Assembly: GCF_001005725.1 (NCBI RefSeq)
Contig: NZ_LBIC01000005.1
Coordinates: 298,001 to 362,000, forward strand
Reading direction: 5' to 3'
DNA length: 64,000 nt
Source: Sphingobium chungbukense
GTDB lineage: Bacteria; Pseudomonadota; Alphaproteobacteria; Sphingomonadales; Sphingomonadaceae
This document shows, in pieces, positions 1 to 64,000 of this stretch. Within the stretch, counting starts at the first letter, position 1, and every line of letters begins with the position of its first letter. Made by a program: the position numbers and the translations under genes. The notes under the pieces were generated by a model. It made no database searches. It saw only the letters and a list, made by a program, of their open reading frames with translations, and was not told the DNA's origin.

Positions 1-198
1 CGGGTCCTTCTTGCGCACGATGGTGACGGCATGCACCGTGGCCGCGCCGGATGCGCTCACCCATTCCAGATCCTCCGCGCCCGTGCCCGGCTCCATGACG
101 CGGGGGTAGAAGACATGGCCGCCGGTCGACCGGCTGCGCTGGATCATGAAACGCCCCTCGGCCAGGTGCGCGCGCCATTCCGCTTCGGGCTGGAGCAT
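1..198 (-). CDS. OB-fold (DUF35-type) acyl-CoA-associated protein, 3' end outside window
   Basis: Partial: 66 codons from the ATG at 196-198 run off the left edge. The reading MLQPEAEWRAHLAEGRF followed by GGHVFYPRV and DLEWVSASGAATVHAVTIVRK matches the start of DUF35 OB-fold proteins, which normally accompany thiolases and other acyl-CoA enzymes. The usual N-terminal zinc ribbon (two Cys pairs) is replaced here by S-R-S-T-G and M-E-P-G-T-G, so it probably binds no zinc. Its start lies 5 bp after the stop of the crotonase gene, which suggests one operon. Role inferred: a non-catalytic partner of a thiolase-like enzyme. Confidence 0.7.
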   Translation of the reverse strand, partial: MLQPEAEWRAHLAEGRFMIQRSRSTGGHVFYPRVMEPGTGAEDLEWVSASGAATVHAVTIVRKKDP

Positions 199-203
199 CT
201 GGG

Positions 204-974
204 TCACTCGCCCTTGAACAGCGGCTTGCGCTTTTCGCGGAAGGCGGTCAGCCCTTCCTCATGGTCTTCGGTGCGGCTCATCAGGGGCTGGATCGCGGCC
301 TCCAGCTCCAGATATTGCTCGAACCCGTTGTTCCAGCTCAGTTCGAACTGGCGCTTGGCCATGCCCATGGCGATGGTGGGGCCGGATGCGAAGCTCTCCG
401 CCAGTTCCATCGCCCGGTCCATCAGCGACTCCTGGGCGACCTTCTCATAGGCGATGCCCATCGCCACGGCTTCGTCGGCACGGACGATCCGGCCCGAATA
501 GACCAGTTCCTTGGCCTTCTGCACGCCCAGCAATTGGCGCAGGTGCCAGACAAGACCGCCATCGGGCGCCAACGCGATGTTGCGGAATATCGCGGCGAAG
601 CGGGCCTGTTCGCCAGCCAGCACGATGTCGCAGGCCAGCGCGTAGGAGAAGCCGACGCCCACGCATATGCCCGGCACCGCCGCGATCGTGGGCTTCTTGA
701 GCGAATAAATGGCCTTGGCGATGCGATTGAGCGTGTACATCCGATCCATCGACCCGGTGACGCCGCCCTTGCCCATGCCGGTCACGTCCATGCCCGAGCA
801 GAAGTCGCCGCCCGCTCCGGTCAGGACCACGGCGCGGACATCATGGTCCATCGCAATATCCTCGAACGCGCCGTAGAGCTGGCCGCGCATGTCCTGCGTG
901 ATCGCGTTCTTGGTTTGCGGGCGATCAAGCGTCACGATCGCGACCGGACCTTGCTTTTCGACGGTAATGGTCAT
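204..974 (-). CDS. Enoyl-CoA hydratase/isomerase (crotonase) family protein
   Basis: 256 aa, the normal crotonase length. Oxyanion-hole segments are visible at F-C-S-G-M-D (58-63) and G-I-C-V-G-V-G (102-108). The two glutamates of true hydratases appear to be replaced by Ser110 and Phe130, while L-A-P-D-G-G (136-141) supplies an Asp in the position used by PaaG-type isomerases. A double-bond or ring-opening isomerase is therefore likelier than a hydratase. The start follows a gggag ribosome site. It is divergent from the thiolase gene and upstream of the OB-fold gene. Confidence 0.85.
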   Translation of the reverse strand: MTITVEKQGPVAIVTLDRPQTKNAITQDMRGQLYGAFEDIAMDHDVRAVVLTGAGGDFCSGMDVTGMGKGGVTGSMDRMYTLNRIAKAIYSLKKPTIAAVPGICVGVGFSYALACDIVLAGEQARFAAIFRNIALAPDGGLVWHLRQLLGVQKAKELVYSGRIVRADEAVAMGIAYEKVAQESLMDRAMELAESFASGPTIAMGMAKRQFELSWNNGFEQYLELEAAIQPLMSRTEDHEEGLTAFREKRKPLFKGE

Positions 975-1044
975 TGGAAGCTCCCTGCTTCGGATTCCTC
1001 TCCGCTTTGTGGATCGACGGGGCCGGGGTCAAGAATGGCGGGCG

Positions 1045-1068
1045 GCTTCATCAAAGACGTGATGAGGC
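1045..1068. promoter_or_regulatory. Inverted repeat, candidate operator between crotonase and thiolase genes
   Basis: TCATCA-N6-TGATGA is perfect (1048-1053 and 1060-1065) and extends to 8 of 9 matched bases per arm. It lies in the 165-bp divergent intergenic region, about 70 bp from each start codon, as expected for an operator shared by both transcripts. No regulator gene is adjacent. Confidence 0.4.
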
Positions 1069-1139
1069 AGGCCGCTTTATGGCAAGGGCCGCCGCCAGCC
1101 CCTATTTGCAAGGCAGCTTCTGATAGGAGATTTCTGGGC

Positions 1140-2318
1140 ATGAAGGACGCGGCCATCGTCGCCACCGCGCGCACGCCGATCGGCAAGGCGCATCGGGGCG
1201 CGCTCAACAACATCCATGGCGCGACGCTGGCGGCGCACTCGATCCGCGCAGCCGTCGAGCGCGCCGGCATCGATCCGGCGGAGATCGAGGATGTTCTGCT
1301 GGGGTCGGCGCGGTGCGAAGGGGCGGTCGGGTCCAACATCGCGCGCCAGGCGGCGCTGCGCGCGGGCCTGCCGATCAGCGTCTGCGGCATGACGCTCGAC
1401 CGCAAATGTTCCTCCGGCCTTCAGACCATCGCCATCGCGGCCCAGCGCATCCGCAGCGGTGAAGGGGGCATCCATGTGGCAGGCGGCGTGGAAACCGTCA
1501 GCCTTGTGGACCCGCATCGCAACAGCTTCCGCACCAAGGACGAATGGCTGCTGGAACATAAGCCCGAAATCTACATGGCGATGAACCTGACGGGCGACAA
1601 TGTCGCGCGCCGCTATGGCATCAGCCGGGAGGCGCAGGACCGGTTTTCGGTGACGAGCCAGTCGCGCACTGCGACCGCGCAGGAAAAGGGCTGGTTCGAC
1701 GATGAGATCGTGCCGATCACCACGGTCAGGAATGTCGTGGACAAGGCGCTGGCCGTCACCGGTCAGGAAGAGGTCACGCTGACGAAGGACGAATGCAACC
1801 GGCCCGGCACCGGCATGGAGGGGTTGGCCCGGTTGAAGCCGCTGTTCGAGGGCGGGTCCGTGACGGCGGGCAATTGCAGCCAGTTGTCGGACGGGTCGAG
1901 CGCCTGCGTCATCATGGACGCGGATGAAGCGGCGCGGCGCGGCCTGCCGATCCTGGGCCTCTACAAGGGGATGCAGGTGGCCGGATGCGAACCCGACGAA
2001 ATGGGCATCGGACCGGTCTTTGCTGTTCCCCGGCTGCTGGAACGACTGGGGCTTTCCGTGTCGGACGTCGACCTGTGGGAATTGAACGAGGCCTATGCCA
2101 GCCAGGCGCTCTATTGCATCGACCGGCTGGGGATCGATCCTGAACGGGTCAATGTGGACGGCGGCGCCATTTCCATCGGCCACCCCTTCGGCATGACGGG
2201 ATCGCGCATGACGGGCCATGCGCTGCTGGCCGGAAAGCGGCTGGGCGCGAAGAATGCCGTCGTCACCATGTGCATCGGCGGCGGCATGGGCGCGGCGGCG
2301 CTGTTCGAAATCGTCTGA
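1140..2318 (+). CDS. Thiolase (acetyl-CoA C-acyltransferase)
   Basis: 392 aa from the ATG at 1140, preceded by aggaga at 1125-1130; this is the usual thiolase length. The nucleophile Cys90 sits in D-R-K-C-S-S-G. The GHP motif is in G-G-A-I-S-I-G-H-P-F-G and the second active-site Cys in C-I-G-G-G-M-G near the C terminus. It should cleave a 3-ketoacyl-CoA with CoA to give acetyl-CoA, or run the reverse condensation. The open frame continues far upstream of 1140, but that part is antisense to the crotonase gene and lacks thiolase motifs. The pairing with crotonase and OB-fold genes points to side-chain or ring beta-oxidation. Confidence 0.93.
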   Translation: MKDAAIVATARTPIGKAHRGALNNIHGATLAAHSIRAAVERAGIDPAEIEDVLLGSARCEGAVGSNIARQAALRAGLPISVCGMTLDRKCSSGLQTIAIAAQRIRSGEGGIHVAGGVETVSLVDPHRNSFRTKDEWLLEHKPEIYMAMNLTGDNVARRYGISREAQDRFSVTSQSRTATAQEKGWFDDEIVPITTVRNVVDKALAVTGQEEVTLTKDECNRPGTGMEGLARLKPLFEGGSVTAGNCSQLSDGSSACVIMDADEAARRGLPILGLYKGMQVAGCEPDEMGIGPVFAVPRLLERLGLSVSDVDLWELNEAYASQALYCIDRLGIDPERVNVDGGAISIGHPFGMTGSRMTGHALLAGKRLGAKNAVVTMCIGGGMGAAALFEIV

Positions 2319-2320
2319 TG

Positions 2321-2348
2321 GACAAGCGGGCCATCAAGCCCGCTTGTC
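2321..2348. terminator. Bidirectional hairpin terminator
   Basis: Perfect 11-bp arms (GACAAGCGGGC / GCCCGCTTGTC) with a 6-base loop, starting 2 bp after the thiolase stop and followed by a pyrimidine-rich gctttcttc. It separates the convergent thiolase and SDR genes. Confidence 0.85.
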
Positions 2349-2374
2349 GCTTTCTTCAGTGTGTGTGGGAAGCT

Positions 2375-3058
2375 TCAACCGCCCTTCGACACCGGGATCA
2401 GCGCTCCGCTGATCGCCCGCGCCGCTGGAGAGGCCAGGAACCGGATCACATCGGCGATCGCGGCGGGCTGAACCCACTGGCTGAAATCCGCATCGGGCAT
2501 GTCGGCGCGATTGGTCGGCGTGTCGATGATGCTGGGCAGGACCGCGTTCACGGTGATGTCCTTGCCCGCCAGTTCGGCGGCGAGGCTCTCGGTCAGCTTG
2601 TGCACCGCCATTTTCGACGCGGCGTACCCCCCCATGCCCGCAGCCGCGACCACGGCGCCGCCCGCGCCGATATTGACGATGCGCCCCTGCGCCGCCTTTT
2701 CCAGTTCCGGCAGGGCCGCCTTCGTCATGTTGACGCAGGTGGTGGCGTTCATCGCGAACATGCGGTTCCACGTCGCGCTGCCGCCATCGGCCAGCGTTTC
2801 CCAGACAAAGCCGCCCGCGACATTGACCAGCACATCGATCGAGCCGAGCGCGCTCACAATGTCGGCGACCAGTTTCTGCGTCGCCGCGAAATCGGTGAGG
2901 TCGACGCCGCCGAAGTCCTGGCAGCCAGCGGGCGTTTCGGCCGGGGCGGGCGCGTAATCGATGCGCGCCACTCGGTCACCCGCAGCGGCGAAGCCGGCGG
3001 CGACGGCGCTGCCCAAGATTCCGAAAGCCCCGGTGACGACGACGGTCCGTGCGGTCAT
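2375..3058 (-). CDS. Short-chain dehydrogenase/reductase
   Basis: 227 aa from the ATG at 3058, with agagga 8 bp upstream. Rossmann motif T-G-A-F-G-I-L-G (9-16), N-V-A-G (79-82) and catalytic Tyr145-x3-Lys149 are present. The active-site Ser position reads G-A-G-G. It should be a classical NAD(P)-dependent oxidoreductase acting on an alcohol or ketone; the substrate is not readable. It is 62 bp downstream of the SnoaL-like gene on the same strand, and the three minus-strand genes from 5507 to 2375 look co-transcribed. Confidence 0.88.
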   Translation of the reverse strand: MTARTVVVTGAFGILGSAVAAGFAAAGDRVARIDYAPAPAETPAGCQDFGGVDLTDFAATQKLVADIVSALGSIDVLVNVAGGFVWETLADGGSATWNRMFAMNATTCVNMTKAALPELEKAAQGRIVNIGAGGAVVAAAGMGGYAASKMAVHKLTESLAAELAGKDITVNAVLPSIIDTPTNRADMPDADFSQWVQPAAIADVIRFLASPAARAISGALIPVSKGG

Positions 3059-3120
3059 GCAATATCCTCTAGTCAGATGTGAAGGTCGGTTGGTTATATG
3101 TTTTGCCGAGGATCGGCAAA

Positions 3121-3666
3121 TCAGCCCTGCGCTTTTCTGACCAGCGGCCTCGCATAGGATATGTCGCCCTTGTCGCGCCGGTTGGGTCCGGTGCTGAAGA
3201 TACGGGCCTTCCATTCCTCCGGAATTTCCGCCGCCGTCAGCGTCGCCGTCATTTCATTGACGCAGACCCGATCGGCGATACGCCATTCGCCGTCGCGCTT
3301 TTCGAACCGGTCGACATAGCGGCCGAAGCTGAGCTGTGGCGGCGCGTCCTTATTCTCGCCCCAGAAGGTGTAATAGGTTTCGCCATGCGCGGTATCGCCG
3401 TCGATCTCGACTGTGTGGTTGCTGATCGCGTGATGATGCTTGGTCTGGAACTCCCCGTGCCAGCCGATCGCCCAGTCGACGAAATCGGCGGCATAGCCTT
3501 CGGCCACGCCATGATCGTCGAAAGCGTCGGGCCAATAGGCGGAAAGCATCAGTTCGCGGTCGTGCCGGTCGACACCGCGCGTATAGCGCAGCAGGCAGTC
3601 CTGGATGGCGGTACGGTCCTTCATCTCCTGGACGAAGGCGATGAGGTCGGGCGTGAGTTCGGTCAT
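3121..3666 (-). CDS. SnoaL-like / NTF2-fold protein
   Basis: 181 aa from the ATG at 3666, which follows a gaggggatt ribosome site. The N-terminal helix with I-Q-D-C-L-L-R-Y-T-R-G-V-D-R-H-D is the typical opening of SnoaL_4 domains (polyketide cyclase, ring-hydroxylating dioxygenase small-subunit fold). Such proteins act as isomerases, dehydratases or lyases on small ring compounds, or have no known activity. It lies between an amidohydrolase and an SDR gene. The function is unassigned beyond the fold. Confidence 0.8.
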   Translation of the reverse strand: MTELTPDLIAFVQEMKDRTAIQDCLLRYTRGVDRHDRELMLSAYWPDAFDDHGVAEGYAADFVDWAIGWHGEFQTKHHHAISNHTVEIDGDTAHGETYYTFWGENKDAPPQLSFGRYVDRFEKRDGEWRIADRVCVNEMTATLTAAEIPEEWKARIFSTGPNRRDKGDISYARPLVRKAQG

Positions 3667-3749
3667 GGCAATCCCCTCTGCGCTATCGGTGCATGATCGG
3701 TGCATGGGGGCGGACGAGACGGTCGATCCGCTTCGCCCGCCTCCATCCG

Positions 3750-5507
3750 TCAGGCCGGTTCGAGGCTCTTTTCGGGCGCGATCTTCGGCGCTTCCTGGCC
3801 GCCGCGTACAAGGCGGCCGGGCAGGGCACCGGTGGAGCGGCCGTTGCGATAGGTGACCACGCCGCTCACGACCGTCGCGTCATAGCCGTCCGCGCGCTGT
3901 TGCAGGCGGCGCCCGCCCGTGGGCAGATTGTAAACGACATGCGGGGCGTAGAGATGCAGCCTTTCCATGTCGATGACGTTGAGGTCCGCCTTGTACCCCG
4001 GCTTGATCAGGCCGCGGTCGTCCAGGCCGACCGCATGGGCCGGTTCATAGGTCAGCTTGCGCACGGCATAGGGCAGGTCGATCTTCTTGTCGCCCTTGGC
4101 GTCGCGCACCCAATAGGTCAGGAAATAGGTGGTGTAGGCCGCGTCGCAGATCATGCTGTAATGGGCGCCGCCATCCCCCAGTGCGGGGAAGGTGCGGTCA
4201 TTCTTCACCAGATTGCGGCCGGAGCTTTCGAACTTCTCGCCTTCCGAATTGCCCAGCGGGCGATAGAGCACTTCCCGACCGTCGCGTTGGAGCAGCGCGT
4301 CGTAGATCAGTTCCTTGGGATCGACGCCCATGGCGCGGGCGCGGGCGCCGATGCTCTCGTCGCTGCGCGGATTGTAGTTCGGCGGATTGCCGAGCACGAA
4401 CATGGCGTCGAGGTCGGAGATGACATAGACGAAGAAGGCCTGCGGATCGGTCGGTTCTTCGGCGATCAGCTGCTTGCGGAACGCGGGATCGCGCATCCGC
4501 TCCACCTTCTCTTCCAGCGGCAAATGCTCGATCTGCCGGAAGCTGGGATTGAAGGAGAAGGGGTGCATCGACAGTTCGAGGCCCAGCAGCGCGCCGGTGG
4601 GACGTGGTATGATCTGGCCGCGCACTTCCAGGCCCTGATTCTTGGAGGCTTCCAGGCGTGCGACCATCTCCTGCCAGTCGCCCTCGCCCTTGGGTGTCTG
4701 CATGAAGGTGAAGGAAACCGGACGGCCCGACGTCCGCGCGATGTCGTCCAGCAGGTCCATGCGCTCGCCCGCTGTCACGTCATAGCTGGGCACCATCTGG
4801 AACACGCCCTTGCCGGCATCGCGCAGACCCTCGGCGAGCGCCAGCACTTCCTGGTCCTCGCTCTTGACCGAGGGGGCGGGGCGGCCATCGCGGAACTGGT
4901 GCGCATAGCTGCGCGAGGTGGTGACGCCCAACGCGCCTGCCTGGATCGCCTCTGCGGTGAGGCGGCGCATTTCCGCCAGATCTTCTTGCGTCGGCGGTTC
5001 CAGATTGGCGCCGCGTTCGCCCATCACATAGACGCGCAGCGGACTGTGCGGCAGCTGCGCGGCGAAATCGATGTCGCTTTCGCGCTGTTCCAGAGCATCC
5101 AGATATTCGGGGAAGCTTTCCCAGTTGAACGGCACGCCTTCGGCCATCACGACCTCGGGAATATCCTCGACGCCTTCCATCAGCTTGATCATCAGCTTGC
5201 GGTGCTCAGGGCGGGAGGGCGCGAAGCCGACGCCGCAATTGCCCATGACCACCGTCGTCACGCCATGGTCGGAGGAGGGGGCCAGCCTGTTTTCCCAGGT
5301 GATCTGCCCGTCATAATGGGTATGCACGTCGACGAAGCCCGGCGTCACGATGCGATCCGCCGCGTCGATCTCTTCCTTCGCGCTGCCCTGCACGTCGCCG
5401 ACCGCGGCGATCACGCCGTCCTTGATGGCGACATCGGCAACGAACGGCTCTCCGCCGCTGCCGTCCAATATCTTTCCTCCCCGGATGATGAGATCATAAT
5501 CGGGCAT
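3750..5507 (-). CDS. D-aminoacylase-like amidohydrolase
   Basis: 585 aa from the ATG at 5507, with a gagagg ribosome site. Metal-binding H62-x-H64 sits in D-V-H-T-H-Y-D-G-Q, and G-N-C-G (89-92) carries the zinc-ligand Cys typical of N-acyl-D-amino-acid deacylases. The C-terminal G-D-G-G-A-H segment is also typical. It is about 100 residues longer than classical D-aminoacylases, as in a subgroup common in sphingomonads that is annotated only as amidohydrolase. It hydrolyses an amide or cyclic-amide-like bond by inference. It is first gene of a minus-strand run with SnoaL-like and SDR genes and divergent from a TetR gene. Confidence 0.82.
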   Translation of the reverse strand: MPDYDLIIRGGKILDGSGGEPFVADVAIKDGVIAAVGDVQGSAKEEIDAADRIVTPGFVDVHTHYDGQITWENRLAPSSDHGVTTVVMGNCGVGFAPSRPEHRKLMIKLMEGVEDIPEVVMAEGVPFNWESFPEYLDALEQRESDIDFAAQLPHSPLRVYVMGERGANLEPPTQEDLAEMRRLTAEAIQAGALGVTTSRSYAHQFRDGRPAPSVKSEDQEVLALAEGLRDAGKGVFQMVPSYDVTAGERMDLLDDIARTSGRPVSFTFMQTPKGEGDWQEMVARLEASKNQGLEVRGQIIPRPTGALLGLELSMHPFSFNPSFRQIEHLPLEEKVERMRDPAFRKQLIAEEPTDPQAFFVYVISDLDAMFVLGNPPNYNPRSDESIGARARAMGVDPKELIYDALLQRDGREVLYRPLGNSEGEKFESSGRNLVKNDRTFPALGDGGAHYSMICDAAYTTYFLTYWVRDAKGDKKIDLPYAVRKLTYEPAHAVGLDDRGLIKPGYKADLNVIDMERLHLYAPHVVYNLPTGGRRLQQRADGYDATVVSGVVTYRNGRSTGALPGRLVRGGQEAPKIAPEKSLEPA

Positions 5508-5839
5508 AGCGCGTCCTCTCCACTTGGCCTTGGGCCGGTGCGTCTGATTGAGCAGTTCGATCGCAACGCCGGCATTGGGCGGCCATTGCATCCTGTCACC
5601 CGCCGGAAGGTGACTCATGGCGAACCGCGTGCCAAGCGCCCTTCGCGCTCATCATCCGACATTTCAGATAAGCGATGCTTATCCTGCCGGGACCAGGGAG
5701 GCGGCAGCTTTTCAGTGTGCCGCTTCAGCATCATCGAGGGCACAGAGGCGAGTGCCGTGCCGGTGGTGCGTCCGGCGGAAATGGTGCCCGGAACCCACGC
5801 CCCCTTGGTTTGGACGCCGCATCGGGTTATCCGCACGGA
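5508..5839. other. Divergent 332-bp intergenic region
   Basis: It lies between the amidohydrolase and TetR genes. The only clear structure is the inverted repeat at 5667-5683, listed separately. I see no small gene with a ribosome site and no convincing sigma-70 promoter. Confidence 0.5.
5667..5683. promoter_or_regulatory. Inverted repeat, candidate TetR operator
   Basis: GATAAGC-GAT-GCTTATC is a perfect 7-3-7 repeat, 156 bp upstream of the TetR start and 160 bp upstream of the divergent amidohydrolase start. The central position suits autoregulation plus control of the amidohydrolase operon. Confidence 0.5.
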
Positions 5840-6487
5840 ATGAGCAGCGAAACCGTGACAGCAGGACCACAGGCAGGCAAACGCTGGCAGGGGGGGCGGC
5901 TGCCGCGTGCCGAGGTGGACCGGCGCATCGACCGCCTGCTTGACATCGCGCTGGAGGAGTTCGCGCTGACCGGGTTCGGGGGCACCAGCCTCGACCGGAT
6001 GGTCGAGCGTTCGGGTGTCAGCAAGACCACCATTTACCGCCGTTTCGGCAGCAAGGAGGGGCTGTTCACCGCGCTCATCCATCGCAGCATGGAGGCGGTG
6101 CGTTCCGGCCTGTGGGCGGTGGAACTCGACCTGGAGGACCCGCTGGGTACGATCGAGCGGTTCGTCGCGACCTATACCGATGTGGCTGTCTGCCATCCGC
6201 TGGGACGAACTTTGCTCCAGATCGCCGTGGCCGAAGGGCGCGACTTCCCCCATCTGGGCGCGAAGCTGCTGGCCAATGCCTATGAGGGTTTCCGGCCGAT
6301 CAGCGATTATTTCGAGCGGTTGATGGCAAAGGGTATATTGCGTCCGGGCGATCCGCAGGACGCCGCCTTCGACCTGCAGGGGCTTATCACGCAAGGCTTT
6401 CGCGTGATGGTGGATGATATTGCCTTTGTCCATCGCCCGGGGCGTTCGCGGGAGATTGCCGAACGGTTCCTGCGCGGCTGGTCCTGA
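5840..6487 (+). CDS. TetR/AcrR family transcriptional regulator
   Basis: 215 aa from the ATG at 5840. The N-terminal helix-turn-helix spans about residues 48-78 (F-G-G-T-S-L-D-R-M, S-G-V-S-K-T-T-I-Y-R-R-F-G). The variable C-terminal ligand domain has the TetR_C shape common in sphingomonads. It likely represses one or both of its neighbours, the divergent amidohydrolase operon and the downstream TonB receptor, in response to a substrate. The long upstream extension of the frame lacks TetR features and was rejected. Confidence 0.88.
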   Translation: MSSETVTAGPQAGKRWQGGRLPRAEVDRRIDRLLDIALEEFALTGFGGTSLDRMVERSGVSKTTIYRRFGSKEGLFTALIHRSMEAVRSGLWAVELDLEDPLGTIERFVATYTDVAVCHPLGRTLLQIAVAEGRDFPHLGAKLLANAYEGFRPISDYFERLMAKGILRPGDPQDAAFDLQGLITQGFRVMVDDIAFVHRPGRSREIAERFLRGWS

Positions 6488-6651
6488 CACGGCCCGGCGT
6501 CCTTATGCGGCGCGGATAGATCATACCCGTGATGCATGGCGATCATTGCTGATTTCTACATGCAAAATCCTCTCTCCGCGGCAATAGCGAGGGCCATGAC
6601 CTGAGGGTCGTTTTGGCCGTCGCGCCGACAATCCAGATGAGAGGGGAGCTC

Positions 6652-8811
6652 ATGACCAGATTCAGCCTTGCCCTGCAATTGCTCGGCACTGCCGCCGCCG
6701 TCGGCTGTGCCGGCGCGGCGATCGCGCAGACCGGCGCTGCGGCGCAGATGACGCAGCCCTCCGACGACATCATCGTCACCGCACAGCGCCGCTCGGAACG
6801 GTTGCAGGATGTTCCCGTCTCCGTCACGGCGCAGAGCGCGGAACAGTTGCAAAGCGCCAACATCAGCAACGCCCGCGATCTGACGCTGGTCACGCCCGGC
6901 CTGCGCGTCGAGGCGAACGGCATCAATGCGCAGCCCGCGCTGCGCGGCGTTTCGTCCACCCTGGGGTCGTCCAACGCGGAAAACAACGTCGCCACCTATG
7001 TGGACGGCATCTATCAGCCCAACATCACCGGCGCCTTCTTCTCCTTGCCGGATGTCGAGAATGTCCAGGTACTGAAGGGGCCTCAGGGTTCCCTGTACGG
7101 CCGCAACGCGACCGGCGGCGTCATCCTCATCAACAGCAAGTCGCCCTCCTTCACGCCCCAGATGGACCTGGGATTGTCCTGGGCGCATTATGGCCGCGGC
7201 AGCGAAGGCGAACTCAATGCCCAGGCATTCGTGACCGGCCCCATCATAGGCGATGTGCTGGCCGCCAGCCTGACGCTGAGCAGCCGGGAACTGGGCAGCT
7301 ATGTGCGTAACATCGCGACGGGCCGGAACACGCCGGACAACCACAATCGCTTCCTGCGCGCCAAGCTGCTGTTCCAGCCAACCGACCGGATCCGCCTGGA
7401 AGGCGCGTTCAGCTATAATCGCGAGAAGAACGCCATCGACCTGGCCTACACCAACTTCAGGGGCGCGAACGCGCTCGCCGGGCTGCCCGGCGTCGTCATC
7501 GCCAACCGGCCGTGGCAGACCTCGTCGGATATCGACAGCTATATCGATATCGACATGAAGACCTATTCCTTGAAGGCGGACTTCGAAACGGAATTGGGCA
7601 CCTTCACCAGCATGACCGGCTATATCGACTATAGCACGCCCATCATGCAGGAGGCCGACTACAGCAATTTCGCGGGTGGCGTGTACGATATATTCAGCTT
7701 CTCCAAGTCCTTCTCGCAGGATGTCTATTTCACGTCCCATCCCATCGGTCCGGTTTCCTTCATCGCGGGCCTGAACTATTATCGCCGCAAGGTGGGCGAC
7801 GACCCCGCGTTCATCAACATCCCGGCCTTCGGCTATATCGACAATATCTACAACCACAGCGTCAACAAGTCGCTGTCGGCCTTCTTCGAGGTGACCTGGA
7901 AGGTGACCGACCGGCTGAAGGTCATCGGCGGCGGCCGCTATACCAGGGACAAGAATAACGGCTTCGCCAACGGCTTCAACGACGTCACGCCTGAAGCCTT
8001 TCTGGGCGAGGTCAAATCGAAGAAGTTCACGCCGCGCGCCGCGATCATGTTCGACCTGACGGACAGCCTGAACCTCTATTATAATTACGCGCAGGGGTTC
8101 AAGGCGGGCCTGTTCAACACCATCGCCCGCCAAGCGACACCCGTTCGTCCCGAACTGCTGAAATCGCATGAGGTCGGCGCGAAATTCAAGTCGGGCGCCA
8201 TGGCGCTCAATGTCGCGGGCTTCCATTATGACTATAAGAACCTGCAGGCGACGACCACCGTGGGCGGGGTCAGCACCTTGCAGAATGCCGGATCGGCCGA
8301 GATTTACGGCGTCGACGCCGACGCCAGCCTGCGCGCGAGCGACGATCTGACGCTGACCTTGGGCGCCGCCTGGCTGCATGCCCGATATGACAGCTTCCCC
8401 AATGCCAGCCTGGTGGAGATGGTCACGGATCGCGATTTCGACGGCACGCTGGACGGGCGGGCCGACATCAGCGGCCAGCGGATGATCCGCGCGCCCAAAT
8501 TCACGCTGAACGGCTTGGTCGATTATCATCATGATTTCGACGCCGGGCGGCTCGCCCTGTCGGTGAACGGTTATTATTCGACCAAGGTGCGCATGGCGCT
8601 GGAAAGCCGGGTGTCGCAGAAGGACTATTTCATCGGCAATGCGCGTCTGGCGTTCACGCCGGCGGATACCGGTCTTACCCTGTCGCTGTTCACCCGCAAC
8701 TTCACCAACGCGAAGGTGATCGGATCGACCTTCGTCAATCCAAGCGCGGATGCGATCATCTATTCGCCGCCGCGCCAGATCGGCATCGGTCTGAACTATT
8801 CCTTCCGATGA
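6652..8811 (+). CDS. TonB-dependent outer-membrane receptor
   Basis: 719 aa from the ATG at 6652, preceded by gagggga. A signal peptide ends near A-I-A-Q (26), a TonB box D-D-I-I-V-T-A lies at 38-44, then the plug domain with F-S-L-P-D-V-E-N-V-Q-V-L-K-G-P-Q-G and Y-G-R-N-A-T-G-G. The remainder is a beta-barrel ending N-Y-S-F-R. It imports an unknown ligand across the outer membrane using TonB/ExbBD energy; in sphingomonads many such receptors carry aromatic or terpenoid substrates rather than iron. It lies between a TetR gene and an amidohydrolase/VOC pair. Confidence 0.93.
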   Translation: MTRFSLALQLLGTAAAVGCAGAAIAQTGAAAQMTQPSDDIIVTAQRRSERLQDVPVSVTAQSAEQLQSANISNARDLTLVTPGLRVEANGINAQPALRGVSSTLGSSNAENNVATYVDGIYQPNITGAFFSLPDVENVQVLKGPQGSLYGRNATGGVILINSKSPSFTPQMDLGLSWAHYGRGSEGELNAQAFVTGPIIGDVLAASLTLSSRELGSYVRNIATGRNTPDNHNRFLRAKLLFQPTDRIRLEGAFSYNREKNAIDLAYTNFRGANALAGLPGVVIANRPWQTSSDIDSYIDIDMKTYSLKADFETELGTFTSMTGYIDYSTPIMQEADYSNFAGGVYDIFSFSKSFSQDVYFTSHPIGPVSFIAGLNYYRRKVGDDPAFINIPAFGYIDNIYNHSVNKSLSAFFEVTWKVTDRLKVIGGGRYTRDKNNGFANGFNDVTPEAFLGEVKSKKFTPRAAIMFDLTDSLNLYYNYAQGFKAGLFNTIARQATPVRPELLKSHEVGAKFKSGAMALNVAGFHYDYKNLQATTTVGGVSTLQNAGSAEIYGVDADASLRASDDLTLTLGAAWLHARYDSFPNASLVEMVTDRDFDGTLDGRADISGQRMIRAPKFTLNGLVDYHHDFDAGRLALSVNGYYSTKVRMALESRVSQKDYFIGNARLAFTPADTGLTLSLFTRNFTNAKVIGSTFVNPSADAIIYSPPRQIGIGLNYSFR

Positions 8812-8822
8812 TGGGGTAATAT

Positions 8823-8855
8823 CAAGGTCCGACGAGCTTGACTCATCGGACCTTG
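8823..8855 (+). terminator. Stem-loop after TonB receptor gene
   Basis: Perfect 10-bp arms (CAAGGTCCGA / TCGGACCTTG), 12 bp after the receptor stop, with an inner GAG/CTC extension across one mismatch. It lacks a T-tract, so termination may be weak or the hairpin may protect the 3' end. Confidence 0.6.
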
Positions 8856-8883
8856 GTAAAGCCTGCGCGGCGCTTGAGTGTTT

Positions 8884-8918
8884 CCAAGTCGTGATGCGTC
8901 AGCATCTCAGCGACTTGG
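8884..8918 (+). promoter_or_regulatory. Nested stem-loop in the leader of the amidohydrolase gene
   Basis: Outer arms CCAAGTCG / CGACTTGG enclose inner arms GATGC / GCATC with a gtca loop. It ends 66 bp before the amidohydrolase start. Possible roles are transcript processing, an attenuator or an operator. The sequence after the right arm (CTTGGTATAAGC) nearly repeats that after the preceding hairpin (CTTGGTAAAGC). Confidence 0.4.
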
Positions 8919-8983
8919 TATAAGCTTCGCCGTGAGACCGCGCGAAGCACCGGTTACGGCACGAGGCGAGAAGGGAACGGCAT

Positions 8984-10249
8984 ATGGCGACGGGCGAACG
9001 CACGCTTTTCCACGGTGGCAAGCTTTGGGACGGACGTGCTGAATCGGCGATCGATGCCGATCTTCTGGTGGAGGACGGCGTCATCCGCCAGATCGCGCCC
9101 GGTGGCCTGGACGCGGCCGGGGAAGCGCTGAAAATCGATGCCGGCGGGTGTACCATCATCCCCGGCATGGTGGAGGCGCACGGCCATCTCAGCTTTCCCA
9201 TCGTCACCTACGCCTATCATATAGAGGACACGCCTCCCGAGGAGACGGTCCTTATCACGATGCACAATGCGAAGCGGCTGATCGATGCCGGCTTCACGGG
9301 CGTCATAGGAGCCGGATCGCCCAGGATACGGTCCGAAATCGTGATAAGGAACGAGATCGATGCTGGGTTGATTCCCGGGCCTCGCCTCATGGCCTCCACG
9401 CCCACCCTGACCGCGACGGGCGGTCTCAACGATACCGGGCAATTGCATCAGCAACGGCTCGCCGCCGCGCTGGTGTGCGATGGGCCGGACGAAATCCGCA
9501 AGGCGATCCGCCTCTGTTATCGTGAGGGCGTGGATGTCGTGAAGCTCAACATCTCGGGCGACGATTTCTTCCCGCGCCCGGGCGGCCGGGTAACGACCAT
9601 GGCGGAGGATGAGGTGGCGATGGCCTGCGCCACGGCGAACGAGCTGGGGCTTCTTGTCGCTGCTCATGCGCGGTCGGCGGAATCCGTGAAGCGGGCGGTG
9701 CGCTGCGGCGTTACCATCATCCACCATGCCGACTTCTGCGACGAGGAAGCGCTGGACATGCTGGAAGCGGCGAAGGACCGCATATTCGTGACGCCCAGCA
9801 TCGGCTATTATCATGGGCTGGTCCACTATAGCGGCATGCCGGACGACATGCTGGCCGGAATGAAGGTGCGCGAGGGGATGGATGCCAATATCGCCACCCA
9901 CAAGGCGCTGCGCAAACGCGGCGTGCGCATGCTGATCGGCGGCGATTATGGCCTGCCCTTCATGCCCAACGGGCTCAATGCCCAGGATGTCGCGCATCTG
10001 GTCAACTATATCGGCCTGACGCCGGTGGAAGCGTTGCGCGCGGCGACATGGCATGGCGGCCTCGCCATGGGAAAGGGGGCAGGGCTTTTGGTGGAAGGCG
10101 CTCCGGCCGACCTGCTGCTGTGCGACGGCGATCCGATGCAGGATGGCTCGGTCGTGGCCGATGCGGCGAAGCTGCGCGTCATCATGAAGGGCGGTAGCCT
10201 GCACAAGGTGCCGGAGCCGGTCCGCGCGCGGTCTGTGGGCGCGGCCTGA
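8984..10249 (+). CDS. Imidazolonepropionase-like amidohydrolase
   Basis: 421 aa. Metal site H66-x-H68 lies in V-E-A-H-G-H-L-S. A lysine in V-V-K-L-N, histidines in A-A-H-A-R-S and I-I-H-H-A-D-F, and an Asp in I-G-G-D-Y-G complete the binuclear amidohydrolase set. It should hydrolyse a ring amide, ester or lactone; the substrate is unknown. The start is the ATG at 8984, after a gagaaggg sequence. The VOC gene follows after 9 bp and is probably co-transcribed. Confidence 0.85.
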   Translation: MATGERTLFHGGKLWDGRAESAIDADLLVEDGVIRQIAPGGLDAAGEALKIDAGGCTIIPGMVEAHGHLSFPIVTYAYHIEDTPPEETVLITMHNAKRLIDAGFTGVIGAGSPRIRSEIVIRNEIDAGLIPGPRLMASTPTLTATGGLNDTGQLHQQRLAAALVCDGPDEIRKAIRLCYREGVDVVKLNISGDDFFPRPGGRVTTMAEDEVAMACATANELGLLVAAHARSAESVKRAVRCGVTIIHHADFCDEEALDMLEAAKDRIFVTPSIGYYHGLVHYSGMPDDMLAGMKVREGMDANIATHKALRKRGVRMLIGGDYGLPFMPNGLNAQDVAHLVNYIGLTPVEALRAATWHGGLAMGKGAGLLVEGAPADLLLCDGDPMQDGSVVADAAKLRVIMKGGSLHKVPEPVRARSVGAA

Positions 10250-10258
10250 AATCGAGAC

Positions 10259-10741
10259 ATGAACATGCCGCCCTTCACCCTTTTCCAGATGGCCTATGTG
10301 ACCGATGATATCGACGCGGCTATGCGGCAGGCGATGGCGACCTTTGGCATCGCGTCCTTTCAGGTCAATCGCGACATGGCGATCCAGACGGGGCAGGGGG
10401 TCGCGACGGCTCATTTCGCGCTCTGCTTTCTGGGCGATCTGCAAATAGAGATCATCCAGCCGACCGGCGGCGCGGATTCTGTCTACCGGCAGGGGATTGG
10501 GGGAAGCAGTGGCAGCCTGAGCTTCCATCATGCCGGAATGCTCATCACGGACGAGGCGCAATGGCATGCCACCGTGGCCGCGGTCGAACGGTCGGGTTCG
10601 CCTGTCCCCGTGCGTGGCGTTTTCGGGGACCTGATGCATTATCTGTATGTCGATCAACGGGAGCAGATCGGCCATTATCTGGAATATATGTGGCGGACGG
10701 CGGCGGGTGCGGCGATCTTCGACGCGGTCCCGCGCGCCTGA
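10259..10741 (+). CDS. VOC (glyoxalase-like) family protein
   Basis: 160 aa, starting M-N-M-P-P-F-T-L-F-Q-M-A-Y-V-T-D-D-I-D-A-A. This is the first beta-alpha-beta unit of a glyoxalase_4-type fold. The metal-site region includes L-S-F-H-H-A-G and the C-terminal E-Y-M-W. Such proteins are epimerases, lyases or dioxygenases on acyl-CoA or ring intermediates. A second VOC protein at 58924-59385 has the same F-x-x-F-Q/Y-M start and the same Y-I/L-Y-x-D C-terminal part, so the two are paralogues. Confidence 0.82.
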   Translation: MNMPPFTLFQMAYVTDDIDAAMRQAMATFGIASFQVNRDMAIQTGQGVATAHFALCFLGDLQIEIIQPTGGADSVYRQGIGGSSGSLSFHHAGMLITDEAQWHATVAAVERSGSPVPVRGVFGDLMHYLYVDQREQIGHYLEYMWRTAAGAAIFDAVPRA

Positions 10742-10796
10742 TGTCATCCATGCCTCGCCGCACAGCGAGCTTGGCGATGATAGCGGGCAGTCGGGA

Positions 10797-12983
10797 TCAG
10801 GAGATGGCGTTCGCCGGCAGGATCTGCACCGCTATGTTGCCCATGCGGGGCAGGCCGGTCACGGGGTCATAGCCATCCTCCACCGAAATCAGGCGTCCAG
10901 TGTTCGCGCCCAGATGGAGCGGGTCGTCCGATCCGGGATTGGCGCCGAAGCCATGGGCCATGGAGATGGTGCCCCGTCGCAAAGCGGACTCCGCCGCGAC
11001 GATGGCCTGGATTTCGCCGTGCAGGGAACGGATCGTCACGCAATCGCCCTCTGCAATGGCCAGGCTCGCAAGATCGTCGGGATGCATATGGGCCGGGTTC
11101 ACGCCGTTCCCGGCCAGCCTGCCGATCCGCCGGCCGAAGCTGTTGAGGATGGTGTTGGTGCGTCGGGGCAGCAGCCGGAAAGGGTAATCCGCCTCGATGG
11201 CGCGATTATCCTCGGCCCATAGCTGCGCCAGTTCCTCCAGCATCGGCGGGGCGGCGAGTTCGAGGCGGTCGTCATTTCCCGCGGCGCGGGGCAGCACGCG
11301 TTGGTCGCTTTCGAAGACATGGCCGTCGGGATATTGCTTCACTCGATCCAGCGGAATGCGCGAGCCCTTGCATGACAGTTCGATCAATTCGTCGGTCGTC
11401 GGTTTCCGCCCGGCGGGATCGAGCGTGAAGGTCATTGACGGAGCCTCCGCCTGCGGACCGTTGCCATAGCGGATGGTGGCGTCGATCCGCGATCCCATGC
11501 GCTGCGCCAGTCCCCAGAAGAATTCCCAATCCTCCATCACGTCGCTGCCGGTGGGCGGTTCCACCAGTGCCGGCGTGTAGGCGGCATAGGGGCTGGGGAA
11601 GCCGCGGGTCGTGCCGTAATATTTGACGCTTTCGGGCATATAGGTCGTCATCGGCGTTTCCAGCGTCAGCCGGGGCGCGATAACATAATCGGAAAGCTCG
11701 GCCGTGGCGGTCATCTCCGTATCCATGGTAACGAGCAGATCGAGCGTTTTCAGTGCGGCAAAGGCGCGCTTCTGGTCCGGCCAAGCCATCATCGGATTGC
11801 CCCCAGCCACGATCAGCGCCTTCACTTGTCCAGCGCCGGGCAGCAATATCTCGTCAGCCAGCGCGGCCGCTGACAGGCCGCTGGCGCAGCCGCCCAGCCC
11901 CCGGACGCGCAGGCGCGGTTCGAAGCCCCATGCCTGGAAGGGCGGCCAAGGCTGGGCGCGCGCCTCATAGCCGGGCAGCAGCACGTTGGGTTTGGCGAGC
12001 AGTTCGCCCGCCCGCGCCCAATGGCCGCAAATGCTGGCGAGGCAGAGGGCCAGATATTCGGTCAGCGTCGAATGGGTGGCGAAGCTGGGACCGGTGCCGC
12101 AACTCACTCCCGCATTGCCCGCGCCGGCGAAGATGCGCGCCGCCGCCAGCAGGTCGTCTTCCGCAATATCCGCCCGTCGGGCGACATATTCGGTCGTGAA
12201 AGGTTCCACCGCATCTCTCAGCGCCGCCACGCCCTGCGTATTCGCTGCAACGAAGTCGCTGTCATCGAGCCCTTCGGACAAGATGATGCGGATCATCCCG
12301 GCCAGGATGGCGGCATCCTCGCCCGGCCGTGCCTGCATATGGATATGGGCGCGCTTCGCCGTCTCCGTGACGCGGGGATCGATGACGATCAGCTTCGCCC
12401 GCGCTTTTTCCATGTCCTTGAGCACGCGGCCGGGATTTTGCCCCGGAAAGCCGGGGGATTTGCTGATCACCGGATTGATGCCGACCAGCAGCCAGGCGTC
12501 CGCCGTGTCGAAATGCGGCTGGCCCGCCTGCCACATGCCATGATGGGCCAGCGCGATCAGGATGCCGGGCTTGTCGATCGATCCTGCGGTGAAGAACATC
12601 GATGATCCGATGCCGTTCAGCCAGCCTGCCGCGATGGCGGTGGAGGCGACGAAAGGAACCAGCCCCATGCCGACATATAAGGCGACCGAGCGGGGCCCAT
12701 GTTCCGCGATGATCGCCTTCAGCCTGTCGGCAACCTCATCCATGGCGCGTTCGGACGGGATCGTGCCGAAGCCGTCCGGTCCACGTTTCAGGCTGTGGAG
12801 CAGCCGTTGTTCGCCATAATGCTGTTCGGGCAGGGCGCGGCCCTTTGGGCAGCTATAGCCGCCATAGAGCGGCGCGCGCGGATTGCCGGTGACCTTGGTC
12901 GCACGGCCGTTTTCGACCGTCACCTGTATCGGGCAATAGGCCGTGCACAGGCGGCAGATGCTGGGATGGACCTGGGCGTTCAT
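10797..12983 (-). CDS. Molybdopterin (bis-MGD) oxidoreductase, 4Fe-4S containing
   Basis: 728 aa. The N-terminal cluster motif C10-x2-C13-x3-C17-x27-C45 is followed by G-Y-S-C-P-K-G-R-A. The central region has the G-x-N-P dinucleotide-binding segments, and the C-terminal domain contains a molydopterin-dinucleotide-binding part (H-P-D-D, G-D-x-V-x-I-R-S). It belongs to the DMSO reductase superfamily and could be a hydroxylase, dehydrogenase or hydratase. No Tat signal and no partner electron-transfer subunit gene are seen nearby, so it is probably cytoplasmic. It is the last gene of an OYE, TauD, Mo-enzyme operon, 8 bp after TauD. Confidence 0.88.
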   Translation of the reverse strand: MNAQVHPSICRLCTAYCPIQVTVENGRATKVTGNPRAPLYGGYSCPKGRALPEQHYGEQRLLHSLKRGPDGFGTIPSERAMDEVADRLKAIIAEHGPRSVALYVGMGLVPFVASTAIAAGWLNGIGSSMFFTAGSIDKPGILIALAHHGMWQAGQPHFDTADAWLLVGINPVISKSPGFPGQNPGRVLKDMEKARAKLIVIDPRVTETAKRAHIHMQARPGEDAAILAGMIRIILSEGLDDSDFVAANTQGVAALRDAVEPFTTEYVARRADIAEDDLLAAARIFAGAGNAGVSCGTGPSFATHSTLTEYLALCLASICGHWARAGELLAKPNVLLPGYEARAQPWPPFQAWGFEPRLRVRGLGGCASGLSAAALADEILLPGAGQVKALIVAGGNPMMAWPDQKRAFAALKTLDLLVTMDTEMTATAELSDYVIAPRLTLETPMTTYMPESVKYYGTTRGFPSPYAAYTPALVEPPTGSDVMEDWEFFWGLAQRMGSRIDATIRYGNGPQAEAPSMTFTLDPAGRKPTTDELIELSCKGSRIPLDRVKQYPDGHVFESDQRVLPRAAGNDDRLELAAPPMLEELAQLWAEDNRAIEADYPFRLLPRRTNTILNSFGRRIGRLAGNGVNPAHMHPDDLASLAIAEGDCVTIRSLHGEIQAIVAAESALRRGTISMAHGFGANPGSDDPLHLGANTGRLISVEDGYDPVTGLPRMGNIAVQILPANAIS

Positions 12984-12991
12984 GCGCCTTT

Positions 12992-13963
12992 TCAGTCCAC
13001 CAGCCGCTTGACCTGCCGGTCCCGGTCGAGAGCCGGGTCGAGATAGCGGCCGACTTTGTAGTCACCCGCGATCGTCGTGCGGCGGGCGGTGCGCTTGCAA
13101 TCGAGCGGCACGCCATTGGCGGAATGCACGATCCGCCAATTGTCCCAGACGACCATGTCGTTTTCCCGCCATTGGTGGAAATAGGCATGGGCAGGATCGC
13201 CCAGATGCGCCGCCAGTTCGGTCAGCAGCGCGTCGCTTTCCGCTTTGTCCATATCCAGCACGTAGCGAGCATGCATGGGCGAGAGTTTCAGCACATTGCG
13301 GCCCGTTTCCCGTTGCGTGATCACCAGCGGATGGACGACCGGCGGGAAATTATAGTGCGACCCCGGCTTGACCGTCGCGCCAAAGTCGAGGCGCTCAATA
13401 TCCTTGGGGAAGCCGAACTGGCCGGAGCAGAAATCGGGGTTGAATTCATAGACGACCTCCAGCCCCTCGATCCGCGCCTTCATGTCCGGCGATAGGCGGT
13501 CATAGGCCTGGATCGCGTCGATGAAGCCGGTTTCCCCCATGGCGCGGGCCGGTTCCGTCATGCGCAGCACGGCGCCGCGCACGATGGTGGGCATGAAGCT
13601 TTGATCCCAATGCCAGCCCAGCCAGCCTGCGCGGTCGATGCCGTCCACGCGATAAAAGGGGTTGGGACGGCCCGAGGGGTCCTGCGGATCATAGGCCAGC
13701 GTCATCATGAACTGATTGACGGGGTCGTTGAGATCGGCGGTGGCGGCGGGCTCCATTTCCCCGAAGATGGTGCTGAGCCGCATCTGCGCCAGGTCGTCGT
13801 TGCGCAGGTCGCGAAAGAGCAGGATGCCGGCGTCGATCCAGGCATCGTGGATCGACTTCCGCGTGGCGTCGTCGATGTCGCGGGTCAGGTCCGCGCCGAC
13901 GATTTCCAGTCCGAAGGGCGCGTCGAGCGGGCGGCGTTCGATGATGGGGGCTTGGTTCAGCAT
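12992..13963 (-). CDS. TauD/TfdA family 2-oxoglutarate dioxygenase
   Basis: 323 aa. Iron ligands are visible as H118-x-D120 (W-H-W-D) and distal H280 (W-R-I-V-H), with a 2-oxoglutarate-binding Arg near 295 (R-R-T-T-I-A-G-D-Y). It hydroxylates a substrate with loss of CO2 and succinate from 2-oxoglutarate. The substrate is unlikely to be taurine given the unrelated neighbours. The start codon overlaps the end of the OYE gene by 7 bp, which suggests translational coupling. Confidence 0.9.
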   Translation of the reverse strand: MLNQAPIIERRPLDAPFGLEIVGADLTRDIDDATRKSIHDAWIDAGILLFRDLRNDDLAQMRLSTIFGEMEPAATADLNDPVNQFMMTLAYDPQDPSGRPNPFYRVDGIDRAGWLGWHWDQSFMPTIVRGAVLRMTEPARAMGETGFIDAIQAYDRLSPDMKARIEGLEVVYEFNPDFCSGQFGFPKDIERLDFGATVKPGSHYNFPPVVHPLVITQRETGRNVLKLSPMHARYVLDMDKAESDALLTELAAHLGDPAHAYFHQWRENDMVVWDNWRIVHSANGVPLDCKRTARRTTIAGDYKVGRYLDPALDRDRQVKRLVD

Positions 13964-15945
13964 GCGATCGGCTCCGGTTGCAGGATGAGGCGGCGCAGAT
14001 CCTGCACCGCGCGATAGGCGTCGCGCACCGCTTCGCCGATCCGCGCGACCTGCGCGGCGTCACCGATGCGGATCATGGGGATGTCGAGACCGGCGAGCGC
14101 GTCCGGCAATTCATTGTCGGGAACCAGGCCATGGGCCAGCAGCAGGGCCGCGGCCGGTTGCTCCATCAGCGTTCCATCGCGGGAAAGCGCAACATGCTCG
14201 CCATCGACGGCGTGCAGCTTCGCGTGATCGAGGATGCGGATGGCGGGATTGGCGTGGAGCCGCTGCAACAGCGCGATACGATAGAGCACCTCGGCATTGC
14301 GGGCGAGGAATTTGGCGTCGGACCGGGTGACGAGCAGCACATGATGTCCGTTCTGGGCCAAAAACTCTGCCGTCTCCGTTCCGGTTTCGCCCCCGCCATA
14401 GATGACGATGGGCCGTTCGGGGGTGGAGGGCGGAACATCCGTTTCTCCCATCAGCACCTCATAGGCAGGCGCGGTCGGCAGATTGCCCCATTCGGCAAGG
14501 TCCAGCGGCGCCAGGCGCGATCCATTGGCGAGGATGACGACATCGGGCCGGTCGGCTTCGATGGCGTGGCGCGTCGCCTGTGTGCCGGTGCGGACCGCCA
14601 CCTTGCTGCGCTCGATCCGGCCCAGCAGGAATTTATGATACCAGAACAGCTTGTCTTTTCCCGGAGGCACCGCCGAGGTGATGAGATTGCCGCCCAGACG
14701 CTCCCGCTTCTCATAGAGGGTGACGGCAAAGCCCACCTGGTCGAGCAGCAGCGCCGCAGCCATGCCCCCCGGTCCCGCGCCGACCACGACGGCCTTGCGG
14801 CCATCGGCGAAGCGGTCCAGTTCCGCTTCCGTCTCCTTGCCGCATCGGGGGTTTTCCGCGCAGGCGACCGACCGGCTCTGCGCCAGTTCGCGGATGCACC
14901 AGTTGCAGGAGGTGCAGGGGCGGATGTCGTCGGCCATGCCGCGCTGCGCCTTGATCGGCCACATCGGGTCGGCCAGCAGCGCCCGGCCCAGCGACACGAT
15001 GTCGGTGTCGCCGTCGATCACCGCCTGTTCGCATTTGTCGGGCCAGCGCATCACGCCCGCGGTGATGACGGGTTTGCCGGTCGCTGCCCGGATGCGGCGG
15101 GCATAGGGGAGGCGATCGCCCTCCTCCACGGACATCGGCTCCAAGATGAGGTGCGCGCTTTCCAGAAAGCCCCAACTGATGTCGATCGCGTCCACGCCCG
15201 CCTGACACAGTCGAGGCGCGATCGTCTCGCTATCCTCTATGGTGATGCCGCCCTCGACCCCGTCGACCACGGACATGCGGTACAGGAGCGGCTTGTCCCC
15301 TATCTGGGCTTTGACAGCCTTGATGACTTCGGTGGGGAAGCGCAGCCGCCGTTCGAAATCGCCGCCCCATTCATCGGTGCGATGGTTCATCAGCGGGGAC
15401 AGGAACTGCTGGATCAGATAGCCGTGCGCGCCGTGCAGCATCACTCCGTCATAGCCCGCCAGCATGGCGAGCCGCGCCGTGTTGGCGTAGCGGGCGATGA
15501 TATGGCGTATCTCCGCATCCTCCAGCGGGCGGGGCATGGCGTTCATGTAGATGCTGTTCAGCGGGATCGGGCTGGAGGAGACCGGCTGGCGGCCGATCAC
15601 GCTTTCCTTGGTCTGTCGGCCGGCGTGGGAAATCTGGATGACCGCCTTCGCTCCGGCGGCGTGGATGGCGGCGACCAGCCGCGCATGTCCGGCCTTGAAC
15701 CGGTCATTGTCCAGGCGCAGTTGCGGGACATTGGAACTGAAGCCGGTTTCCGCGTCGACGCAGGTGAATTCCGTGATGATCAGGCCCGCGCCGCCGCGCG
15801 CGCGTTCGCGATAATAGGCGATGATCGCATCGTTCACGCCGCCGTCGGGTTCGCCCAGATGGGTCTCCATCGGCGCCATGGCGACACGGTTCTTGAGCGT
15901 CAGATTGCCGATTCGGAACGGCTCGAACAGGCGCGGATAGGCCAT
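13957..15945 (-). CDS. Old-yellow-enzyme / 2,4-dienoyl-CoA reductase-type flavoprotein
   Basis: 662 aa with three parts. An FMN TIM barrel covers about 1-340, with the catalytic H-G-A-H-G-Y-L-I-Q-Q at 171-180. A 4Fe-4S site follows at C344-x2-C347-x2-C350-x11-C362. The C-terminal half binds FAD and NAD(P), with G-A-G-P-G-G at 389-394 and a second Rossmann motif G-G-G-E-T-G. This is the trimethylamine dehydrogenase / dienoyl-CoA reductase layout. It should reduce an activated double bond or demethylate or dehydrogenate a substrate. It is first gene of the minus operon facing the LysR gene at 16050. Confidence 0.9.
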   Translation of the reverse strand: MAYPRLFEPFRIGNLTLKNRVAMAPMETHLGEPDGGVNDAIIAYYRERARGGAGLIITEFTCVDAETGFSSNVPQLRLDNDRFKAGHARLVAAIHAAGAKAVIQISHAGRQTKESVIGRQPVSSSPIPLNSIYMNAMPRPLEDAEIRHIIARYANTARLAMLAGYDGVMLHGAHGYLIQQFLSPLMNHRTDEWGGDFERRLRFPTEVIKAVKAQIGDKPLLYRMSVVDGVEGGITIEDSETIAPRLCQAGVDAIDISWGFLESAHLILEPMSVEEGDRLPYARRIRAATGKPVITAGVMRWPDKCEQAVIDGDTDIVSLGRALLADPMWPIKAQRGMADDIRPCTSCNWCIRELAQSRSVACAENPRCGKETEAELDRFADGRKAVVVGAGPGGMAAALLLDQVGFAVTLYEKRERLGGNLITSAVPPGKDKLFWYHKFLLGRIERSKVAVRTGTQATRHAIEADRPDVVILANGSRLAPLDLAEWGNLPTAPAYEVLMGETDVPPSTPERPIVIYGGGETGTETAEFLAQNGHHVLLVTRSDAKFLARNAEVLYRIALLQRLHANPAIRILDHAKLHAVDGEHVALSRDGTLMEQPAAALLLAHGLVPDNELPDALAGLDIPMIRIGDAAQVARIGEAVRDAYRAVQDLRRLILQPEPIAC

Positions 15946-16049
15946 GCATCCTCTCAGCTTGTTTTTGGAACTTGCGCCTTTCTAGCATTGCGCTTTGGCC
16001 GGATAATCATCACAATTTGATATGCATTATACGGTGATATGAGATAGTA

Positions 16050-16949
16050 ATGGATCGGCTGACGGGCTTTGAAGTTTTCGTGGCGATCGTGGATTCGGGC
16101 AGCTTCAACCGCGCCGCCGAGCGGCTGGCACTTTCGCCCACCATGGTTTCGACCCATCTGGCCAGGTTGGAAGATCGGCTGGGGACGCGGTTGATCCACC
16201 GGACGACCCGGCGCTTCGCCCTGACGCCCCAGGGGCATGTGTTTCTGGAAGAAGCGCGGGCCATATTGGAAGCGGTGGAGCAGGCCGAGGGCCGGATGCG
16301 CATGAGCGACATGGGGCCTTCCGGCCGCGTCGCACTGGACGCGCCGGGCGCCATTGGATTGCGTTTCGTCGTGCCGGCGCTGCCGCAACTGCGGGCTGTG
16401 CATCCCCGTATCATGCTGGACCTCAGCGTCGGGGACCGGAGCATGATGTTCCGGCCTGAGGGGTTCGACATGCTGATTCGCGTGGGCGTCCCGGCGGAAG
16501 GGAGGGGGGACGTCATCAATCTGGGCCGGACCCGGTTCGTGCAGGTCGCGTCGCCCGATTATCTGGCCCGGCGGGGCGAGCCGGCTACGCCTGACGATCT
16601 GCACGATCATGACTGCGTGCTTTATGCGACGGTCGACCGGCCGGTCGGCCAATGGCGCTTCGTACGGGGGAAGGAGCGGCGATCATTGCGTCCCGCCAGT
16701 GTCGCTACCTTCAATCATGGTGATGCCATCGCGGCGGCCGCCGTCGCCGGAGTGGGCATCGCGCAGACGCTGGAGATGCTGGTCGCGCCCGAACTGGCGT
16801 CGGGTCGTTTGCAACCAGTGCTGGCGGAGTGGAACCGGGAGAGCGTGGATGTTCAGCTTTTCATTCCGCAGGACCGGACCAAGCGTCAGGCCGTCCGCGC
16901 CGTGGCGGATTTCCTGCAAAGCCGGGTCGATTGGGCGTGTCCTTCCTAA
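16050..16949 (+). CDS. LysR family transcriptional regulator
   Basis: 299 aa. The winged helix is at about 1-60 (S-G-S-F-N-R-A-A-E-R-L-A-L-S-P-T-M-V-S), followed by a periplasmic-binding-like effector domain. It is divergent from the OYE-TauD-Mo-enzyme operon across 104 bp, the arrangement of a LysR activator and its target. Its 3' end overlaps the next LysR gene, on the other strand, by 4 bp. The intergenic region has a TGATATG direct repeat near 16018 and 16034. Confidence 0.92.
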   Translation: MDRLTGFEVFVAIVDSGSFNRAAERLALSPTMVSTHLARLEDRLGTRLIHRTTRRFALTPQGHVFLEEARAILEAVEQAEGRMRMSDMGPSGRVALDAPGAIGLRFVVPALPQLRAVHPRIMLDLSVGDRSMMFRPEGFDMLIRVGVPAEGRGDVINLGRTRFVQVASPDYLARRGEPATPDDLHDHDCVLYATVDRPVGQWRFVRGKERRSLRPASVATFNHGDAIAAAAVAGVGIAQTLEMLVAPELASGRLQPVLAEWNRESVDVQLFIPQDRTKRQAVRAVADFLQSRVDWACPS

Positions 16950-17788
16950 GCGTGCCGCCGTCGCAGGGCCGCGACGATCAGGTCGATGAGCAGCAGCGCC
17001 TGGATCGATAAGGTGCGCCGGGCGAGCGAAGCGACCACCAGTTCCAACGGTTGCGCGACAGGCAGGCCGTGCACCAGCGCATATCGATCGTCCGCCAGGG
17101 CTTCGGCCGTGATCCAGATGGCGTCGCTGGCGAGCGTGACCGATCCTGCAATCTCGAAATTGTCGCAACTGATGGTGGGTTGATAGACGGGGCCGCCGCC
17201 AGTTCCCCCGATGATGGGAAAGGCGGTGATGTCCTCTTCGCTCACCGTTCGGCCGGCGAGGGGATGATCGCGGCGCACCAGCGCGCCGAGCCGGGTCTGG
17301 CCGAGGCGCCGGAAGCTGAGGTCGGGCTGGTCTTCGACCAAGACATGCGCCAGCACCGCGAAATCCAGCTCGCCCTCCCGCAGCCGTGTCAACAATTCGC
17401 CTGCATGGCCCAATGTCGTCCGCACCCGCAGCGCGGCATGATCCCGCGCCGCATGGGACAGCATGACTTCCAGCGCCAGCGCGGCGGCGAGCGGGCCGAA
17501 GCCGCAGCGCACTTCCCCCGCTCCCCGATCGGAGAGCAGGGCCATATTGCGTTCGAGCATCTCCATCTGCCGGAGCAGCGGCACCGCGTCGACCAACAGC
17601 GCTTCGCCGGCACGCGTGGGATATACGCCGTCGCGCCCGCGATCGAACAGGCGCAGGCCCAGTTCCGCCTCGGTTGCCTGGATGCTGCGCGTCAAAGCCG
17701 ATTGCGTCAGGCCAAGCCGGTCCGCGGCCAAGCCAAAGTGCCGTTCCTGCCCCAAGGTGACGATATGGCGAAGTTTACGGATGTCCAT
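16946..17788 (-). CDS. LysR family transcriptional regulator
   Basis: 280 aa. The helix-turn-helix (H-F-G-L-A-A-D-R-L-G-L-T-Q-S-A-L-T-R) spans about 17-36 and is followed by the effector-binding domain. It is divergent from the membrane hydroxylase gene at 17874 across 85 bp, which makes that gene its likely target. It is only weakly similar to the adjacent LysR, so the pair is not a recent duplication. Confidence 0.92.
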   Translation of the reverse strand: MDIRKLRHIVTLGQERHFGLAADRLGLTQSALTRSIQATEAELGLRLFDRGRDGVYPTRAGEALLVDAVPLLRQMEMLERNMALLSDRGAGEVRCGFGPLAAALALEVMLSHAARDHAALRVRTTLGHAGELLTRLREGELDFAVLAHVLVEDQPDLSFRRLGQTRLGALVRRDHPLAGRTVSEEDITAFPIIGGTGGGPVYQPTISCDNFEIAGSVTLASDAIWITAEALADDRYALVHGLPVAQPLELVVASLARRTLSIQALLLIDLIVAALRRRHA

Positions 17789-17873
17789 GCATCATACTCA
17801 TCGAAATCACACTATCAATGAATTGGATGCTTTTCCAGCGCCAGCCTAAAATGGCCGAAAGAGGAGAGGAACA

Positions 17874-18728
17874 ATGTCCTATTATGGTCCGGTGCTCGCC
17901 GTCACGGCGGTCATCCTGCTGACGGAAATCCTGATGGGCCGACATCGCGGTATTTATCGCCGCGACGACATATTGGTGATCGGCTTGTGTGCCCTGCTCA
18001 ATCCATTGGTCACGCGTGCATTGGCGGGATTGCTGATCGCGGGCGCGGCGGCGCTGCTGCTGCCGCAGGGGAAGGGCGCGCTGGCCCATCTTCCGCTATT
18101 GCCCTCCTATATCGGGCTGTTCCTGCTGGTGGAGTTCGCCTTCTACTGGGGGCATAGATGGGCGCATGAAGGGCAGCGCCGTCCGGCGCTGCGCTGGCTC
18201 TGGAAGATACACCGGACCCATCATGCGGGCCGGTACATGAACGTGCTGGTGACACAGCGCATCAATCTCTTCTGGTCCTTCGTCGTGCCGACCGCCTGGA
18301 TCACCGGCTTCGCCGTCTATCTGGGGCAGGGGATGGCGGCCGGGCTGGTGGTGCTCACCATCTTCTGCTGGAACCTCATCACCCACAGTCATTTCCGCTG
18401 GGACGACGCCATCAGGCGCCACCCGCGCCTGGGGCGCGCCTTTCGCGGGATCGAACATCTGCTGATCAGCCCCGGCATGCATCATAGCCATCATGGTTAT
18501 GGCAAGGATGGAGCCTCCTATCGCAACTATGCCGTGACTTTCGCCTTTCTCGACTGGATGTTCGGGACGCTGCACATTCCGGAGGGGCGCCCCTGGCGCT
18601 ACGGCGTGCCGGGCGCGCAGCCGCATTGGGCGGAGGAGATATTCTATCCGCTGGTGCGCATCCCCGCCTCGGTACAGGAGGGCGGGAAAGCGCATCCGGC
18701 CGATGCGGAGGAGAAGGCGGTGGCATAG
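17874..18728 (+). CDS. Sterol desaturase / fatty acid hydroxylase family membrane protein
   Basis: 284 aa with several hydrophobic helices (about 4-21, 33-62, 78-92, 133-170). The di-iron histidine motifs are H94-x3-H98, H113-x2-H116-H117, H171-x-H173 and H203-H204-x-H206-H207. This fits an integral-membrane non-haem di-iron hydroxylase or desaturase of a lipid, carotenoid or sterol-like substrate. A strong gaggagagg precedes the ATG. It is divergent from a LysR gene. Confidence 0.9.
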   Translation: MSYYGPVLAVTAVILLTEILMGRHRGIYRRDDILVIGLCALLNPLVTRALAGLLIAGAAALLLPQGKGALAHLPLLPSYIGLFLLVEFAFYWGHRWAHEGQRRPALRWLWKIHRTHHAGRYMNVLVTQRINLFWSFVVPTAWITGFAVYLGQGMAAGLVVLTIFCWNLITHSHFRWDDAIRRHPRLGRAFRGIEHLLISPGMHHSHHGYGKDGASYRNYAVTFAFLDWMFGTLHIPEGRPWRYGVPGAQPHWAEEIFYPLVRIPASVQEGGKAHPADAEEKAVA

Positions 18729-18812
18729 AAGCCGACCTGTTTTGGGAGTCACAAAGTCGGCAAGCTTGACGAAACTAATTTACTGAGTGCATCATATCTC
18801 CTGTAAATAGCC

Positions 18813-18843
18813 GAATATCATAGATATTCAGAACGATCGTTCT
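18813..18843. promoter_or_regulatory. Two abutting palindromes, candidate operators
   Basis: GAATATC-ATA-GATATTC (18813-18829) is followed without a gap by AGAACGATCGTTCT (18830-18843); both are perfect. They lie 55-86 bp upstream of the DUF1214-like start, where a promoter is expected. The second resembles TetR-family operators. No TetR gene is adjacent. Confidence 0.55.
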
Positions 18844-18898
18844 AAGATTGATAGGTCTGGAGCAGATGACGCCCCGGCCTGCATGGGAGAAGGATGCG

Positions 18899-20173
18899 AT
18901 GCCACTCGAAACCGGCGATTATTTCCTGTCGGCCACCAATCCGGTCGCGAATGTCGATCAGCGCGATCTCGAAAGGTTGGCAATGCGGCTGTTCGAGCGG
19001 CCGGATGTCAAGGCTGCGCGCGCCCGCGCCGAAATCATGTGGCGGCGGGTGGCCGACAGACTCATGCCCGCCGATCAGATGGCGCTGTTCGATGATCATG
19101 TGTCCGACTATTGCTTCAAATGCACGCTCGTCGCGGCCAACACGGATGCCAATCATCCGCGTGTCCTGCGGGTATATAGCGAGGGCACCCGATGGTTCGG
19201 ACACAAGGTCCCCGGCGCCAAATGGGGGGGAGACAATCCCAACAACGCCTATCGCATCATTCCTGTCGCGGCAGGTGGGCGCTATGAAGTGACGGGGCAG
19301 CGGCAGGTCGAGCCGTCGACTTACGTGACGTTCCAATTGGTCGGTAACAGCACCACCTCGGCAACGCTGGCCTCGCTTGAACAACTCGACATGGAAATAG
19401 GGGGCGATGGCCGCTATACGCTGACGCTGGACGACATGCCGTCGGAGGGGCGGCGGAACCATCTTCAGATACCGCAAGGGACGCTCTATCTCTTCATCCG
19501 CGATTCCATGGGCGACTGGGGACGACAGCAGCCCGACGCGCTGCGCGTACGCCGGCTGGATCCGCCGTCGCGCACGCCGCTGACGGACGATGAACTGGCC
19601 GCCACCGCCATTCGCAACATCCTGTCCGACGTCTTCTACGCCTATTATGCCCAACGCCTCTTCTTCAACGGCCCGCAAATGATGACCACGCCGGAAGGGG
19701 CCGGATCGGTGGGTGGACTGGTTACCCAGCAGGGCAGTCTGGGTCATTTCACGCTGCGGGAGGACGAGGCGGTGATCATCACCGCCAACGCGGCGGGCGC
19801 GACCTATCGCGATATCGTGTTGCACGACCTGTGGCTGCGCAGCCTGCCCAATCGCGACAACCAGATCAGCCTGACCAATGCGCAGATGGCGCCGGACGCG
19901 GATGGCCGCTTCACCTATGTCCTGTCCATAGCGGACCCCGGCGTGCATAACTGGCTCGATCCATGCGGCCTGCATGATGTGTTGATCCTGCATCGCTGGC
20001 AGGGATTCCCTGACCCGGATGCGGGGCCGCCGACGATCGAAAGCCGCAAGGTGGCGTTCGCGGAACTAGGGGGTGCTTTGCCGCCCGGTATTGCAAGGAT
20101 AACGCCTGAACAGCGTCGCGCGCAGATCGCACGCCGCCAGGCCGAATATGATCGCCGCTTCGCGGTGGATTGA
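18899..20173 (+). CDS. DUF1214-like protein of unknown function
   Basis: 424 aa from the ATG at 18899, chosen because ggagaagg precedes it closely; an in-frame ATG at 18866 is the alternative. The central part (N-N-A-Y-R-I-I-P-V, R-Y-E-V-T-G, D-G-R-Y-T-L-T-L) and the C-terminal G-x-F-T-Y-V-L-S-I-A-D-P-G-V-H-N-W-L-D resemble DUF1214 beta-rich domains. No signal peptide or catalytic motif is recognised. Sphingomonad catabolic clusters often hold such genes, but no reaction has been assigned. Expression is probably controlled through the palindromes at 18813-18843. Confidence 0.7.
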   Translation: MPLETGDYFLSATNPVANVDQRDLERLAMRLFERPDVKAARARAEIMWRRVADRLMPADQMALFDDHVSDYCFKCTLVAANTDANHPRVLRVYSEGTRWFGHKVPGAKWGGDNPNNAYRIIPVAAGGRYEVTGQRQVEPSTYVTFQLVGNSTTSATLASLEQLDMEIGGDGRYTLTLDDMPSEGRRNHLQIPQGTLYLFIRDSMGDWGRQQPDALRVRRLDPPSRTPLTDDELAATAIRNILSDVFYAYYAQRLFFNGPQMMTTPEGAGSVGGLVTQQGSLGHFTLREDEAVIITANAAGATYRDIVLHDLWLRSLPNRDNQISLTNAQMAPDADGRFTYVLSIADPGVHNWLDPCGLHDVLILHRWQGFPDPDAGPPTIESRKVAFAELGGALPPGIARITPEQRRAQIARRQAEYDRRFAVD

Positions 20174-20724
20174 ACAGTCAATTCCCGGCGTCCGCGTGCC
20201 AGCCTCCCCAGCGCAGATTCAGCCCGGCATCTCTGCCGGGGAGGCGGCCTGCTGACAGAACGCATCCTCTCGTCGCGTCTCTCACCGCTCGCAATGACCG
20301 GCATGACCCGCGATCGGAAAATCCGCATCACCGACGATGACAGATGCGGCGGGAAAGATCACAGATACGATCAATGCCCGCACCCTTGCATGCAATATGC
20401 GTGAAGATTAGCTTGATATTGGATCTGGTGCAGGAGTGCCAGACCGCGGACCGGGGGCTTAAGCCACCGACATCGAGACCGGCGAGAACGGCAGATGTCA
20501 TGCCCGAAGCGGAGGGGACGATGCGACTTGCACGACGCCTGGCCATTTGCACAGATGTGTTCCGCATGGAAGGCTGCCGGCGTCCTACGCGGACATTTTA
20601 TGCATCCGTGCAAGGCTTCGTCCGTCTTCAGCCGTCAGCCTTTCCCATGAACCATCTATTCGCTCATGGGGACGGCAGGTTTGCTTCGTTCACGCATAAA
20701 ATAAAATCATAGGGAGAGAGATTA
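20174..20724. other. 551-bp intergenic region upstream of a TonB receptor
   Basis: No credible gene was found; the open frames inside lack a ribosome site and any family signature. It holds the terminator-like stem at 20202-20245, two palindromes (TTGCATGCAA at 20386-20395 and GGCTTAAGCC at 20456-20465) and half-sites TTGCAC at 20528 and 20547 plus inverted GTGCAA at 20608. This looks like a long regulated leader for the receptor gene. Confidence 0.5.
20202..20245 (+). terminator. Terminator-like stem after DUF1214-like gene
   Basis: Arms GCCTCCCC / GGGGAGGC enclose a competing CCCGGC / GCCGGG hairpin that shares the right arm. It starts 29 bp after the stop. No T-tract is seen. Confidence 0.55.
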
Positions 20725-23298
20725 GTGAAAAAGCGGATATTTTTCGCCAGCGTGGCTCTATCGGCCTTATCCATGCCGTCCTTGGCCTGCGCGCAGGACG
20801 ATGCTGGGCGACCGGCGGCGGGGGACGCGGATATCGTCGTCACGGCTACCCGGCGCGAACAACGGCTTCAGGAAGTGCCGCTCGCCGTCACGGCACTGAG
20901 CGGCGATACGCTGCGTAGCCGCGGCATCGAAAATCTGAACGATCTCGGCCCGGGCAAGATCGCCGGCCTGACATCCTACCCGCTCAACGGCACGGAAACG
21001 GGGGTGGCGCTCCAGATGCGCGGCTACGGCACGTCGGATGCATCGCAGGGTACGCAGGATAATGCGGTCGCCTTCTATATCGATGGGATCAACATTCCAC
21101 GCGCCCAGGGCGGGGCGCTCGACCTGATCACGCCCGAACGCATCGAGGTGCTGCGCGGGCCGCAGGGCCAATTGTTCGGCCGCAACGCCGAAGCGGGCGT
21201 GGTGCAGGTCGTGTCACGCCGCCCAAGCGGCGTGCTGGGAGGGGATTTCCGCGCCGGCATTGGCAATTTCGATGCCTATGAACTCAAGGGGCGCCTTGAT
21301 CTTCCTGAAATCGCTGGATTCAAAATACAGCTTTCGGGTATGTACCGCAAGCGAGGCGGCTATTTCCAGAATGTGAAAAGCGCTCTTCTTGAAAATATAA
21401 CTCCCGTTTCCAGTCCATATTCGTCATTTCATTGGAAGACCGGGGATTATGACAAGGATTTTCGTCAGCTGAAGACTTATGGGGGCCGTATCGCGGTCGA
21501 AAGGGATTTCGGCGATCTCAATATCTTCTATGCCTATGACGATGTCTGGGCAAAGGACGACCAGGCCTTTCCTCAAATCCTTGTGTCGCCCAATACCGGC
21601 ACGATCGAAAACCCCAATGGTGGTATCACTGTGCCACCGACCGGTCCTGCCACGATATTCACCACCGACGGGGGGCGATATCAGCAATTACCGCTCGATC
21701 TGGACAAATATCCCGACCGCGCGCCCTTCGCCATTCCGTCGCTTTATTTCATCACCAAGAATCACGGGCATGTGCTGAACCTGACCTATGGTGCCAGCGA
21801 CGCCCTCACGCTGAAGTCCATCACCGGATTGCGGCGATCCATCAATTATGGTGGCGCCGTCACGTCGCTCGGGACTTCGCCTGTCCAGGCCTGGGCGAGC
21901 AATTATCTGGATTCGAAGGTCTTCAGTCAGGAACTGCAGGCGATCTACACGACCTCCAGCTTCAACATCACGGTCGGCGGCATCTATTTCTATGAAGATG
22001 TGCGCGACGAACGCGACTCCGGCTTTTCCACCAATTGTCCGGCAGGCATAGCGGGGGCACCCTGCACGCCCGGCGGCGGCCCCAGCCGCGCGCCATATTA
22101 TAGTCCGTTCGCGCCTAATGGCGGCTTCATCCGGCAATTTTCGAAGACGAATGCCTATGCGGCCTATGGTCAGGCGAGCTGGACGCCGCCCGTGCTGGAT
22201 GAGCGGCTGGAACTGACCGCCGGGCTTCGCTACAGTGACGATACGAAAACCGCCCGGCGCGACATCTTCAACGGGGTGATCCTGCCAGTCCAGCTCCGCA
22301 ATGAGGCGAAGGAAAAGCGAGTGGACCCCGCCTTTACGGCCAAGGTCAAGTTGACGGAGGATTTGAACACCTATGTCCGCTATGCCTCCGGCTTCCGGGA
22401 TGGCGGGGCCAACGTCCGTTCGCAGGTCTTCACCGCTTATGATACAGAAGTCCTGAAGTCTTGGGAAATCGGTATCAAGTCGCAATGGTTCGACCGGCGC
22501 GTCACCTTCAACGTCGCAGCGTTCAAATATAAGGTGGATGACCAGCAACAATCGATCCAGACCAGCCCGGCAACGAACCCCAGCATTTCGGATACGTTCA
22601 ACGTCTCCGTTCCCTACAAGGCCAAGGGTCTGGAAGTGGAACTGAGCGCCCGGATCGTGCCGGGATTGAGCATCGCGGGCAATTATACCTATGTCGACAG
22701 CAACAAGCGGCTGATCGGTATCGATCCACGGACGCTGACCACCTTCAAGCCGAACGGGACAAGCATCCTGTCGTCCGGTCCATGCGCGGCAGCTCCGGCA
22801 GGCAATTGCGCCGGCGCCCTGCTCGTATCCCCAGCGGATATAGCGGCCCATCCCGGTGCATCTTTCCTCCAACTGCTGGGTGTGGGTGCGGCCAAGCATG
22901 CAGGTTCGGTCTCCGTGGACTTCAGCCAGCCGCTTGATCCCGGCGTCTTCAACATCCATTTCGACTGGACGCGCAGCTCGAAAATGACCTGCTGCGCGCC
23001 CTACAAGCTGTTGACGGTGGTCAATGCCGCCGGCACCGCGGCCTCGCCATCGCCGCGCTACAATCCGGGAGTGTTCACCAATCGCATCAACATGCGCACG
23101 GGCATTTCCGAGATTCCGCTCGGCAACGGGGTCAAGGGGGAACTGGCCTTCTGGGTCAAGAACCTGCTCAACCATGTCGATCTGGGCCAGCTATTCCCGG
23201 CCGGCAATGCGCTCAGCGCGGCACAGCCCTATCCGCAGGCGGCGACATATTTGCAGCCGCCGCGGACGATGGGTGGCGAGTTCCGCGTCCAGTTCTGA
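20725..23298 (+). CDS. TonB-dependent outer-membrane receptor
   Basis: 857 aa, with a GTG start at 20725 after gggagagag. Signal peptide ends near A-C-A-Q (24), TonB box D-I-V-V-T-A at 36-41, plug motif E-V-L-R-G-P-Q-G-Q-L-F-G-R-N-A-E-A-G, and C-terminal F-R-V-Q-F. It is the longest of the five receptors. Three predicted barrel loops carry cysteine pairs (N-C-P-A-G-I-A-G-A-P-C, G-P-C-A-A-A-P-A-G-N-C, M-T-C-C), so disulphide-bonded surface loops are possible. The AraC gene downstream, on the opposite strand, may regulate it. Confidence 0.92.
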   Translation: MKKRIFFASVALSALSMPSLACAQDDAGRPAAGDADIVVTATRREQRLQEVPLAVTALSGDTLRSRGIENLNDLGPGKIAGLTSYPLNGTETGVALQMRGYGTSDASQGTQDNAVAFYIDGINIPRAQGGALDLITPERIEVLRGPQGQLFGRNAEAGVVQVVSRRPSGVLGGDFRAGIGNFDAYELKGRLDLPEIAGFKIQLSGMYRKRGGYFQNVKSALLENITPVSSPYSSFHWKTGDYDKDFRQLKTYGGRIAVERDFGDLNIFYAYDDVWAKDDQAFPQILVSPNTGTIENPNGGITVPPTGPATIFTTDGGRYQQLPLDLDKYPDRAPFAIPSLYFITKNHGHVLNLTYGASDALTLKSITGLRRSINYGGAVTSLGTSPVQAWASNYLDSKVFSQELQAIYTTSSFNITVGGIYFYEDVRDERDSGFSTNCPAGIAGAPCTPGGGPSRAPYYSPFAPNGGFIRQFSKTNAYAAYGQASWTPPVLDERLELTAGLRYSDDTKTARRDIFNGVILPVQLRNEAKEKRVDPAFTAKVKLTEDLNTYVRYASGFRDGGANVRSQVFTAYDTEVLKSWEIGIKSQWFDRRVTFNVAAFKYKVDDQQQSIQTSPATNPSISDTFNVSVPYKAKGLEVELSARIVPGLSIAGNYTYVDSNKRLIGIDPRTLTTFKPNGTSILSSGPCAAAPAGNCAGALLVSPADIAAHPGASFLQLLGVGAAKHAGSVSVDFSQPLDPGVFNIHFDWTRSSKMTCCAPYKLLTVVNAAGTAASPSPRYNPGVFTNRINMRTGISEIPLGNGVKGELAFWVKNLLNHVDLGQLFPAGNALSAAQPYPQAATYLQPPRTMGGEFRVQF

Positions 23299-23306
23299 AG
23301 GTCGGA

Positions 23307-23333
23307 GGGGAACGGCAAGGATTGTCGTTCCCC
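23307..23333. terminator. Hairpin terminator
   Basis: Arms GGGGAACG / CGTTCCCC with an inner CAA/TTG pairing, 9 bp after the receptor stop. It separates that gene from the convergent AraC gene. Confidence 0.7.
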
Positions 23334-23374
23334 AAATCCGTCTGCGTACAAGGCCTGCGCGCGTCGGCAGCCGG

Positions 23375-24403
23375 TCAACATAATATCAGCGGCATTCCGA
23401 GATCGGACGGGTTCGCCGGGCCGGGTGAGGAAGAATGCGGATCGTCACCGTTCCGGACGAGGGCGCGATAGTGGCTCGCGCTCATGCCGGTATGTTGGCG
23501 GAAGGCCTGCTGGAAGGATTTGAGGTCATTATAGCCGATCAGCGTCGCGATCTGCGAAACAGGCCGGCTGGTATCGCGTAGCTGGGATTGAGCGCTATGC
23601 ATGCGGATCAGCCGCAGATAGTCCCGGGGCGTCATGTCGAGTTGCGCGCGGAACCGCCGGATAAGGGTCTGCGGGCTGACCGCAAGATGCTCCGCCAGTG
23701 CGGCGATGTGCAGCCCACGCGATGCTCGTTCGGAGAGCCACATCTGCGCAGTGGCCACCAGCGGGTCGTCCGACAGTCCGGGGCGGTCCAGTTCCATGCC
23801 CATGGCATCCGCGAGCGTCCCGGCCATGGTCGGTGACAACAGCCTTCCGATCAGGCGGGTGAGCAGGCTCATTTCGTGCGTCATGCCGCGCGCCATCATG
23901 ATGCGATCGACTTCGGCGATGGGGTCCGTGGTGTTGACACGGATATGCGGATAGCGCCTGCGGAATTCGGCGGCTGCGCCTCTCGCCACCGGCACGGGGC
24001 CGTTTCCCAGCAGTCCGGCCTCAGCCAGCAATTCTATGCCCCGTCCCGTCGCGGATAGATGTGCGCCGCCCGCATATTGACTGCGGAGCCAGTCGATCAC
24101 GGAATGGAGTTTGGCAATATAGTCCGGCGTCGTTTCCTCCGGACAATAGAAGTCGGGCACATGGATATAGATATGGGGTGTTGCCGCCAGCCCATCTTCC
24201 ACTTGCAGCTTCCACCCGCCAAGGACTTGAATCGGCCTTGGACTTGGTCCCAACAATTTGGCGCGCGTGTGCATGCCGATATCGTCTCTTGTGCGGAACT
24301 GATGGGCCACGCGCAGGCGCATCTGGCCGAATAGATCCAGGAACAAGCCGATGCTGGCGAGACATGCGCCGTCAAATCCGATCACTGCAACATCGCGGGC
24401 CAT
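23375..24403 (-). CDS. AraC family regulator with GATase-1-like (DJ-1/PfpI) N-terminal domain
   Basis: 342 aa. The N-terminal half (A-V-I-G-F-D-G-A to about 180) resembles the class I glutamine-amidotransferase-like sensor domain of GlxA/FtrA-type regulators. The C-terminal half has two AraC helix-turn-helix motifs (L-A-E-H-L-A-V-S-P-Q-T-L-I-R-R-F and I-A-T-L-I-G-Y-N-D-L-K-S-F-Q-Q-A-F-R). The family usually activates catabolic genes. It is divergent from the SDR/CMD/receptor operon at 24623 and convergent with the receptor at 20725; both are candidate targets. Confidence 0.92.
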   Translation of the reverse strand: MARDVAVIGFDGACLASIGLFLDLFGQMRLRVAHQFRTRDDIGMHTRAKLLGPSPRPIQVLGGWKLQVEDGLAATPHIYIHVPDFYCPEETTPDYIAKLHSVIDWLRSQYAGGAHLSATGRGIELLAEAGLLGNGPVPVARGAAAEFRRRYPHIRVNTTDPIAEVDRIMMARGMTHEMSLLTRLIGRLLSPTMAGTLADAMGMELDRPGLSDDPLVATAQMWLSERASRGLHIAALAEHLAVSPQTLIRRFRAQLDMTPRDYLRLIRMHSAQSQLRDTSRPVSQIATLIGYNDLKSFQQAFRQHTGMSASHYRALVRNGDDPHSSSPGPANPSDLGMPLILC

Positions 24404-24542
24404 AAGGGATGATAATTTACCCCCGTCACGATGTCAAAATCACACCTGACGCCAGGGCGAGGAGAGTCGCATGATGCATGGACAGAAAAGAGGCCGCACA
24501 GGTGGCCATAGGGAGAGTTTAGCATGATCGGGCAAACGACCG

Positions 24543-24561
24543 GGCGCGCAACAGGCGCGCC
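24543..24561 (+). promoter_or_regulatory. GC-rich hairpin in the leader of the SDR operon
   Basis: GGCGCGC-N5-GCGCGCC, perfect 7-bp arms, 61 bp upstream of the SDR start. It may be a leader hairpin or an operator for the divergent AraC gene. This is weak evidence, since GC-rich palindromes arise easily here. Confidence 0.3.
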
Positions 24562-24622
24562 GGAGACGGCATTTTCATGTCTTTCGCAGGATGATCGGCC
24601 GGGCCGGGGTCGGGCCTGATTC

Positions 24623-25480
24623 ATGCCGCAACCCACTATATTCTACCCTCGTCTCAAGGGGCGTTCGGCCATCGTCACGGGCGCGGGCACGCAGGGCGAC
24701 GGCGTCGGCACCGGCCGCGCCATCGCGATGCTGCTGGCGGGCGAGGGCGCGCATGTCGCGCTGGTCGACCGTGACGGGGACAGCGCTGAGGAAACGCGCC
24801 GCCGCATCGTCGCCGCCGGCGGGCAGGCCTTCACGCTGGCTGGCGATGTCACCGCCAACGCCGATTGCCGCCATTTCGTCGAGCAGGCGGTCGAGCGCAC
24901 CGGACGGCTGGACATATTGGTCAACAATGTCGGCATTTCCGATCCCGTGGCGTTGGACGCGGCGGACGAGAGCGGCTGGACGCGCGTCATCGACGTGAAC
25001 GTCAAAAGCGCCATGCTGATGATCCGCCATGCCGTGCCGGCGATGAAGGCGGCGGGCGGGGGATCGATCGTCAACATCTCCTCGATCGCGGGAATGCGCG
25101 CGCACGGCTCCATAGCCTATGGCCCGTCAAAGGCGGCGATGGCGCAGCTCGCGGCCGAAATCGCGGTCCTTCATGGCCGCGACGGCATTCGTGTCAACAC
25201 GGTCGCGCCGGGCCATATCATGACGCCGCATGCCATGCATGTGCTGCCCGAAGGCCTGCGCACCTTGCGCCGCGCCATCGGGCCGTTGGGCATAGAGGGC
25301 GACGCCTGGGACATCGCCCGCGCGGTCGCCTTCCTGGCCAGCGACGATGCACGCTTCATCACCGGGGTTTTGCTACCAGTGGACGGTGGCGTGACCCAGA
25401 TCGGCCCCATTCCCGCGCACTTCCTGGCCGAAGCGGAACTGGCGGCGGTCGAGCAAGGAATGGAAGGACAAAAGCAATGA
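24623..25480 (+). CDS. Short-chain dehydrogenase/reductase
   Basis: 285 aa. The cofactor motif is lengthened (T-G-A-G-T-Q-G-D-G-V-G-T-G, 19-31). N-N-V-G (101-104), S153/S154 and Y166-x3-K170 complete the classical SDR set. D49 after strand 2 suggests NAD preference. Its stop overlaps the start of the following CMD gene (ATGA), so the two are translationally coupled. It is the first gene of an operon running into a TonB receptor. Confidence 0.9.
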   Translation: MPQPTIFYPRLKGRSAIVTGAGTQGDGVGTGRAIAMLLAGEGAHVALVDRDGDSAEETRRRIVAAGGQAFTLAGDVTANADCRHFVEQAVERTGRLDILVNNVGISDPVALDAADESGWTRVIDVNVKSAMLMIRHAVPAMKAAGGGSIVNISSIAGMRAHGSIAYGPSKAAMAQLAAEIAVLHGRDGIRVNTVAPGHIMTPHAMHVLPEGLRTLRRAIGPLGIEGDAWDIARAVAFLASDDARFITGVLLPVDGGVTQIGPIPAHFLAEAELAAVEQGMEGQKQ

Positions 25481-25908
25481 GCAGATTGGATGAAAAACAG
25501 GAATCGGGCGTCGCCTTCATCACCGGCGTGATGGGCGAACGCTTTGGCGGCGCCTTCAACGAAGCGGCGACATCGAGCCGGTTCGGGTCCGACATCACCC
25601 GCATGGCGGCAGGCTGGGCCTTTCACGACGCATGGCGGCATGACGGCATCAGCCGCAAGGAAAAGAGCATTGCCGTCATTTCCGCGCTGATCGCGTCGCG
25701 CCAGTCGCTGGAGCTGAAAAACCATGTGAAGATCGGTCTGGCCAACGGCCTGGCGGTGGAGGAGCTGGAGGGGTTGCTGGTGCAACTGACGCCCTATGTC
25801 GGTTTCCCCTGCATCGCCTCTGCCCAGACCGCGGTGATCACGGCCATGCGCGAAGCCCATGTATCGCCCGAGGATCTGCCGACGTCGGAGGAACGCGGTT
25901 TGCTGTGA
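25477..25908 (+). CDS. Carboxymuconolactone decarboxylase (CMD) family protein
   Basis: 143 aa. The helical core I-S-R-K-E-K-S-I-A-V-I-S-A-L-I-A and N-H-V-K-I-G-L-A-N-G-L-A-V-E-E-L-E-G-L-L is the CMD fold. It lacks the C-x-x-C pair of peroxidase members (AhpD), having only the single Cys in F-P-C-I-A-S. It is therefore closer to the decarboxylase type that acts on lactones or related acids. The start overlaps the SDR stop by 4 bp. Confidence 0.88.
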   Translation: MSRLDEKQESGVAFITGVMGERFGGAFNEAATSSRFGSDITRMAAGWAFHDAWRHDGISRKEKSIAVISALIASRQSLELKNHVKIGLANGLAVEELEGLLVQLTPYVGFPCIASAQTAVITAMREAHVSPEDLPTSEERGLL

Positions 25909-25985
25909 CGAGGCAGCGATCCGGCGGCGCGCCGGGCCAAGATTTTACAACAAAAGCGAACGTCAATGTTTCAGGGGAGGTTGTC

Positions 25986-28310
25986 ATGAAAATTTCGAGT
26001 TTCTGGATGTCGTCCTGCGCGTGCCTGCTTTCGGCGGTTCCGGCGCTTGCATCGGCGCAGGGGGCGCCCGAACAGGAGCCCCAGCATGCGCAGGCCGCCT
26101 TCGGCAGCGATGACATCGTCGTGACGGCACGGCGCCGCGAAGAACGGTTGCAGGACGTACCGCTTTCGGTCAGCGCCGTGTCGGGCGCCACGTTGCAGCG
26201 TGCCAATATCTCGAACGTGGCGGGCCTCAGCCGCGTGGTGCCCAGCCTTGTGTCGGTTCCCGGCCAGGGCGGCAGCCGGTCGCTGCCCAATTTCGCGATC
26301 CGTGGTCTCAGCCAGCAGGAACTCACCCTGCTCGCGGACCAATCCGTTTCCACCTATATGGGCGACATCGTGCTGGCCCGTACGCAGGGGGTCAACGGAG
26401 CGTTGTTCGACATCGGGTCGGTGGAAGTGCTTCGCGGGCCGCAGGGCACGCTGTTCGGCCGCAACACGACCGGCGGCGCGATCATCATCCGTCCCAACCG
26501 GCCGACCGACGATTTCGAAGGCCGTGTCGGCGTCACTTATGGCAATCTGGACACCTTCATCATGGAAGGCATGCTGAACGTACCGCTGTCGCCCAACATC
26601 CTGGTACGTGTCGCCGGTCAGCGTCAGCGCGACGACGGCTTCGTCTATGACGAGATATTGGGACGCAATGTCAACGACACCGCGCAGGAGGGCGTGCGCG
26701 CCTCCGTCCTGATGAAGAATGACAGCGGCGTGGAATCGCTGACCGTCTATAATTATTTCCACGAAGACGATGGCGGCACAGCGAGCTTCATCTACAAGGT
26801 TCGCCCCACCGGATCGCTGAACGGCGCCGCCGTACGCGCGGCACGCGGCTATCGTCCGCTTGAGCAACTGCTGGCCGAGCAGCAGGCGCGTGGTCCCTAT
26901 CGCATCGCCAATGGCTCGAATATCTTCACCAAGGTGGAGACGCACGATATCGCCAATACCACGACGATTCCGGTCAACGACATGCTGACCGTCAAGAACA
27001 TCGTCGGCTACCGTCACATCAAGGACAATATCTTCGATGATATGGACGGGACCATGAACAGCCTGCATCCGCAACAGCGGATAGACTGGACAGCGCAGTT
27101 TTCGGAAGAGCTGCAATTGCTGGGCGAAACAGAGAATTTCAACTGGATCACCGGCCTCTATTATTTCTGGGAAAGAGGCCGCAACCAGGGTCTTTCCACG
27201 GTTGGCAGCGTCGATCCGGGGCTGATCGAACCTGAAGATATTTTCGGCTATCCCACCGCCGCCTTCAGCAATACCGATGTGGCCGGCCGCAACCGCAGCT
27301 ACGCCGTGTTCGCGCAAGGAACCTATCGCTTCAACGACAGCCTCAGCCTGACGGCCGGCGTTCGCTACAACCGCGACAAGCGCGAGGCGACGATCCGCAA
27401 CCGGACGGCCACCGCATGCCGTTTCACCCGCGACCTCGACAATAATCCCGCGACGCCGGAGACCGCGGTGCCGCTTTCGCAGTGCGAACTGAACGTCGGC
27501 GACAGCTTCTCCGAGGTCACCTACAATCTCAGCCTGGAATATAAGATCGCGCAGGACAAGCTGATCTACCTTGCGCACCGGCATGGTTATCGCACCGGCG
27601 GCTTTGGCGCGCGTGCCTCGACCGAGGCCGGTCTGCGCCGGACCTTCAGGCCGGAAACGGTGGACGATGTCGAATTGGGCGTGAAGGCCGACTGGCGCAT
27701 GGGGGACATGTTCCTGCGCACCAATCTGGCCGCCTATTACGCCAAATATAACGATATCCAGCGGCTCCTGACCGATCCTCTGGCCGTGCCTCCGACGACT
27801 GTCACGACCAATGCGGGCAAGGCGCGTATCTGGGGTATCGAGGCGGATATATTGTTCCGTCCGGTGTCGATGCTGGAACTGTCGGCCAACTATGCCTATA
27901 CCAATGCGAAGTTCACCAAGTTCATCTATCCCGACGGCAGCGATCACAGCAACGATCCCTTCGCCCGTGCCCCGCGCAATGTCTACACGCTTGGCGCACG
28001 GCTGATCGCGCCGCTGGACAGTTCTCAGGGTGATGCATCGGTCGGCATCAGCTATTATCATACCGATGATTATGTCGGGAACGATACGGTTGTGCCCGGA
28101 TATACGGATGCCAAGGGTTATAATCTGGTGAATCTGGACGCGAGCTGGAACCGGGTCATGGGATCGGGCTTCGACCTGGCGCTTTATGTCAATAATCTCA
28201 CCAAGAAGAAGTATGATTTCCTGCTCATCAACCTCGACAGCCTGGGTTACACCAGCCACACGCCCGGCTTGCCCAGAACTTATGGCGTGACGCTGCGCTA
28301 TCATTTCTGA
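25986..28310 (+). CDS. TonB-dependent outer-membrane receptor
   Basis: 774 aa from the ATG at 25986, which follows aggggagg and gives a clean signal peptide ending at A-S-A-Q (25). An upstream GTG at 25905 would bury that signal. TonB box D-D-I-V-V-T-A at 42-48, plug motif V-L-R-G-P-Q-G-T-L-F-G-R-N-T-T-G-G and C-terminal L-R-Y-H-F are present. It is 77 bp downstream of the CMD gene, so uptake and the SDR/CMD steps may share a transcript. Confidence 0.93.
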   Translation: MKISSFWMSSCACLLSAVPALASAQGAPEQEPQHAQAAFGSDDIVVTARRREERLQDVPLSVSAVSGATLQRANISNVAGLSRVVPSLVSVPGQGGSRSLPNFAIRGLSQQELTLLADQSVSTYMGDIVLARTQGVNGALFDIGSVEVLRGPQGTLFGRNTTGGAIIIRPNRPTDDFEGRVGVTYGNLDTFIMEGMLNVPLSPNILVRVAGQRQRDDGFVYDEILGRNVNDTAQEGVRASVLMKNDSGVESLTVYNYFHEDDGGTASFIYKVRPTGSLNGAAVRAARGYRPLEQLLAEQQARGPYRIANGSNIFTKVETHDIANTTTIPVNDMLTVKNIVGYRHIKDNIFDDMDGTMNSLHPQQRIDWTAQFSEELQLLGETENFNWITGLYYFWERGRNQGLSTVGSVDPGLIEPEDIFGYPTAAFSNTDVAGRNRSYAVFAQGTYRFNDSLSLTAGVRYNRDKREATIRNRTATACRFTRDLDNNPATPETAVPLSQCELNVGDSFSEVTYNLSLEYKIAQDKLIYLAHRHGYRTGGFGARASTEAGLRRTFRPETVDDVELGVKADWRMGDMFLRTNLAAYYAKYNDIQRLLTDPLAVPPTTVTTNAGKARIWGIEADILFRPVSMLELSANYAYTNAKFTKFIYPDGSDHSNDPFARAPRNVYTLGARLIAPLDSSQGDASVGISYYHTDDYVGNDTVVPGYTDAKGYNLVNLDASWNRVMGSGFDLALYVNNLTKKKYDFLLINLDSLGYTSHTPGLPRTYGVTLRYHF

Positions 28311-28326
28311 AAAAGAGGTGGCTGCC

Positions 28327-28359
28327 CCGCGTCCTTCCCGTTTCGCGGGACGGACGCGG
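28327..28359 (+). terminator. Stem-loop between TonB receptor and PhyH gene
   Basis: Arms CCGCGTCC / GGACGCGG with an inner CCCG/CGGG stem, 16 bp after the receptor stop and 40 bp before the PhyH start. It has no T-tract, so it may reduce rather than block read-through. Confidence 0.55.
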
Positions 28360-28398
28360 AGCGGCCTGGCTCCACTGACGTCCAGGGGAAGACCGGAC

Positions 28399-29403
28399 AT
28401 GGCCGACATGATGACTTCCAACTCTCCGGATACGCCGCCGATGCGGGAATTGAGGACCGCCAATCATCTGCTGGGCGATCGTGCGGCACTGGATGCGGCA
28501 TGGGAGCGCGATGGCTACTGGTTCTTCCGCGACGTGCTGGACAAGGAAGCCGTCGGTCGGCTGCGGGGGGTCTATCTGGATGTGTTGCGCGACCTGAATG
28601 TGATCGATCCGGGGCGGGACGATGCCGCCGTGTATAATGGCGCGCCCCTCGACAATTTCCCGATCCGCAACGACGGCACGCCGGCCACCGATCCGCTGCT
28701 GGCGCGCTATCCGCGGGATCAGTTCGTCGCGGAGCCCGCGATCCGTGCCTTTTTCGAGCAACTGTTCGGTGAAGAGGTCTTCTGGGTTCCCAATACCGAA
28801 TATCACGCGCTACCGCCGGGGACGGGTCGGCCGAATTCGCGTTTCAACTTCGTCCATTGCGACGGTCCCAACAACAAGGGGCTGCCGCTGAAAATCTGCT
28901 GGATGCCGCTCGCGCCGATCGATGAGGAGACCGGCGGTTTGGCCGTGGCGGAAGGGCTGCACCGCCCCCGGATGGATGATTTCCCCCGGCCGCCGCAGGG
29001 CATAGGCGACGATGTGATCCCGGCCGAGGCATGGTACCGCGCCCTCTACCAGCCCGGCGACCTGCTGGTATTCAGCCTGGAAACGCCCCATAGCGGGCTC
29101 GCCAACCGGTCGGACCGCTATTTCCGTCTGTCGATGGATATTCGGGGCATGCCGAAGTCGGGCAATATCCCGACCGTCGGCACCGTTGCCGCGCTTGATG
29201 CCTGCGCCATCACCGTGGAAACGAAAGAAGGGGAGCAGCGCACCTTCCGAATCGACGAGGACAGTTTCTGCCGGATCACGCGCGGACGGCTTACCGGCAT
29301 GCCACTGGCGCTGGAGGAAATTCCGCAAATGGTGAAGATCGGCGACCCCGTCTATGTCGCATCCGACCATGGCACCGCCATGTTCATTCGTCCGCAGCAC
29401 TGA
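28399..29403 (+). CDS. Phytanoyl-CoA dioxygenase (PhyH) family protein
   Basis: 334 aa from the ATG at 28399, preceded by aggggaaga. Iron ligands H153-x-D155 (H-C-D-G-P) and H231 (T-P-H-S-G-L), with R243 (Y-F-R-L-S-M-D) for 2-oxoglutarate, match the PhyH fold. It should hydroxylate its substrate with 2-oxoglutarate and Fe(II); members act on acyl-CoAs and also on free terpenoid or alkaloid rings. It is the third Fe/2-oxoglutarate oxygenase of the window, besides the two TauD types, and lies in the likely operon from 24623. Confidence 0.9.
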   Translation: MADMMTSNSPDTPPMRELRTANHLLGDRAALDAAWERDGYWFFRDVLDKEAVGRLRGVYLDVLRDLNVIDPGRDDAAVYNGAPLDNFPIRNDGTPATDPLLARYPRDQFVAEPAIRAFFEQLFGEEVFWVPNTEYHALPPGTGRPNSRFNFVHCDGPNNKGLPLKICWMPLAPIDEETGGLAVAEGLHRPRMDDFPRPPQGIGDDVIPAEAWYRALYQPGDLLVFSLETPHSGLANRSDRYFRLSMDIRGMPKSGNIPTVGTVAALDACAITVETKEGEQRTFRIDEDSFCRITRGRLTGMPLALEEIPQMVKIGDPVYVASDHGTAMFIRPQH

Positions 29404-29557
29404 AGCGGCAGTCAAGACACGGTTTGCGACAATGCCGCAAATATCGTCCGGCGTACGGACTTGTGATGCATCGCTGCGGTTCGCGTGAAAGCCATTGCCG
29501 GAATGGAAGCGATCTCCTCTACCTGACAGGATGATGGGGTAGGGCAGGACGACAGCC

Positions 29558-30556
29558 ATGCGAGAAGCGATATTCCAGACCCGGATCACGGATTTGCTGG
29601 GCATCCGCCATCCTATTCTCTGCGGGGGCATGGGGCCGCGCGTATCGGACGCACGCTATGTCGCGGCCGTCGTCAATGCCGGGGGCATGGGCTTCATCGT
29701 CGCGGCGGGGCATGAGTCCCGGGATGCCTTTGTCGATCAGCTCCGCCTCTGCCGGAAACTCACCGGCGGGAAACCCTTCGGTGTCAATTTCTACGTGTCG
29801 CGTCGTCCCGGATCGGTGGAGGCGTTGCTCGCGCTCATCCCGTTGCTTGCAGAGCATGGCGTGAACTGCGTCGAAACCGCCGGCGCCAATCCCGAGGATT
29901 TGATCCAGCCGCTACGCGACGCGGGTATCCGGATCATCCACAAGGCGCCGGGTGTCCGCTATGCCCTGACGGCGCAGCGCATGGGCGTGGATGCCGTGAT
30001 CGTCGTCGGCTATGAATGCGGCGGTCATCCGGGTACGAAGCTGATCGGCAGCATGGTGCAGGCGGCGCATGCACCGCAGGCGATCGACATACCTGTCGTC
30101 ATTGCGGGCGGCATCGGCACGGGCCGGCAATTGTCCGCGGCGCTCGCCATGGGCGCGGATGCCATATTGATGGGCACCCGTATGCTGGTTGCCGAGGAAC
30201 TGTGGATCCATCCCGATCATAAGGCCCGGCTCGCCGCCGCCGACGGGACGGAAAGCGTGATCATAAAGACGCTTCTGCGCGATCATCACCGGGTGCTCGA
30301 CAATCCCGGCGCGCGTGCCGTGCTGGCATTGGAGGCGGAAGGCATTACCGAATATGAGGCCTATAGCGACCTTATTTCCGGCGCTCACACCTATGCGGGT
30401 TATCGGAGCGGGAATATCGAGAAGGGCACTTATGATTGGGGGCAGTCAGCGATATTCGCAGGCGAGACAATGCCCGTCGCGGCGATTTTCGATGAGCTGC
30501 TGGACGATGCCGTGGCGGCGACGGACCGGATGCGGGAGCTGTGCGCATGGATGTAG
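29558..30556 (+). CDS. Nitronate monooxygenase / 2-nitropropane dioxygenase family flavoprotein
   Basis: 332 aa FMN TIM barrel. I-L-C-G-G-M-G near residue 20, the Y-E-C-G-G-H-P-G segment that holds the catalytic-type His, and the phosphate loop G-G-I-G-T-G-R-Q-L-S-A-A-L-A-M-G-A-D are clear. Family members oxidise nitronates, but many are enoyl reductase-like or have unknown substrates. It is the first gene of four that overlap head to tail (NMO, SMP-30, TetR, LuxR). Confidence 0.88.
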   Translation: MREAIFQTRITDLLGIRHPILCGGMGPRVSDARYVAAVVNAGGMGFIVAAGHESRDAFVDQLRLCRKLTGGKPFGVNFYVSRRPGSVEALLALIPLLAEHGVNCVETAGANPEDLIQPLRDAGIRIIHKAPGVRYALTAQRMGVDAVIVVGYECGGHPGTKLIGSMVQAAHAPQAIDIPVVIAGGIGTGRQLSAALAMGADAILMGTRMLVAEELWIHPDHKARLAAADGTESVIIKTLLRDHHRVLDNPGARAVLALEAEGITEYEAYSDLISGAHTYAGYRSGNIEKGTYDWGQSAIFAGETMPVAAIFDELLDDAVAATDRMRELCAWM

Positions 30557-31452
30557 TGGCTAACGGCCTTCTGATCCCGGAGGGGCCTGTGGCGCTGTCC
30601 GACGGATCGGCTCTGGTGGTCGAAGTGGGCGCCGGACGCCTCAGCCGTGTATGGCCAGACGGCAGGATCGGGCTGGTCGCCGATCTGGGCGGCGGTCCCA
30701 ACGGGGCGGCGATCGGCCCCGACGGCGCTGTCTATGTGTGCAACAATGGCGGCGGTTTCGACTGTGCGCTCCGCGACGGTCACTTATCCATCGCCTATGC
30801 GCCTGACCGGCACGTCGGCGGTTCGATCCAGCGCGTCGATCTGGCAAGCGGCGTGGCGACCAGCCTCTACACCCAGGCCGATGGCCAGCCGCTGCTGGCA
30901 CCAAACGATATCGTCTTCGACGTGGCGGGAGGATTCTGGTTCACGGACCACGGCACGAGCACAAAGGAGGGCAAGACCTATGGAGGCCTCTATTATGCCC
31001 TTCCGAACGGTAGCGCCATCCACCAGGTCCGGTCGGGCCTGCTCTCGCCCAATGGCATCGGCCTGTCCCCCGACGGTCGCTGGCTCTATTGGGCCGATAC
31101 GCTGAGCAGCCGGCTCTGGCGTGCGGAAATCGTCGGCCCCGGCCGGCTGCGCGATTATGGCGGTTCGCCGGGGGATGTCGTCGCGACGGGCGCTGGACAT
31201 ATCATGTTCGACAGCCTCGCGGTGGAGGCAGATGGCCGGATCTGCATCGGTTCCATCGTGCGTGGCGGGATCACCATCGTCGATCCGCTGACCGGCGCAT
31301 GCGATCATATGCCGATCGACGACGCGATGGTCACGAATATCGCATTTGGCGGCGAGGATGGCCGGGACGTCTGGATCACGGCGGCGGGGACAGGCCGGTT
31401 GCTGCGGGGCCGGTGGCCCCGGCCGGGCCTGCCGCTGACCTTCGCGGCATGA
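30547..31452 (+). CDS. SMP-30/gluconolactonase family protein
   Basis: 301 aa from the ATG at 30547, overlapping the NMO stop by 10 bp; a GTG at 30541 is also possible. The six-bladed propeller signature appears in I-P-E-G-P-V-A-L (metal-ligand Glu), L-A-P-N-D-I-V-F-D and L-S-P-N-G-I-G-L-S-P-D-G-R. It should open a lactone ring using a divalent metal. This fits a pathway in which an oxygenase product forms a lactone. Confidence 0.9.
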   Translation: MDVVANGLLIPEGPVALSDGSALVVEVGAGRLSRVWPDGRIGLVADLGGGPNGAAIGPDGAVYVCNNGGGFDCALRDGHLSIAYAPDRHVGGSIQRVDLASGVATSLYTQADGQPLLAPNDIVFDVAGGFWFTDHGTSTKEGKTYGGLYYALPNGSAIHQVRSGLLSPNGIGLSPDGRWLYWADTLSSRLWRAEIVGPGRLRDYGGSPGDVVATGAGHIMFDSLAVEADGRICIGSIVRGGITIVDPLTGACDHMPIDDAMVTNIAFGGEDGRDVWITAAGTGRLLRGRWPRPGLPLTFAA

Positions 31453-32105
31453 GCCACTCGACAAATTTTCGTCCCTGGTCTAGCGCGGATGCCATGACAG
31501 CCGACGATCATGCGATGGACCGGCCCGTCGAGCCCCTGCAATTGGAAGTCCGTGACGCACGCTCGCGCATCCTCGATGCCGCGGCGCATCTGTTCCGACG
31601 GGAAGGTTTCTCCGGTACGTCGATGGACGCCATTGCGGCGTTGGCGCGCATGTCGAAACGCACGCTATATGCCAGCTTTCCCGACAAGCGGGCCGTGCTG
31701 GAAGCGGTGCTTCAGCAGTTCATCGCCCGCCGCTTCTTCCTGATCGAGCGTGTCAGCCGCGACGCGGTGAGCGATGAGGCGTTACTGACGCGGATGGTGG
31801 GTGCCCTCCACGCCATGGCCACGGACGAGGATGCGCTTGCCATGTATCGGCTGCTCGTGGCACAGGCGACGAACCTGCCGGCCCTTGCATCGGATGCGAA
31901 CCGCAACGGGTTGATGCAGGTCCAGGCCATGCTGCGCCAGCCGCTTCGCAACTGCGGTGTGCGTGATCCGGATATGGCTGCCCGCCTCCTTTACGATCTC
32001 GCCGTTCTCGCACCGATGCACCGCTTGCTGGTCGGTATGGAGGATATGCCCATGGACACCGTCGCTATCGTCCACATGGTTCTTCAGGGAATGAAAGGAA
32101 TGTGA
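31449..32105 (+). CDS. TetR/AcrR family transcriptional regulator
   Basis: 218 aa. The ATG overlaps the SMP-30 stop (ATGA). Helix-turn-helix F-S-G-T-S-M-D-A-I-A-A-L-A-R-M-S-K-R-T-L-Y-A-S-F lies at about 52-75, followed by an AefR-like C-terminal domain. A later in-frame ATG at 31494 would shorten the N terminus by 15 residues. Translational coupling to enzyme genes suggests it senses their substrate and controls the same operon. Confidence 0.9.
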   Translation: MSHSTNFRPWSSADAMTADDHAMDRPVEPLQLEVRDARSRILDAAAHLFRREGFSGTSMDAIAALARMSKRTLYASFPDKRAVLEAVLQQFIARRFFLIERVSRDAVSDEALLTRMVGALHAMATDEDALAMYRLLVAQATNLPALASDANRNGLMQVQAMLRQPLRNCGVRDPDMAARLLYDLAVLAPMHRLLVGMEDMPMDTVAIVHMVLQGMKGM

Positions 32106-33229
32106 CGCAGGATCGCGCTCCGATGGACAGGCGGGAACGGCTGGCGCTGACGCTTGGTGCGGCGGTGGCCGATCGTCAGCCCTGGACGCGATTCCTGCGC
32201 CTATGTTGCGATCTCGTCGGATTGTCTTACGCGAACCTTATTTTCCGCCGGGGGCCGAGCCGGTCCGTGGACGCCGAATTTTCCGCTGGCGGCACCGTCA
32301 CTCCCGCGATGAAACAGCGTTATCGCAGTCAGTTCGCGATGGTCGATCCGGTCCATTATTTCGCGATGGAGCCGGGCCGCGTCTATCGCCTGCCCGAATT
32401 GCTGCGTACGGGGCGGGCGAGCGACCATCCCTATTATCAGGACTTTCTCGCGCCGGCGGGGATCGGCCATATGCTGAGCGCCCGCATCGTCGATGAGGAG
32501 GGGGAGACGGCCTGGCTGAGCTGGTGCCGCGACGCGGGGCAGGCGGATTTTCAGGATGAGGGCGTCGCCCTGTTCCGGTCCCTTCTGCCGCATGTCGCCG
32601 TGGCGCTTCGCAGCTTCGTGCTGATCGACCGGCAGCGGGTGCAGGCCGCAATCGCGCGGCATGTTTCCACGCGGTTCGACATGGCGGCTGTCGCCCTGAC
32701 CGCAAGCGGCAAGATAGTGGGCGTCGGCCCACTCGCTGCTTCGCTGCTGACGCGGAACGGCGGCGTCACCATCAGCCAGGACGGCTATTTGCGGGTAGGC
32801 GATGCCGCCGGACAGCGTCGCCTGTCCGATGCGATCGCCCTGGTCCTGGCAAGCGGTCACAGCCGCGCGCTGCTCGTCGATTTGGCCGGGGAACGTATCG
32901 AGATGCTGCTGGTGCCTTTCGGCGCGCAGGAGGGATATGGCGCCGCCCGGCCCGACCTTGTGCTTTATCTGCGTCGAGAGCGGGAGGCGAGCGGGGCGGG
33001 GAGCGACGTGCGGCAAAGTCTGGGCGCGATGTTCGGCCTGACCCCGGTCGAAGCGGACATCGCGCTCGGCCTCGCCGCCGGTCGGACGATGACCGCGGTG
33101 GCCGGGGATCTCCATCTTTCCGAACATACGGTGCGCAGCTATTCCAAGGCCATCTATGCCAAGCTGGGCGTGAAACGGCAGGTCGATCTGGTCCGTATGC
33201 TGCTGCTCAGCGTCGCACAGCTTGCCTGA
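32102..33229 (+). CDS. LuxR family transcriptional regulator
   Basis: 375 aa from a GTG at 32102 that overlaps the TetR stop (GTGA), with aaagga just upstream; an ATG at 32123 is the alternative. The C-terminal LuxR/FixJ helix-turn-helix is clear (L-T-P-V-E-A-D-I-A-L-G-L-A-A-G, L-S-E-H-T-V-R-S-Y-S-K-A-I-Y-A-K-L-G-V). The N-terminal domain has no recognised autoinducer or receiver motifs. Two coupled regulators of different families in one operon is uncommon. Confidence 0.88.
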   Translation: MTQDRAPMDRRERLALTLGAAVADRQPWTRFLRLCCDLVGLSYANLIFRRGPSRSVDAEFSAGGTVTPAMKQRYRSQFAMVDPVHYFAMEPGRVYRLPELLRTGRASDHPYYQDFLAPAGIGHMLSARIVDEEGETAWLSWCRDAGQADFQDEGVALFRSLLPHVAVALRSFVLIDRQRVQAAIARHVSTRFDMAAVALTASGKIVGVGPLAASLLTRNGGVTISQDGYLRVGDAAGQRRLSDAIALVLASGHSRALLVDLAGERIEMLLVPFGAQEGYGAARPDLVLYLRREREASGAGSDVRQSLGAMFGLTPVEADIALGLAAGRTMTAVAGDLHLSEHTVRSYSKAIYAKLGVKRQVDLVRMLLLSVAQLA

Positions 33230-33345
33230 CGCGCCCGTGGCAGGGCCGCCACATAGGTGCAGCGGAGGAAAACCCACAAATGGGGGGTGCGGGGCGTCAT
33301 ATCGCGCAGCAAGGTCATGGATGCGCAGACACAGGAGAGGCAAGC

Positions 33346-34272
33346 ATGACATATCGTATCAATCCCCTTGGCGAAGAACTGGGATTCGGCCGTGAGGTTG
33401 TCGGGTTGACGCCAGGAGATATTGAGCGGGAAGCGGTTCGGCACGAATTGCGCGAACATTGGCTGAACGACGGCCTGCTGGTCTTTCGCGATAGCGAAGT
33501 GACCCCCGATTTCCAGATCGCGCTCAGCCAGGTCTTCGGGGAGCTGGAAATCCATCCGGTACGCGAACTGGTGACGGAGGGTACGCCCGAACTCATCACC
33601 CTGGTTTCCGATCAGGACAAGGAAGGGCTGTTCGAAGTGGACGGGAAGCCATCCATCGCCTTCCTGCCATGGCATTCGGACCTGGTCTTCACCGACCGGA
33701 TCAACCATGGCGGGGTGCTGACCGCACAAAGGATTTCAAGCTGGGGCGGCCAGACCGGCTTCATCGATCAGGTCCAGGCCTATGCCCTGTTGCCCGAAGA
33801 CCTGAAGGCGCGGATCGAGAATCTGGAGATCGTGTATCAGCTCACCGTCAATCCGGGCTATTCGCGCTACGGCACGAAGAGCCGGGTGCGCACGATCCGC
33901 ATGAGCGATTTCGAGAAGTCGGTGGGGCCGCGTCTTGACACCGACTTCCCGCCGGTCGTCCATCCGATGGTCTTCACCCAGCCCGATACCGGGCGCAAGG
34001 TGCTCAACATCTCGCCTTTCGGCGCTCTCCATATTTTGGGGCAGGATGACGCGGAAGGGCATGCGTTGCTGCAAAGGCTTGTCGATCATCTGGTCGCCTG
34101 CCCCGCCTATTATCATGGCTGGAAACCGTCCGAGATGCTGCTGTGGGACAATTGGCGCATGGTCCATTGCGTGACCGGCGCGGCGCCTGACGAGGTCCGG
34201 ATCATGCAACGCACCACCATCATGGGCGATTATGGACTGGGCAGGAAGCTGCGCATGGAGGAGGCTGCATGA
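33346..34272 (+). CDS. TauD/TfdA family 2-oxoglutarate dioxygenase
   Basis: 308 aa from the ATG at 33346, preceded by aggagagg. Iron ligands H110-x-D112 (P-W-H-S-D) and H274 (W-R-M-V-H), with R289 (M-Q-R-T-T-I-M-G-D-Y) for 2-oxoglutarate. It is a paralogue of the TauD protein at 12992-13963, with the same V-H-P-M/L-V-x-T-Q and L-W/V-W-D-N-W-R segments. The stop overlaps the start of a kinase gene (ATGA), so the hydroxylated product may be the kinase substrate. Confidence 0.9.
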   Translation: MTYRINPLGEELGFGREVVGLTPGDIEREAVRHELREHWLNDGLLVFRDSEVTPDFQIALSQVFGELEIHPVRELVTEGTPELITLVSDQDKEGLFEVDGKPSIAFLPWHSDLVFTDRINHGGVLTAQRISSWGGQTGFIDQVQAYALLPEDLKARIENLEIVYQLTVNPGYSRYGTKSRVRTIRMSDFEKSVGPRLDTDFPPVVHPMVFTQPDTGRKVLNISPFGALHILGQDDAEGHALLQRLVDHLVACPAYYHGWKPSEMLLWDNWRMVHCVTGAAPDEVRIMQRTTIMGDYGLGRKLRMEEAA

Positions 34273-35351
34273 ACGAACCCTGGTTGCCGCTGGTCCCCGA
34301 GGATGTCACCGCGCAATGGCTGAGCGACGCCTTGGCGCCGCGCTATCCCGGAACGCGGGTGGAGCGGATCGACATCAGCGAGATTCTCTGGGGCACGGGC
34401 ACCAAGATGATGGCGACGGCGACCTATAATGATGCCGGGCAGGCCCATGGGTTGCCCCGGGCGCTGTGCATCAAGGCGGGCCTGGCCGAGCATCGGGAAC
34501 TGGTGAAATTCTGCTACCAGACGGAGGCGCGCTTCTTCGCGGAGCTGGCGCCGCGCTTGACGCTGGGGCTGCCGCACATCTTTTACGCCGCAGCGAACGC
34601 CGATCAGGGGATGGTGGTCATGGAGGATCTGAGGCCCGCGGGCGCCCATATCTGCCGTGTGCAGCAGCCCCTGACCCGCGATCAGGCGACGGCTTTTCTC
34701 GACGATCTGGCCGCGCTGCACGCCCGCTGGTGGGGCAGTCCGGCGCTGGAGGATGATGGCGATCTCGGCTGGCTGATGCGCCACGATCCATTGCCGGACG
34801 AAGCCTGGGGCGATTTCGGGCGCGGCCAGCTCCAGCCCGAGACATGGGCGCATTATATGGGGCTACCCCGGTCGCTCGGCATTCCGGCGGCTTGCCGCGA
34901 TCGGGAGAGGGTACATGCGGCGCTACAGCAATTACGCCATTTCGGGGAGCAGGGGCCGCGTTGCGTGATCCATGGCGACGCGCATCTGGGCAATATGTAT
35001 TTGACCCGCGAGGGCCGGCCGGGCTTCCTCGACTGGCAGACCACGCGTCGCGGCCATTGGGCGCAGGACGTGACCTATTTCTACATCTCCGCGCTCGATC
35101 CGCTGGACCGGCGGGCTTGGGAGAAGGATCTGGTAGTGGGCTATCTGGCCGCGCTGACCCGCCATGGCGTCGCCAATCCGCCGTCGGAGGAAGAGGCGTG
35201 GCGCGCCATCCGCGCGCATATCGTCTATGGCCTGTTCTACTGGATGGTGAATCCGGTCGAATGGCAGGCGGAGGAGAATAACGCCGCCACCGCGCCGCGC
35301 TTCGGCTGGGCGGCGGTCGATCACGCCGCCCCGCCACTTGGTCCCCTTTAG
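34269..35351 (+). CDS. Small-molecule phosphotransferase, APH/ecdysteroid-kinase-like
   Basis: 360 aa. Protein-kinase-like fold: K69 in C-I-K-A, M-E-D-L near 118-121, the catalytic H-G-D-A-H-L-G-N at 235-242 and the metal-binding D-W-Q at 255-257. It should transfer phosphate from ATP to a hydroxyl group of a small molecule, as aminoglycoside, choline and ecdysteroid kinases do. It is coupled to the preceding dioxygenase gene. Its 3' end overlaps the convergent SDR gene by 4 bp. The substrate is unknown. Confidence 0.85.
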   Translation: MNEPWLPLVPEDVTAQWLSDALAPRYPGTRVERIDISEILWGTGTKMMATATYNDAGQAHGLPRALCIKAGLAEHRELVKFCYQTEARFFAELAPRLTLGLPHIFYAAANADQGMVVMEDLRPAGAHICRVQQPLTRDQATAFLDDLAALHARWWGSPALEDDGDLGWLMRHDPLPDEAWGDFGRGQLQPETWAHYMGLPRSLGIPAACRDRERVHAALQQLRHFGEQGPRCVIHGDAHLGNMYLTREGRPGFLDWQTTRRGHWAQDVTYFYISALDPLDRRAWEKDLVVGYLAALTRHGVANPPSEEEAWRAIRAHIVYGLFYWMVNPVEWQAEENNAATAPRFGWAAVDHAAPPLGPL

Positions 35352-36286
35352 GCTGGATCGGGCGTCCGCACGAAGCGGTTCTGGATCGAGCCGAACAGAT
35401 AGTCGCGGTTCGCCTGTTCGTCGAACGCATCGAGCGTCCAGCCGTCGGGATGGATGCTGGTGCGGATCGCTTCGGGTTCGGGGATCAGGGCCACTTCATC
35501 GCCCTGGATGTAGAAGTCCCGCCCGCTGACATGGGCGGCGGCGTCGGTGCACAGCCAGACGACCAGCGCCGCGACATGGGCGGGCAGGGCCGTCATGCGC
35601 GGCTGTGCCATCGGCTTGTTCCACAGCAGCGGAATGCCGAGCCGCGCCGATTCAGCGATGGTCTCGTCGATTTCCGGCGTATGCGTGCCCGTCAGATGCG
35701 ACACCGGCCGGATCAGATTGGCGCGAATGCCGAATTCTCCCAGGTCGCGCGCAATCGTGCGGGTGAAGCCCAGAAGGCCTTCCTTGGCGGCGGAATAATT
35801 GGCCATGCCCCAATGACCGAAGCCCGACGGCGATCCCGTATTGACGATAACGCCGGACCGCTGCGCGATCATATGCGCCGCCGCCGCGCGGCAGGTGAAG
35901 AAGCTCGACGTCAGGCTGACGTCCATGCAGAGGGTCCAGTCCTGGTCCGTCATCCGGTCTATCCGCGCCGGGCGCACGATCCCCGCATTGTTGACCAGAA
36001 TGTCGATCCGGCCGAAGGCTTCGATGGCCGCCTGCACCGCCGCCTCGCCGCCCTCGCGGGTCGCCACGCTGGAACATTGGCCGATCGCCTCGCCGCCCGC
36101 GTCGCGTATCTCCTGCGCCACGGCCTCGGCCAGCGACGCGTCGCCGCTCTCCGTGCCATAGGGACCACCGCCCAGATCGTTGACCACGACCTTCGCGCCC
36201 TGCTCCGCCAGCAGCATCGCTTCGGCCCGGCCGATATTGCGGCCCGCGCCGGTCACGACGGCGACCTTGCCCTTCAGTCTCTGCAT
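35348..36286 (-). CDS. SDR, 17-beta-HSD type 4-like
   Basis: 312 aa. T-G-A-G-R-N-I-G-R (12-20), N-D-L-G-G as in peroxisomal multifunctional enzyme type 2 dehydrogenases, N-N-A-G and Y-S-A-A-K are visible. It has a C-terminal extension of about 50 residues beyond the SDR core. The related SDR at 40619-41593 shares the N-D-L-G-G and V-x-Q-E-I-R-D-A-G-G-E-A segments. It is likely a (3-)hydroxyacyl or alicyclic alcohol dehydrogenase. Confidence 0.88.
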   Translation of the reverse strand: MQRLKGKVAVVTGAGRNIGRAEAMLLAEQGAKVVVNDLGGGPYGTESGDASLAEAVAQEIRDAGGEAIGQCSSVATREGGEAAVQAAIEAFGRIDILVNNAGIVRPARIDRMTDQDWTLCMDVSLTSSFFTCRAAAAHMIAQRSGVIVNTGSPSGFGHWGMANYSAAKEGLLGFTRTIARDLGEFGIRANLIRPVSHLTGTHTPEIDETIAESARLGIPLLWNKPMAQPRMTALPAHVAALVVWLCTDAAAHVSGRDFYIQGDEVALIPEPEAIRTSIHPDGWTLDAFDEQANRDYLFGSIQNRFVRTPDPA

Positions 36287-36342
36287 ATTCCAGCTCCCGT
36301 TAATTGTGCCGGGAGAGTAGCCGCTGGCATCTTAAGACCCTA

Positions 36343-36356
36343 ATCACTGACGTGAT
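36343..36356. promoter_or_regulatory. Short inverted repeat in divergent promoter region
   Basis: ATCAC-TGAC-GTGAT lies 57 bp upstream of the SDR start (36286) and 101 bp upstream of the reductase start (36457). It is a candidate operator shared by the two divergent genes; short arms limit confidence. Confidence 0.3.
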
Positions 36357-36456
36357 GATTGCGCCTGACGCGCTTCCCGACGATGCCCGGCTTCGCCACA
36401 AGATCACCGCCAACGGAGCGCGGCGATGATCCTGACCGAATGAAGGAGATGCAAGG

Positions 36457-37359
36457 GTGAAGGCGATCGTGATCAACCGCCATGGCGGCCCGGAGGTGTT
36501 GGAGCCTGCCGATTTGCCGCCGCCGCAGCCTCAGCCAGGGGAAGCGCTGGTGCGCATCCTGGCGGCGGCCGTCAATCCGGCGGACGGCAAATGGCGGGCG
36601 GGCCTGTTCGAAAGCTTCGCGCCTGTCGGTTTCCCTCATATTCTGGGCTATGACGTGGCGGGCGAAGTCATCGGCGGGGAGGGCTTTGCGCCCGGCGCTC
36701 GCGTCTTCGGCATGCTCGATCCGTTCCGCAAGGGCGGCTATGCCGAACAGGTCGCGGTGGCCGCCGATCATCTGGCGCTGGTGCCCGATGGCCTCGATCT
36801 GCCGACCGCCGCCGCGATCCCGACCGCTGGCCTGACCGGCTTGCAGATGGTCGAACGCGGGTTGGACCTTCAGGCCGGTCAGAGGCTGATGCTGACGGGT
36901 GCGCTGGGTGCCGTCGGCCGTTTCGCGCTGTTCGCGGCGAAGGAGCGGGGCGCCCATGTGACCGCCGCCGTCCGCGCCGCCCATGTCGAGGCTGTCCGCG
37001 TATTGGGCGCCGACGATGTGATCTCCCTGGGCGAGGAGGATTGGAGCGGCGTGCCCTTCGATCATGTCATCGACACGGTGGGCGGCGAAGCGGTTGGCGC
37101 GCTTTGCCGGCGCCTGAAGCCCGGCGGCCGGGTGCTGACCGCCGCTACCACGCCGATCCCCCGCGACGGATTGCCGTCTGCGCCGGAATTTTTCGCCGTC
37201 GTCCCGAGCGGTGCCGATGCCGCTCGTCTGGCCGCCGCCGTCGCGCAGGGCAGGATCGCCGTGCCCATCGCCCGCATCCTGCCGCTCGATCAGGCAGCGG
37301 CAGCGCAGCGGCTGGTCGATGCGGGCGGATTGAACGGCAAGGTCATCCTGACGAACTGA
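36457..37359 (+). CDS. MDR-superfamily NADP-dependent oxidoreductase (quinone reductase-like)
   Basis: 300 aa, GTG start at 36457 after aaggaga. The N-terminal GroES-like domain has N-P-A-D-G-K-W-R-A-G and G-Y-D-V-A-G-E-V. The Rossmann domain has G-A-L-G-A-V-G-R-F-A (about 148-157). Zinc ligands are absent, so it is of the zinc-free quinone oxidoreductase / enoyl reductase type. It is compact, with about 20-30 residues fewer than the usual length. Confidence 0.87.
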   Translation: MKAIVINRHGGPEVLEPADLPPPQPQPGEALVRILAAAVNPADGKWRAGLFESFAPVGFPHILGYDVAGEVIGGEGFAPGARVFGMLDPFRKGGYAEQVAVAADHLALVPDGLDLPTAAAIPTAGLTGLQMVERGLDLQAGQRLMLTGALGAVGRFALFAAKERGAHVTAAVRAAHVEAVRVLGADDVISLGEEDWSGVPFDHVIDTVGGEAVGALCRRLKPGGRVLTAATTPIPRDGLPSAPEFFAVVPSGADAARLAAAVAQGRIAVPIARILPLDQAAAAQRLVDAGGLNGKVILTN

Positions 37360-37396
37360 AAATCCTGGCGATAGCGCAGTATTCAGCGCCGCATCA

Positions 37397-38185
37397 TCAA
37401 CCGGCCAGCGCGGCCAGCGCCGATGCCTTTTGCGCCAGCGCCCCGCGCATATCCTCGCCCACCGGCAGGCGCAGCGGCAGCGTTTCGCCGTCCAGCGCCG
37501 TCAATATCGCCTCCGCGACCGCTTCCGGCGGGCTGGCGGCGGCGGCGTAATAGCTGTCCAGCACCGCCTTGCCCTGTCCCGACAGAAAGCCGTAGTCGGC
37601 AATGCGGACCTGCGCCTCGCGGGTGCCATGGCTGATGAAGCGGGTGGCGATCGCGCCCGGTTCGACCAGCATGGCGCGGATGCCAAAGGCCGCGACCTCC
37701 AGCGCCAGCGTCTCGGTCAGCCCCTCCAGCGCGAATTTGCTGGCGCAGTAAGCGCCAAGACCCGGCGTGCCGGTCAAACCGCAGCCCGACGACAATTGAA
37801 CGATCGTGCCCGATCCCCGCGAGCGGAAATGCGGCAGCAGCGCCTGGGTCAACGCCCAGGGGCCGAAGAAATTGACCTCGAACAGTCGGCGCGCATCATC
37901 CAGATCGACTTCTTCGACCGCGCCGAACAGGCTCTGCCCGGCATTGTTGACCAATATGTCCACCGGCCCGGCGGCCAGCGTTTCGCTCGCAAGCCTCGCG
38001 ATTTGCGCGGCGTCGCTCATGTCCGCGACGATGCCCTTGGCGCGGCCAGCGCCCTCCGCTTCAAACGCGGCGATCGCTTGCGCGTCACGGGCGGTGCCGA
38101 TGACATGGTCGCCCTGCGTCAAAGCGGCTTTCGCCAGCGCCGCGCCGATGCCGCTTGAGATGCCCGTGATCAGCCAGCGCCTCAT
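37397..38185 (-). CDS. Short-chain dehydrogenase/reductase
   Basis: 262 aa. T-G-I-S-S-G-I-G (8-15), N-N-A-G-Q, S-S-G-C-G and Y-C-A-S-K mark a classical SDR of the oxidoreductase type often annotated as oxidoreductase/SDR family NAD(P). The residue after strand 2 suggests NADP (T-A-R-D). It is convergent with the MDR reductase gene. No operon partner is evident; the TetR gene at 38327 lies 141 bp upstream on the same strand. Confidence 0.88.
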   Translation of the reverse strand: MRRWLITGISSGIGAALAKAALTQGDHVIGTARDAQAIAAFEAEGAGRAKGIVADMSDAAQIARLASETLAAGPVDILVNNAGQSLFGAVEEVDLDDARRLFEVNFFGPWALTQALLPHFRSRGSGTIVQLSSGCGLTGTPGLGAYCASKFALEGLTETLALEVAAFGIRAMLVEPGAIATRFISHGTREAQVRIADYGFLSGQGKAVLDSYYAAAASPPEAVAEAILTALDGETLPLRLPVGEDMRGALAQKASALAALAG

Positions 38186-38326
38186 ATCCCATCCTCCTCG
38201 ACCGCTCGCCCCGGCGTCTCAGACCGGCGTCTCAGAAAAGCGCGATGTCGGCAATTGGCGGGGCGGGGAGCGCATAAACACCACATCCTTGATGCCTGAC
38301 CGGATCGACCAGATGCCGGCCGCCGT

Positions 38327-38956
38327 TCAGCCTTCTATCCCCCGCAGGAACAATGCGACCACGCGGGTCGCCCATCGCCGCCGAAACCCTGCATCCGTAA
38401 AGTCGTCGGTCAGGAGGAAGCGCAGCCCGCCATTGGCCAGATTGATGAAGTGCAGGGCCAGTTCGGCAGGATCGTCGACCCTGTATCCCGCTTCGCGCAA
38501 ATGCGTGAGATAGGCGGTGATCGGCGCCACCGTGTCAGCGATATGGCCGTGCAGGCGCATGGCTATGTCGGGGAAGCGTTCCTTCGCGGCGATGGCGAGC
38601 CGGAGCAGGGCGATCCGTTCCGCCTCCGCCACTTCGCCGGCGATGCGCAGGGCGAAGTCCGTCAGCACGTCGGCGGGTTCCCGCCCGGCGACCGCGATGT
38701 CGCGGACATCGCTGCGCATGGATGCGACGCTGTGGAGTGCGACGGCCTCGAACAGCGCGGCCTTGTTGCCGAAACGGGCATAGATGGTCGCCTTGCTGAC
38801 CCTGGCCGCGTCGGCGATATGGTCCATGCTCGCCCCCGCAAAGCCGTGCGTCAGGAATGCGCGGGCCGCCGCGTCGATCAGTTCGGCCTCCCGCACGGGC
38901 GCATCCGCATTTGTCGGCCTGCCCCGGCGCGGTCTTGCGATGTTGTCGTCCGGCAC
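38327..38956 (-). CDS. TetR/AcrR family transcriptional regulator
   Basis: 209 aa, GTG start at 38956. Helix-turn-helix G-F-A-G-A-S-M-D-H-I-A-D-A-A-R-V-S-K-A-T-I-Y-A-R-F-G lies at about 38-63, with a TetR_C domain. It is divergent from the EthD/SDR operon at 39039 across 82 bp. That AT-rich region (ataaaactatac, ttaattaa) is the probable shared promoter and operator, though no perfect palindrome stands out beyond TTAATTAA. Confidence 0.9.
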   Translation of the reverse strand: MPDDNIARPRRGRPTNADAPVREAELIDAAARAFLTHGFAGASMDHIADAARVSKATIYARFGNKAALFEAVALHSVASMRSDVRDIAVAGREPADVLTDFALRIAGEVAEAERIALLRLAIAAKERFPDIAMRLHGHIADTVAPITAYLTHLREAGYRVDDPAELALHFINLANGGLRFLLTDDFTDAGFRRRWATRVVALFLRGIEG

Positions 38957-39038
38957 GCTTGCTCCGATAAAATAAAACTATACCGTTCATTTTAATTAAT
39001 GCGATTCGGTCGCGCAAGGGCGATCGGGGAGAGGACCA

Positions 39039-39653
39039 ATGAAACGCATCATCCTTTTGCGCGGGCCGCGATCGGCCCTGGCCGCATCGGCGCCCGAATG
39101 GGCCAAGGCGCAGGGCTGGGCCACAGCCGCCGAGCGGATCGTCGTGCATGTGGGGCTGGAGGCTCCGGTCGATGATGGTGGCGCGGCGGTGCCGCCGGTC
39201 TATGACGCGGTGATCGAACTTTGGTCCGATGCTCCATGCGATGCGGACAGCCTTCGATCCGACTGGGAACAGGCGGAGGTTCGTTCCTCAACGCAGATCG
39301 TCGGCAAGCCTTCGGAATATCCGCTTGCGGTCGGCATTTCGCCGGGGCTTTCGCAGCTTTCCTTCATCCGCGCCATCGAAGGCCTCCCGCGAACGGAGGT
39401 GGAGCGGCACTGGGGCGAGCATATTCCGCTGGCCTGCGAAATCCATGTCGGCATGAACCGCTATGTGCAGGATCGGCTTTCGCCGCCCGATCCATGGTTC
39501 GGCATGGCCCATCTTCATTTTCCAAGCGAGGCGGCGCTGCGCGACGGGTTGTTCCGGAGCGCGGAGGACATCGCCGTTATCACGGCGGACGTTGCCGAGT
39601 TCGTCAGTGATTACGCGACCATGGTCGCCATCGAGCATATCGTGAAAGCATAG
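39039..39653 (+). CDS. EthD-domain-like protein
   Basis: 204 aa, preceded by ggggagagga. The C-terminal half contains F-I-R-A-I-E-G-L-P-R-T-E-V-E-R-H-W-G-E-H-I-P-L, the EthD signature of a ferredoxin-like alpha/beta fold. The N-terminal half resembles a second, degenerate copy of the fold. EthD-type proteins assist P450-dependent ether cleavage or act as small isomerases. It precedes an SDR gene by 11 bp. Confidence 0.75.
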   Translation: MKRIILLRGPRSALAASAPEWAKAQGWATAAERIVVHVGLEAPVDDGGAAVPPVYDAVIELWSDAPCDADSLRSDWEQAEVRSSTQIVGKPSEYPLAVGISPGLSQLSFIRAIEGLPRTEVERHWGEHIPLACEIHVGMNRYVQDRLSPPDPWFGMAHLHFPSEAALRDGLFRSAEDIAVITADVAEFVSDYATMVAIEHIVKA

Positions 39654-39664
39654 GAGAGACGGGC

Positions 39665-40459
39665 ATGGACCTTGGATTGGCAGGCAAGCGCGCGTTGGTG
39701 ACGGGCAGCAGTTCCGGCATCGGCGCGGGGATAGCGCGGCTATTGGCGGCGGAAGGCTGCGCCGTGGTGGTGCATGGTCGCGATGCCGGAAAGGCGCATG
39801 ACGTGGCCGACTCCATCGGCGGCAACGCCAGCGTGGCGATCGGTGATCTTTCCGACAATGCGGGCGCGGATGCGGTCGCGGCGGCAGCGGGGGAGATCGA
39901 CATATTGGTGAACAACGCAGGCGGAGCGGTGGGCACGTCGGCCATGCATTGGACGGAGGTGGACGAAGCGGGTTGGGAGGGCACCTATCAACTCAACGCC
40001 ATTGCCGCCGCCCGCATGATCCGGCGCCTTCTGCCGGCGATGCAGGCGAAGGGGTGGGGCCGCATCATCAACATCGCCAGCGCCGCGGCCACGCAGCCCA
40101 TCGCATTCGGCCCGGATTATGGCGCGGCCAAGGCAGCCATGCTGAACATGACCGTCAGTCTGGCGAAGGCGTTGGGGCCGTGCGGCGTCACCGCGAACAG
40201 CGTCAGCCCCGGCATGATCCTGACCCCGGCGGTCGAGGCCTGGCTGGGCAGGCTCAAGCAGAATATGGGCTGGGGCGACATTTCGCTGGAGGAAGCGGAA
40301 GCGCGCGCCGCGCGCGAGTTGACGCCGATTCCCGTCGGTCGCATCGGCCGTGTCGAGGAGATCGCCCATGCCGTTTGCATGATCGCCAGCCCGCATGCCG
40401 GTTACATGACCGGTGCGAATGTGCGCGTGGACGGCGGCCAGGTGCAGGGCGTGAACTGA
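39665..40459 (+). CDS. Short-chain dehydrogenase/reductase
   Basis: 264 aa, ribosome site ggagac. T-G-S-S-S-G-I-G (13-20), N-N-A-G-G, A-S-A-A-A and Y-G-A-A-K are the classical SDR motifs. H-G-R-D after strand 2 suggests NADP. It is co-transcribed with the EthD-like gene and possibly with the SDR gene at 40619. Confidence 0.9.
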   Translation: MDLGLAGKRALVTGSSSGIGAGIARLLAAEGCAVVVHGRDAGKAHDVADSIGGNASVAIGDLSDNAGADAVAAAAGEIDILVNNAGGAVGTSAMHWTEVDEAGWEGTYQLNAIAAARMIRRLLPAMQAKGWGRIINIASAAATQPIAFGPDYGAAKAAMLNMTVSLAKALGPCGVTANSVSPGMILTPAVEAWLGRLKQNMGWGDISLEEAEARAARELTPIPVGRIGRVEEIAHAVCMIASPHAGYMTGANVRVDGGQVQGVN

Positions 40460-40474
40460 ACCTTGCGCGCAGGT

Positions 40475-40508
40475 CCATCGAATAGCCGATCTTTCCTCCG
40501 TTCGATGG
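40475..40508 (+). terminator. Stem-loop between two SDR genes
   Basis: Arms CCATCGAA / TTCGATGG with an 18-base loop, 15 bp after the SDR stop. It may partly separate the next gene's transcript. Confidence 0.4.
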
Positions 40509-40618
40509 CTTCCGCCGGGTGATGGGATAGGATCAGGCCCGCTTCCGTTCGCGGACATGATCGCCTGTTCATGAGGATGAAGGCGCGGACCCAGAACAGA
40601 CATTAAGAAGAGGAAAAT

Positions 40619-41593
40619 ATGACGGATTTACGCTTCGACGGCCGCGTGGCGATCGTCACGGGCGCGGGCAACGGCCTGGGCAGGGATTATGCGCTGGAGC
40701 TTGCCCGGCGCGGCGCGAAGGTCGTGGTCAACGATCTGGGCGGCAGCGGATCGGGGCAGGGGGAATCGCATAATGCGGCGGACCTTGTGGTGCAGGAAAT
40801 TCGCGACGCGGGCGGGGAAGCGGTCGCCAATTATGACAGCGTGTCGACCCGGCAGGGGGGCGCGGCCATCGTCCAGACCGCCCTCGACGCCTTCGGCAAG
40901 GTCGACATCTGCATCAACAATGCGGGCTTCCTGCGCAATGCCCGGTTCGAGGATCTGACCGACGAGCAGATCGACGCGATCATCGACGTGCATCTGAAGG
41001 GGGCGATCTACGTCGCCCAGCCCGCCTATAAGGCGATGCGCCGGAACGGCTATGGCCGGTTCCTTTTCACCGGCTCGGCATCCGCGATGTTCGGCCATGC
41101 CTGGCAGGCCAATTACGCGGCGGCCAAGGGCGGGCTCATAGGTCTCAGCCATATCGTCGCGATCGAGGGATCGGCCTATGGCATCACGTCGAACCTGCTG
41201 CTGCCCACGGCGCAATCGCGATTGGCGGCGGAAATGGATGCCGGTTTCATGGAAATTCCCGCCTTTGCGGAAGCGGTGCAGGGCGCCGATTATGCCGCGA
41301 GCGAGGGCCGTGTCGAAGTGCCCTTCAACACGCCGCTTGCCGTCTATCTGGTCAGCGAACAATGCACCTCCACCCATGGCATCTATTCGCAGAATAGCGG
41401 GCGTTATGCCAAGGTGCGCATCTGCGCCGCGGACGGTTGGGTCGCGCCGATGGGAGTGACGCCGCCTGCCGTGGAGGATATTGCTGCTCATTGGAGCAGC
41501 ATCACGGACGGCGCCATCGCCCATGAACCGCTGACCGTCTATGATGAGTTCACCGCCGTCGCGAAGGCGGCACGGCGCCAGGGGCTGATCTGA
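40619..41593 (+). CDS. SDR, 17-beta-HSD type 4-like
   Basis: 324 aa, ribosome site agaggaaa. T-G-A-G-N-G-L-G-R, N-D-L-G-G, N-N-A-G-F and Y-A-A-A-K are visible, with a long C-terminal tail as in the 35348 SDR. By family it is a 3-hydroxyacyl-CoA or hydroxysteroid-type dehydrogenase. The N-terminal 100 residues of the two are alike while the tails differ, so they are diverged paralogues. Confidence 0.9.
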   Translation: MTDLRFDGRVAIVTGAGNGLGRDYALELARRGAKVVVNDLGGSGSGQGESHNAADLVVQEIRDAGGEAVANYDSVSTRQGGAAIVQTALDAFGKVDICINNAGFLRNARFEDLTDEQIDAIIDVHLKGAIYVAQPAYKAMRRNGYGRFLFTGSASAMFGHAWQANYAAAKGGLIGLSHIVAIEGSAYGITSNLLLPTAQSRLAAEMDAGFMEIPAFAEAVQGADYAASEGRVEVPFNTPLAVYLVSEQCTSTHGIYSQNSGRYAKVRICAADGWVAPMGVTPPAVEDIAAHWSSITDGAIAHEPLTVYDEFTAVAKAARRQGLI

Positions 41594-41607
41594 ACGGAAC
41601 AAGTCCG

Positions 41608-41629
41608 GCCCGGCCGTGGCGGGCCGGGC
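41608..41629. terminator. Bidirectional GC-rich hairpin terminator
   Basis: Perfect arms GCCCGGCC / GGCCGGGC with a 6-base loop, between the convergent SDR and MarR genes, followed by attggctta. Confidence 0.75.
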
Positions 41630-41635
41630 ATTGGC

Positions 41636-42169
41636 TTATCGATCGCTATAGGGTCCGCCCATGAATTCGCGGTCGAACCGCTGATGCAGGTCGCCCAGCA
41701 GACGGGAAAGCGTCTGCTGGTCGGCAGCGCTGAGTTGGCGGAAGAAGCGGACCAGCTTCGATTGCGCGGCTATGTCGACGATCGCCCGCTCGATCAGCGC
41801 GCGGCCCCTCGGCGTCAGGAACAAATCGAAGGCCCGACGGTCTTCCGGATTGCGGCGCCTTTCCAGCAGGCCGTCTTTTTCCAGCCGCGCTATCCTGGTC
41901 GAGATCACGGCATCGGACACATAGAGGGTGGAGGCGAGATCAGTTGCCCGATGAGGGATGTCCTGGTCGATCGCCAGCGTGCCGAGCAGGTCGAGATCGG
42001 CGAAACTATATCCCAGCTTGCCGGCGATGCTGTCGAGATCGGTCGTGACCAGATGCCCGACCGTGAAGAAATGCCAGAGCGGGCCGAAATGCTCGCTCGC
42101 CATGTCGGGCATATGGCGGGCATAGAAGGAACGGCCGGCATTGAGTTGGTCAACAGGCTTGCGAGGCAT
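41636..42169 (-). CDS. MarR family transcriptional regulator
   Basis: 177 aa. Winged helix with L-A-S-T-L-Y-V-S-D-A-V-I-S-T-R-I-A-R-L-E-K-D-G-L-L-E-R-R, followed by the wing R-N-P-E-D-R-R-A-F-D-L-F-L-T-P-R-G. It lies 47 bp downstream of a P450 gene on the same strand and is probably the last gene of the 48599-41636 run. It would sense a pathway intermediate by inference. Confidence 0.92.
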   Translation of the reverse strand: MPRKPVDQLNAGRSFYARHMPDMASEHFGPLWHFFTVGHLVTTDLDSIAGKLGYSFADLDLLGTLAIDQDIPHRATDLASTLYVSDAVISTRIARLEKDGLLERRRNPEDRRAFDLFLTPRGRALIERAIVDIAAQSKLVRFFRQLSAADQQTLSRLLGDLHQRFDREFMGGPYSDR

Positions 42170-42216
42170 GATATTCGCGCCGTCCTCCTACGCGTAGGGA
42201 AGCGATTGGCCGTGGT

Positions 42217-43452
42217 TCAGGGCCAGCACAGGTCGAGACGGAGCACGCCGTTGACCATGCCCGTCGCCAGCACCGGCTTCGTTCCGGCCTTGATGCGGAA
42301 ATCCGGAATGCGGCTCAGCCATTCCTGAAGGAAAATGCGGATTTCCCGCCGCGCCAGGACTGCCCCAGGGCAGGCATGGGGCCCATTTCCGAACGCCGCA
42401 TGCACCGGCTTTTCCCGGTTGAAATCCACGACGAGTGGATTTTCGTTCACGCGGTCGTCCATGCCAACCCACAGATTGGCGGGCAGGATACGGTCACCCG
42501 CCCGGAAGTTCACACCTCCATATTCAAAGTCTTCGACGATCACGCGTGCCGTATTGGCAAGTCCATGGCGGCGAATCATTTCTTCGATGGCGTGCTTGAC
42601 GAAATCTTCGTCATCCAGCCGTTCGACAAGCTGTCTGCGATGGCCGGGGTTCATTGCCAGGAATCGGGCAATGAACCCGATCATTCCGGCCACGGTGTCC
42701 AATCCGCCGAACAGCACCAGTGTCGAATAGCTGACGGCCTCCATCTCGGAGATTCGGCCATCACCGACATTCACATTGACCAGCTTGCTCAGCAGGTCGT
42801 CTCCGGGATTTTCCCGGCGGGCGCGGATCTTGTCCAGCAGATACCCGCCCATCTCCTGCTGCGCGTTCAGCCGGATCTCGGCTGTATGACCCCGCACCGA
42901 ACGTTCCGCGATCGGCAGCAGGCGATTCTTGTCGGATATGGGCAGGTCCACCAGTTCCAGGAAGACGTGGATGGGGAGAATCTTCGCGAAATCCTCGATG
43001 AATTCGCATTCGCCCTGCGGCAGGACGCGCTCTATCGCCTCTATCGCGACGTCGCGCACCTTGCTTTCGAGTTCCGACACGATCGCCGGCATCAGCGACT
43101 GCATCAACGGACGCCGGTATCGCGCATGTTCGGGCGGGTCCATCTCCAGCGGAATCTGGCGCGGCGTGCCCTCCGGCATGGGGGGCAGGACGATATGCTT
43201 GTGCGAGAAATGATGATAGTCGCGCTGCATCGCGATAATGTCTTGGCCCCGGGTCGCAACCCAGTGACCGCCATTGTGCGGCGTCCAGAAAATGTCGGGA
43301 TTGGCCTGCTGGATCGCCGCATAAGCGGCCTGCACATCCTCTGCCGATCCGGGAACATCGTAGATGTTGAAATCACGCTCCAGCGCGGCCGGTACATGGT
43401 CGGGACGCGGCGCCAACTCGCCTTCGGGCACGCTTGTCATATCAGCGCTCAT
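42217..43452 (-). CDS. Cytochrome P450, CYP101 (P450cam)-like
   Basis: 411 aa from the ATG at 43452, close to P450cam in length. P450cam hallmarks: W-T-P-H-N-G-G-H-W-V-A-T-R-G (56-69), D-P-P-E-H (105-109), I-helix G-G-L-D-T-V with D252/T253, E291-x2-R294, and haem ligand C361 in F-G-N-G-P-H-A-C-P-G. The camphor-binding Tyr96 of P450cam is replaced by Pro97, so camphor itself is an unlikely substrate. The putidaredoxin-like gene lies 124 bp upstream on the same strand and probably feeds it electrons. Confidence 0.92.
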   Translation of the reverse strand: MSADMTSVPEGELAPRPDHVPAALERDFNIYDVPGSAEDVQAAYAAIQQANPDIFWTPHNGGHWVATRGQDIIAMQRDYHHFSHKHIVLPPMPEGTPRQIPLEMDPPEHARYRRPLMQSLMPAIVSELESKVRDVAIEAIERVLPQGECEFIEDFAKILPIHVFLELVDLPISDKNRLLPIAERSVRGHTAEIRLNAQQEMGGYLLDKIRARRENPGDDLLSKLVNVNVGDGRISEMEAVSYSTLVLFGGLDTVAGMIGFIARFLAMNPGHRRQLVERLDDEDFVKHAIEEMIRRHGLANTARVIVEDFEYGGVNFRAGDRILPANLWVGMDDRVNENPLVVDFNREKPVHAAFGNGPHACPGAVLARREIRIFLQEWLSRIPDFRIKAGTKPVLATGMVNGVLRLDLCWP

Positions 43453-43576
43453 TTTCTGTTTCCCTCTCCGAAACTGTCTTGACCCTAGGGAGGGGCGCGG
43501 CAAGGGCGGCGCCCGTCGATGGGCCAGGATTTCACAGATGCGATGGGTCGCGCGGCTCCTGCCGTTCGCCGCCCCC

Positions 43577-43894
43577 TCAATCCTCCGGCGCGATTGCGAC
43601 GCGCAGGCCGTCCAGCTCCGCCGTGAGGGGGATCTGGCAGGACAATCGCGAATGTTCGTCGCGATGCTCCGAACTGTCGAGCAGGTCGCTCTCATCCTCG
43701 CTGATCGCGGGCAACAGGCCGATGAAGGCCGGATCGACCTTCACATGGCAGGTGGCGCAAGAGCAGCAGCCCCCGCAAAGCGCCAGCATTTCGTCGATCC
43801 CGGCATCGCGGATCGCTTCCATCAAGGACAGCCCGGTTTCGGCGGCAATTTCCTTTTCCGCGCCATCGCGGGTCGTGACGATCACATTTGGCAT
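43577..43894 (-). CDS. 2Fe-2S ferredoxin, putidaredoxin-like
   Basis: 105 aa. Cluster ligands C40-x5-C46-x2-C49 and C86 match adrenodoxin/putidaredoxin spacing, and the protein aligns end to end with putidaredoxin by eye. Two additional cysteines (43, 44) sit inside the cluster loop, where putidaredoxin has Ser-Ala. The C-terminal Trp that putidaredoxin uses for P450cam interaction is absent (the chain ends P-E-D). It sits between two P450 genes, 21 bp after the upstream one. No ferredoxin reductase gene is in the window. Confidence 0.93.
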
Positions 43895-43915
43895 ATAGGT
43901 TCCCTTGAATGAAGA

Positions 43916-45157
43916 TCAGTCGCCGAAGCGGACATGGAGATGCTTGGGCACCCGCATCATCGATCCGCGAATTTCGGGTCGCGGCTTGTCCGGGTCGAAG
44001 CGCAGATTGGGCAGGTTATCCAGCACCGCGTGCAGCGCGCGGGTCATCTCCACCCGCGCCAGATGCTGGCCGACGCAGATATGCGGCCCGCGAGAGAAGG
44101 AGAAATGCGCCTTGCGCTCGCGGAATATGTCGAACTTGTCGGGATCGGGGAAGATCGCCGGGTCGCGATTGGCCGCGCCCGCCACCACGTCGAGCAGCGA
44201 TCCGGCCGGAATCTCCACGCCGCCGAGCACCACATCCACCTTCGCCATGCGAAGCTGCACGGCCACGGGACCGTCCCAGCGCAGCGCTTCCTCGATCGCG
44301 ACGGGGATGAGTTTGCGGTCCGCCCGGATGGCGTCGAGCTGTTCGGGATTCTCCAACAGCGCGGTCAACAGCACGCTGGTCCCGCGATAGGTGGTGTCGC
44401 CAGCCGCGTTCATCAATTGCCGCAGGAAGGAGATCAGCACCAGGGGCGGCAGATAATCGCCGTCCACTTCGGTATTGGCGAGCAGGCTGACCAGATCGTC
44501 GCCCGGATTGCGCCGCCGTTCCTCGACCAGGGCGGTGAAATACTCGCCCAGCTTGCGGGATGCCTCCTGCGCCTTGTCGATGTGCATATAGTCGGTCTGG
44601 CCAATGGCCAGCCGCTGAAAAGTGCGGACATCCGATTCCGGCAGATCGAGCTGCTGATAGATGACTTCGAAAGGATAGAGCAGCGTGAATTGTTCGATGA
44701 GATCGGCGCTGCCGGTGTCCACGAATTTGTCCATCAACTTGTGAACCACCGGATCGACGATGGTTTCGCCCCATGTTTTCACATATTGGGGCAGGAATAT
44801 CTTCTGGAAGATCTTCCGCCAGCGGCCATGTTCGGGATTGTCCATGACGCTGATGCTGCCCTGGCCGAACGTCTCGCCGATGTTGAACTTATAGCCATGG
44901 TTGGAGAAGCGGTCGGTGTCGGTCAGGACCGTCAATATCTCGTCCGAACCGACGACCGTGAACATCCTGCGATCGGGATAGGTGGCGGATTGCAGGCCCA
45001 TTTTCGGGCGGTAGTCGCCCTCCAGAACCGGGGCTTGCGCCCGCCATTTCGCGATCTCCGGATAGGGGTCCAGCGTATCTCCGAAATTGATGTCGTCCGC
45101 GCTGAACGGATCGTAGCTCGGATCGTCATATTCCTGAATCTTGACGGCGGTTTCCAT
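43916..45157 (-). CDS. Cytochrome P450, not CYP101-like
   Basis: 413 aa. I-helix A-G-D-T-T (252-256), E290-x2-R293 and C361 in F-S-R-G-P-H-I-C-V-G-Q-H-L-A-R are intact. It lacks the G-G-H-W-x-x-T-R segment of the other four P450s and starts with a longer N terminus (M-E-T-A-V-K-I-Q-E-Y-D-D-P), so it is from another bacterial family. It is in one operon with the ferredoxin, and an operator-like repeat lies 17 bp upstream of its start. Confidence 0.92.
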   Translation of the reverse strand: METAVKIQEYDDPSYDPFSADDINFGDTLDPYPEIAKWRAQAPVLEGDYRPKMGLQSATYPDRRMFTVVGSDEILTVLTDTDRFSNHGYKFNIGETFGQGSISVMDNPEHGRWRKIFQKIFLPQYVKTWGETIVDPVVHKLMDKFVDTGSADLIEQFTLLYPFEVIYQQLDLPESDVRTFQRLAIGQTDYMHIDKAQEASRKLGEYFTALVEERRRNPGDDLVSLLANTEVDGDYLPPLVLISFLRQLMNAAGDTTYRGTSVLLTALLENPEQLDAIRADRKLIPVAIEEALRWDGPVAVQLRMAKVDVVLGGVEIPAGSLLDVVAGAANRDPAIFPDPDKFDIFRERKAHFSFSRGPHICVGQHLARVEMTRALHAVLDNLPNLRFDPDKPRPEIRGSMMRVPKHLHVRFGD

Positions 45158-45173
45158 GGCCGGAATCTCTCCT

Positions 45174-45191
45174 ATGCAGTATATGCTACAT
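45174..45191. promoter_or_regulatory. Imperfect palindrome, candidate TetR operator
   Basis: ATGCAGTATATGCTACAT matches its own complement at 14 of 18 positions. The core TGCAG-N6-CTACA recurs at 50996-51011 upstream of a TonB receptor. It lies in the 54-bp gap between the TetR and P450 genes. Confidence 0.55.
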
Positions 45192-45211
45192 AAGTCCGCC
45201 TGCCGGTGCTG

Positions 45212-45826
45212 TCAATCGAGCGGTGGCCCCACCAGCGACTGGGCGATCAATTGCTCCAGCACGTCCAGCACGGCTTCACGGCCCGGCGGGTCGGGAAAGA
45301 GCGCGTCGCGCAGGATCACGCTGGCGGCGATCATGCCAAAGCCCAGCCGCACGCCGATACCCAGGTCGAAAGGCGGATCGATTTCCGCGAGCGCATAGCG
45401 CCGGCGGACCTGATCGACCGACTGTTCGAAAAAGGGAGCAAGTCCGCGCAAACCCGGCGCCGCATCTTCGCCAGCGCTCGGTGGTCCGGCGAGGAGGGCA
45501 CGGAACATCGCCTCATTGCCCTCGAACAATTCATAGACCTGCCGGGTGAAGCGGCGCGTCTCCGCCTGTCGGGGGAATGGAGCGGTGGGATCGGGATGCA
45601 GTTCCACGAAGTCCGCCATCAGCGTGTGGAACGGCGCGATCACCACCTCATTGAACAGCCCGGCCTTGTCGCGATAATAGCGGAACAGCAAGGTCTCGCT
45701 GACATCGGCCAGACGCGCGATTTCCCGCGTCGTGGTGCCGCCATAGCCGCGCTCCGCGAACAATTGCCGCGCCGCGTCGCAGATGCGCTGGACCACGTCC
45801 TCGCGTGTACGCCGCCGCCGCCGCAC
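45212..45826 (-). CDS. TetR/AcrR family transcriptional regulator
   Basis: 204 aa, GTG start at 45826; the true start may be slightly upstream because the frame stays open into the GMC gene. N-terminal helix-turn-helix Y-G-G-T-T-T-R-E-I-A-R-L-A-D-V-S-E-T-L-L-F-R-Y-Y at about 26-49. It lies between GMC and P450 genes on the same strand. The repeat just after it and at 50996 is its proposed binding site, by proximity only. Confidence 0.85.
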   Translation of the reverse strand: MRRRRRTREDVVQRICDAARQLFAERGYGGTTTREIARLADVSETLLFRYYRDKAGLFNEVVIAPFHTLMADFVELHPDPTAPFPRQAETRRFTRQVYELFEGNEAMFRALLAGPPSAGEDAAPGLRGLAPFFEQSVDQVRRRYALAEIDPPFDLGIGVRLGFGMIAASVILRDALFPDPPGREAVLDVLEQLIAQSLVGPPLD

Positions 45827-45869
45827 GCGCCCGCCATCTTCGGCGGAGGCGGTTTCGTCTGTCAGGATT

Positions 45870-47465
45870 TTAGCGATTGCGCTCCTCCAAGATCATGTCG
45901 GCCGCATTCCAGGCCGACGCCATGATCGGCCCGTTGGTATTGGCCGAAACCATCGTAGGCATGATCGATCCATCCATGACGCGCAAGCCGTCCACGCCCT
46001 TCACGCGCAGTTTTTCGTCCAGGACCGCATCGGCGAAATCCCCCATGCGGCAGGTTCCGCAGGCATGATAGCCTGCCTGGCCGATCTGGCGGAAGGCGGA
46101 GAGGATTTCATCGTCGGTCTGGAGCGAACGGGTCGGCTCCCGCTCTCCCGCGATCATCGGGGCGATGGCGGGACGGGACATCCAGTCGCGCAGATAGCGG
46201 TGCATCGCCACGGTGACCGCGCAATCATAGGGATCGGTAAGGTAGCCCGCCCGAATTTTGGCCTGAGCCATAGGGTCGGCTGCCGTGATCCGCACCGACC
46301 CTTCACTGCGTGAACGCAGGGGATAGCCGAACAGGGTGATGCTGTGCGCCGGATCGATGGCCATATTGCCCTTTGCATCCGGTGCCGCGACGGCGGGCGA
46401 CAGCAGGATTTCGATGTCGGGCGTCTCCGATTCCGGCAGCACGGTCGCAAAGGCGCCGACATTGCCATATCCCGCCGCCATCGGCCCGGTGCGAGTGAGA
46501 TAATAGCGCAGCACGTTGCCGATCAGTTTCAGGCCCGCCAGATCCTTGTTCTGACTATGCGGAACGGCAAGGTCATAGACCATCGAAAGCAGGCGATGTT
46601 CCAGCATATGTTCGCCCACGCCCCGATTGTCGGCAACGACGGGGATGCCAAGATCGCGCAGCAGTTCGGCAGAGCCGACGCCCGAGCGCTGAAGGATTTG
46701 CGGCGACATCAGCGCGCCGGCGCTGACGATGATTTCGCGCCCGCTTGCGAAGTCCTGGGCCGCCCCGTTCACATTGGCGCGAACGCCGGTTGCGCGGCGG
46801 TCGGTGAACAGGATCTTGTCGACAATCGCGCCGGTGACGACGCGCAGATTGGTCCTGCCGCGCGCGCGCTTGAGGAAGGCTTGCGCCGCACTCTGCCGCT
46901 TGCCCTTCCATATGGTGCGCGGGGCATAGCCGACGCCGGCACGGCCAGACCGGTTGAGGTCGGTAACACGCGGCAAGCCCATCTGTTCACCCGCTGCGAT
47001 GAAGGCTTCGGTCAGCGGGTCACGTATCGGCTCGACCGAGATGCGGAGAGGACCGTCGCCGCCGCGCACCTCGTCGCCGCCCAGCTCGTGGCCTTCCATC
47101 GCGCGGAAGGCCGCGCCGATCCTGTTCCATCCCCAGCCCTTGGCGCCAAGGGCTTCCCACCCGTCATAATCTTCGGGCTGACCACGGAAATACATCATGC
47201 CGTTGACCGAGGACGAGCCGCCCAGCATCTTGCCGCGTATCCAGGTTTCCGGGGGAATGGCTTCATGCCGTTCGGTCTGGAAATACCAGACATGCCGGGG
47301 GTCGGTGTAGAGCTTCGCGGCGCCGCGCGGCATGTGGATGAAGGGGTTGCGGTCGTCCGGCCCTGCCTCCAGCAACAGCACGCTGTTCGCCGGATTTTCC
47401 GACAGGCGGTCCGCCAGCACGCATCCGGCGGAGCCGCCGCCGACGATGATATAGTCGTAAGTCAT
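45870..47465 (-). CDS. GMC family (choline dehydrogenase-like) flavoprotein
   Basis: 531 aa from the ATG at 47465. FAD-binding G-G-G-S-A-G (9-14), the GMC signature G-K-M-L-G-G-S-S-S-V-N-G and the C-terminal catalytic pair (His in Y-H-A-C-G-T-C-R, Asn in S-A-N-T-N-G-P) are present. It oxidises an alcohol to an aldehyde or ketone, probably passing electrons to the respiratory chain. The stop of the upstream serine hydrolase and this ATG share a base (TGATG). It is a candidate for oxidising a P450 hydroxylation product. Confidence 0.92.
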   Translation of the reverse strand: MTYDYIIVGGGSAGCVLADRLSENPANSVLLLEAGPDDRNPFIHMPRGAAKLYTDPRHVWYFQTERHEAIPPETWIRGKMLGGSSSVNGMMYFRGQPEDYDGWEALGAKGWGWNRIGAAFRAMEGHELGGDEVRGGDGPLRISVEPIRDPLTEAFIAAGEQMGLPRVTDLNRSGRAGVGYAPRTIWKGKRQSAAQAFLKRARGRTNLRVVTGAIVDKILFTDRRATGVRANVNGAAQDFASGREIIVSAGALMSPQILQRSGVGSAELLRDLGIPVVADNRGVGEHMLEHRLLSMVYDLAVPHSQNKDLAGLKLIGNVLRYYLTRTGPMAAGYGNVGAFATVLPESETPDIEILLSPAVAAPDAKGNMAIDPAHSITLFGYPLRSRSEGSVRITAADPMAQAKIRAGYLTDPYDCAVTVAMHRYLRDWMSRPAIAPMIAGEREPTRSLQTDDEILSAFRQIGQAGYHACGTCRMGDFADAVLDEKLRVKGVDGLRVMDGSIMPTMVSANTNGPIMASAWNAADMILEERNR

Positions 47466-48599
47466 CACAGGGCCGCCCGGATCACATCGCCGATGATGGT
47501 GCGGCTGTCTTCTGCGATATCGATCGTATCGAACATGCGGTTGTGGCAGATGCCGACGGCCAATTTGGTTTCAGGGTCCGCCCAGCCGATATTGCCGCCC
47601 ATGCCCGGATGGCAGAGCGCGCGCATGTTGCGAGGGGCGGAGACCGGAGGGTTTTCCGCGCCGCCCAGCCAGAAGCCCGACCAGGCGATGGGCACGACCA
47701 TGCCGAAGAAGACGGGATCGGCATCCTCGAAATGCGGGCGCGGGGCGGCGAAGCTGGCGACGCGTTCCTCCGACAGCAGGCGCACGCCGTTGAATTGCCC
47801 GCCATTGGCCAGCATCGCCCAGAAGCGGGCGTTGCTCCGCGCGCTGAAGATGCCGCCGACGGCCGGAATGCACGCGCGGCGCACATAGGGCCGCTCGAAC
47901 GGATCGGGCATCAGGTCGACGACCAGCGGCTGCGCCTCCCGCATCATATTATTGTCGGGAGCGACATAGACGGCGGCGGCGTCCAGCTTGGCGATGCGTG
48001 GCTCGACGGAATCGGGGATGCCCATCCACAGATCGGCGGCGCCCAGCGGGTCCGCTATCTCCTCCTTGATGAACTGGCCGAAGGGGGCGGCGTTTGGGAT
48101 CGGTCCTGCGGACCACTTCGCCCACCATCCAGCCGAAGGTCATCGACTGGTAGGAGGAACGGCTGCCGGCGGGATAGACCCCCTCCATCTCCGCGATGCG
48201 GCGGCACATCCAGTCCCAGTTGGTCATCAGTTCGGGCGTCACGTCCGGCGGCATGCGCAGCACGCCGGAGACATGGGACAGGATGTGGCGGATGGTGACG
48301 TCCCCCTTTCCGGCCTGGGCAAATTCGGGCCAGTAGGTGGCGACGGGCGCATCATAGTCCACCAGGCCCCTTTCGGCCTGGATATGCAGGGCGGTGGCGG
48401 TCACGGCCTTCGACACGGAATAGACGTTGAACAACGTGTCGCCATCGACCGGCCTGCCGGTGGTCGCGTCAGCGAGGCCCGACCAGCAATCGACAATCTG
48501 TTCCTCGCCCAGCCAGGCGCTGACCTGAATGCCGATTTCCTTGCCCTCCGCGACAAGCCGGTCCAGCATCTCCTGCACCGCGTCGTTGACCTTCGTCAT
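47465..48599 (-). pseudogene. Serine hydrolase (beta-lactamase/esterase EstB family), frameshifted
   Basis: The N-terminal part, from the ATG at 48599, has the catalytic S61-V-S-K64 motif and Y-x-S at Y-Q-S-M-T-F-G. After P-K-R-R-P the frame goes astray at a run of five C (48083-48087, read as G on the plus strand). Removing one base restores F-G-Q-F-I-K-E-E-I-A-D-P-L-G-A-A-D-L-W and joins the rest (M-G-I-P-D-S-V-E-P onward to 47465). Intact, it would be about 377 aa, normal for this esterase family. It is either a real inactivating mutation or a homopolymer sequencing error. It is the first gene of the GMC/TetR/P450 run. Confidence 0.88.
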
Positions 48600-48640
48600 C
48601 CTTCCAATCGCCTTTCCTGCTTGCCATGGCGTCGACGCCA

Positions 48641-48664
48641 GCTATCAAGTGTGTGCTTGATAGC
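48641..48664. promoter_or_regulatory. Perfect 9-6-9 inverted repeat, operator between divergent genes
   Basis: GCTATCAAG-TGTGTG-CTTGATAGC sits in the 90-bp gap, 25 bp from the start of the 6-oxocamphor-hydrolase-like gene and 41 bp from the start of the serine hydrolase operon. Its position lets one repressor silence both. Candidate regulators are the TetR (45212) and MarR (41636) proteins of the operon. Confidence 0.7.
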
Positions 48665-48689
48665 ACGGAAAAGGACGAGGGAAAGAGAG

Positions 48690-49439
48690 ATGGGCCAGGC
48701 GTTCGAAAATATCATAATGACGCACGATGACGGGATCGTCGAACTGCGCATCCACCATCGCGGCGGCTCGGCCAAATGGGCGCTCTGGGGTGGCCTGCAC
48801 AAGGAATTGGGCATTGCCTTCGCGCACATCGCTGCCGATCCCGACGCCCGGGTGCTGCTGATCACCGGCACGGGCGACACATTCTGTGCTGAGTTCGACA
48901 TGGATTGCGACATGCCGCAAATGGGCGGAGCAAGCTGGGACGTGATCTTCCGGGAGGGCAGGGCACTGCTCAACAATCTGTTGGCCATAGAGATACCGGT
49001 CGTGGCCGCCGTCAATGGACCCGCTTTCATCCATGCGGAGATCGCGCTGCTGGCCGATGTCGTGCTGGCGGCGGAGGGTGCTGCCTTCGCCGATAAGCCG
49101 CACGCTCTTGCCGGTGTGGTGCCGGGCGATGGCGTGCACAGCATATGGCCGATGCTGCTGGGGCCGAATCGTGGCCGTTATTTCCTGATGACGGGGCAGG
49201 AGATCGGCGCGCAGGAGGCCCTGACGCTGGGCCTGGTAGGCGAAATACTGTCACCTGACGTCCTGATGCCCCGCGCGCGCGAACTGGCCCGTACGATCGC
49301 AGCCCGGCCGGCGGTCGCCAATCGCTATACCCGTATCCTGCTCACCCGCGATATCAGGGCGCGATTGGCGACTGAACTGGATCAGGGCCTGGCAATGGAG
49401 GGCATGGCGATCCTTGCAGCCATGCAAGGACAGGCCTGA
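48690..49439 (+). CDS. 6-oxocamphor hydrolase-like crotonase (beta-diketone hydrolase)
   Basis: 249 aa, ribosome site aaagagag. It resembles Rhodococcus 6-oxocamphor hydrolase from end to end (R-A-L-L-N-N-L-L-A-I-E, G-V-V-P-G-D-G, L-G-P-N-R-G-R-Y-F-L-M-T-G-Q-E). H115, H138 and D147 occupy the places of that enzyme's His122, His145 and Asp154, with E117 following H115 in the same way. That enzyme adds water to a cyclic beta-diketone and breaks a ring carbon-carbon bond, without CoA. Neighbouring P450, ferredoxin and GMC genes could make such a diketone. The exact substrate is unknown. Confidence 0.85.
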   Translation: MGQAFENIIMTHDDGIVELRIHHRGGSAKWALWGGLHKELGIAFAHIAADPDARVLLITGTGDTFCAEFDMDCDMPQMGGASWDVIFREGRALLNNLLAIEIPVVAAVNGPAFIHAEIALLADVVLAAEGAAFADKPHALAGVVPGDGVHSIWPMLLGPNRGRYFLMTGQEIGAQEALTLGLVGEILSPDVLMPRARELARTIAARPAVANRYTRILLTRDIRARLATELDQGLAMEGMAILAAMQGQA

Positions 49440-49443
49440 GCCG

Positions 49444-49466
49444 CTCTTCGCTCATCCGGAGAAGAG
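49444..49466. terminator. Weak hairpin between convergent genes
   Basis: CTCTTC / GAAGAG arms with an 11-base loop in the 42-bp gap between the crotonase and P450 genes. The stem is short. Confidence 0.35.
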
Positions 49467-49481
49467 GCCAGTCGGAATCGC

Positions 49482-50690
49482 TCAGACAATCCAACTCAGA
49501 TGGAGCGATTCCATGGAATTCACCAGTCCCGTGGTCATCTTCGGCGGCTTGCCGGGGGTGAGCCGGAAATCGGGGATACGGGCCAGCCATTCTTCCAGAA
49601 AGATGCGGATTTCGCGCCGGGCCAGATTGTTGCCGATGCAAGTATGTACCCCGGTGCCGAAGGCCAGATGCCGCCGTCCCTTGCGGGTGAAGTCGAGCGT
49701 CATCGGATCGGGATTGATCGTCTCGTCCAAGCCGGCAGCTGGAAAGATGCCCACTATCATGTCGCCCTTGCGAAGTTCGGCACCGCCCAGGCTGGTGTCT
49801 TCACGCGCGATGCGACCCAGATTGCTCGTCCCGAACCGGCGAGCGATCTCCTCCGGCGCATCATTCATATAGTCCGGATTTTCGATCAGTTCCCGCCGCT
49901 TTTCGGGATGTTGCGCAAGGTAGCAAGCGGCAAAGCTGGTCATCGACACCACGGTATCGAGGCCGCCGCCGACGACAACCAGGCTCATGCTGAAGATTTC
50001 CTCATCCGTCATCTTCCGACCGCCGACATCCGCCTGAATCATCGAACTGATGAGGTCATCCTGCGGCTCCTTCTTGCGCAATTCTATATGATGGCGAACA
50101 TAATCCGAGACTTCGGACCAGGCTTGTGGAGACTTGGGATGAGTCGGCTTCGACATGTAGATCGCGAGCCCGCGTAGATAGGAATAGTCTTCCTCCGGCA
50201 AGTTGACGAGCGTGAGAAAGGCGACGATGGGCATCGTCCCGGCAAAATCCTCGACGAACTCGCATTCGCCCTGCGGCCTGATCCGCTCGATAATCTCGAC
50301 GGCGGCCCTGCGTGCCCGGTCCGTGGCCGCGGCCAGCATCCTGGGAGTGAAGGCCGGCATCAGCAATTTGCGGAACTTCATATGATCCGGCGGGTCGAGT
50401 TGCACCGGCAGTTGCAGCGGCAAGGTGTTGCGGGGCAGGAAGGGTTCGGAACTGGAGAATGCGGCGAATTCCCGCAGCATGCGTTCAATCTCATTATAGC
50501 GTGTCGCGATCCAGTGCCCGCCATGATGCGGCGTCCAAAAGACCGGCGGATTGCTGTCCTGCACAGTCTTCCAGAGCGCATGGACGTCGTGCGTCGTCCG
50601 TCCTTCAATGCCCGGTGGGGCATAGATATCGATATCCCGCACCAAATCGGGGGGAACATGACTCGGAACGGCCTGCGCGACTTGCGGCAT
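49482..50690 (-). CDS. Cytochrome P450, CYP101-like
   Basis: 402 aa. F-W-T-P-H-H-G-G-H-W-I-A-T-R (51-64), D-P-P-D-H (99-103), G-G-L-D-T-V with D245/T246, E281-x2-R284 and C351 in F-G-T-G-V-H-T-C-I-G. The Tyr96 position of P450cam is Pro91. It stands alone on its strand, with its own operator-like repeats 48-73 bp upstream (50738-50763), so it is likely controlled separately from the P450 pair at 42-45 kb. It is convergent with the 6-oxocamphor-hydrolase-like gene. Confidence 0.92.
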   Translation of the reverse strand: MPQVAQAVPSHVPPDLVRDIDIYAPPGIEGRTTHDVHALWKTVQDSNPPVFWTPHHGGHWIATRYNEIERMLREFAAFSSSEPFLPRNTLPLQLPVQLDPPDHMKFRKLLMPAFTPRMLAAATDRARRAAVEIIERIRPQGECEFVEDFAGTMPIVAFLTLVNLPEEDYSYLRGLAIYMSKPTHPKSPQAWSEVSDYVRHHIELRKKEPQDDLISSMIQADVGGRKMTDEEIFSMSLVVVGGGLDTVVSMTSFAACYLAQHPEKRRELIENPDYMNDAPEEIARRFGTSNLGRIAREDTSLGGAELRKGDMIVGIFPAAGLDETINPDPMTLDFTRKGRRHLAFGTGVHTCIGNNLARREIRIFLEEWLARIPDFRLTPGKPPKMTTGLVNSMESLHLSWIV

Positions 50691-50737
50691 CGGAATATCC
50701 TCTCACCTGCGCCCTGCATTCCTGGCGCTCCCCACAC

Positions 50738-50763
50738 TTATAGGTACTTTATAGGACCTATAA
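50738..50763. promoter_or_regulatory. Repeated TTATAGG operator-like sites
   Basis: TTATAGG occurs at 50738 and again at 50749, 11 bp apart (one helical turn); the second copy forms a perfect 7-1-7 palindrome, TTATAGG-A-CCTATAA (50749-50763). They lie upstream of the P450 start at 50690, where a repressor would block transcription. Confidence 0.55.
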
Positions 50764-50995
50764 TGTTGTGACGCAAGTCTTCACAGGCCCATCATATCCG
50801 CAGACACCACTATTGAGAGAAAGGTTCGCGATGAAATCGTGCGTGAAATCTTCCTTCTCTGCCACAGTCGATAAATCATATTCATGATCGTTGGGATCGA
50901 AGGGCTGCGTGCCCTCCTCCTCTCCGCCGCGCCCCACGGGCACTATGACGATGAAAGCCCGGCCTCTTCTCCCATCATGTTGCATGCATATATTG

Positions 50996-51011
50996 TGTAG
51001 TAATCACTACA
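50996..51011. promoter_or_regulatory. TGTAG-N6-CTACA operator-like repeat
   Basis: TGTAGT-AATC-ACTACA is perfect and lies 45 bp upstream of the TonB receptor start. It shares 11 of 16 bases with the site next to the TetR gene (core 45175-45190). Confidence 0.6.
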
Positions 51012-51056
51012 TTGATAACGGAATGCCGATCAAATCCATAAATCAGGGAGATTCGA

Positions 51057-53453
51057 ATGAGAGGGTGCAGCAGGACTTTTCACGGCATGCTTTTGGGTTG
51101 CAGCGTTCTGGCGGGTGTTCCGGCAGCGGCCATGGCGCAGCAGCCGGGTGCAGCGGACGCGCGCCCAGCGAATGACGACATCGTCGTCACCGCCCGCCGA
51201 CGCGAAGAACGTCTGCAGGATGTTCCGGTCGCGGTGACGGCGCTGGGCGCAGCCGCGATCGAGCGGCAGGGCGTCGTCAGCGTGCAGGATATCCGCCGTA
51301 TTGCGCCCTCCACCAATGTCAGCCAGAGCGCGGGCGGTGGCCGCCAGATCCCGCTCTTCACCATCCGTGGCCAGCGCCAGGGCGACACCCTGGCTTCGGT
51401 CGATCCTTCGGTCGGCATCTATATCGGCGATCAGCTGTTCAAGCGCACTTTCGGTGTCGACCAGGTGGCCTTCGACCTCGCCTCGGTCGAAGTGCTGAAG
51501 GGTGCCCAAGGTACGCTGTTCGGTCTCAACGTGACGGGCGGCAACATCATATTCCGCCCCGCACTGCCGACTGACGACTTCGGGGCTTCGGTGATGGTCG
51601 GCATCGGCAATTTCGACGATCGAAAGATCGAGGGTTATGTCAATATTCCGCTTGGCGAAGGCGCGGCGCTGCGTGTGGCGGGACGTTATGAGAAGCGCGA
51701 CGGCTATATCCGCGTTACCCGGCGCGACGGTGCCGATATGCCCCGGCCTGAGTTCAAGGACGGGCAGCAGACATATAGCCCAGGCGGTAGGCGGGAGGAT
51801 GCGCAGGACCTCGATGGTGGTGCGTTCCGGATATCGCTGAAGCTGAATCCCACGGACAATCTCGAATCCGTCTTCTCGGGCAACTACATGCGCTCCGGCA
51901 CGAACGGCTCGGGCTTTCGGATGACCGAATTCGTTTCACCGAGCACTTTGACCGCGCTGCAAACGCTGCCGGTCGTGCAGGCCGCTTATGACGACAGCCA
52001 GGCCCTTGGATTCTACGAAGCGCGATCCAATGTTCGTTCCTATGCGAAGACGTCGCCTGCCTGGAACATCACCAATACGACCAGCTATCATATAAGTGAT
52101 GCCGTCACGCTCAAGAACATCATCGGATATCGTCGTTACAAGACCAAAAACTTCGAAAATATCGACGGATCCGATCTCCGATACATGGAATATGGCACCA
52201 ATCAGAATGGCCGAGAATTTTCCGAGGAATTCCAGATCGTTGGTACGACCGATGAACTCGACTGGATCGTCGGGGCCTATTATATGCAAGAAAAGGTTCG
52301 GGCCTTTTCCAACTCGATCTCACTTCTCGCACCCTCGTTCGATGCGTTTCAGACACCCTATAACGTGTTCGAGAATGTGAAGAACAGGACCAAGTCGGTC
52401 TTCGGGTCCGCCACACAGAAGCTGGACAATATAACCGGGGGCCTGTCGCTGACTTTGGGCGGCCGCTATACCTGGGACACGCGCCAGGCGGAATATGGCA
52501 CCATTTACCTCATCGGTCAGCCGGGCCAATATTGCGGTTTCGGAGCCGATGTCGCCGCCGCACCGGGCAATCCCTATGATTTCGATCCAGCGACATGTCT
52601 GGTGAACAGGAAGAAGACATTCTCCAAATTCACCTATACCGCGACCCTGGACTGGAAGGTCAGCCAGGATCTGCTGGTCTATTTCTCCAATCGAAAGGGT
52701 TATCGCGCCGGCGGATGGGGCACGCGCGCGCAGTCGGCGGCACAATTGGTCCCGTTCAATCCGGACACGGTCGTCGATTTCGAACTGGGCGCGAAATATA
52801 ATCACCGTTTCGGCAATGGCGGATCGGTGACGGTCAACGCCGCGCTTTATCGGTCGAATTATTCCGATATCCAGCGGCTCGTCCCCTACCAGGATCCGGT
52901 CACGAAGCTGGTCTTCACCAATGTCGTCAACGCGGCCAATGCGCGCATCCAGGGATTTGAACTGGAAACCACGTTGCGGCCGAACCGGTTCATCGAATTG
53001 AGCGGCTTTCTGTCGCACACCGACCCCAAATATAAGAGATTCGACATCTTCGACTCCGCGACCGGCACGACGCAGAACGTCGCCGCGGTGGCCGACTTCT
53101 CGGGCGTGTCGCGCTGGCAATATGGGCTGACCGGCCGGTTGTCGTCGGAACTGGGTTCGATCGCGGAGGAAGGCGCCGTGCAGCTCACCTGGTATCACCA
53201 GTCGAAGTTCAATATCCAGGATCGGCCCTACAGGTCGCTCTATGGCGTGACGCCGGGCTATGGCTTGCTGAACGGACGCGTGGAGTTGAACAAGTTATCC
53301 GGCCAGAACATCAACGCAGCCTTTTTCGTCAATAACCTGCTCGACAGGAAATATGAGGTGGCAAATTATTCGTTGGAGCGTGAGATCGGCTTCTCCTCCC
53401 GGCTGGTAGGCGCTCCGCGCATGTATGGGCTGGAAGTGCGCTTCACATATTGA
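51057..53453 (+). CDS. TonB-dependent outer-membrane receptor
   Basis: 798 aa. Signal peptide ends near A-M-A-Q (28), TonB box D-D-I-V-V-T-A at 40-46, plug motif V-L-K-G-A-Q-G-T-L-F-G-L-N-V-T-G-G (the usual G-R-N is G-L-N here) and C-terminal R-F-T-Y. By context it imports the substrate of the P450 module. The operator at 50996 suggests co-regulation with the P450/ferredoxin operon. Confidence 0.93.
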   Translation: MRGCSRTFHGMLLGCSVLAGVPAAAMAQQPGAADARPANDDIVVTARRREERLQDVPVAVTALGAAAIERQGVVSVQDIRRIAPSTNVSQSAGGGRQIPLFTIRGQRQGDTLASVDPSVGIYIGDQLFKRTFGVDQVAFDLASVEVLKGAQGTLFGLNVTGGNIIFRPALPTDDFGASVMVGIGNFDDRKIEGYVNIPLGEGAALRVAGRYEKRDGYIRVTRRDGADMPRPEFKDGQQTYSPGGRREDAQDLDGGAFRISLKLNPTDNLESVFSGNYMRSGTNGSGFRMTEFVSPSTLTALQTLPVVQAAYDDSQALGFYEARSNVRSYAKTSPAWNITNTTSYHISDAVTLKNIIGYRRYKTKNFENIDGSDLRYMEYGTNQNGREFSEEFQIVGTTDELDWIVGAYYMQEKVRAFSNSISLLAPSFDAFQTPYNVFENVKNRTKSVFGSATQKLDNITGGLSLTLGGRYTWDTRQAEYGTIYLIGQPGQYCGFGADVAAAPGNPYDFDPATCLVNRKKTFSKFTYTATLDWKVSQDLLVYFSNRKGYRAGGWGTRAQSAAQLVPFNPDTVVDFELGAKYNHRFGNGGSVTVNAALYRSNYSDIQRLVPYQDPVTKLVFTNVVNAANARIQGFELETTLRPNRFIELSGFLSHTDPKYKRFDIFDSATGTTQNVAAVADFSGVSRWQYGLTGRLSSELGSIAEEGAVQLTWYHQSKFNIQDRPYRSLYGVTPGYGLLNGRVELNKLSGQNINAAFFVNNLLDRKYEVANYSLEREIGFSSRLVGAPRMYGLEVRFTY

Positions 53454-53462
53454 TCTGCGAAG

Positions 53463-53512
53463 CATGAGCCATGAAGGGACCGGCTGGTGACGGGCGGTCC
53501 CTTCCACTCATG
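53463..53512 (+). terminator. Strong stem-loop terminator
   Basis: Perfect 10-bp arms GAAGGGACCG / CGGTCCCTTC (53473-53504), extended by CATGAG / CTCATG across a small internal loop, 9 bp after the receptor stop. No T-tract follows. Confidence 0.75.
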
Positions 53513-53631
53513 TCGCCCATCCTGTTGCAGATGGGCGTCTGTCATCGATGCTGTGATCGCTTTCCCCAAGCTCTTGTCGTCGCATCATGGGCGGCATTAG
53601 CGCTGTGCGCCTTTCCACCGGTGGCAACAGG

Positions 53632-54573
53632 ATGACGAACATGCGCGAAGACAGGAAAAAGGCGTTCCGAAATGCCTTGGGCAATTTTGCGACAGGCGTG
53701 ACGATCGTCACGACGCGCGATGAGCATGGTCGACCGGTCGGGCTGACCGCCAGCAGCTTCAACAGCGTCTCGCTCGATCCGCCCATGGTGTTGTGGAGCC
53801 TTGCGCTGGAAAGTCCGAACATGGCCGCCTTTCGGCGGGCGAGTGGATGGGCGGTCCATATCTTGTCGGCGGATCAGGAAGAGCTGTCCAATCGTTTCGC
53901 GACGCGCGGGATAGACAAGTTCGCCGGTCTGGACATCCAGGATGGGCCGGAGGGAGCGCCCTTCATCGCCAACTGCGCTGCGCGTTTCGGATGTCGTCCG
54001 ACGTTCGAATATGATGGGGGCGACCATGCGATCTTCGTGGGGGAAGTGATCGACTTTGTTCATAGCGAGCGTGCGCCGCTGCTATTTCATGGCGGCAAAT
54101 ATGGCCAGGTCGCCGCAAAGGCGCCGGCGGTTCGTCCGGACCGGATCGATCAGGACGGCGCGTTCGGCCGCTATTTCATCGGTCACCTGCTTCATCGCGC
54201 CCATAATGCGGCCTTTGCCGAATTGCGGCGGGAATATCGGCGCAGAGGCTTGCGATCCTCCGAATATACGGTTCTCGTTTCGCTCGGCCTGGGCGATGGG
54301 TGCACGCGAGACGCGTTGCTCGCCCGCGCCGCGAATGGCGGGGTCGACCTGCCCCTGGAGGCGATCGAACAGCTTTTGGCGCGCGGCCATCTCGTGACCG
54401 AAGGCGAAATGCTTCACCTTAGCGCGGCAGGGCGCCAGATGCTGACGGAATTGATGGCGGTTGCCCAGGCGGTCCAACTGCATTTCGAAGACAGCCTGAC
54501 CCTGGCCGAAATGACGCAGTTGAACCACCTGCTTCGGCGCCTGTCGGAGGTCGCGCCAAGGGGCCGTCATTGA
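53632..54573 (+). CDS. Flavin reductase with C-terminal MarR-like domain (two-component monooxygenase reductase)
   Basis: 313 aa from the ATG at 53632; ATGs at 53587 and 53641 are also possible. The N-terminal flavin reductase domain has R-N-A-L-G-N-F-A-T-G-V-T-I-V-T-T and L-T-A-S-S-F-N-S-V-S-L-D-P-P-M-V. Residues from about 185 on form a winged-helix MarR-like domain (L-R-S-S-E-Y-T-V-L-V-S-L, L-T-E-L-M-A-V-A). The layout is that of the reductase C1 of Acinetobacter 4-hydroxyphenylacetate hydroxylase, whose MarR-like domain senses the substrate. It should supply reduced flavin to an oxygenase, but no flavin-dependent oxygenase gene is in the window. Confidence 0.87.
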   Translation: MTNMREDRKKAFRNALGNFATGVTIVTTRDEHGRPVGLTASSFNSVSLDPPMVLWSLALESPNMAAFRRASGWAVHILSADQEELSNRFATRGIDKFAGLDIQDGPEGAPFIANCAARFGCRPTFEYDGGDHAIFVGEVIDFVHSERAPLLFHGGKYGQVAAKAPAVRPDRIDQDGAFGRYFIGHLLHRAHNAAFAELRREYRRRGLRSSEYTVLVSLGLGDGCTRDALLARAANGGVDLPLEAIEQLLARGHLVTEGEMLHLSAAGRQMLTELMAVAQAVQLHFEDSLTLAEMTQLNHLLRRLSEVAPRGRH

Positions 54574-54612
54574 CGGCACCCGTCGACGCTTCCCCGCAAC
54601 AGGGCAGCGGTT

Positions 54613-55386
54613 TCAGGAGACGCGGTAGCCGCCATCGACGGTCAGATGATGGCCGGTGATATAGCTTGCCGCATCGCTGGCGAGGAACAGGATGGCGCGG
54701 GCCTGCTCGATGGGATCGGAAATCCGGCCCAACGGGATGCGGCCGGGCGCGGTCATGGGGCCGCGCATCTGTATTTCGCTTCCCATCCTTTTCGCGCCGC
54801 CGCTCGCCGTCCCGCCGGGCTGGATCGAGTTGACACGTATTCCATGTTCGGCGAACTCGACGGCGGCAGCGCGGGTCATCGCATCGACGCCGGCCTTGGC
54901 GGAATCATAATGGGTGTTGTTGAAGATCGTCGGATGATCGGCGCTTACCGACGACACGTTGACGATGGCGCCGCCGCTGTCCTGATCGCGCATGATCTTG
55001 ATGGCCTCCCGCATCATCAGGAAGGTGCCGCGCGTGGTGACGGCGTGCATGATGTCCCATTCCGACGCCGGCATCGTCATGGTGTCCGCCTTGCGCCGGT
55101 AGGCAGCGACATTCGCCAGCACATCGACGCCGCCGAACAGCGCTTTCGCCCGGTCGAAGGTGGCGATGACCTGCGCTTCATCCGAGATGTCGCAGACGGT
55201 GTAGGGGGACTGGCATGCCTCTGCCGCCTCGCTGACGGCGTCCGGGTCTATATCGACGAAAAGAACGCGAGCGCCCACCTGTGTGAACAGCGTGGCAGTC
55301 GCCTTGCCGATACCGGACCCTGCGCCGGTGACGATGGCGGACTTGCCTGCAAGGCCGAAGACGGAAAGTGGAGAAAGATCGGACAT
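54613..55386 (-). CDS. Short-chain dehydrogenase/reductase
   Basis: 257 aa. T-G-A-G-S-G-I-G-K (20-28), N-V-A-A in place of N-N-A-G, S-S-V-S and Y-D-S-A-K are visible. F-V-D-I-D after strand 2 implies NAD. It is the last gene of the six-gene minus operon, 40 bp after a P450 gene, and probably oxidises the alcohol made by a P450. Confidence 0.9.
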   Translation of the reverse strand: MSDLSPLSVFGLAGKSAIVTGAGSGIGKATATLFTQVGARVLFVDIDPDAVSEAAEACQSPYTVCDISDEAQVIATFDRAKALFGGVDVLANVAAYRRKADTMTMPASEWDIMHAVTTRGTFLMMREAIKIMRDQDSGGAIVNVSSVSADHPTIFNNTHYDSAKAGVDAMTRAAAVEFAEHGIRVNSIQPGGTASGGAKRMGSEIQMRGPMTAPGRIPLGRISDPIEQARAILFLASDAASYITGHHLTVDGGYRVS

Positions 55387-55426
55387 TGGGGGCTCCCGGG
55401 ATGTGGATGGGTGGAAGGGGCGGGGA

Positions 55427-56647
55427 TCAGCGCTGCCCGGCGGGATCCCAGACGAGCGGAAGGCGCAGGACGGCGTTCACCATGCCTGCGCCGAAAGTCG
55501 GCCGGTCAGTGGGATCAAGGGCGAAGTCGGGAATTCGCGCCAGCCATTCCTCCAGGAAAATCCGCATTTCACTGCGGGCGAGCGTCGCGCCGGGGCAGCG
55601 ATGCGGTCCATTGCCGAACGCGGCATAGTTGCGTTCAAGAGCGGGACGCTCCCAATCCGCCTCCATCGGATTGGCGAATTTGCGTTCGTCCATCCCGTGC
55701 AGTAGAGGGCGAATGTAGATGCGGTCGCCGGCGCGGAAGGTGACACCGCCATGTTCGACGTCGCGGGTCACGACGCGCGCGGTTGATGACGGCGCGAACA
55801 TGCGCAGAAGTTCGTCCACCGCGTTGGCGATCCATTCGGGGCGTTCGACAAGCTCGCGGCGCTTCGCGGGATTTTCGGCAAGGAACTTGGCAGCAAAGCC
55901 GAGCGAGGATGCAACGGTATCGAGACCGCCGAACATGAGGTTGCTCGTGATGCTGAGCAGGTCTTCCCGTGCTATGGCATTACCGCCCACCTGCGCCATG
56001 ACGACGGCGCTCAGAAGATCGTTCCCCGGCCTGGCCCTGCGTGCTTCGATGACATCCTCAAGATAGGCATTCATGGCGAGGGCAGCGGCGGTCCGGTCTT
56101 CCGGCTTTTTCGGGCGGACCGACATTTCGGTCCATTCCAGAAGCTGATCCAGCTGATCCAGCGGCTGGTCCACCATTTTCATGAAGATCGTGATGGGCAG
56201 TTTCATCGAGAAATCATTGATGAACTCGCAGCGTCCATCTGCCTTGAAGCCTTCGATCAGGGCGATGGCCAGTTGACGCGCTTCGTCCTGAAGGGCCTTG
56301 ATCGCACGGGGCGTGAAGAACTGGTTCAGGATCGAACGGTAACGCGCATGTTCCGGCGGGTCCATTTCTATGGGCAGAAGCCGGGGGCGATCGGCATGTT
56401 CGGGCAGCACGATCCGCTGCATGGAAAAAGGATCGTGATGCTTCTGCATATATTCGATGTCATTTGCGCGGGTAACGATCCAATGCCCGCCATTATGGGG
56501 TGTCCAAATGATATCCGGTCCATCGTGAAGCTGTTTCCACGCAGCGTTCAGATTGTCTTCGCCACCGGGCGGTCGCGTGAAGTCCCAGTCCACGACGAGA
56601 GCGTCGGGTACATGATCCGGCTTGGGCGCTAGCTGCATTTCGGACAT
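55427..56647 (-). CDS. Cytochrome P450, CYP101-like
   Basis: 406 aa from the ATG at 56647, placed 6 bp after gggagag; an ATG two codons upstream is too close to that site. I-W-T-P-H-N-G-G-H-W-I-V-T-R (47-60), D-P-P-E-H (96-100), G-G-L-D-T-V with D243/T244, E279-x2-R282 and C351 in F-G-N-G-P-H-R-C-P-G are present. The camphor Tyr96 position is Pro88. It is in one operon with a second CYP101-like P450 (57669), 23 bp after the amidohydrolase gene. Confidence 0.93.
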   Translation of the reverse strand: MSEMQLAPKPDHVPDALVVDWDFTRPPGGEDNLNAAWKQLHDGPDIIWTPHNGGHWIVTRANDIEYMQKHHDPFSMQRIVLPEHADRPRLLPIEMDPPEHARYRSILNQFFTPRAIKALQDEARQLAIALIEGFKADGRCEFINDFSMKLPITIFMKMVDQPLDQLDQLLEWTEMSVRPKKPEDRTAAALAMNAYLEDVIEARRARPGNDLLSAVVMAQVGGNAIAREDLLSITSNLMFGGLDTVASSLGFAAKFLAENPAKRRELVERPEWIANAVDELLRMFAPSSTARVVTRDVEHGGVTFRAGDRIYIRPLLHGMDERKFANPMEADWERPALERNYAAFGNGPHRCPGATLARSEMRIFLEEWLARIPDFALDPTDRPTFGAGMVNAVLRLPLVWDPAGQR

Positions 56648-56670
56648 CGTCATCTCTCCCGGTCTTCGAT

Positions 56671-57669
56671 TTATGTGATCGCGTACAGAGCGGCCGCGTT
56701 GCCATATAAAATGGCCTGGCGATCCCCGTCGGAAAGCCCGGACAGCACATCGAGATAGGCGCCTACCAGTATGCCGAGATCGCAATGCGCGGCATCGACA
56801 GGAAAATTGGTCTCGAACAGGCACCGACCGGGCCCGAAGCGATCGATCAGATGGTCGAGCCAGGGCGCGATATCCTCGGCCAGCGCATCGCGCGTCCAGC
56901 GCTCCAGTCCACGCGCCTTTCGCCGGGCATCGACCGCGGTTCCCGGTGTCACGAGGCCGCCGATCTTCACCGCGACATTGGGCCGATCGGCAAGCGCGGC
57001 CATGGCGTCCCGCCATTCCCCTTCGACCGCGACACCCGCATGGCGGCCGGATGCCAACGGCGTGCCGGCATGGTCCAGAATGAAGGTGCAGCCGGGCACC
57101 GCCATGGCCAACTCTTCCAACTCGCCTATTTGCGGATGATAGAGCCAGGTTTCGCACAGAAGGTCGCGGTCAGCGAGAATATGCGCGGCATCCCGCATCT
57201 CGCGCCGCGCAAGCATGCCCCGCGATGTTTGCAGCACGGCATAGTTCAACGAACCATCCTCATCCCACGCCACCGATCGGCGGACGGCGCGAAGCCGCCC
57301 GTTCGCCGCATCCCTATGGGCGTCCACCACCGTCGCGAAGGAGGCTTCGTTCGCCAACGGATCGGCGAAGGCGATGATCCCGGAGGCGAAGCGGATGGTG
57401 GATGCCGCATGCCGTTCAGCCATGCGCGCGGCGAACCGCGTTTCCCCGGTGGAAGCGAGGGAGGACGGCAGTCGCATGTCATAGGCCGTCATGCATTCGG
57501 CAAAGACGGTCGCGACGATCGGCAGATCGGTGTCGGCGGCCATCGCCTGATAATGTTCCGGCCGAAACGGCGTGGCGCGCCTTTCGTCCGCATCCCAGAA
57601 ATGCTGATGCGCATCCAGGATGCGGTCGACCGCGCTCTCCTCATCCGTCATCGCCGAGGGCCTGGTCAT
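56671..57669 (-). CDS. Amidohydrolase_2 family protein (lactonase/decarboxylase type)
   Basis: 332 aa from the ATG at 57669, which overlaps the upstream P450 stop by one base (TGATG). TIM-barrel metal motif D-A-H-Q-H-F-W-D near the N terminus, a conserved I-L-D-H-A-G-T-P and F-E-T-N-F-P-V-D near the C terminus identify the PF04909 family, which includes lactonases (L-rhamnono-, pyrone-dicarboxylate) and decarboxylases. A role in opening a lactone or cleaving an acid made by the P450/SDR steps is inferred. It sits between two P450 genes. Confidence 0.9.
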   Translation of the reverse strand: MTRPSAMTDEESAVDRILDAHQHFWDADERRATPFRPEHYQAMAADTDLPIVATVFAECMTAYDMRLPSSLASTGETRFAARMAERHAASTIRFASGIIAFADPLANEASFATVVDAHRDAANGRLRAVRRSVAWDEDGSLNYAVLQTSRGMLARREMRDAAHILADRDLLCETWLYHPQIGELEELAMAVPGCTFILDHAGTPLASGRHAGVAVEGEWRDAMAALADRPNVAVKIGGLVTPGTAVDARRKARGLERWTRDALAEDIAPWLDHLIDRFGPGRCLFETNFPVDAAHCDLGILVGAYLDVLSGLSDGDRQAILYGNAAALYAIT

Positions 57670-58910
57670 CAGACATCCCAGACCAGAGGCAGGGAATCGA
57701 CGCCGTTGACCGAACCCGAATGGGTGACGGGCGGCCGTTCCGGATCGAGCCGGAAATCGGGCATCGCCTTCAGCCATTCCTCCAGAAACACCTGGATCTC
57801 GGCACGGGCGAGAGGACTGCCGACGCATTTGTGGGGGCCGTTGCCGAACGTGTTATGTTCGGGGTTGCGATCGAAATCGATCTCCATCGGCCTGTCGTAG
57901 AGGCGGTCGTCCATGCTGGACATGGAGATCGGCACCATGACCATCTCGTCCTTTCGGAAGGTCGCGCCTTTATATTCCAAGTCGCGCAGGATCAGGCGTC
58001 CCGTATTGGAAAGCCCGAACCGGCGCAGAAACTCTTCCGTGGCCTTGGGAATGATCGCGGGTTCATCGATCAGTCTCTGGCGTTGATGCCTATTCTGCGC
58101 GAGGTAACGCGTGATGAACGACAACATGTTGGCGACGGTATCGAGACCGCCGAAAAAGACCAGGACGGCCATACCGATGACTTCATAATCGCCCTGGAAG
58201 CGCGAATTTTTTCGCCAGCCGGCAATCCTGCTGAGCAGATCGTCGCCGGGATTGGCAGCGCGTTCGTCAAGCACTTTTTGAAGATAGGCGACCACCTTTT
58301 CCTGAGCGCCGAGCTTCACCTTCGAATCCGTGGCGGTCATGAAGGTGACGCCCCATTCGACGAACTGTTCGCGCTGATCGAGCGGCAGATCGACAATTCC
58401 CAGGAACATCGTGACCGGCATGACCCGCGCGAAATCGTTGACGAATTCGCATTTTCCCTGCGGTTTGATCTGTTCGATCAGGTTGCGGGTCAGCGCGACC
58501 GCATCTTCGCGCATCCGGGAGACGCGGCTGGGCGTGAAGAAAGGGTTGAGGATGGCGCGATACCGGGCATGAAGCGGCGGATCGACAGTCAGTGGCGGCA
58601 TGCGGATGGGCGAAGATCCACGGGGGATCGTGAACACTTCATGGCTGAAGATCTCGAAATTTTCCTGCACGAACCTGATGTCTTCGCCGCGCGTCACGAT
58701 CCAGTGACCGCCATTGCAGGGCGTCCACACGATGTCCGGGCCATCATGCAGTCTTTTCCATGCGGTATAGACATCGCCTTCCTCCATGCCCGCAGGATGC
58801 AGATAGTCGAAGTCGGTCACCAGTTCGGGCGGCACGTGGTCGGGCACCTGCACCCGACCATAGAGCGCCTGATGCTGCGCATAGATGTCGACCATATCCG
58901 TGTCGGCCAT
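57669..58910 (-). CDS. Cytochrome P450, CYP101-like
   Basis: 413 aa from the ATG at 58910. V-W-T-P-C-N-G-G-H-W-I-V-T-R-G (61-75) is almost identical to the P450cam segment. D-P-P at 110-112, G-G-L-D-T-V with D257/T258, E293-x2-R296 and C362 in F-G-N-G-P-H-K-C-V-G complete the set. The Tyr96 position is Ile102. It starts 13 bp after the VOC gene. Electrons must come from a ferredoxin encoded elsewhere or from the one at 43577. Confidence 0.93.
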   Translation of the reverse strand: MADTDMVDIYAQHQALYGRVQVPDHVPPELVTDFDYLHPAGMEEGDVYTAWKRLHDGPDIVWTPCNGGHWIVTRGEDIRFVQENFEIFSHEVFTIPRGSSPIRMPPLTVDPPLHARYRAILNPFFTPSRVSRMREDAVALTRNLIEQIKPQGKCEFVNDFARVMPVTMFLGIVDLPLDQREQFVEWGVTFMTATDSKVKLGAQEKVVAYLQKVLDERAANPGDDLLSRIAGWRKNSRFQGDYEVIGMAVLVFFGGLDTVANMLSFITRYLAQNRHQRQRLIDEPAIIPKATEEFLRRFGLSNTGRLILRDLEYKGATFRKDEMVMVPISMSSMDDRLYDRPMEIDFDRNPEHNTFGNGPHKCVGSPLARAEIQVFLEEWLKAMPDFRLDPERPPVTHSGSVNGVDSLPLVWDV

Positions 58911-58923
58911 CCCTATTTTCCCT

Positions 58924-59385
58924 TCAATTATGGGGCACGTCGTCATAGATCGACGTCGCTGCTCCGGTCAGATAGACGAATTCGCTGTAAATCCCGGTTT
59001 GGGCACGCGTGTCGGCGTAGATATAGTTGAGCTGGCCATCCATCACGGCTCCCCGCATCGGCGTCGCCCACCCTGCCTCCTCGATGCGCCTGTTGATCTC
59101 ATCCCATATGGCGGCGTCGGCCACGCGAAAGCCGTGATGATGCAGTCGGACGGCAGATGGTTCTTCGGGCACATAGGCCGTGTAGATGTCGGGCGCGCCC
59201 GCGCTGACCTGGATGAGTTCCAGCATGGTGGAGCCTACCCAGGCATGGGCGGCGTCCATGGTCGGCGAGGCGCGCTTGCGACGGAAGTGTTTCACGCCGA
59301 AGCGCTTCCCCAGCGCCGCCGTGGCCTGGTCGAGATCGCGGGCGACAAAGCCCATTTGGTAGAAGCCGTCGAACAGGGTGGTCAT
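58924..59385 (-). CDS. VOC (glyoxalase-like) family protein
   Basis: 153 aa from the ATG at 59385. F-Y-Q-M-G-F-V-A-R-D-L-D-Q-A-T-A-A is the first VOC unit and L-H-H-H-G-F-R-V the second half's metal region, with Y-I-Y-A-D-T-R and a C-terminal E-F-V-Y-L. It is a paralogue of the VOC protein at 10259. Both families of VOC enzymes sit next to amidohydrolase genes, so a lyase or isomerase step before hydrolysis is possible. Confidence 0.85.
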   Translation of the reverse strand: MTTLFDGFYQMGFVARDLDQATAALGKRFGVKHFRRKRASPTMDAAHAWVGSTMLELIQVSAGAPDIYTAYVPEEPSAVRLHHHGFRVADAAIWDEINRRIEEAGWATPMRGAVMDGQLNYIYADTRAQTGIYSEFVYLTGAATSIYDDVPHN

Positions 59386-59396
59386 GGAGCCGTTCC

Positions 59397-60080
59397 TCAC
59401 GCGATCTGGAAGCCGCCATCGACGACGATCGCCTGGCCGTTGATGTAACGGCCGGCGGCGGAGGCCAACATCAGCGCGACCGGGGCGACGTCTTCCGGCG
59501 TGCCATGGCCCATGGGAAAGCGCTCCGGCTGCATGCCGGGTCCTGTAGGAGGCATGGGGCAGCCTGCGGGAAAGGGGTCGGAGGGGATGGCGCCGACCAG
59601 GATAGCGTTCGACGCGATGCCGTCCGCTGCACAATCCAGCGCGAACTGGCGGGTGAGGGCGTTCGTCCCGGCTCGCGACGATCCATAGGCGTAATTGCCA
59701 TGCAGCACCGGATGGACCGAGCCGATGGTCGACAGGTTGATAAGGCGGCCGCCGCGCCCGTGCGCCCGCATCGTCCTGACGGCTTGCCGCATCAGCAGGA
59801 ATGCGCCCCGAACATTGGTCGCATGCACGCGGTCCCATTCGTCCATGCTGAGCTCATCCACCGGCCAGGGGCCGGTCACGACGGCGCCGTTCACCAATAT
59901 ATCGAGTTCCGGCGTGCCATCGAACAGGGTCTTCACCCCTTCTTCCGACAATTCCGGCTCCTGCGCATGGACGACTACGGCGCCCGCCGTTTCGAACAGG
60001 GACGCTATCGCGTGCGGCACCTTGCCCGCACCGACGATCAGGGCATTCTTGCCCGATAGTCCGTATAGCGAATCCAGCAT
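59397..60080 (-). CDS. Atypical SDR (altered cofactor and catalytic motifs)
   Basis: 227 aa from the ATG at 60080, after gagagga. The fold is SDR-like: S117 in N-L-S-T, Y132, and G-Y/R-Y-I-N-G-Q at the C terminus. The glycine motif reads V-G-A-G-K-V-P-H-A (16-24) instead of T-G-x-x-x-G-I-G. N-N-A-G is N-G-A-V, and the catalytic Tyr-x3-Lys is Y132-x3-R136. It may be a weak enzyme, use another cofactor, or be non-catalytic. It is first gene of the minus operon. Confidence 0.82.
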   Translation of the reverse strand: MLDSLYGLSGKNALIVGAGKVPHAIASLFETAGAVVVHAQEPELSEEGVKTLFDGTPELDILVNGAVVTGPWPVDELSMDEWDRVHATNVRGAFLLMRQAVRTMRAHGRGGRLINLSTIGSVHPVLHGNYAYGSSRAGTNALTRQFALDCAADGIASNAILVGAIPSDPFPAGCPMPPTGPGMQPERFPMGHGTPEDVAPVALMLASAAGRYINGQAIVVDGGFQIA

Positions 60081-60134
60081 CAGGGCATTCCTCTCGGCAT
60101 GTTTTTCTGGCTTTTCGTTGTCTGGTCGTGAGAT

Positions 60135-60152
60135 ATAAGAAACATGTCTTAT
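60135..60152. promoter_or_regulatory. TetR operator-like site 1
   Basis: ATAAGA-AACATG-TCTTAT (perfect 6-6-6 arms), 54 bp upstream of the SDR that begins the six-gene operon and 167 bp upstream of the TetR gene. Two related sites lie at 61055-61091. The region 60081-60319 holds nothing else recognisable. Confidence 0.7.
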
Positions 60153-60319
60153 TGCAAGCTGCCCTATGCCGGAAAGGGGTGGTGAGCCGCTTCCATCGCC
60201 TATGTGATGGGTTTCATCGGCCGACGCCCGTGCGGACATCTTTCCATGGCGTTGCAATATCGCGACGTTGAGCGGATAGCGGAGCGAGCCACAGCAAGAG
60301 CGAAAGAGCGGTTCCAGTC

Positions 60320-60961
60320 ATGAATGATCTTCCTACCCAACCCTTCAAGGGCACGGCCCTCGCCCTGGTAGAGGCGGCGGAAAGGCTGTTCGGGGAGCAT
60401 GGGATCGAAAATGTGTCGCTGCGCCAGATCAGGCTGGAAGCCAATGCCGCCAATAATTCCGCCGTCAGCTATCATTTCAACGATCGGGAAAAACTGGTGC
60501 GCGCGATCTGGGCACACCGCCTGCCCGCGCTCGACGCACGGCGGCGGGAGATGGTGGATCTCATCCGCGCCGAAGGGCGGGAGACGGATGCCGCAGCGGT
60601 GCTTGGTGCGCTGGTCCTGCCCAATTACGAGCTTCGCGACGCGCAGGACGTCCATCGCTACGCCGCGTTTTTCCGCCATGCGTTACGGTGGAGGGAGGGC
60701 GCCGAGATTCGCAATTCCCAGCTTTATTCGACGCCCGCCAGCGGCGAGGCCATGGCGTTATACTTCGCCCTGCGGCCTGACGTGTCGCCGGACCTGCTCA
60801 GTTACCGCCTGCGGCATGGGACATGCACCTTTTTCGACATGATTTTCGAGCGCGACAAGAATGTGGCCGAAGGCCTTGCGGTCATGCCCGAAGGGGAATT
60901 TCTTGCCGAAGGTCTCGGCATGCTCGAAGCCATTTGCCTTCGTCCAGCACCCACCCGTTAA
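60320..60961 (+). CDS. TetR/AcrR family transcriptional regulator
   Basis: 213 aa. The N-terminal helix-turn-helix I-E-N-V-S-L-R-Q-I-R-L-E-A-N-A-A-N-N-S-A-V-S-Y-H-F lies at about 30-54; the N-N-S-A-V-S-Y-H-F form is typical of regulators with longer recognition helices. It is divergent from the six-gene operon and precedes the TonB receptor. Three similar 18-bp sites, one on the left and two on the right of this gene, make it the likely repressor of both. Confidence 0.9.
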   Translation: MNDLPTQPFKGTALALVEAAERLFGEHGIENVSLRQIRLEANAANNSAVSYHFNDREKLVRAIWAHRLPALDARRREMVDLIRAEGRETDAAAVLGALVLPNYELRDAQDVHRYAAFFRHALRWREGAEIRNSQLYSTPASGEAMALYFALRPDVSPDLLSYRLRHGTCTFFDMIFERDKNVAEGLAVMPEGEFLAEGLGMLEAICLRPAPTR

Positions 60962-61054
60962 GATAAGCCGATCCTCCCGCCTAGGCGTCCTTGCGAGCCA
61001 TGGATCGCATAGGCGATCATTTCGGCATGGATTGGCGCTGCCGCTCTCTCCTCT

Positions 61055-61091
61055 CTAAGAGACGTGTCTCATATTAAGTCGTATGTCTTAT
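61055..61091. promoter_or_regulatory. TetR operator-like sites 2 and 3
   Basis: CTAAGAGACGTGTCTCAT (61055-61072) matches site 1 at 14 of 18 bases, and TTAAGTCGTATGTCTTAT (61074-61091) at 13 of 18. Their centres are 19 bp apart. They end 42 bp before the receptor start. Confidence 0.7.
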
Positions 61092-61133
61092 ATGTCATGT
61101 GGCGCAAATGATGAGTGCGAAAAGGGAGAGGAT

Positions 61134-63473
61134 ATGCTGAAAAGGACATTATATCTGGCCGGGATTTCGCTGCCCGGTCTTCTGACGGGTCTTGCTGTGC
61201 CCGCGCTGGCGCAGGATGGCGTTGCGGAAATCATCGTCACCGCCCAGAAGCGCGCCGAAAATCTTCAGGACGTGCCGATTGCCGTCAGCGCTTATTCGAG
61301 CGAGGCGCTCGAAGCCCGAGGCGCGACCGGCTTGACCGCCCTGTTCCAGTCGCCACCGCCAGGGGTGGTGATGCAACCTTTTGCGGGCAGCCAGAGCATG
61401 CTGATCGTCGACATGCGCGGCGTCACCAATGCCGATCCGGGCCAGGGCACGGTGGAACTGGGCACCGCCGTCTATATCGATGACGTTTATCTGGGCCGGG
61501 CCCAGGGCATGGGTGCCGAACTGGTGGACCCTGAGCGGATCGAGATATTGCGCGGGCCGCAGGGCACGCTGTTCGGCCGCAATGCCGAAGGCGGCGCAAT
61601 CCGCATCGTCACGAAGAAACCCACCGGCATATTCGGTGGCGACGGCAAGGTGACGATCGGCAATTTCGACCAGCGCCGTTACGAGGCCCATCTCAACCTG
61701 CCGGAAATCGCGGGTTTTTCGATCAAGCTGGACTATCTCAATTCCAGTCATGGCGGATGGACCAAGAATGGGCCGCGCGTCGCGCGGATCGCTCGACAGG
61801 ATGATTTCGGCACATTTGACGGCGAAGGGTATCGCGCCAGCGTGCGGTGGCAGCCGACCTCCGCGATCACCGTCGACTATGCCTATGACCATAGCGTGAC
61901 CAAGGACACGCGCGACTATAATGTGCTGGTCCGCCCGCCGCTGATCGACCCGAACGGGCGTACGATCCTGCCGCTCGCCACGCTGACGGGTGCGCGTCCC
62001 CTGACGGACCGGATCGACCGCCGCACCGACACGGCATGGACATCGCTCTACAATGCGCCTTTCCGCACCGAATCGTCCGGCCATATGCTTCAGACGGGAT
62101 GGGAACTCAGCGATGCACTCACGCTGCGGTCGATCACCGCCTTCCGCAAGACCGACGAAGAGGGGGCCAATCAGCTTGGCGGCGCTTTCAGCCTGACGAA
62201 ATTCCCTGCTGCCCGCTCCGCCAGCATCCTGTTTCCGCGGCTGGGCGGGACCAGCCTCGGGATCGATCCCGCAACGCCGATCTGGGGCATTTCGGGCGTG
62301 ACCTCGTACAACAAGGTCAAGCAGAAGCAGGAGAGCCAGGAATTCCAACTCGTCGGCAGCTTGCCCGAAATCGAGTTCTTCCTGGGCGCCTATTATTTTC
62401 ATGAAAAGGTGCAGGATACCCGCCAGACGCTGCTCAGCATCGTCTATACCGATCCCACTTTCACCCAGGCGCTGGGGGTCAATCCGTTCTCGGTCGGCAG
62501 CGCGGGCGCGGGCCTTAATTCCCAAAGCGCCGAATCCACCTCCTATGCCGGTTTCGCACAGGCGACATGGTCGCCGGATTTCGCGGATAATCGGCTGCAT
62601 CTGACGGGGGGCCTGCGCTACACGGATGACAAGAAGACCTTCGATCGCACCATGTCCAACGGCGTTTCGACAGCGATCATCGGCGCGCCGTTCCGGGAGA
62701 GGCGCTGGGATCCTGCCTTCACCATCGCCTATGACATCACCGACAATATCAACATCTATGGCCGCTATGCCCAGGCCTACCGCGCCGGCGGCGTGTCGGT
62801 ACGCTCGCCCTTGTTCAAGCCCTTTGGCGCGGAGGTGAACAAGTCCTTCGAAATCGGCCTGAAAAGCGACCTGATCGAGCGCCGTCTGCGCGTCAACGCG
62901 GCGCTGTTCGAAAACCGTATCCACAACCGCCAGATCACCAGTCAACTCGATCCGACCGGCGATCCGGCGATCACCGATACGCTCAACGCTGCGGGCGTCA
63001 CCCGCATCCGCGGCGGCGAACTGGAGATCGTCGCGGCTCCTACCCGTGGGCTTCAGGTTTCCGCGACCTACGCCTATCTGCATGGCAAGCGCCCCGGCAG
63101 CTATTTCATCATCGATCCCAATGCCGAATTGCGCATCCAGAGCCTGCCGAAACATGCGGTCACGCTCGCGATCGACTATAGCCTGCCCGTTGGCATCGGC
63201 GATCTGGCCTTCCATGGCGATTATGCCGTGGCCAGCGACACGCCGGGCACGGGGCGCGTAGCCTTCGGCGCCTTCGCCTATGACATCCGCCGCGACGTCG
63301 CCAATGCACGCATCGCATTGCAGAATGTCGAAATGGGACCCGCGAAGTGGCGGCTCGCGCTGTTCGCCAAGAACATCTTCGACACCGCCTATCCTGTCTT
63401 CACCGCGCCGGGGGCCAATGCGGTCCTTTCGCCTCCCAGAACCTATGGGGTCGAACTGGGGGCCAGCTTCTGA
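61134..63473 (+). CDS. TonB-dependent outer-membrane receptor
   Basis: 779 aa from the ATG at 61134, preceded by aaagggagagg. Signal peptide ends near A-L-A-Q (27), TonB box E-I-I-V-T-A at 32-37, plug motif E-I-L-R-G-P-Q-G-T-L-F-G-R-N-A-E-G-G and C-terminal E-L-G-A-S-F. Its plug resembles the receptor at 20725 (both G-R-N-A-E). By the shared operators it imports the substrate of the six-gene operon. Confidence 0.94.
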   Translation: MLKRTLYLAGISLPGLLTGLAVPALAQDGVAEIIVTAQKRAENLQDVPIAVSAYSSEALEARGATGLTALFQSPPPGVVMQPFAGSQSMLIVDMRGVTNADPGQGTVELGTAVYIDDVYLGRAQGMGAELVDPERIEILRGPQGTLFGRNAEGGAIRIVTKKPTGIFGGDGKVTIGNFDQRRYEAHLNLPEIAGFSIKLDYLNSSHGGWTKNGPRVARIARQDDFGTFDGEGYRASVRWQPTSAITVDYAYDHSVTKDTRDYNVLVRPPLIDPNGRTILPLATLTGARPLTDRIDRRTDTAWTSLYNAPFRTESSGHMLQTGWELSDALTLRSITAFRKTDEEGANQLGGAFSLTKFPAARSASILFPRLGGTSLGIDPATPIWGISGVTSYNKVKQKQESQEFQLVGSLPEIEFFLGAYYFHEKVQDTRQTLLSIVYTDPTFTQALGVNPFSVGSAGAGLNSQSAESTSYAGFAQATWSPDFADNRLHLTGGLRYTDDKKTFDRTMSNGVSTAIIGAPFRERRWDPAFTIAYDITDNINIYGRYAQAYRAGGVSVRSPLFKPFGAEVNKSFEIGLKSDLIERRLRVNAALFENRIHNRQITSQLDPTGDPAITDTLNAAGVTRIRGGELEIVAAPTRGLQVSATYAYLHGKRPGSYFIIDPNAELRIQSLPKHAVTLAIDYSLPVGIGDLAFHGDYAVASDTPGTGRVAFGAFAYDIRRDVANARIALQNVEMGPAKWRLALFAKNIFDTAYPVFTAPGANAVLSPPRTYGVELGASF

Positions 63474-63486
63474 CGTGATCCATCCG

Positions 63487-63517
63487 GCGCGCGGCTTCTC
63501 CTCGGGGAGCCGCGCGC
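63487..63517 (+). terminator. Strong stem-loop between receptor and MFS genes
   Basis: Perfect 10-bp arms GCGCGCGGCT / AGCCGCGCGC with an 11-base loop, 13 bp after the receptor stop, followed by tcgtcttt. It may limit read-through into the MFS gene, 22 bp further on. Confidence 0.7.
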
Positions 63518-63538
63518 TCGTCTTTGCAGGAGAGTGCC

Positions 63539-64000
63539 ATGACAACCGCCGCTCAGGAATGGAAAAGGCATTGGCGGACCCTTGCCGCCTCCTCCTTGGG
63601 GGTCGCGACCGGCTTCTCCATGCTGCAATTCAATGCCAGCATCTTCATACAGCCCTGGCAGGAAAGTTTCGGATGGTCGCGGGGAGAAATCGCCGCCGCC
63701 CATAACGGGATGATCCTGACCGCGATCCTCTCCCCCTTTGCGGGGGCGCTGCTCGATCGCCATGGCGTGCGCCGTCCGTTGCTGGTGGCGATGGCGCTGA
63801 CAGGTGTCGCCTATCTGGCCATGACGCAGCTTGGTGGATCGCTGGTTCAATTCTATGCGACCTATCTTGCGTTGCAGGTTATCGGCATCTTCACGACTGG
63901 CCTTGCATTCACCCGCATCGTCGCTGCGCGCTTCGTCAAGTCGCGTGGCCTTGCATTGGCATGCACGCGGGTCGGCATATCGATCCTGGGTATATTCCTG
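63539..64000 (+). CDS. MFS transporter, N-terminal part (cut by window edge)
   Basis: 154 codons are visible from the ATG at 63539, after caggagag. Hydrophobic helices alternate with G-W-S-R-G-E-I and the loop D-R-H-G-V-R-R-P between helices 2 and 3, the signature of the major facilitator superfamily; W-S-R-G resembles the monocarboxylate/oxalate-formate subgroup. It probably carries the substrate over the inner membrane after TonB-driven entry. The gene continues past 64000. Confidence 0.88.
   Translation, partial: MTTAAQEWKRHWRTLAASSLGVATGFSMLQFNASIFIQPWQESFGWSRGEIAAAHNGMILTAILSPFAGALLDRHGVRRPLLVAMALTGVAYLAMTQLGGSLVQFYATYLALQVIGIFTTGLAFTRIVAARFVKSRGLALACTRVGISILGIFL

Follow-up and report, generated by a model that had tools for sequence, protein, structure and literature searches.

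Among the matches listed here, solved structures of the CoA-free crotonase group come from two proteins only, 6-oxocamphor hydrolase (OCH) of Rhodococcus and the beta-diketone hydrolase ALR4455 (ABDH) of Anabaena. Enantioselective diketone-cleaving enzymes are useful biocatalysts. A further crotonase, 3q1t, is proposed as a beta-diketone hydrolase in the available part of PMC3584854 and has a His-Asp-Glu plus His44 set in common with ABDH, while the available part of a 2019 review calls the A-ring hydrolase of anaerobic testosterone breakdown unidentified (PMC6678751). Here we analysed 64,000 nucleotides of a Sphingobium chungbukense contig (the window; NZ_LBIC01000005.1, 298,001 to 362,000), which encode an OCH-like crotonase at 48690, and computed its family, active site, predicted fold, synteny, shared palindrome and island context. 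Synteny and the common palindrome tie this OCH-group member to concrete partners: P450s, a GMC enzyme and an esterase. Judged from sequence, the reading we favour as reasonably probable is that an alicyclic 1,3-diketone is cleaved without CoA during catabolism of a compound that is probably polycyclic and terpenoid- or steroid-like.

In a phmmer search of the PDB (best 60 of 173 matches), the 48690 protein matched OCH at 2.4e-69 (1o8u; mutant 1szo, 6e-68) and ABDH at about 5e-60 (2j5g), and the first protein beyond these two, EchA15 (3qk8), was distant at 7.2e-25. Among the matches listed, OCH and ABDH are its nearest relatives with a clear gap to the remaining crotonases, and the protein belongs to the OCH/beta-diketone hydrolase group of CoA-independent crotonases. 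Pfam matched it to ECH_1; NCBIfam gave it no name (top model 117 versus a cut-off of 292). At E<=1e-5 the source genome gives 15 crotonase matches; apart from the 48690 protein, the remaining 14 score 1.9e-20 or weaker. The sphingomonad host of an OCH-type enzyme, proposed in the first-pass annotation, held up. OCH-group genes were found in 24 of 397 Sphingomonadaceae genomes as well as in 42 plasmid records.

That annotation had also put H115, H138 and D147 at the catalytic places of OCH, and the alignment agrees: they fall on the active-site residues H122, H145 and D154. Since W30, H37 and E237 correspond to OCH W40, H45 and E244, all 6 positions compared match, W40 included. The predicted fold superimposed on 1szo with a Z-score of 31.0 (rmsd 2.3 over 240 residues), followed by 1o8u (30.8), 2j5g (30.1), 2j5s (29.9) and, as next entry, 3rrv (27.3). 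The structure model was built from 9 sequences (pLDDT 79.9), an earlier 5-sequence model having been poor (pLDDT 59). Within the OCH group, His occupied position 115 in 40 of 41 rows and position 138 in 40 of 41, Asp occupied position 147 in 41 of 41, and E237 was counted in 39 of 41, where the cell of G114 is spurious, its row ending early (the OCH reading frame of this genome lacks its last third). Among 24 crotonases outside the group, none had H115 (Gly in all), four had H138, four had D147 and three had H138 and D147 together. This contrast argues that the residue match with OCH is not due to chance. The 41 rows comprise 26 of 28 Sphingomonadaceae matches (two further G017 copies were left out), two sets of 4 and 3, and 8 hand-picked rows from the 42 plasmid records, the OCH and ABDH rows standing outside the 41; six rows had been removed prior to the count, namely five repeat copies from places already represented and a crotonase that appeared twice. 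Where enoyl-CoA hydratase has its second catalytic Glu (rat Glu164; position mapped according to the available part of PMC3584854), the protein has His138. The first catalytic Glu (rat Glu144) corresponds to Glu117, which does not discriminate the group because 40 of its 41 rows retain it, as do OCH and ABDH. The active site is of OCH type. Retro-Claisen cleavage that needs no CoA, in line with the CoA-free cleavage first suggested for this gene, is the likely chemistry, and the enzyme very probably needs nothing but water to split a ring-shaped diketone.

The genes around the crotonase are listed in Table 1.

Table 1. Features of the locus (positions in the window).
Feature	Position	Strand	Remarks
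Short-chain dehydrogenase	39665..40459	+	retained next to module in two Sphingobium loci
Short-chain dehydrogenase	40619..41593	+	retained beside module; inside module in Rhizorhabdus group
MarR regulator	41636..42169	-	retained beside module in same-order loci
P450a, CYP101-type	42217..43437	-	Pro at P450cam Y96 place
2Fe-2S ferredoxin	43577..43894	-	best solved relative 3lxf, 4e-45
P450b, not CYP101	43916..45157	-	module hallmark
Second putative operator copy	45173..45192	.	upstream of P450b-ferredoxin-P450a
TetR regulator	45212..45826	-	kept with module in same-order loci
GMC flavoenzyme	45870..47468	-	ORF shares 4 bases with end of esterase ORF
EstA/LipL-like serine hydrolase	47465..48599	-	read in two frames; between GMC and OCH
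Putative operator TATCAAG-N6-CTTGATA	48643..48662	.	divergent esterase/OCH promoter
Predicted OCH-group beta-diketone hydrolase	48690..49439	+	249 aa; sequence, active-site residues, predicted fold
CYP101-type P450	49482..50690	-	not kept with module in five same-order relatives
Third, weaker operator-like site (candidate)	50994..51013	.	upstream of TonB 51057
TonB-dependent receptor	51057..53453	+	not kept with module in five same-order relatives

The P450, ferredoxin and GMC neighbours of the crotonase are as first described, and the P450/ferredoxin/GMC/esterase neighbourhood of the OCH-group gene is a real unit. Of the neighbours originally grouped with it, P450b, the ferredoxin, P450a and the GMC gene are kept with OCH; P450_49482 and the TonB-dependent receptor are not. 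The esterase, a part of the unit that had gone unnamed, is presumably a family VIII-type carboxylesterase. Its frame is broken in the source assembly, where a C run differs in length by one base, and is uninterrupted in S. fuliginis and S. chlorophenolicum. The solved relative of the ferredoxin, 3lxf, is what we take to be Arx of Novosphingobium aromaticivorans. The start of P450_42217 is most likely at 43437, since its 492-aa ORF runs into the ferredoxin. Membership of the CYP101 family goes with about 40% or more identity to its members; identities to P450cam were 40.3% (42217), 40.1% (49482), 38.7% (55427) and 38.3% (57669).

The order of the module is kept in S. fuliginis, S. chlorophenolicum and three genomes of the Rhizorhabdus group (R. 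histidinilytica/G174, G220 and G114), and the same gene set occurs, reshuffled, in Paraburkholderia sprentiae and genome G538. P450b, which is 58% identical in P. sprentiae, 62% in G538 and 55% in Azospirillum (versus 23% to P450cam/CYP101), was found at E<=1e-90 in 7 of 397 Sphingomonadaceae genomes, 5 of which also have an OCH-group gene. Island genes that include P450b are present without an OCH-group gene on the Azospirillum B510 plasmid and in G206 and G265, and the island pathway therefore does not always require OCH. A P450, GMC, KstD (3-ketosteroid-delta1-dehydrogenase-like), PQQ-DH, Mo or Rieske gene lay within 6 kb of the OCH-group gene in 23 of 40 loci versus 1 of 20 control stretches, a set of classes picked after the neighbourhoods had been seen. 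The 40 loci include the 8 related module loci (15 of 32 without them, p = 0.001) and some contigs below the 12-kb span; the controls were 19.9-kb stretches at round coordinates from 10 genomes. By class, P450s alone differed from the control at p<0.05 (0.011; GMC 0.056, Mo 0.19, Rieske 0.19, KstD 0.29, PQQ 0.44).

In all six same-order loci, the palindrome occurred both at the esterase/OCH promoter and before P450b, and co-regulation of OCH, the esterase and the GMC gene with P450b, the ferredoxin and P450a is on this account very likely. When a matrix was derived from just the esterase/OCH sites, its best other hit in the 240-kb island was the P450b site (21.6), which it also found in 5 of 5 other loci (16.9-27.3), versus a background best of 13.5 in 274 kb; the reverse matrix recovered the OCH sites at 19.9-24.1 versus 12.8. 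Both matrices contain the source locus's own sites, and the cross-prediction is the independent part. With the OCH matrix, the site at 50994 exceeded the background just moderately (16.6 versus 13.5), and this palindrome was not found in the P. sprentiae, G538 and Azospirillum stretches. The TetR regulator at 45212 is probably the owner of the operator. Shared putative operator and conserved synteny together bear out the proposed functional link of OCH with the P450/ferredoxin/GMC genes.

We infer the following scheme for the native reaction, the sequence of steps and the class of substrate. P450b, the ferredoxin and P450a would hydroxylate a ring, and the GMC flavoenzyme and short-chain dehydrogenases (SDRs) would oxidise the alcohol to a ketone, presumably giving a cyclic beta-diketone intermediate; the enzymes of this regulon, the esterase among them, would together build and then cut a 1,3-diketone on an alicyclic compound. 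If the residue roles of OCH carry over, as we assume, the diketone would be held and polarised by His37, His115, Glu237 and Trp30, and the His138-Asp147 pair would activate a water molecule that attacks one carbonyl of the alicyclic 1,3-diketone. By analogy with OCH, a retro-Claisen break would then open the ring to a keto acid.

As to the substrate, the wider cluster looks, from its gene content, like a steroid/terpenoid-like catabolic island and not like a camphor operon. Its KstD protein scored 854.6 versus an NCBIfam cut-off of 789 and had 3-oxosteroid 1-dehydrogenase 7p18 as best solved match (1.5e-104), its weaker matches being KstD-type flavoenzymes that act on small cyclohexanones too. 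Because the module lies in an island with a KstD-like enzyme, the substrate is most likely polycyclic (steroid- or terpenoid-like). KstD-like and OCH-group genes share one contig at about 17-71 kb in G000, G174, G220, G114, G538, P. sprentiae and S. fuliginis, and lie about 92 kb apart in G322. OCH and the KstD relative are on different contigs in S. chlorophenolicum and G288, and no KstD relative was found at 1e-90 in G237 or the N. pentaromativorans plasmid. Overall, a KstD relative lay no more than 6 kb from OCH in 3 of 40 loci. More than one pathway can be encoded in a large island, and in the source genome the KstD-like gene, assigned from sequence, is about 71 kb from OCH. In the P. sprentiae cluster, 32 of 41 proteins were matched at 1e-20 in the 240-kb stretch of the source contig, many of these matches being to large families such as SDRs and crotonases. 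The module recurs in other bacteria beside steroid-like rather than camphor breakdown genes. KstD is present in the island; a canonical 9,10-seco steroid cluster is not established, and by the listed PDB hits one Rieske protein of the island is not KshA-like, its best match being phthalate dioxygenase 9jp5. We found no link to the sapogenin catabolism of Sphingobium treated in PMC10653915, where 'P450', 'esterase' and 'enoyl-CoA' are absent from the main text as available; in the available part of PMC6563040 no crotonase was found.

It is unlikely that the diketone cleaved by the hydrolase arises in another part of the pathway, for instance after delta1-desaturation and hydration of a ring ketone, with the P450s, GMC enzyme and esterase co-regulated for other steps. 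Such a route would fit G320 and G362, two closely related genomes (one event) in which a KstD-like gene directly adjoins the OCH-group gene and no P450 or GMC gene was found within 6 kb. It would also fit the Mo-enzyme genes adjoining OCH in Pseudonocardia and N. pentaromativorans and the hydration routes to 1,3-diketones that the available parts of PMC6678751 and PMC6208644 give for anaerobic steroid breakdown. However, the immediate partners of OCH in the module genomes are GMC, P450b and the esterase rather than KstD, the annotated GMC and OCH genes of P. sprentiae share 4 bases, and the Mo large subunit of Pseudonocardia, our sole hydratase probe, had no relative at 1e-15 in the 240-kb island.

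Catabolism of a bicyclic, camphor-like monoterpenoid, in which P450 and GMC enzyme would make a bicyclic beta-diketone for the OCH-like enzyme to cleave, is rather unlikely. OCH is the nearest solved relative (among the matches listed, and by predicted fold), CYP101-type P450s and a 3lxf-related ferredoxin are nearby, and the esterase would fit a monoterpenyl ester. But in the tree camphor OCH clusters with four proteins from sphingomonads and one encoded on a Rhodococcus plasmid (100/98), the 48690 protein lying outside, and a joint clade of both groups was weakly rejected (AU p = 0.024, an optimistic value, the groups having been named after seeing the tree). By its place in the tree, the 48690 protein does not qualify as an orthologue of the camphor 6-oxocamphor hydrolase. 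Tyr96 of P450cam anchors camphor. That the P450s lack this tyrosine was already recognised at first pass; all four CYP101-type P450s here have another residue (P, P, P and I at its place, the exact partner in 49482 varying with the alignment; P450b has a gap), which speaks against a P450cam-type camphor hydroxylase. The conserved island carries KstD-like, Rieske, alpha-keto acid dehydrogenase and acyl-CoA genes. On tree, missing Tyr96 and gene context a camphor operon was rejected, and the parallel to Rhodococcus camphor metabolism drawn in the first-pass annotation is not supported.

That the protein is a usual CoA-dependent crotonase (acting as hydratase, isomerase or C-C hydrolase at the thioester level) with no more than a resemblance to OCH is very unlikely: crotonase fold, ECH_1 match, Glu117 and the plentiful CoA-thioester genes of the island would suit it, but His115 instead of Gly, His138 at the second hydratase Glu place and two known CoA-free diketone hydrolases as nearest solved proteins (among the matches listed) do not.

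The favoured reading, hydrolytic cleavage of an alicyclic 1,3-diketone, suggests a chemistry in which saturated rings are opened via 1,3-diketones in terpenoid and steroid catabolism. More speculatively, and doubtful as it stands, OCH-group enzymes may be a widespread class of hydrolases that open rings of polycyclic 3-keto compounds. In the present case a route through either a delta1-dehydrogenase-like enzyme or P450/GMC would equip a steroid- or triterpenoid-like skeleton with a ring 1,3-diketone, and the OCH-group enzyme would open this ring with water. If true, this would parallel, in aerobic catabolism, the hydrolytic A-ring opening described for anaerobic testosterone breakdown in the available part of PMC6678751, and the OCH family would be the first candidate for the missing A-ring hydrolase, as which it seems worth testing.

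By analogy, the anaerobic 2,3-seco steroid pathway (AtcABC) would likewise hydrolyse a ring 1,3-diketone after a delta1-dehydrogenase; it differs in that no AtcABC-like enzyme was found in the 240-kb island with the Mo probe. P450a is close to P450cam at 40.3%, whereas Tyr96 is missing and P450b, at 23%, is not CYP101. EchA15-type proteins (3q1t, 3qk8) follow OCH and ABDH, with 3qk8 as next match among those listed, but the island's own EchA15-like protein has Gly at the His115 position. ABDH (2j5g, 2j5s) shares 44% identity over 234 residues, the fold (Z 30) and the His/His/His/Asp/Glu set, yet belongs to another clade and has Phe at the Trp30 place. Closest is OCH (1o8u, 1szo), with 49% identity over 238 aligned residues, a predicted fold at Z 31 and all six residues in common; the 48690 protein differs in belonging to a separate clade, in two more residues in the loop after W30, and in a gene neighbourhood unlike that of the nearest OCH-clade locus seen, in Rhodococcus sp. 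008.

The crotonase of the locus belongs to a known enzyme group of small size. Among the solved structures listed, its best matches were 6-oxocamphor hydrolase (OCH, 2.4e-69) and the Anabaena beta-diketone hydrolase ALR4455 (ABDH, about 5e-60), with the next solved crotonase, EchA15, far weaker at 7.2e-25. An AlphaFold2 model (pLDDT 79.9, pTM 0.81) was closest to the OCH structure 1szo (Z 31.0, rmsd 2.3 across 240 residues), followed by 1o8u (30.8), 2j5g (30.1) and 2j5s (29.9) before a drop to 27.3; an earlier, weaker model gave the identical top four. The first-pass annotation had placed H115, H138 and D147 at catalytic positions of OCH, and a MAFFT alignment bears this out, pairing them with OCH H122, H145 and D154, while W30, H37 and E237 correspond to W40, H45 and E244. 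Across the 41 OCH-group rows, D147 is invariant and H115 and H138 occur in 40 each, with lower counts for E237 (39, of which one is spurious), H37 (37) and W30 (29). Of the 24 other crotonases, none has H115, and H138 and D147 occur in four each (jointly in three). His138 occupies the hydratase Glu164 position, as mapped through PMC3584854, and the hydratase Glu144 position is Glu117 here and also Glu in OCH and ABDH. All 41 proteins match the window protein with at least 150 bits and at least 37% identity versus at most 105 bits for other crotonases, a gap that separates the OCH group from them. The genome yielded 15 crotonase matches, this one alone of OCH type. Outside the window but within the same 240-kb island of the contig (C5:268671-269504, L093:8671-9504, minus strand), an EchA15-like crotonase (best PDB match 3q1t) keeps the beta-diketone hydrolase positions H37, H138, D147 and E237, with Gly at the His115 position; judged by sequence, it is a candidate second C-C hydrolase.

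OCH-group proteins (E<=1e-40) were found in 24 of 397 genomes sampled from the window's family and in 5 of 398 sampled across the phylum (own genome included in both counts), and 42 plasmid records carry one at E<=1e-30. In the tree, camphor OCH grouped with four proteins of sphingomonads and one from a Rhodococcus plasmid (support 100/98), and ABDH belonged to a different set (100/98). The window protein clustered with those of S. fuliginis, S. chlorophenolicum and three genomes of the Rhizorhabdus group (100/99), and of the proteins compared none in this clade is characterised. With groups defined only once the tree was known, joining the window group to the OCH clade was weakly rejected (p = 0.024); a single clade of all eight module-borne OCH proteins was not (p = 0.24).

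Genes of the OCH locus, from the ORF table and Pfam/NCBIfam scans
Feature	Position	Strand	Remark
MarR, P450a, 2Fe-2S ferredoxin, P450b, TetR, GMC flavoenzyme, serine hydrolase (esterase)	within 41636-53453	all -	in this order
Crotonase (OCH group)	48690-49439	+	after serine hydrolase
Further P450 (P450_49482)		-	3' of crotonase in locus order
TonB-dependent receptor (TonB 51057)		+	last in 41636-53453

The esterase is split over two overlapping frames by one extra base in a C run relative to S. fuliginis and S. chlorophenolicum, where the frame is intact. Beyond the break, the bases that differ from S. fuliginis are still predominantly third in the codon (7/4/36), which makes this frameshift either very recent or an assembly error. 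Four CYP101-type P450s with mutual identities of 40-48% lie within 17 kb (42217-58946), besides the unrelated P450b; as the first-pass annotation had held, the camphor tyrosine is missing, Tyr96 being present in none of the four.

The order MarR-P450a-ferredoxin-P450b-TetR-GMC-esterase-OCH is common to S. fuliginis DSM 18781, S. chlorophenolicum NBRC 16172, Rhizorhabdus histidinilytica (matched to G174; G numbers denote compared genomes), G220 and G114, with 57-96% identity and an extra SDR within the module of the Rhizorhabdus group. G114 shares its genus code with G174; its module yielded no ferredoxin, and its OCH gene (stretch L045, 9038-9574) is out of frame past about residue 178, its last third lost and the remaining module kept. 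Counterparts of P450_49482 and TonB 51057 were found at none of these loci. Paraburkholderia sprentiae carries a block of P450b (58% identity), GMC (48%), OCH (47%) and esterase (56%), the GMC and OCH genes overlapping by 4 bases; nearby lie SDRs, a ferredoxin with an FAD-dependent oxidoreductase as its probable reductase, and another P450, of CYP101 type (49% to P450_55427). One stretch of G538, from another family of the phylum, holds esterase (56%), OCH (53%), GMC (48%), P450b (62%) and a relative of SDR40619 (55%), together with a further SDR, a CYP101-type P450 and a ferredoxin. The module association therefore persists through reshuffling. Seven of the 397 family genomes carry P450b (E<=1e-90), and five of these have an OCH-group gene; none was found in the other two, G206 and G265 (best match about 1e-23). 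G346 has four P450b paralogues (contigs C34, C45, C70 and C75), and in the three stretches read the neighbours include esterase, rubredoxin and E1 on C45 and rubredoxin on C70; the module seems to have been multiplied there.

The 90 bases between esterase and OCH gene contain a perfect palindrome, TATCAAG-N6-CTTGATA, at 48643, and a similar one lies upstream of P450b at 45173 and at the corresponding position in the five other same-order loci. A matrix built from the esterase/OCH sites alone ranked the P450b site as top remaining site both in the 240-kb island C5:180001-420000 (21.6) and in each of the five other loci (16.9-27.3), against a background maximum of 13.5 in 274 kb from 14 other loci. 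The reverse matrix recovered the OCH sites at 19.9-24.1 (background 12.8), in the island just below a third, operator-like site (21.0) at 50994, upstream of TonB 51057, whose joint-matrix score was 19.2 versus at most 12.5 in 20 Markov copies of the window. In G206, with related P450b, TetR and GMC, a site scoring 21.8 lies between the first two of these genes, and the P. sprentiae, G538 and Azospirillum stretches gave no site of similar score. TetR 45212 is the likely binder of this probable shared operator. A fourth, weaker operator-like palindrome (16.2) lies at C5:225993, at or close to the start of a 763-aa ORF.

By tblastn, 32 of the 41 proteins of the P. sprentiae cluster matched the island at 1e-20; the nine without a match include MaoC, CoA ester lyase, FAD-dependent oxidoreductase and rubredoxin. 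The more specific matches are KstD (3-ketosteroid-delta1-dehydrogenase-like, 52%), Rieske (53% and 49%), alpha-keto acid dehydrogenase E1/E2 (66-70%), crotonase (59%), acyl-CoA dehydrogenases (57% and 41%), CaiB (54%), thiolase (62%), amidohydrolase (about 60%), OYE (51%) and NTF2 (59%). The island KstD-like protein scored 854.6 against NCBIfam NF009478 (cut-off 789), and its best solved match was 7p18 (1.5e-104), a 3-oxosteroid 1-dehydrogenase (the Sterolibacterium enzyme AcmB). Relatives of KstD, E1, Rieske, ligase, esterase, P450b and GMC are also present in Azospirillum sp. B510; its plasmid yielded no OCH-group gene (best 5e-28). KstD and OCH genes lie on the same contig about 71 kb apart in the window's genome, about 42 kb in G174, G220 and G114, 31 kb in G538, about 28 kb in S. 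fuliginis and 17 kb in P. sprentiae, and adjoin in the close relatives G320 and G362 (in G320 with a 4-base overlap of the mechanical ORFs). Linkage is weaker in G322 (about 92 kb), where OCH neighbours an SDR and an FAD_binding_2 protein (the G320 KstD belongs to this Pfam family too), and in S. chlorophenolicum and G288 (separate contigs); at 1e-90, no KstD was found in G237 or the N. pentaromativorans plasmid. An APH/EcKL-type phosphotransferase at 34269-35351 (+) has island relatives in G538 (51%) and G346 (35%).

For six classes of oxidising enzyme, chosen post hoc with the neighbourhoods already known, a member lies within 6 kb of 23 of 40 OCH-group loci versus 1 of 20 control stretches (p = 5e-5), and of 15 of 32 with module loci excluded (p = 0.001); taken singly, only P450s fell below p 0.05. 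A molybdopterin oxidoreductase in the window (10800-12983, minus strand) shares 35% identity with that adjoining OCH in N. pentaromativorans, relatives of which (about 40%) lie near OCH in stretches L043 and L045. On a Pseudonocardia plasmid (L066 9001-13190), an OCH-group gene is directly followed by a three-subunit enzyme of xanthine-dehydrogenase type; such an order would fit the making of a 1,3-diketone by hydration and oxidation.

We found no description of a P450/GMC/esterase/OCH regulon in a KstD-bearing island in the largely open-access literature searched. Enzyme family, active site, fold, gene order, palindrome and island context come from computation; for substrate and reaction order we infer, as most likely, that P450b or P450a with the ferredoxin would hydroxylate the carbon adjoining a ring ketone, GMC or SDR would oxidise the alcohol, and the OCH-group enzyme would cut the resulting 1,3-diketone by hydrolytic retro-Claisen cleavage, the esterase releasing or trimming an ester before or after these steps. 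For the testosterone route of anaerobic 2,3-seco steroid breakdown, a review describes the ring hydrolase as unidentified (PMC6678751); by analogy with that breakdown, the diketone might alternatively arise through delta1-desaturation, hydration and oxidation.
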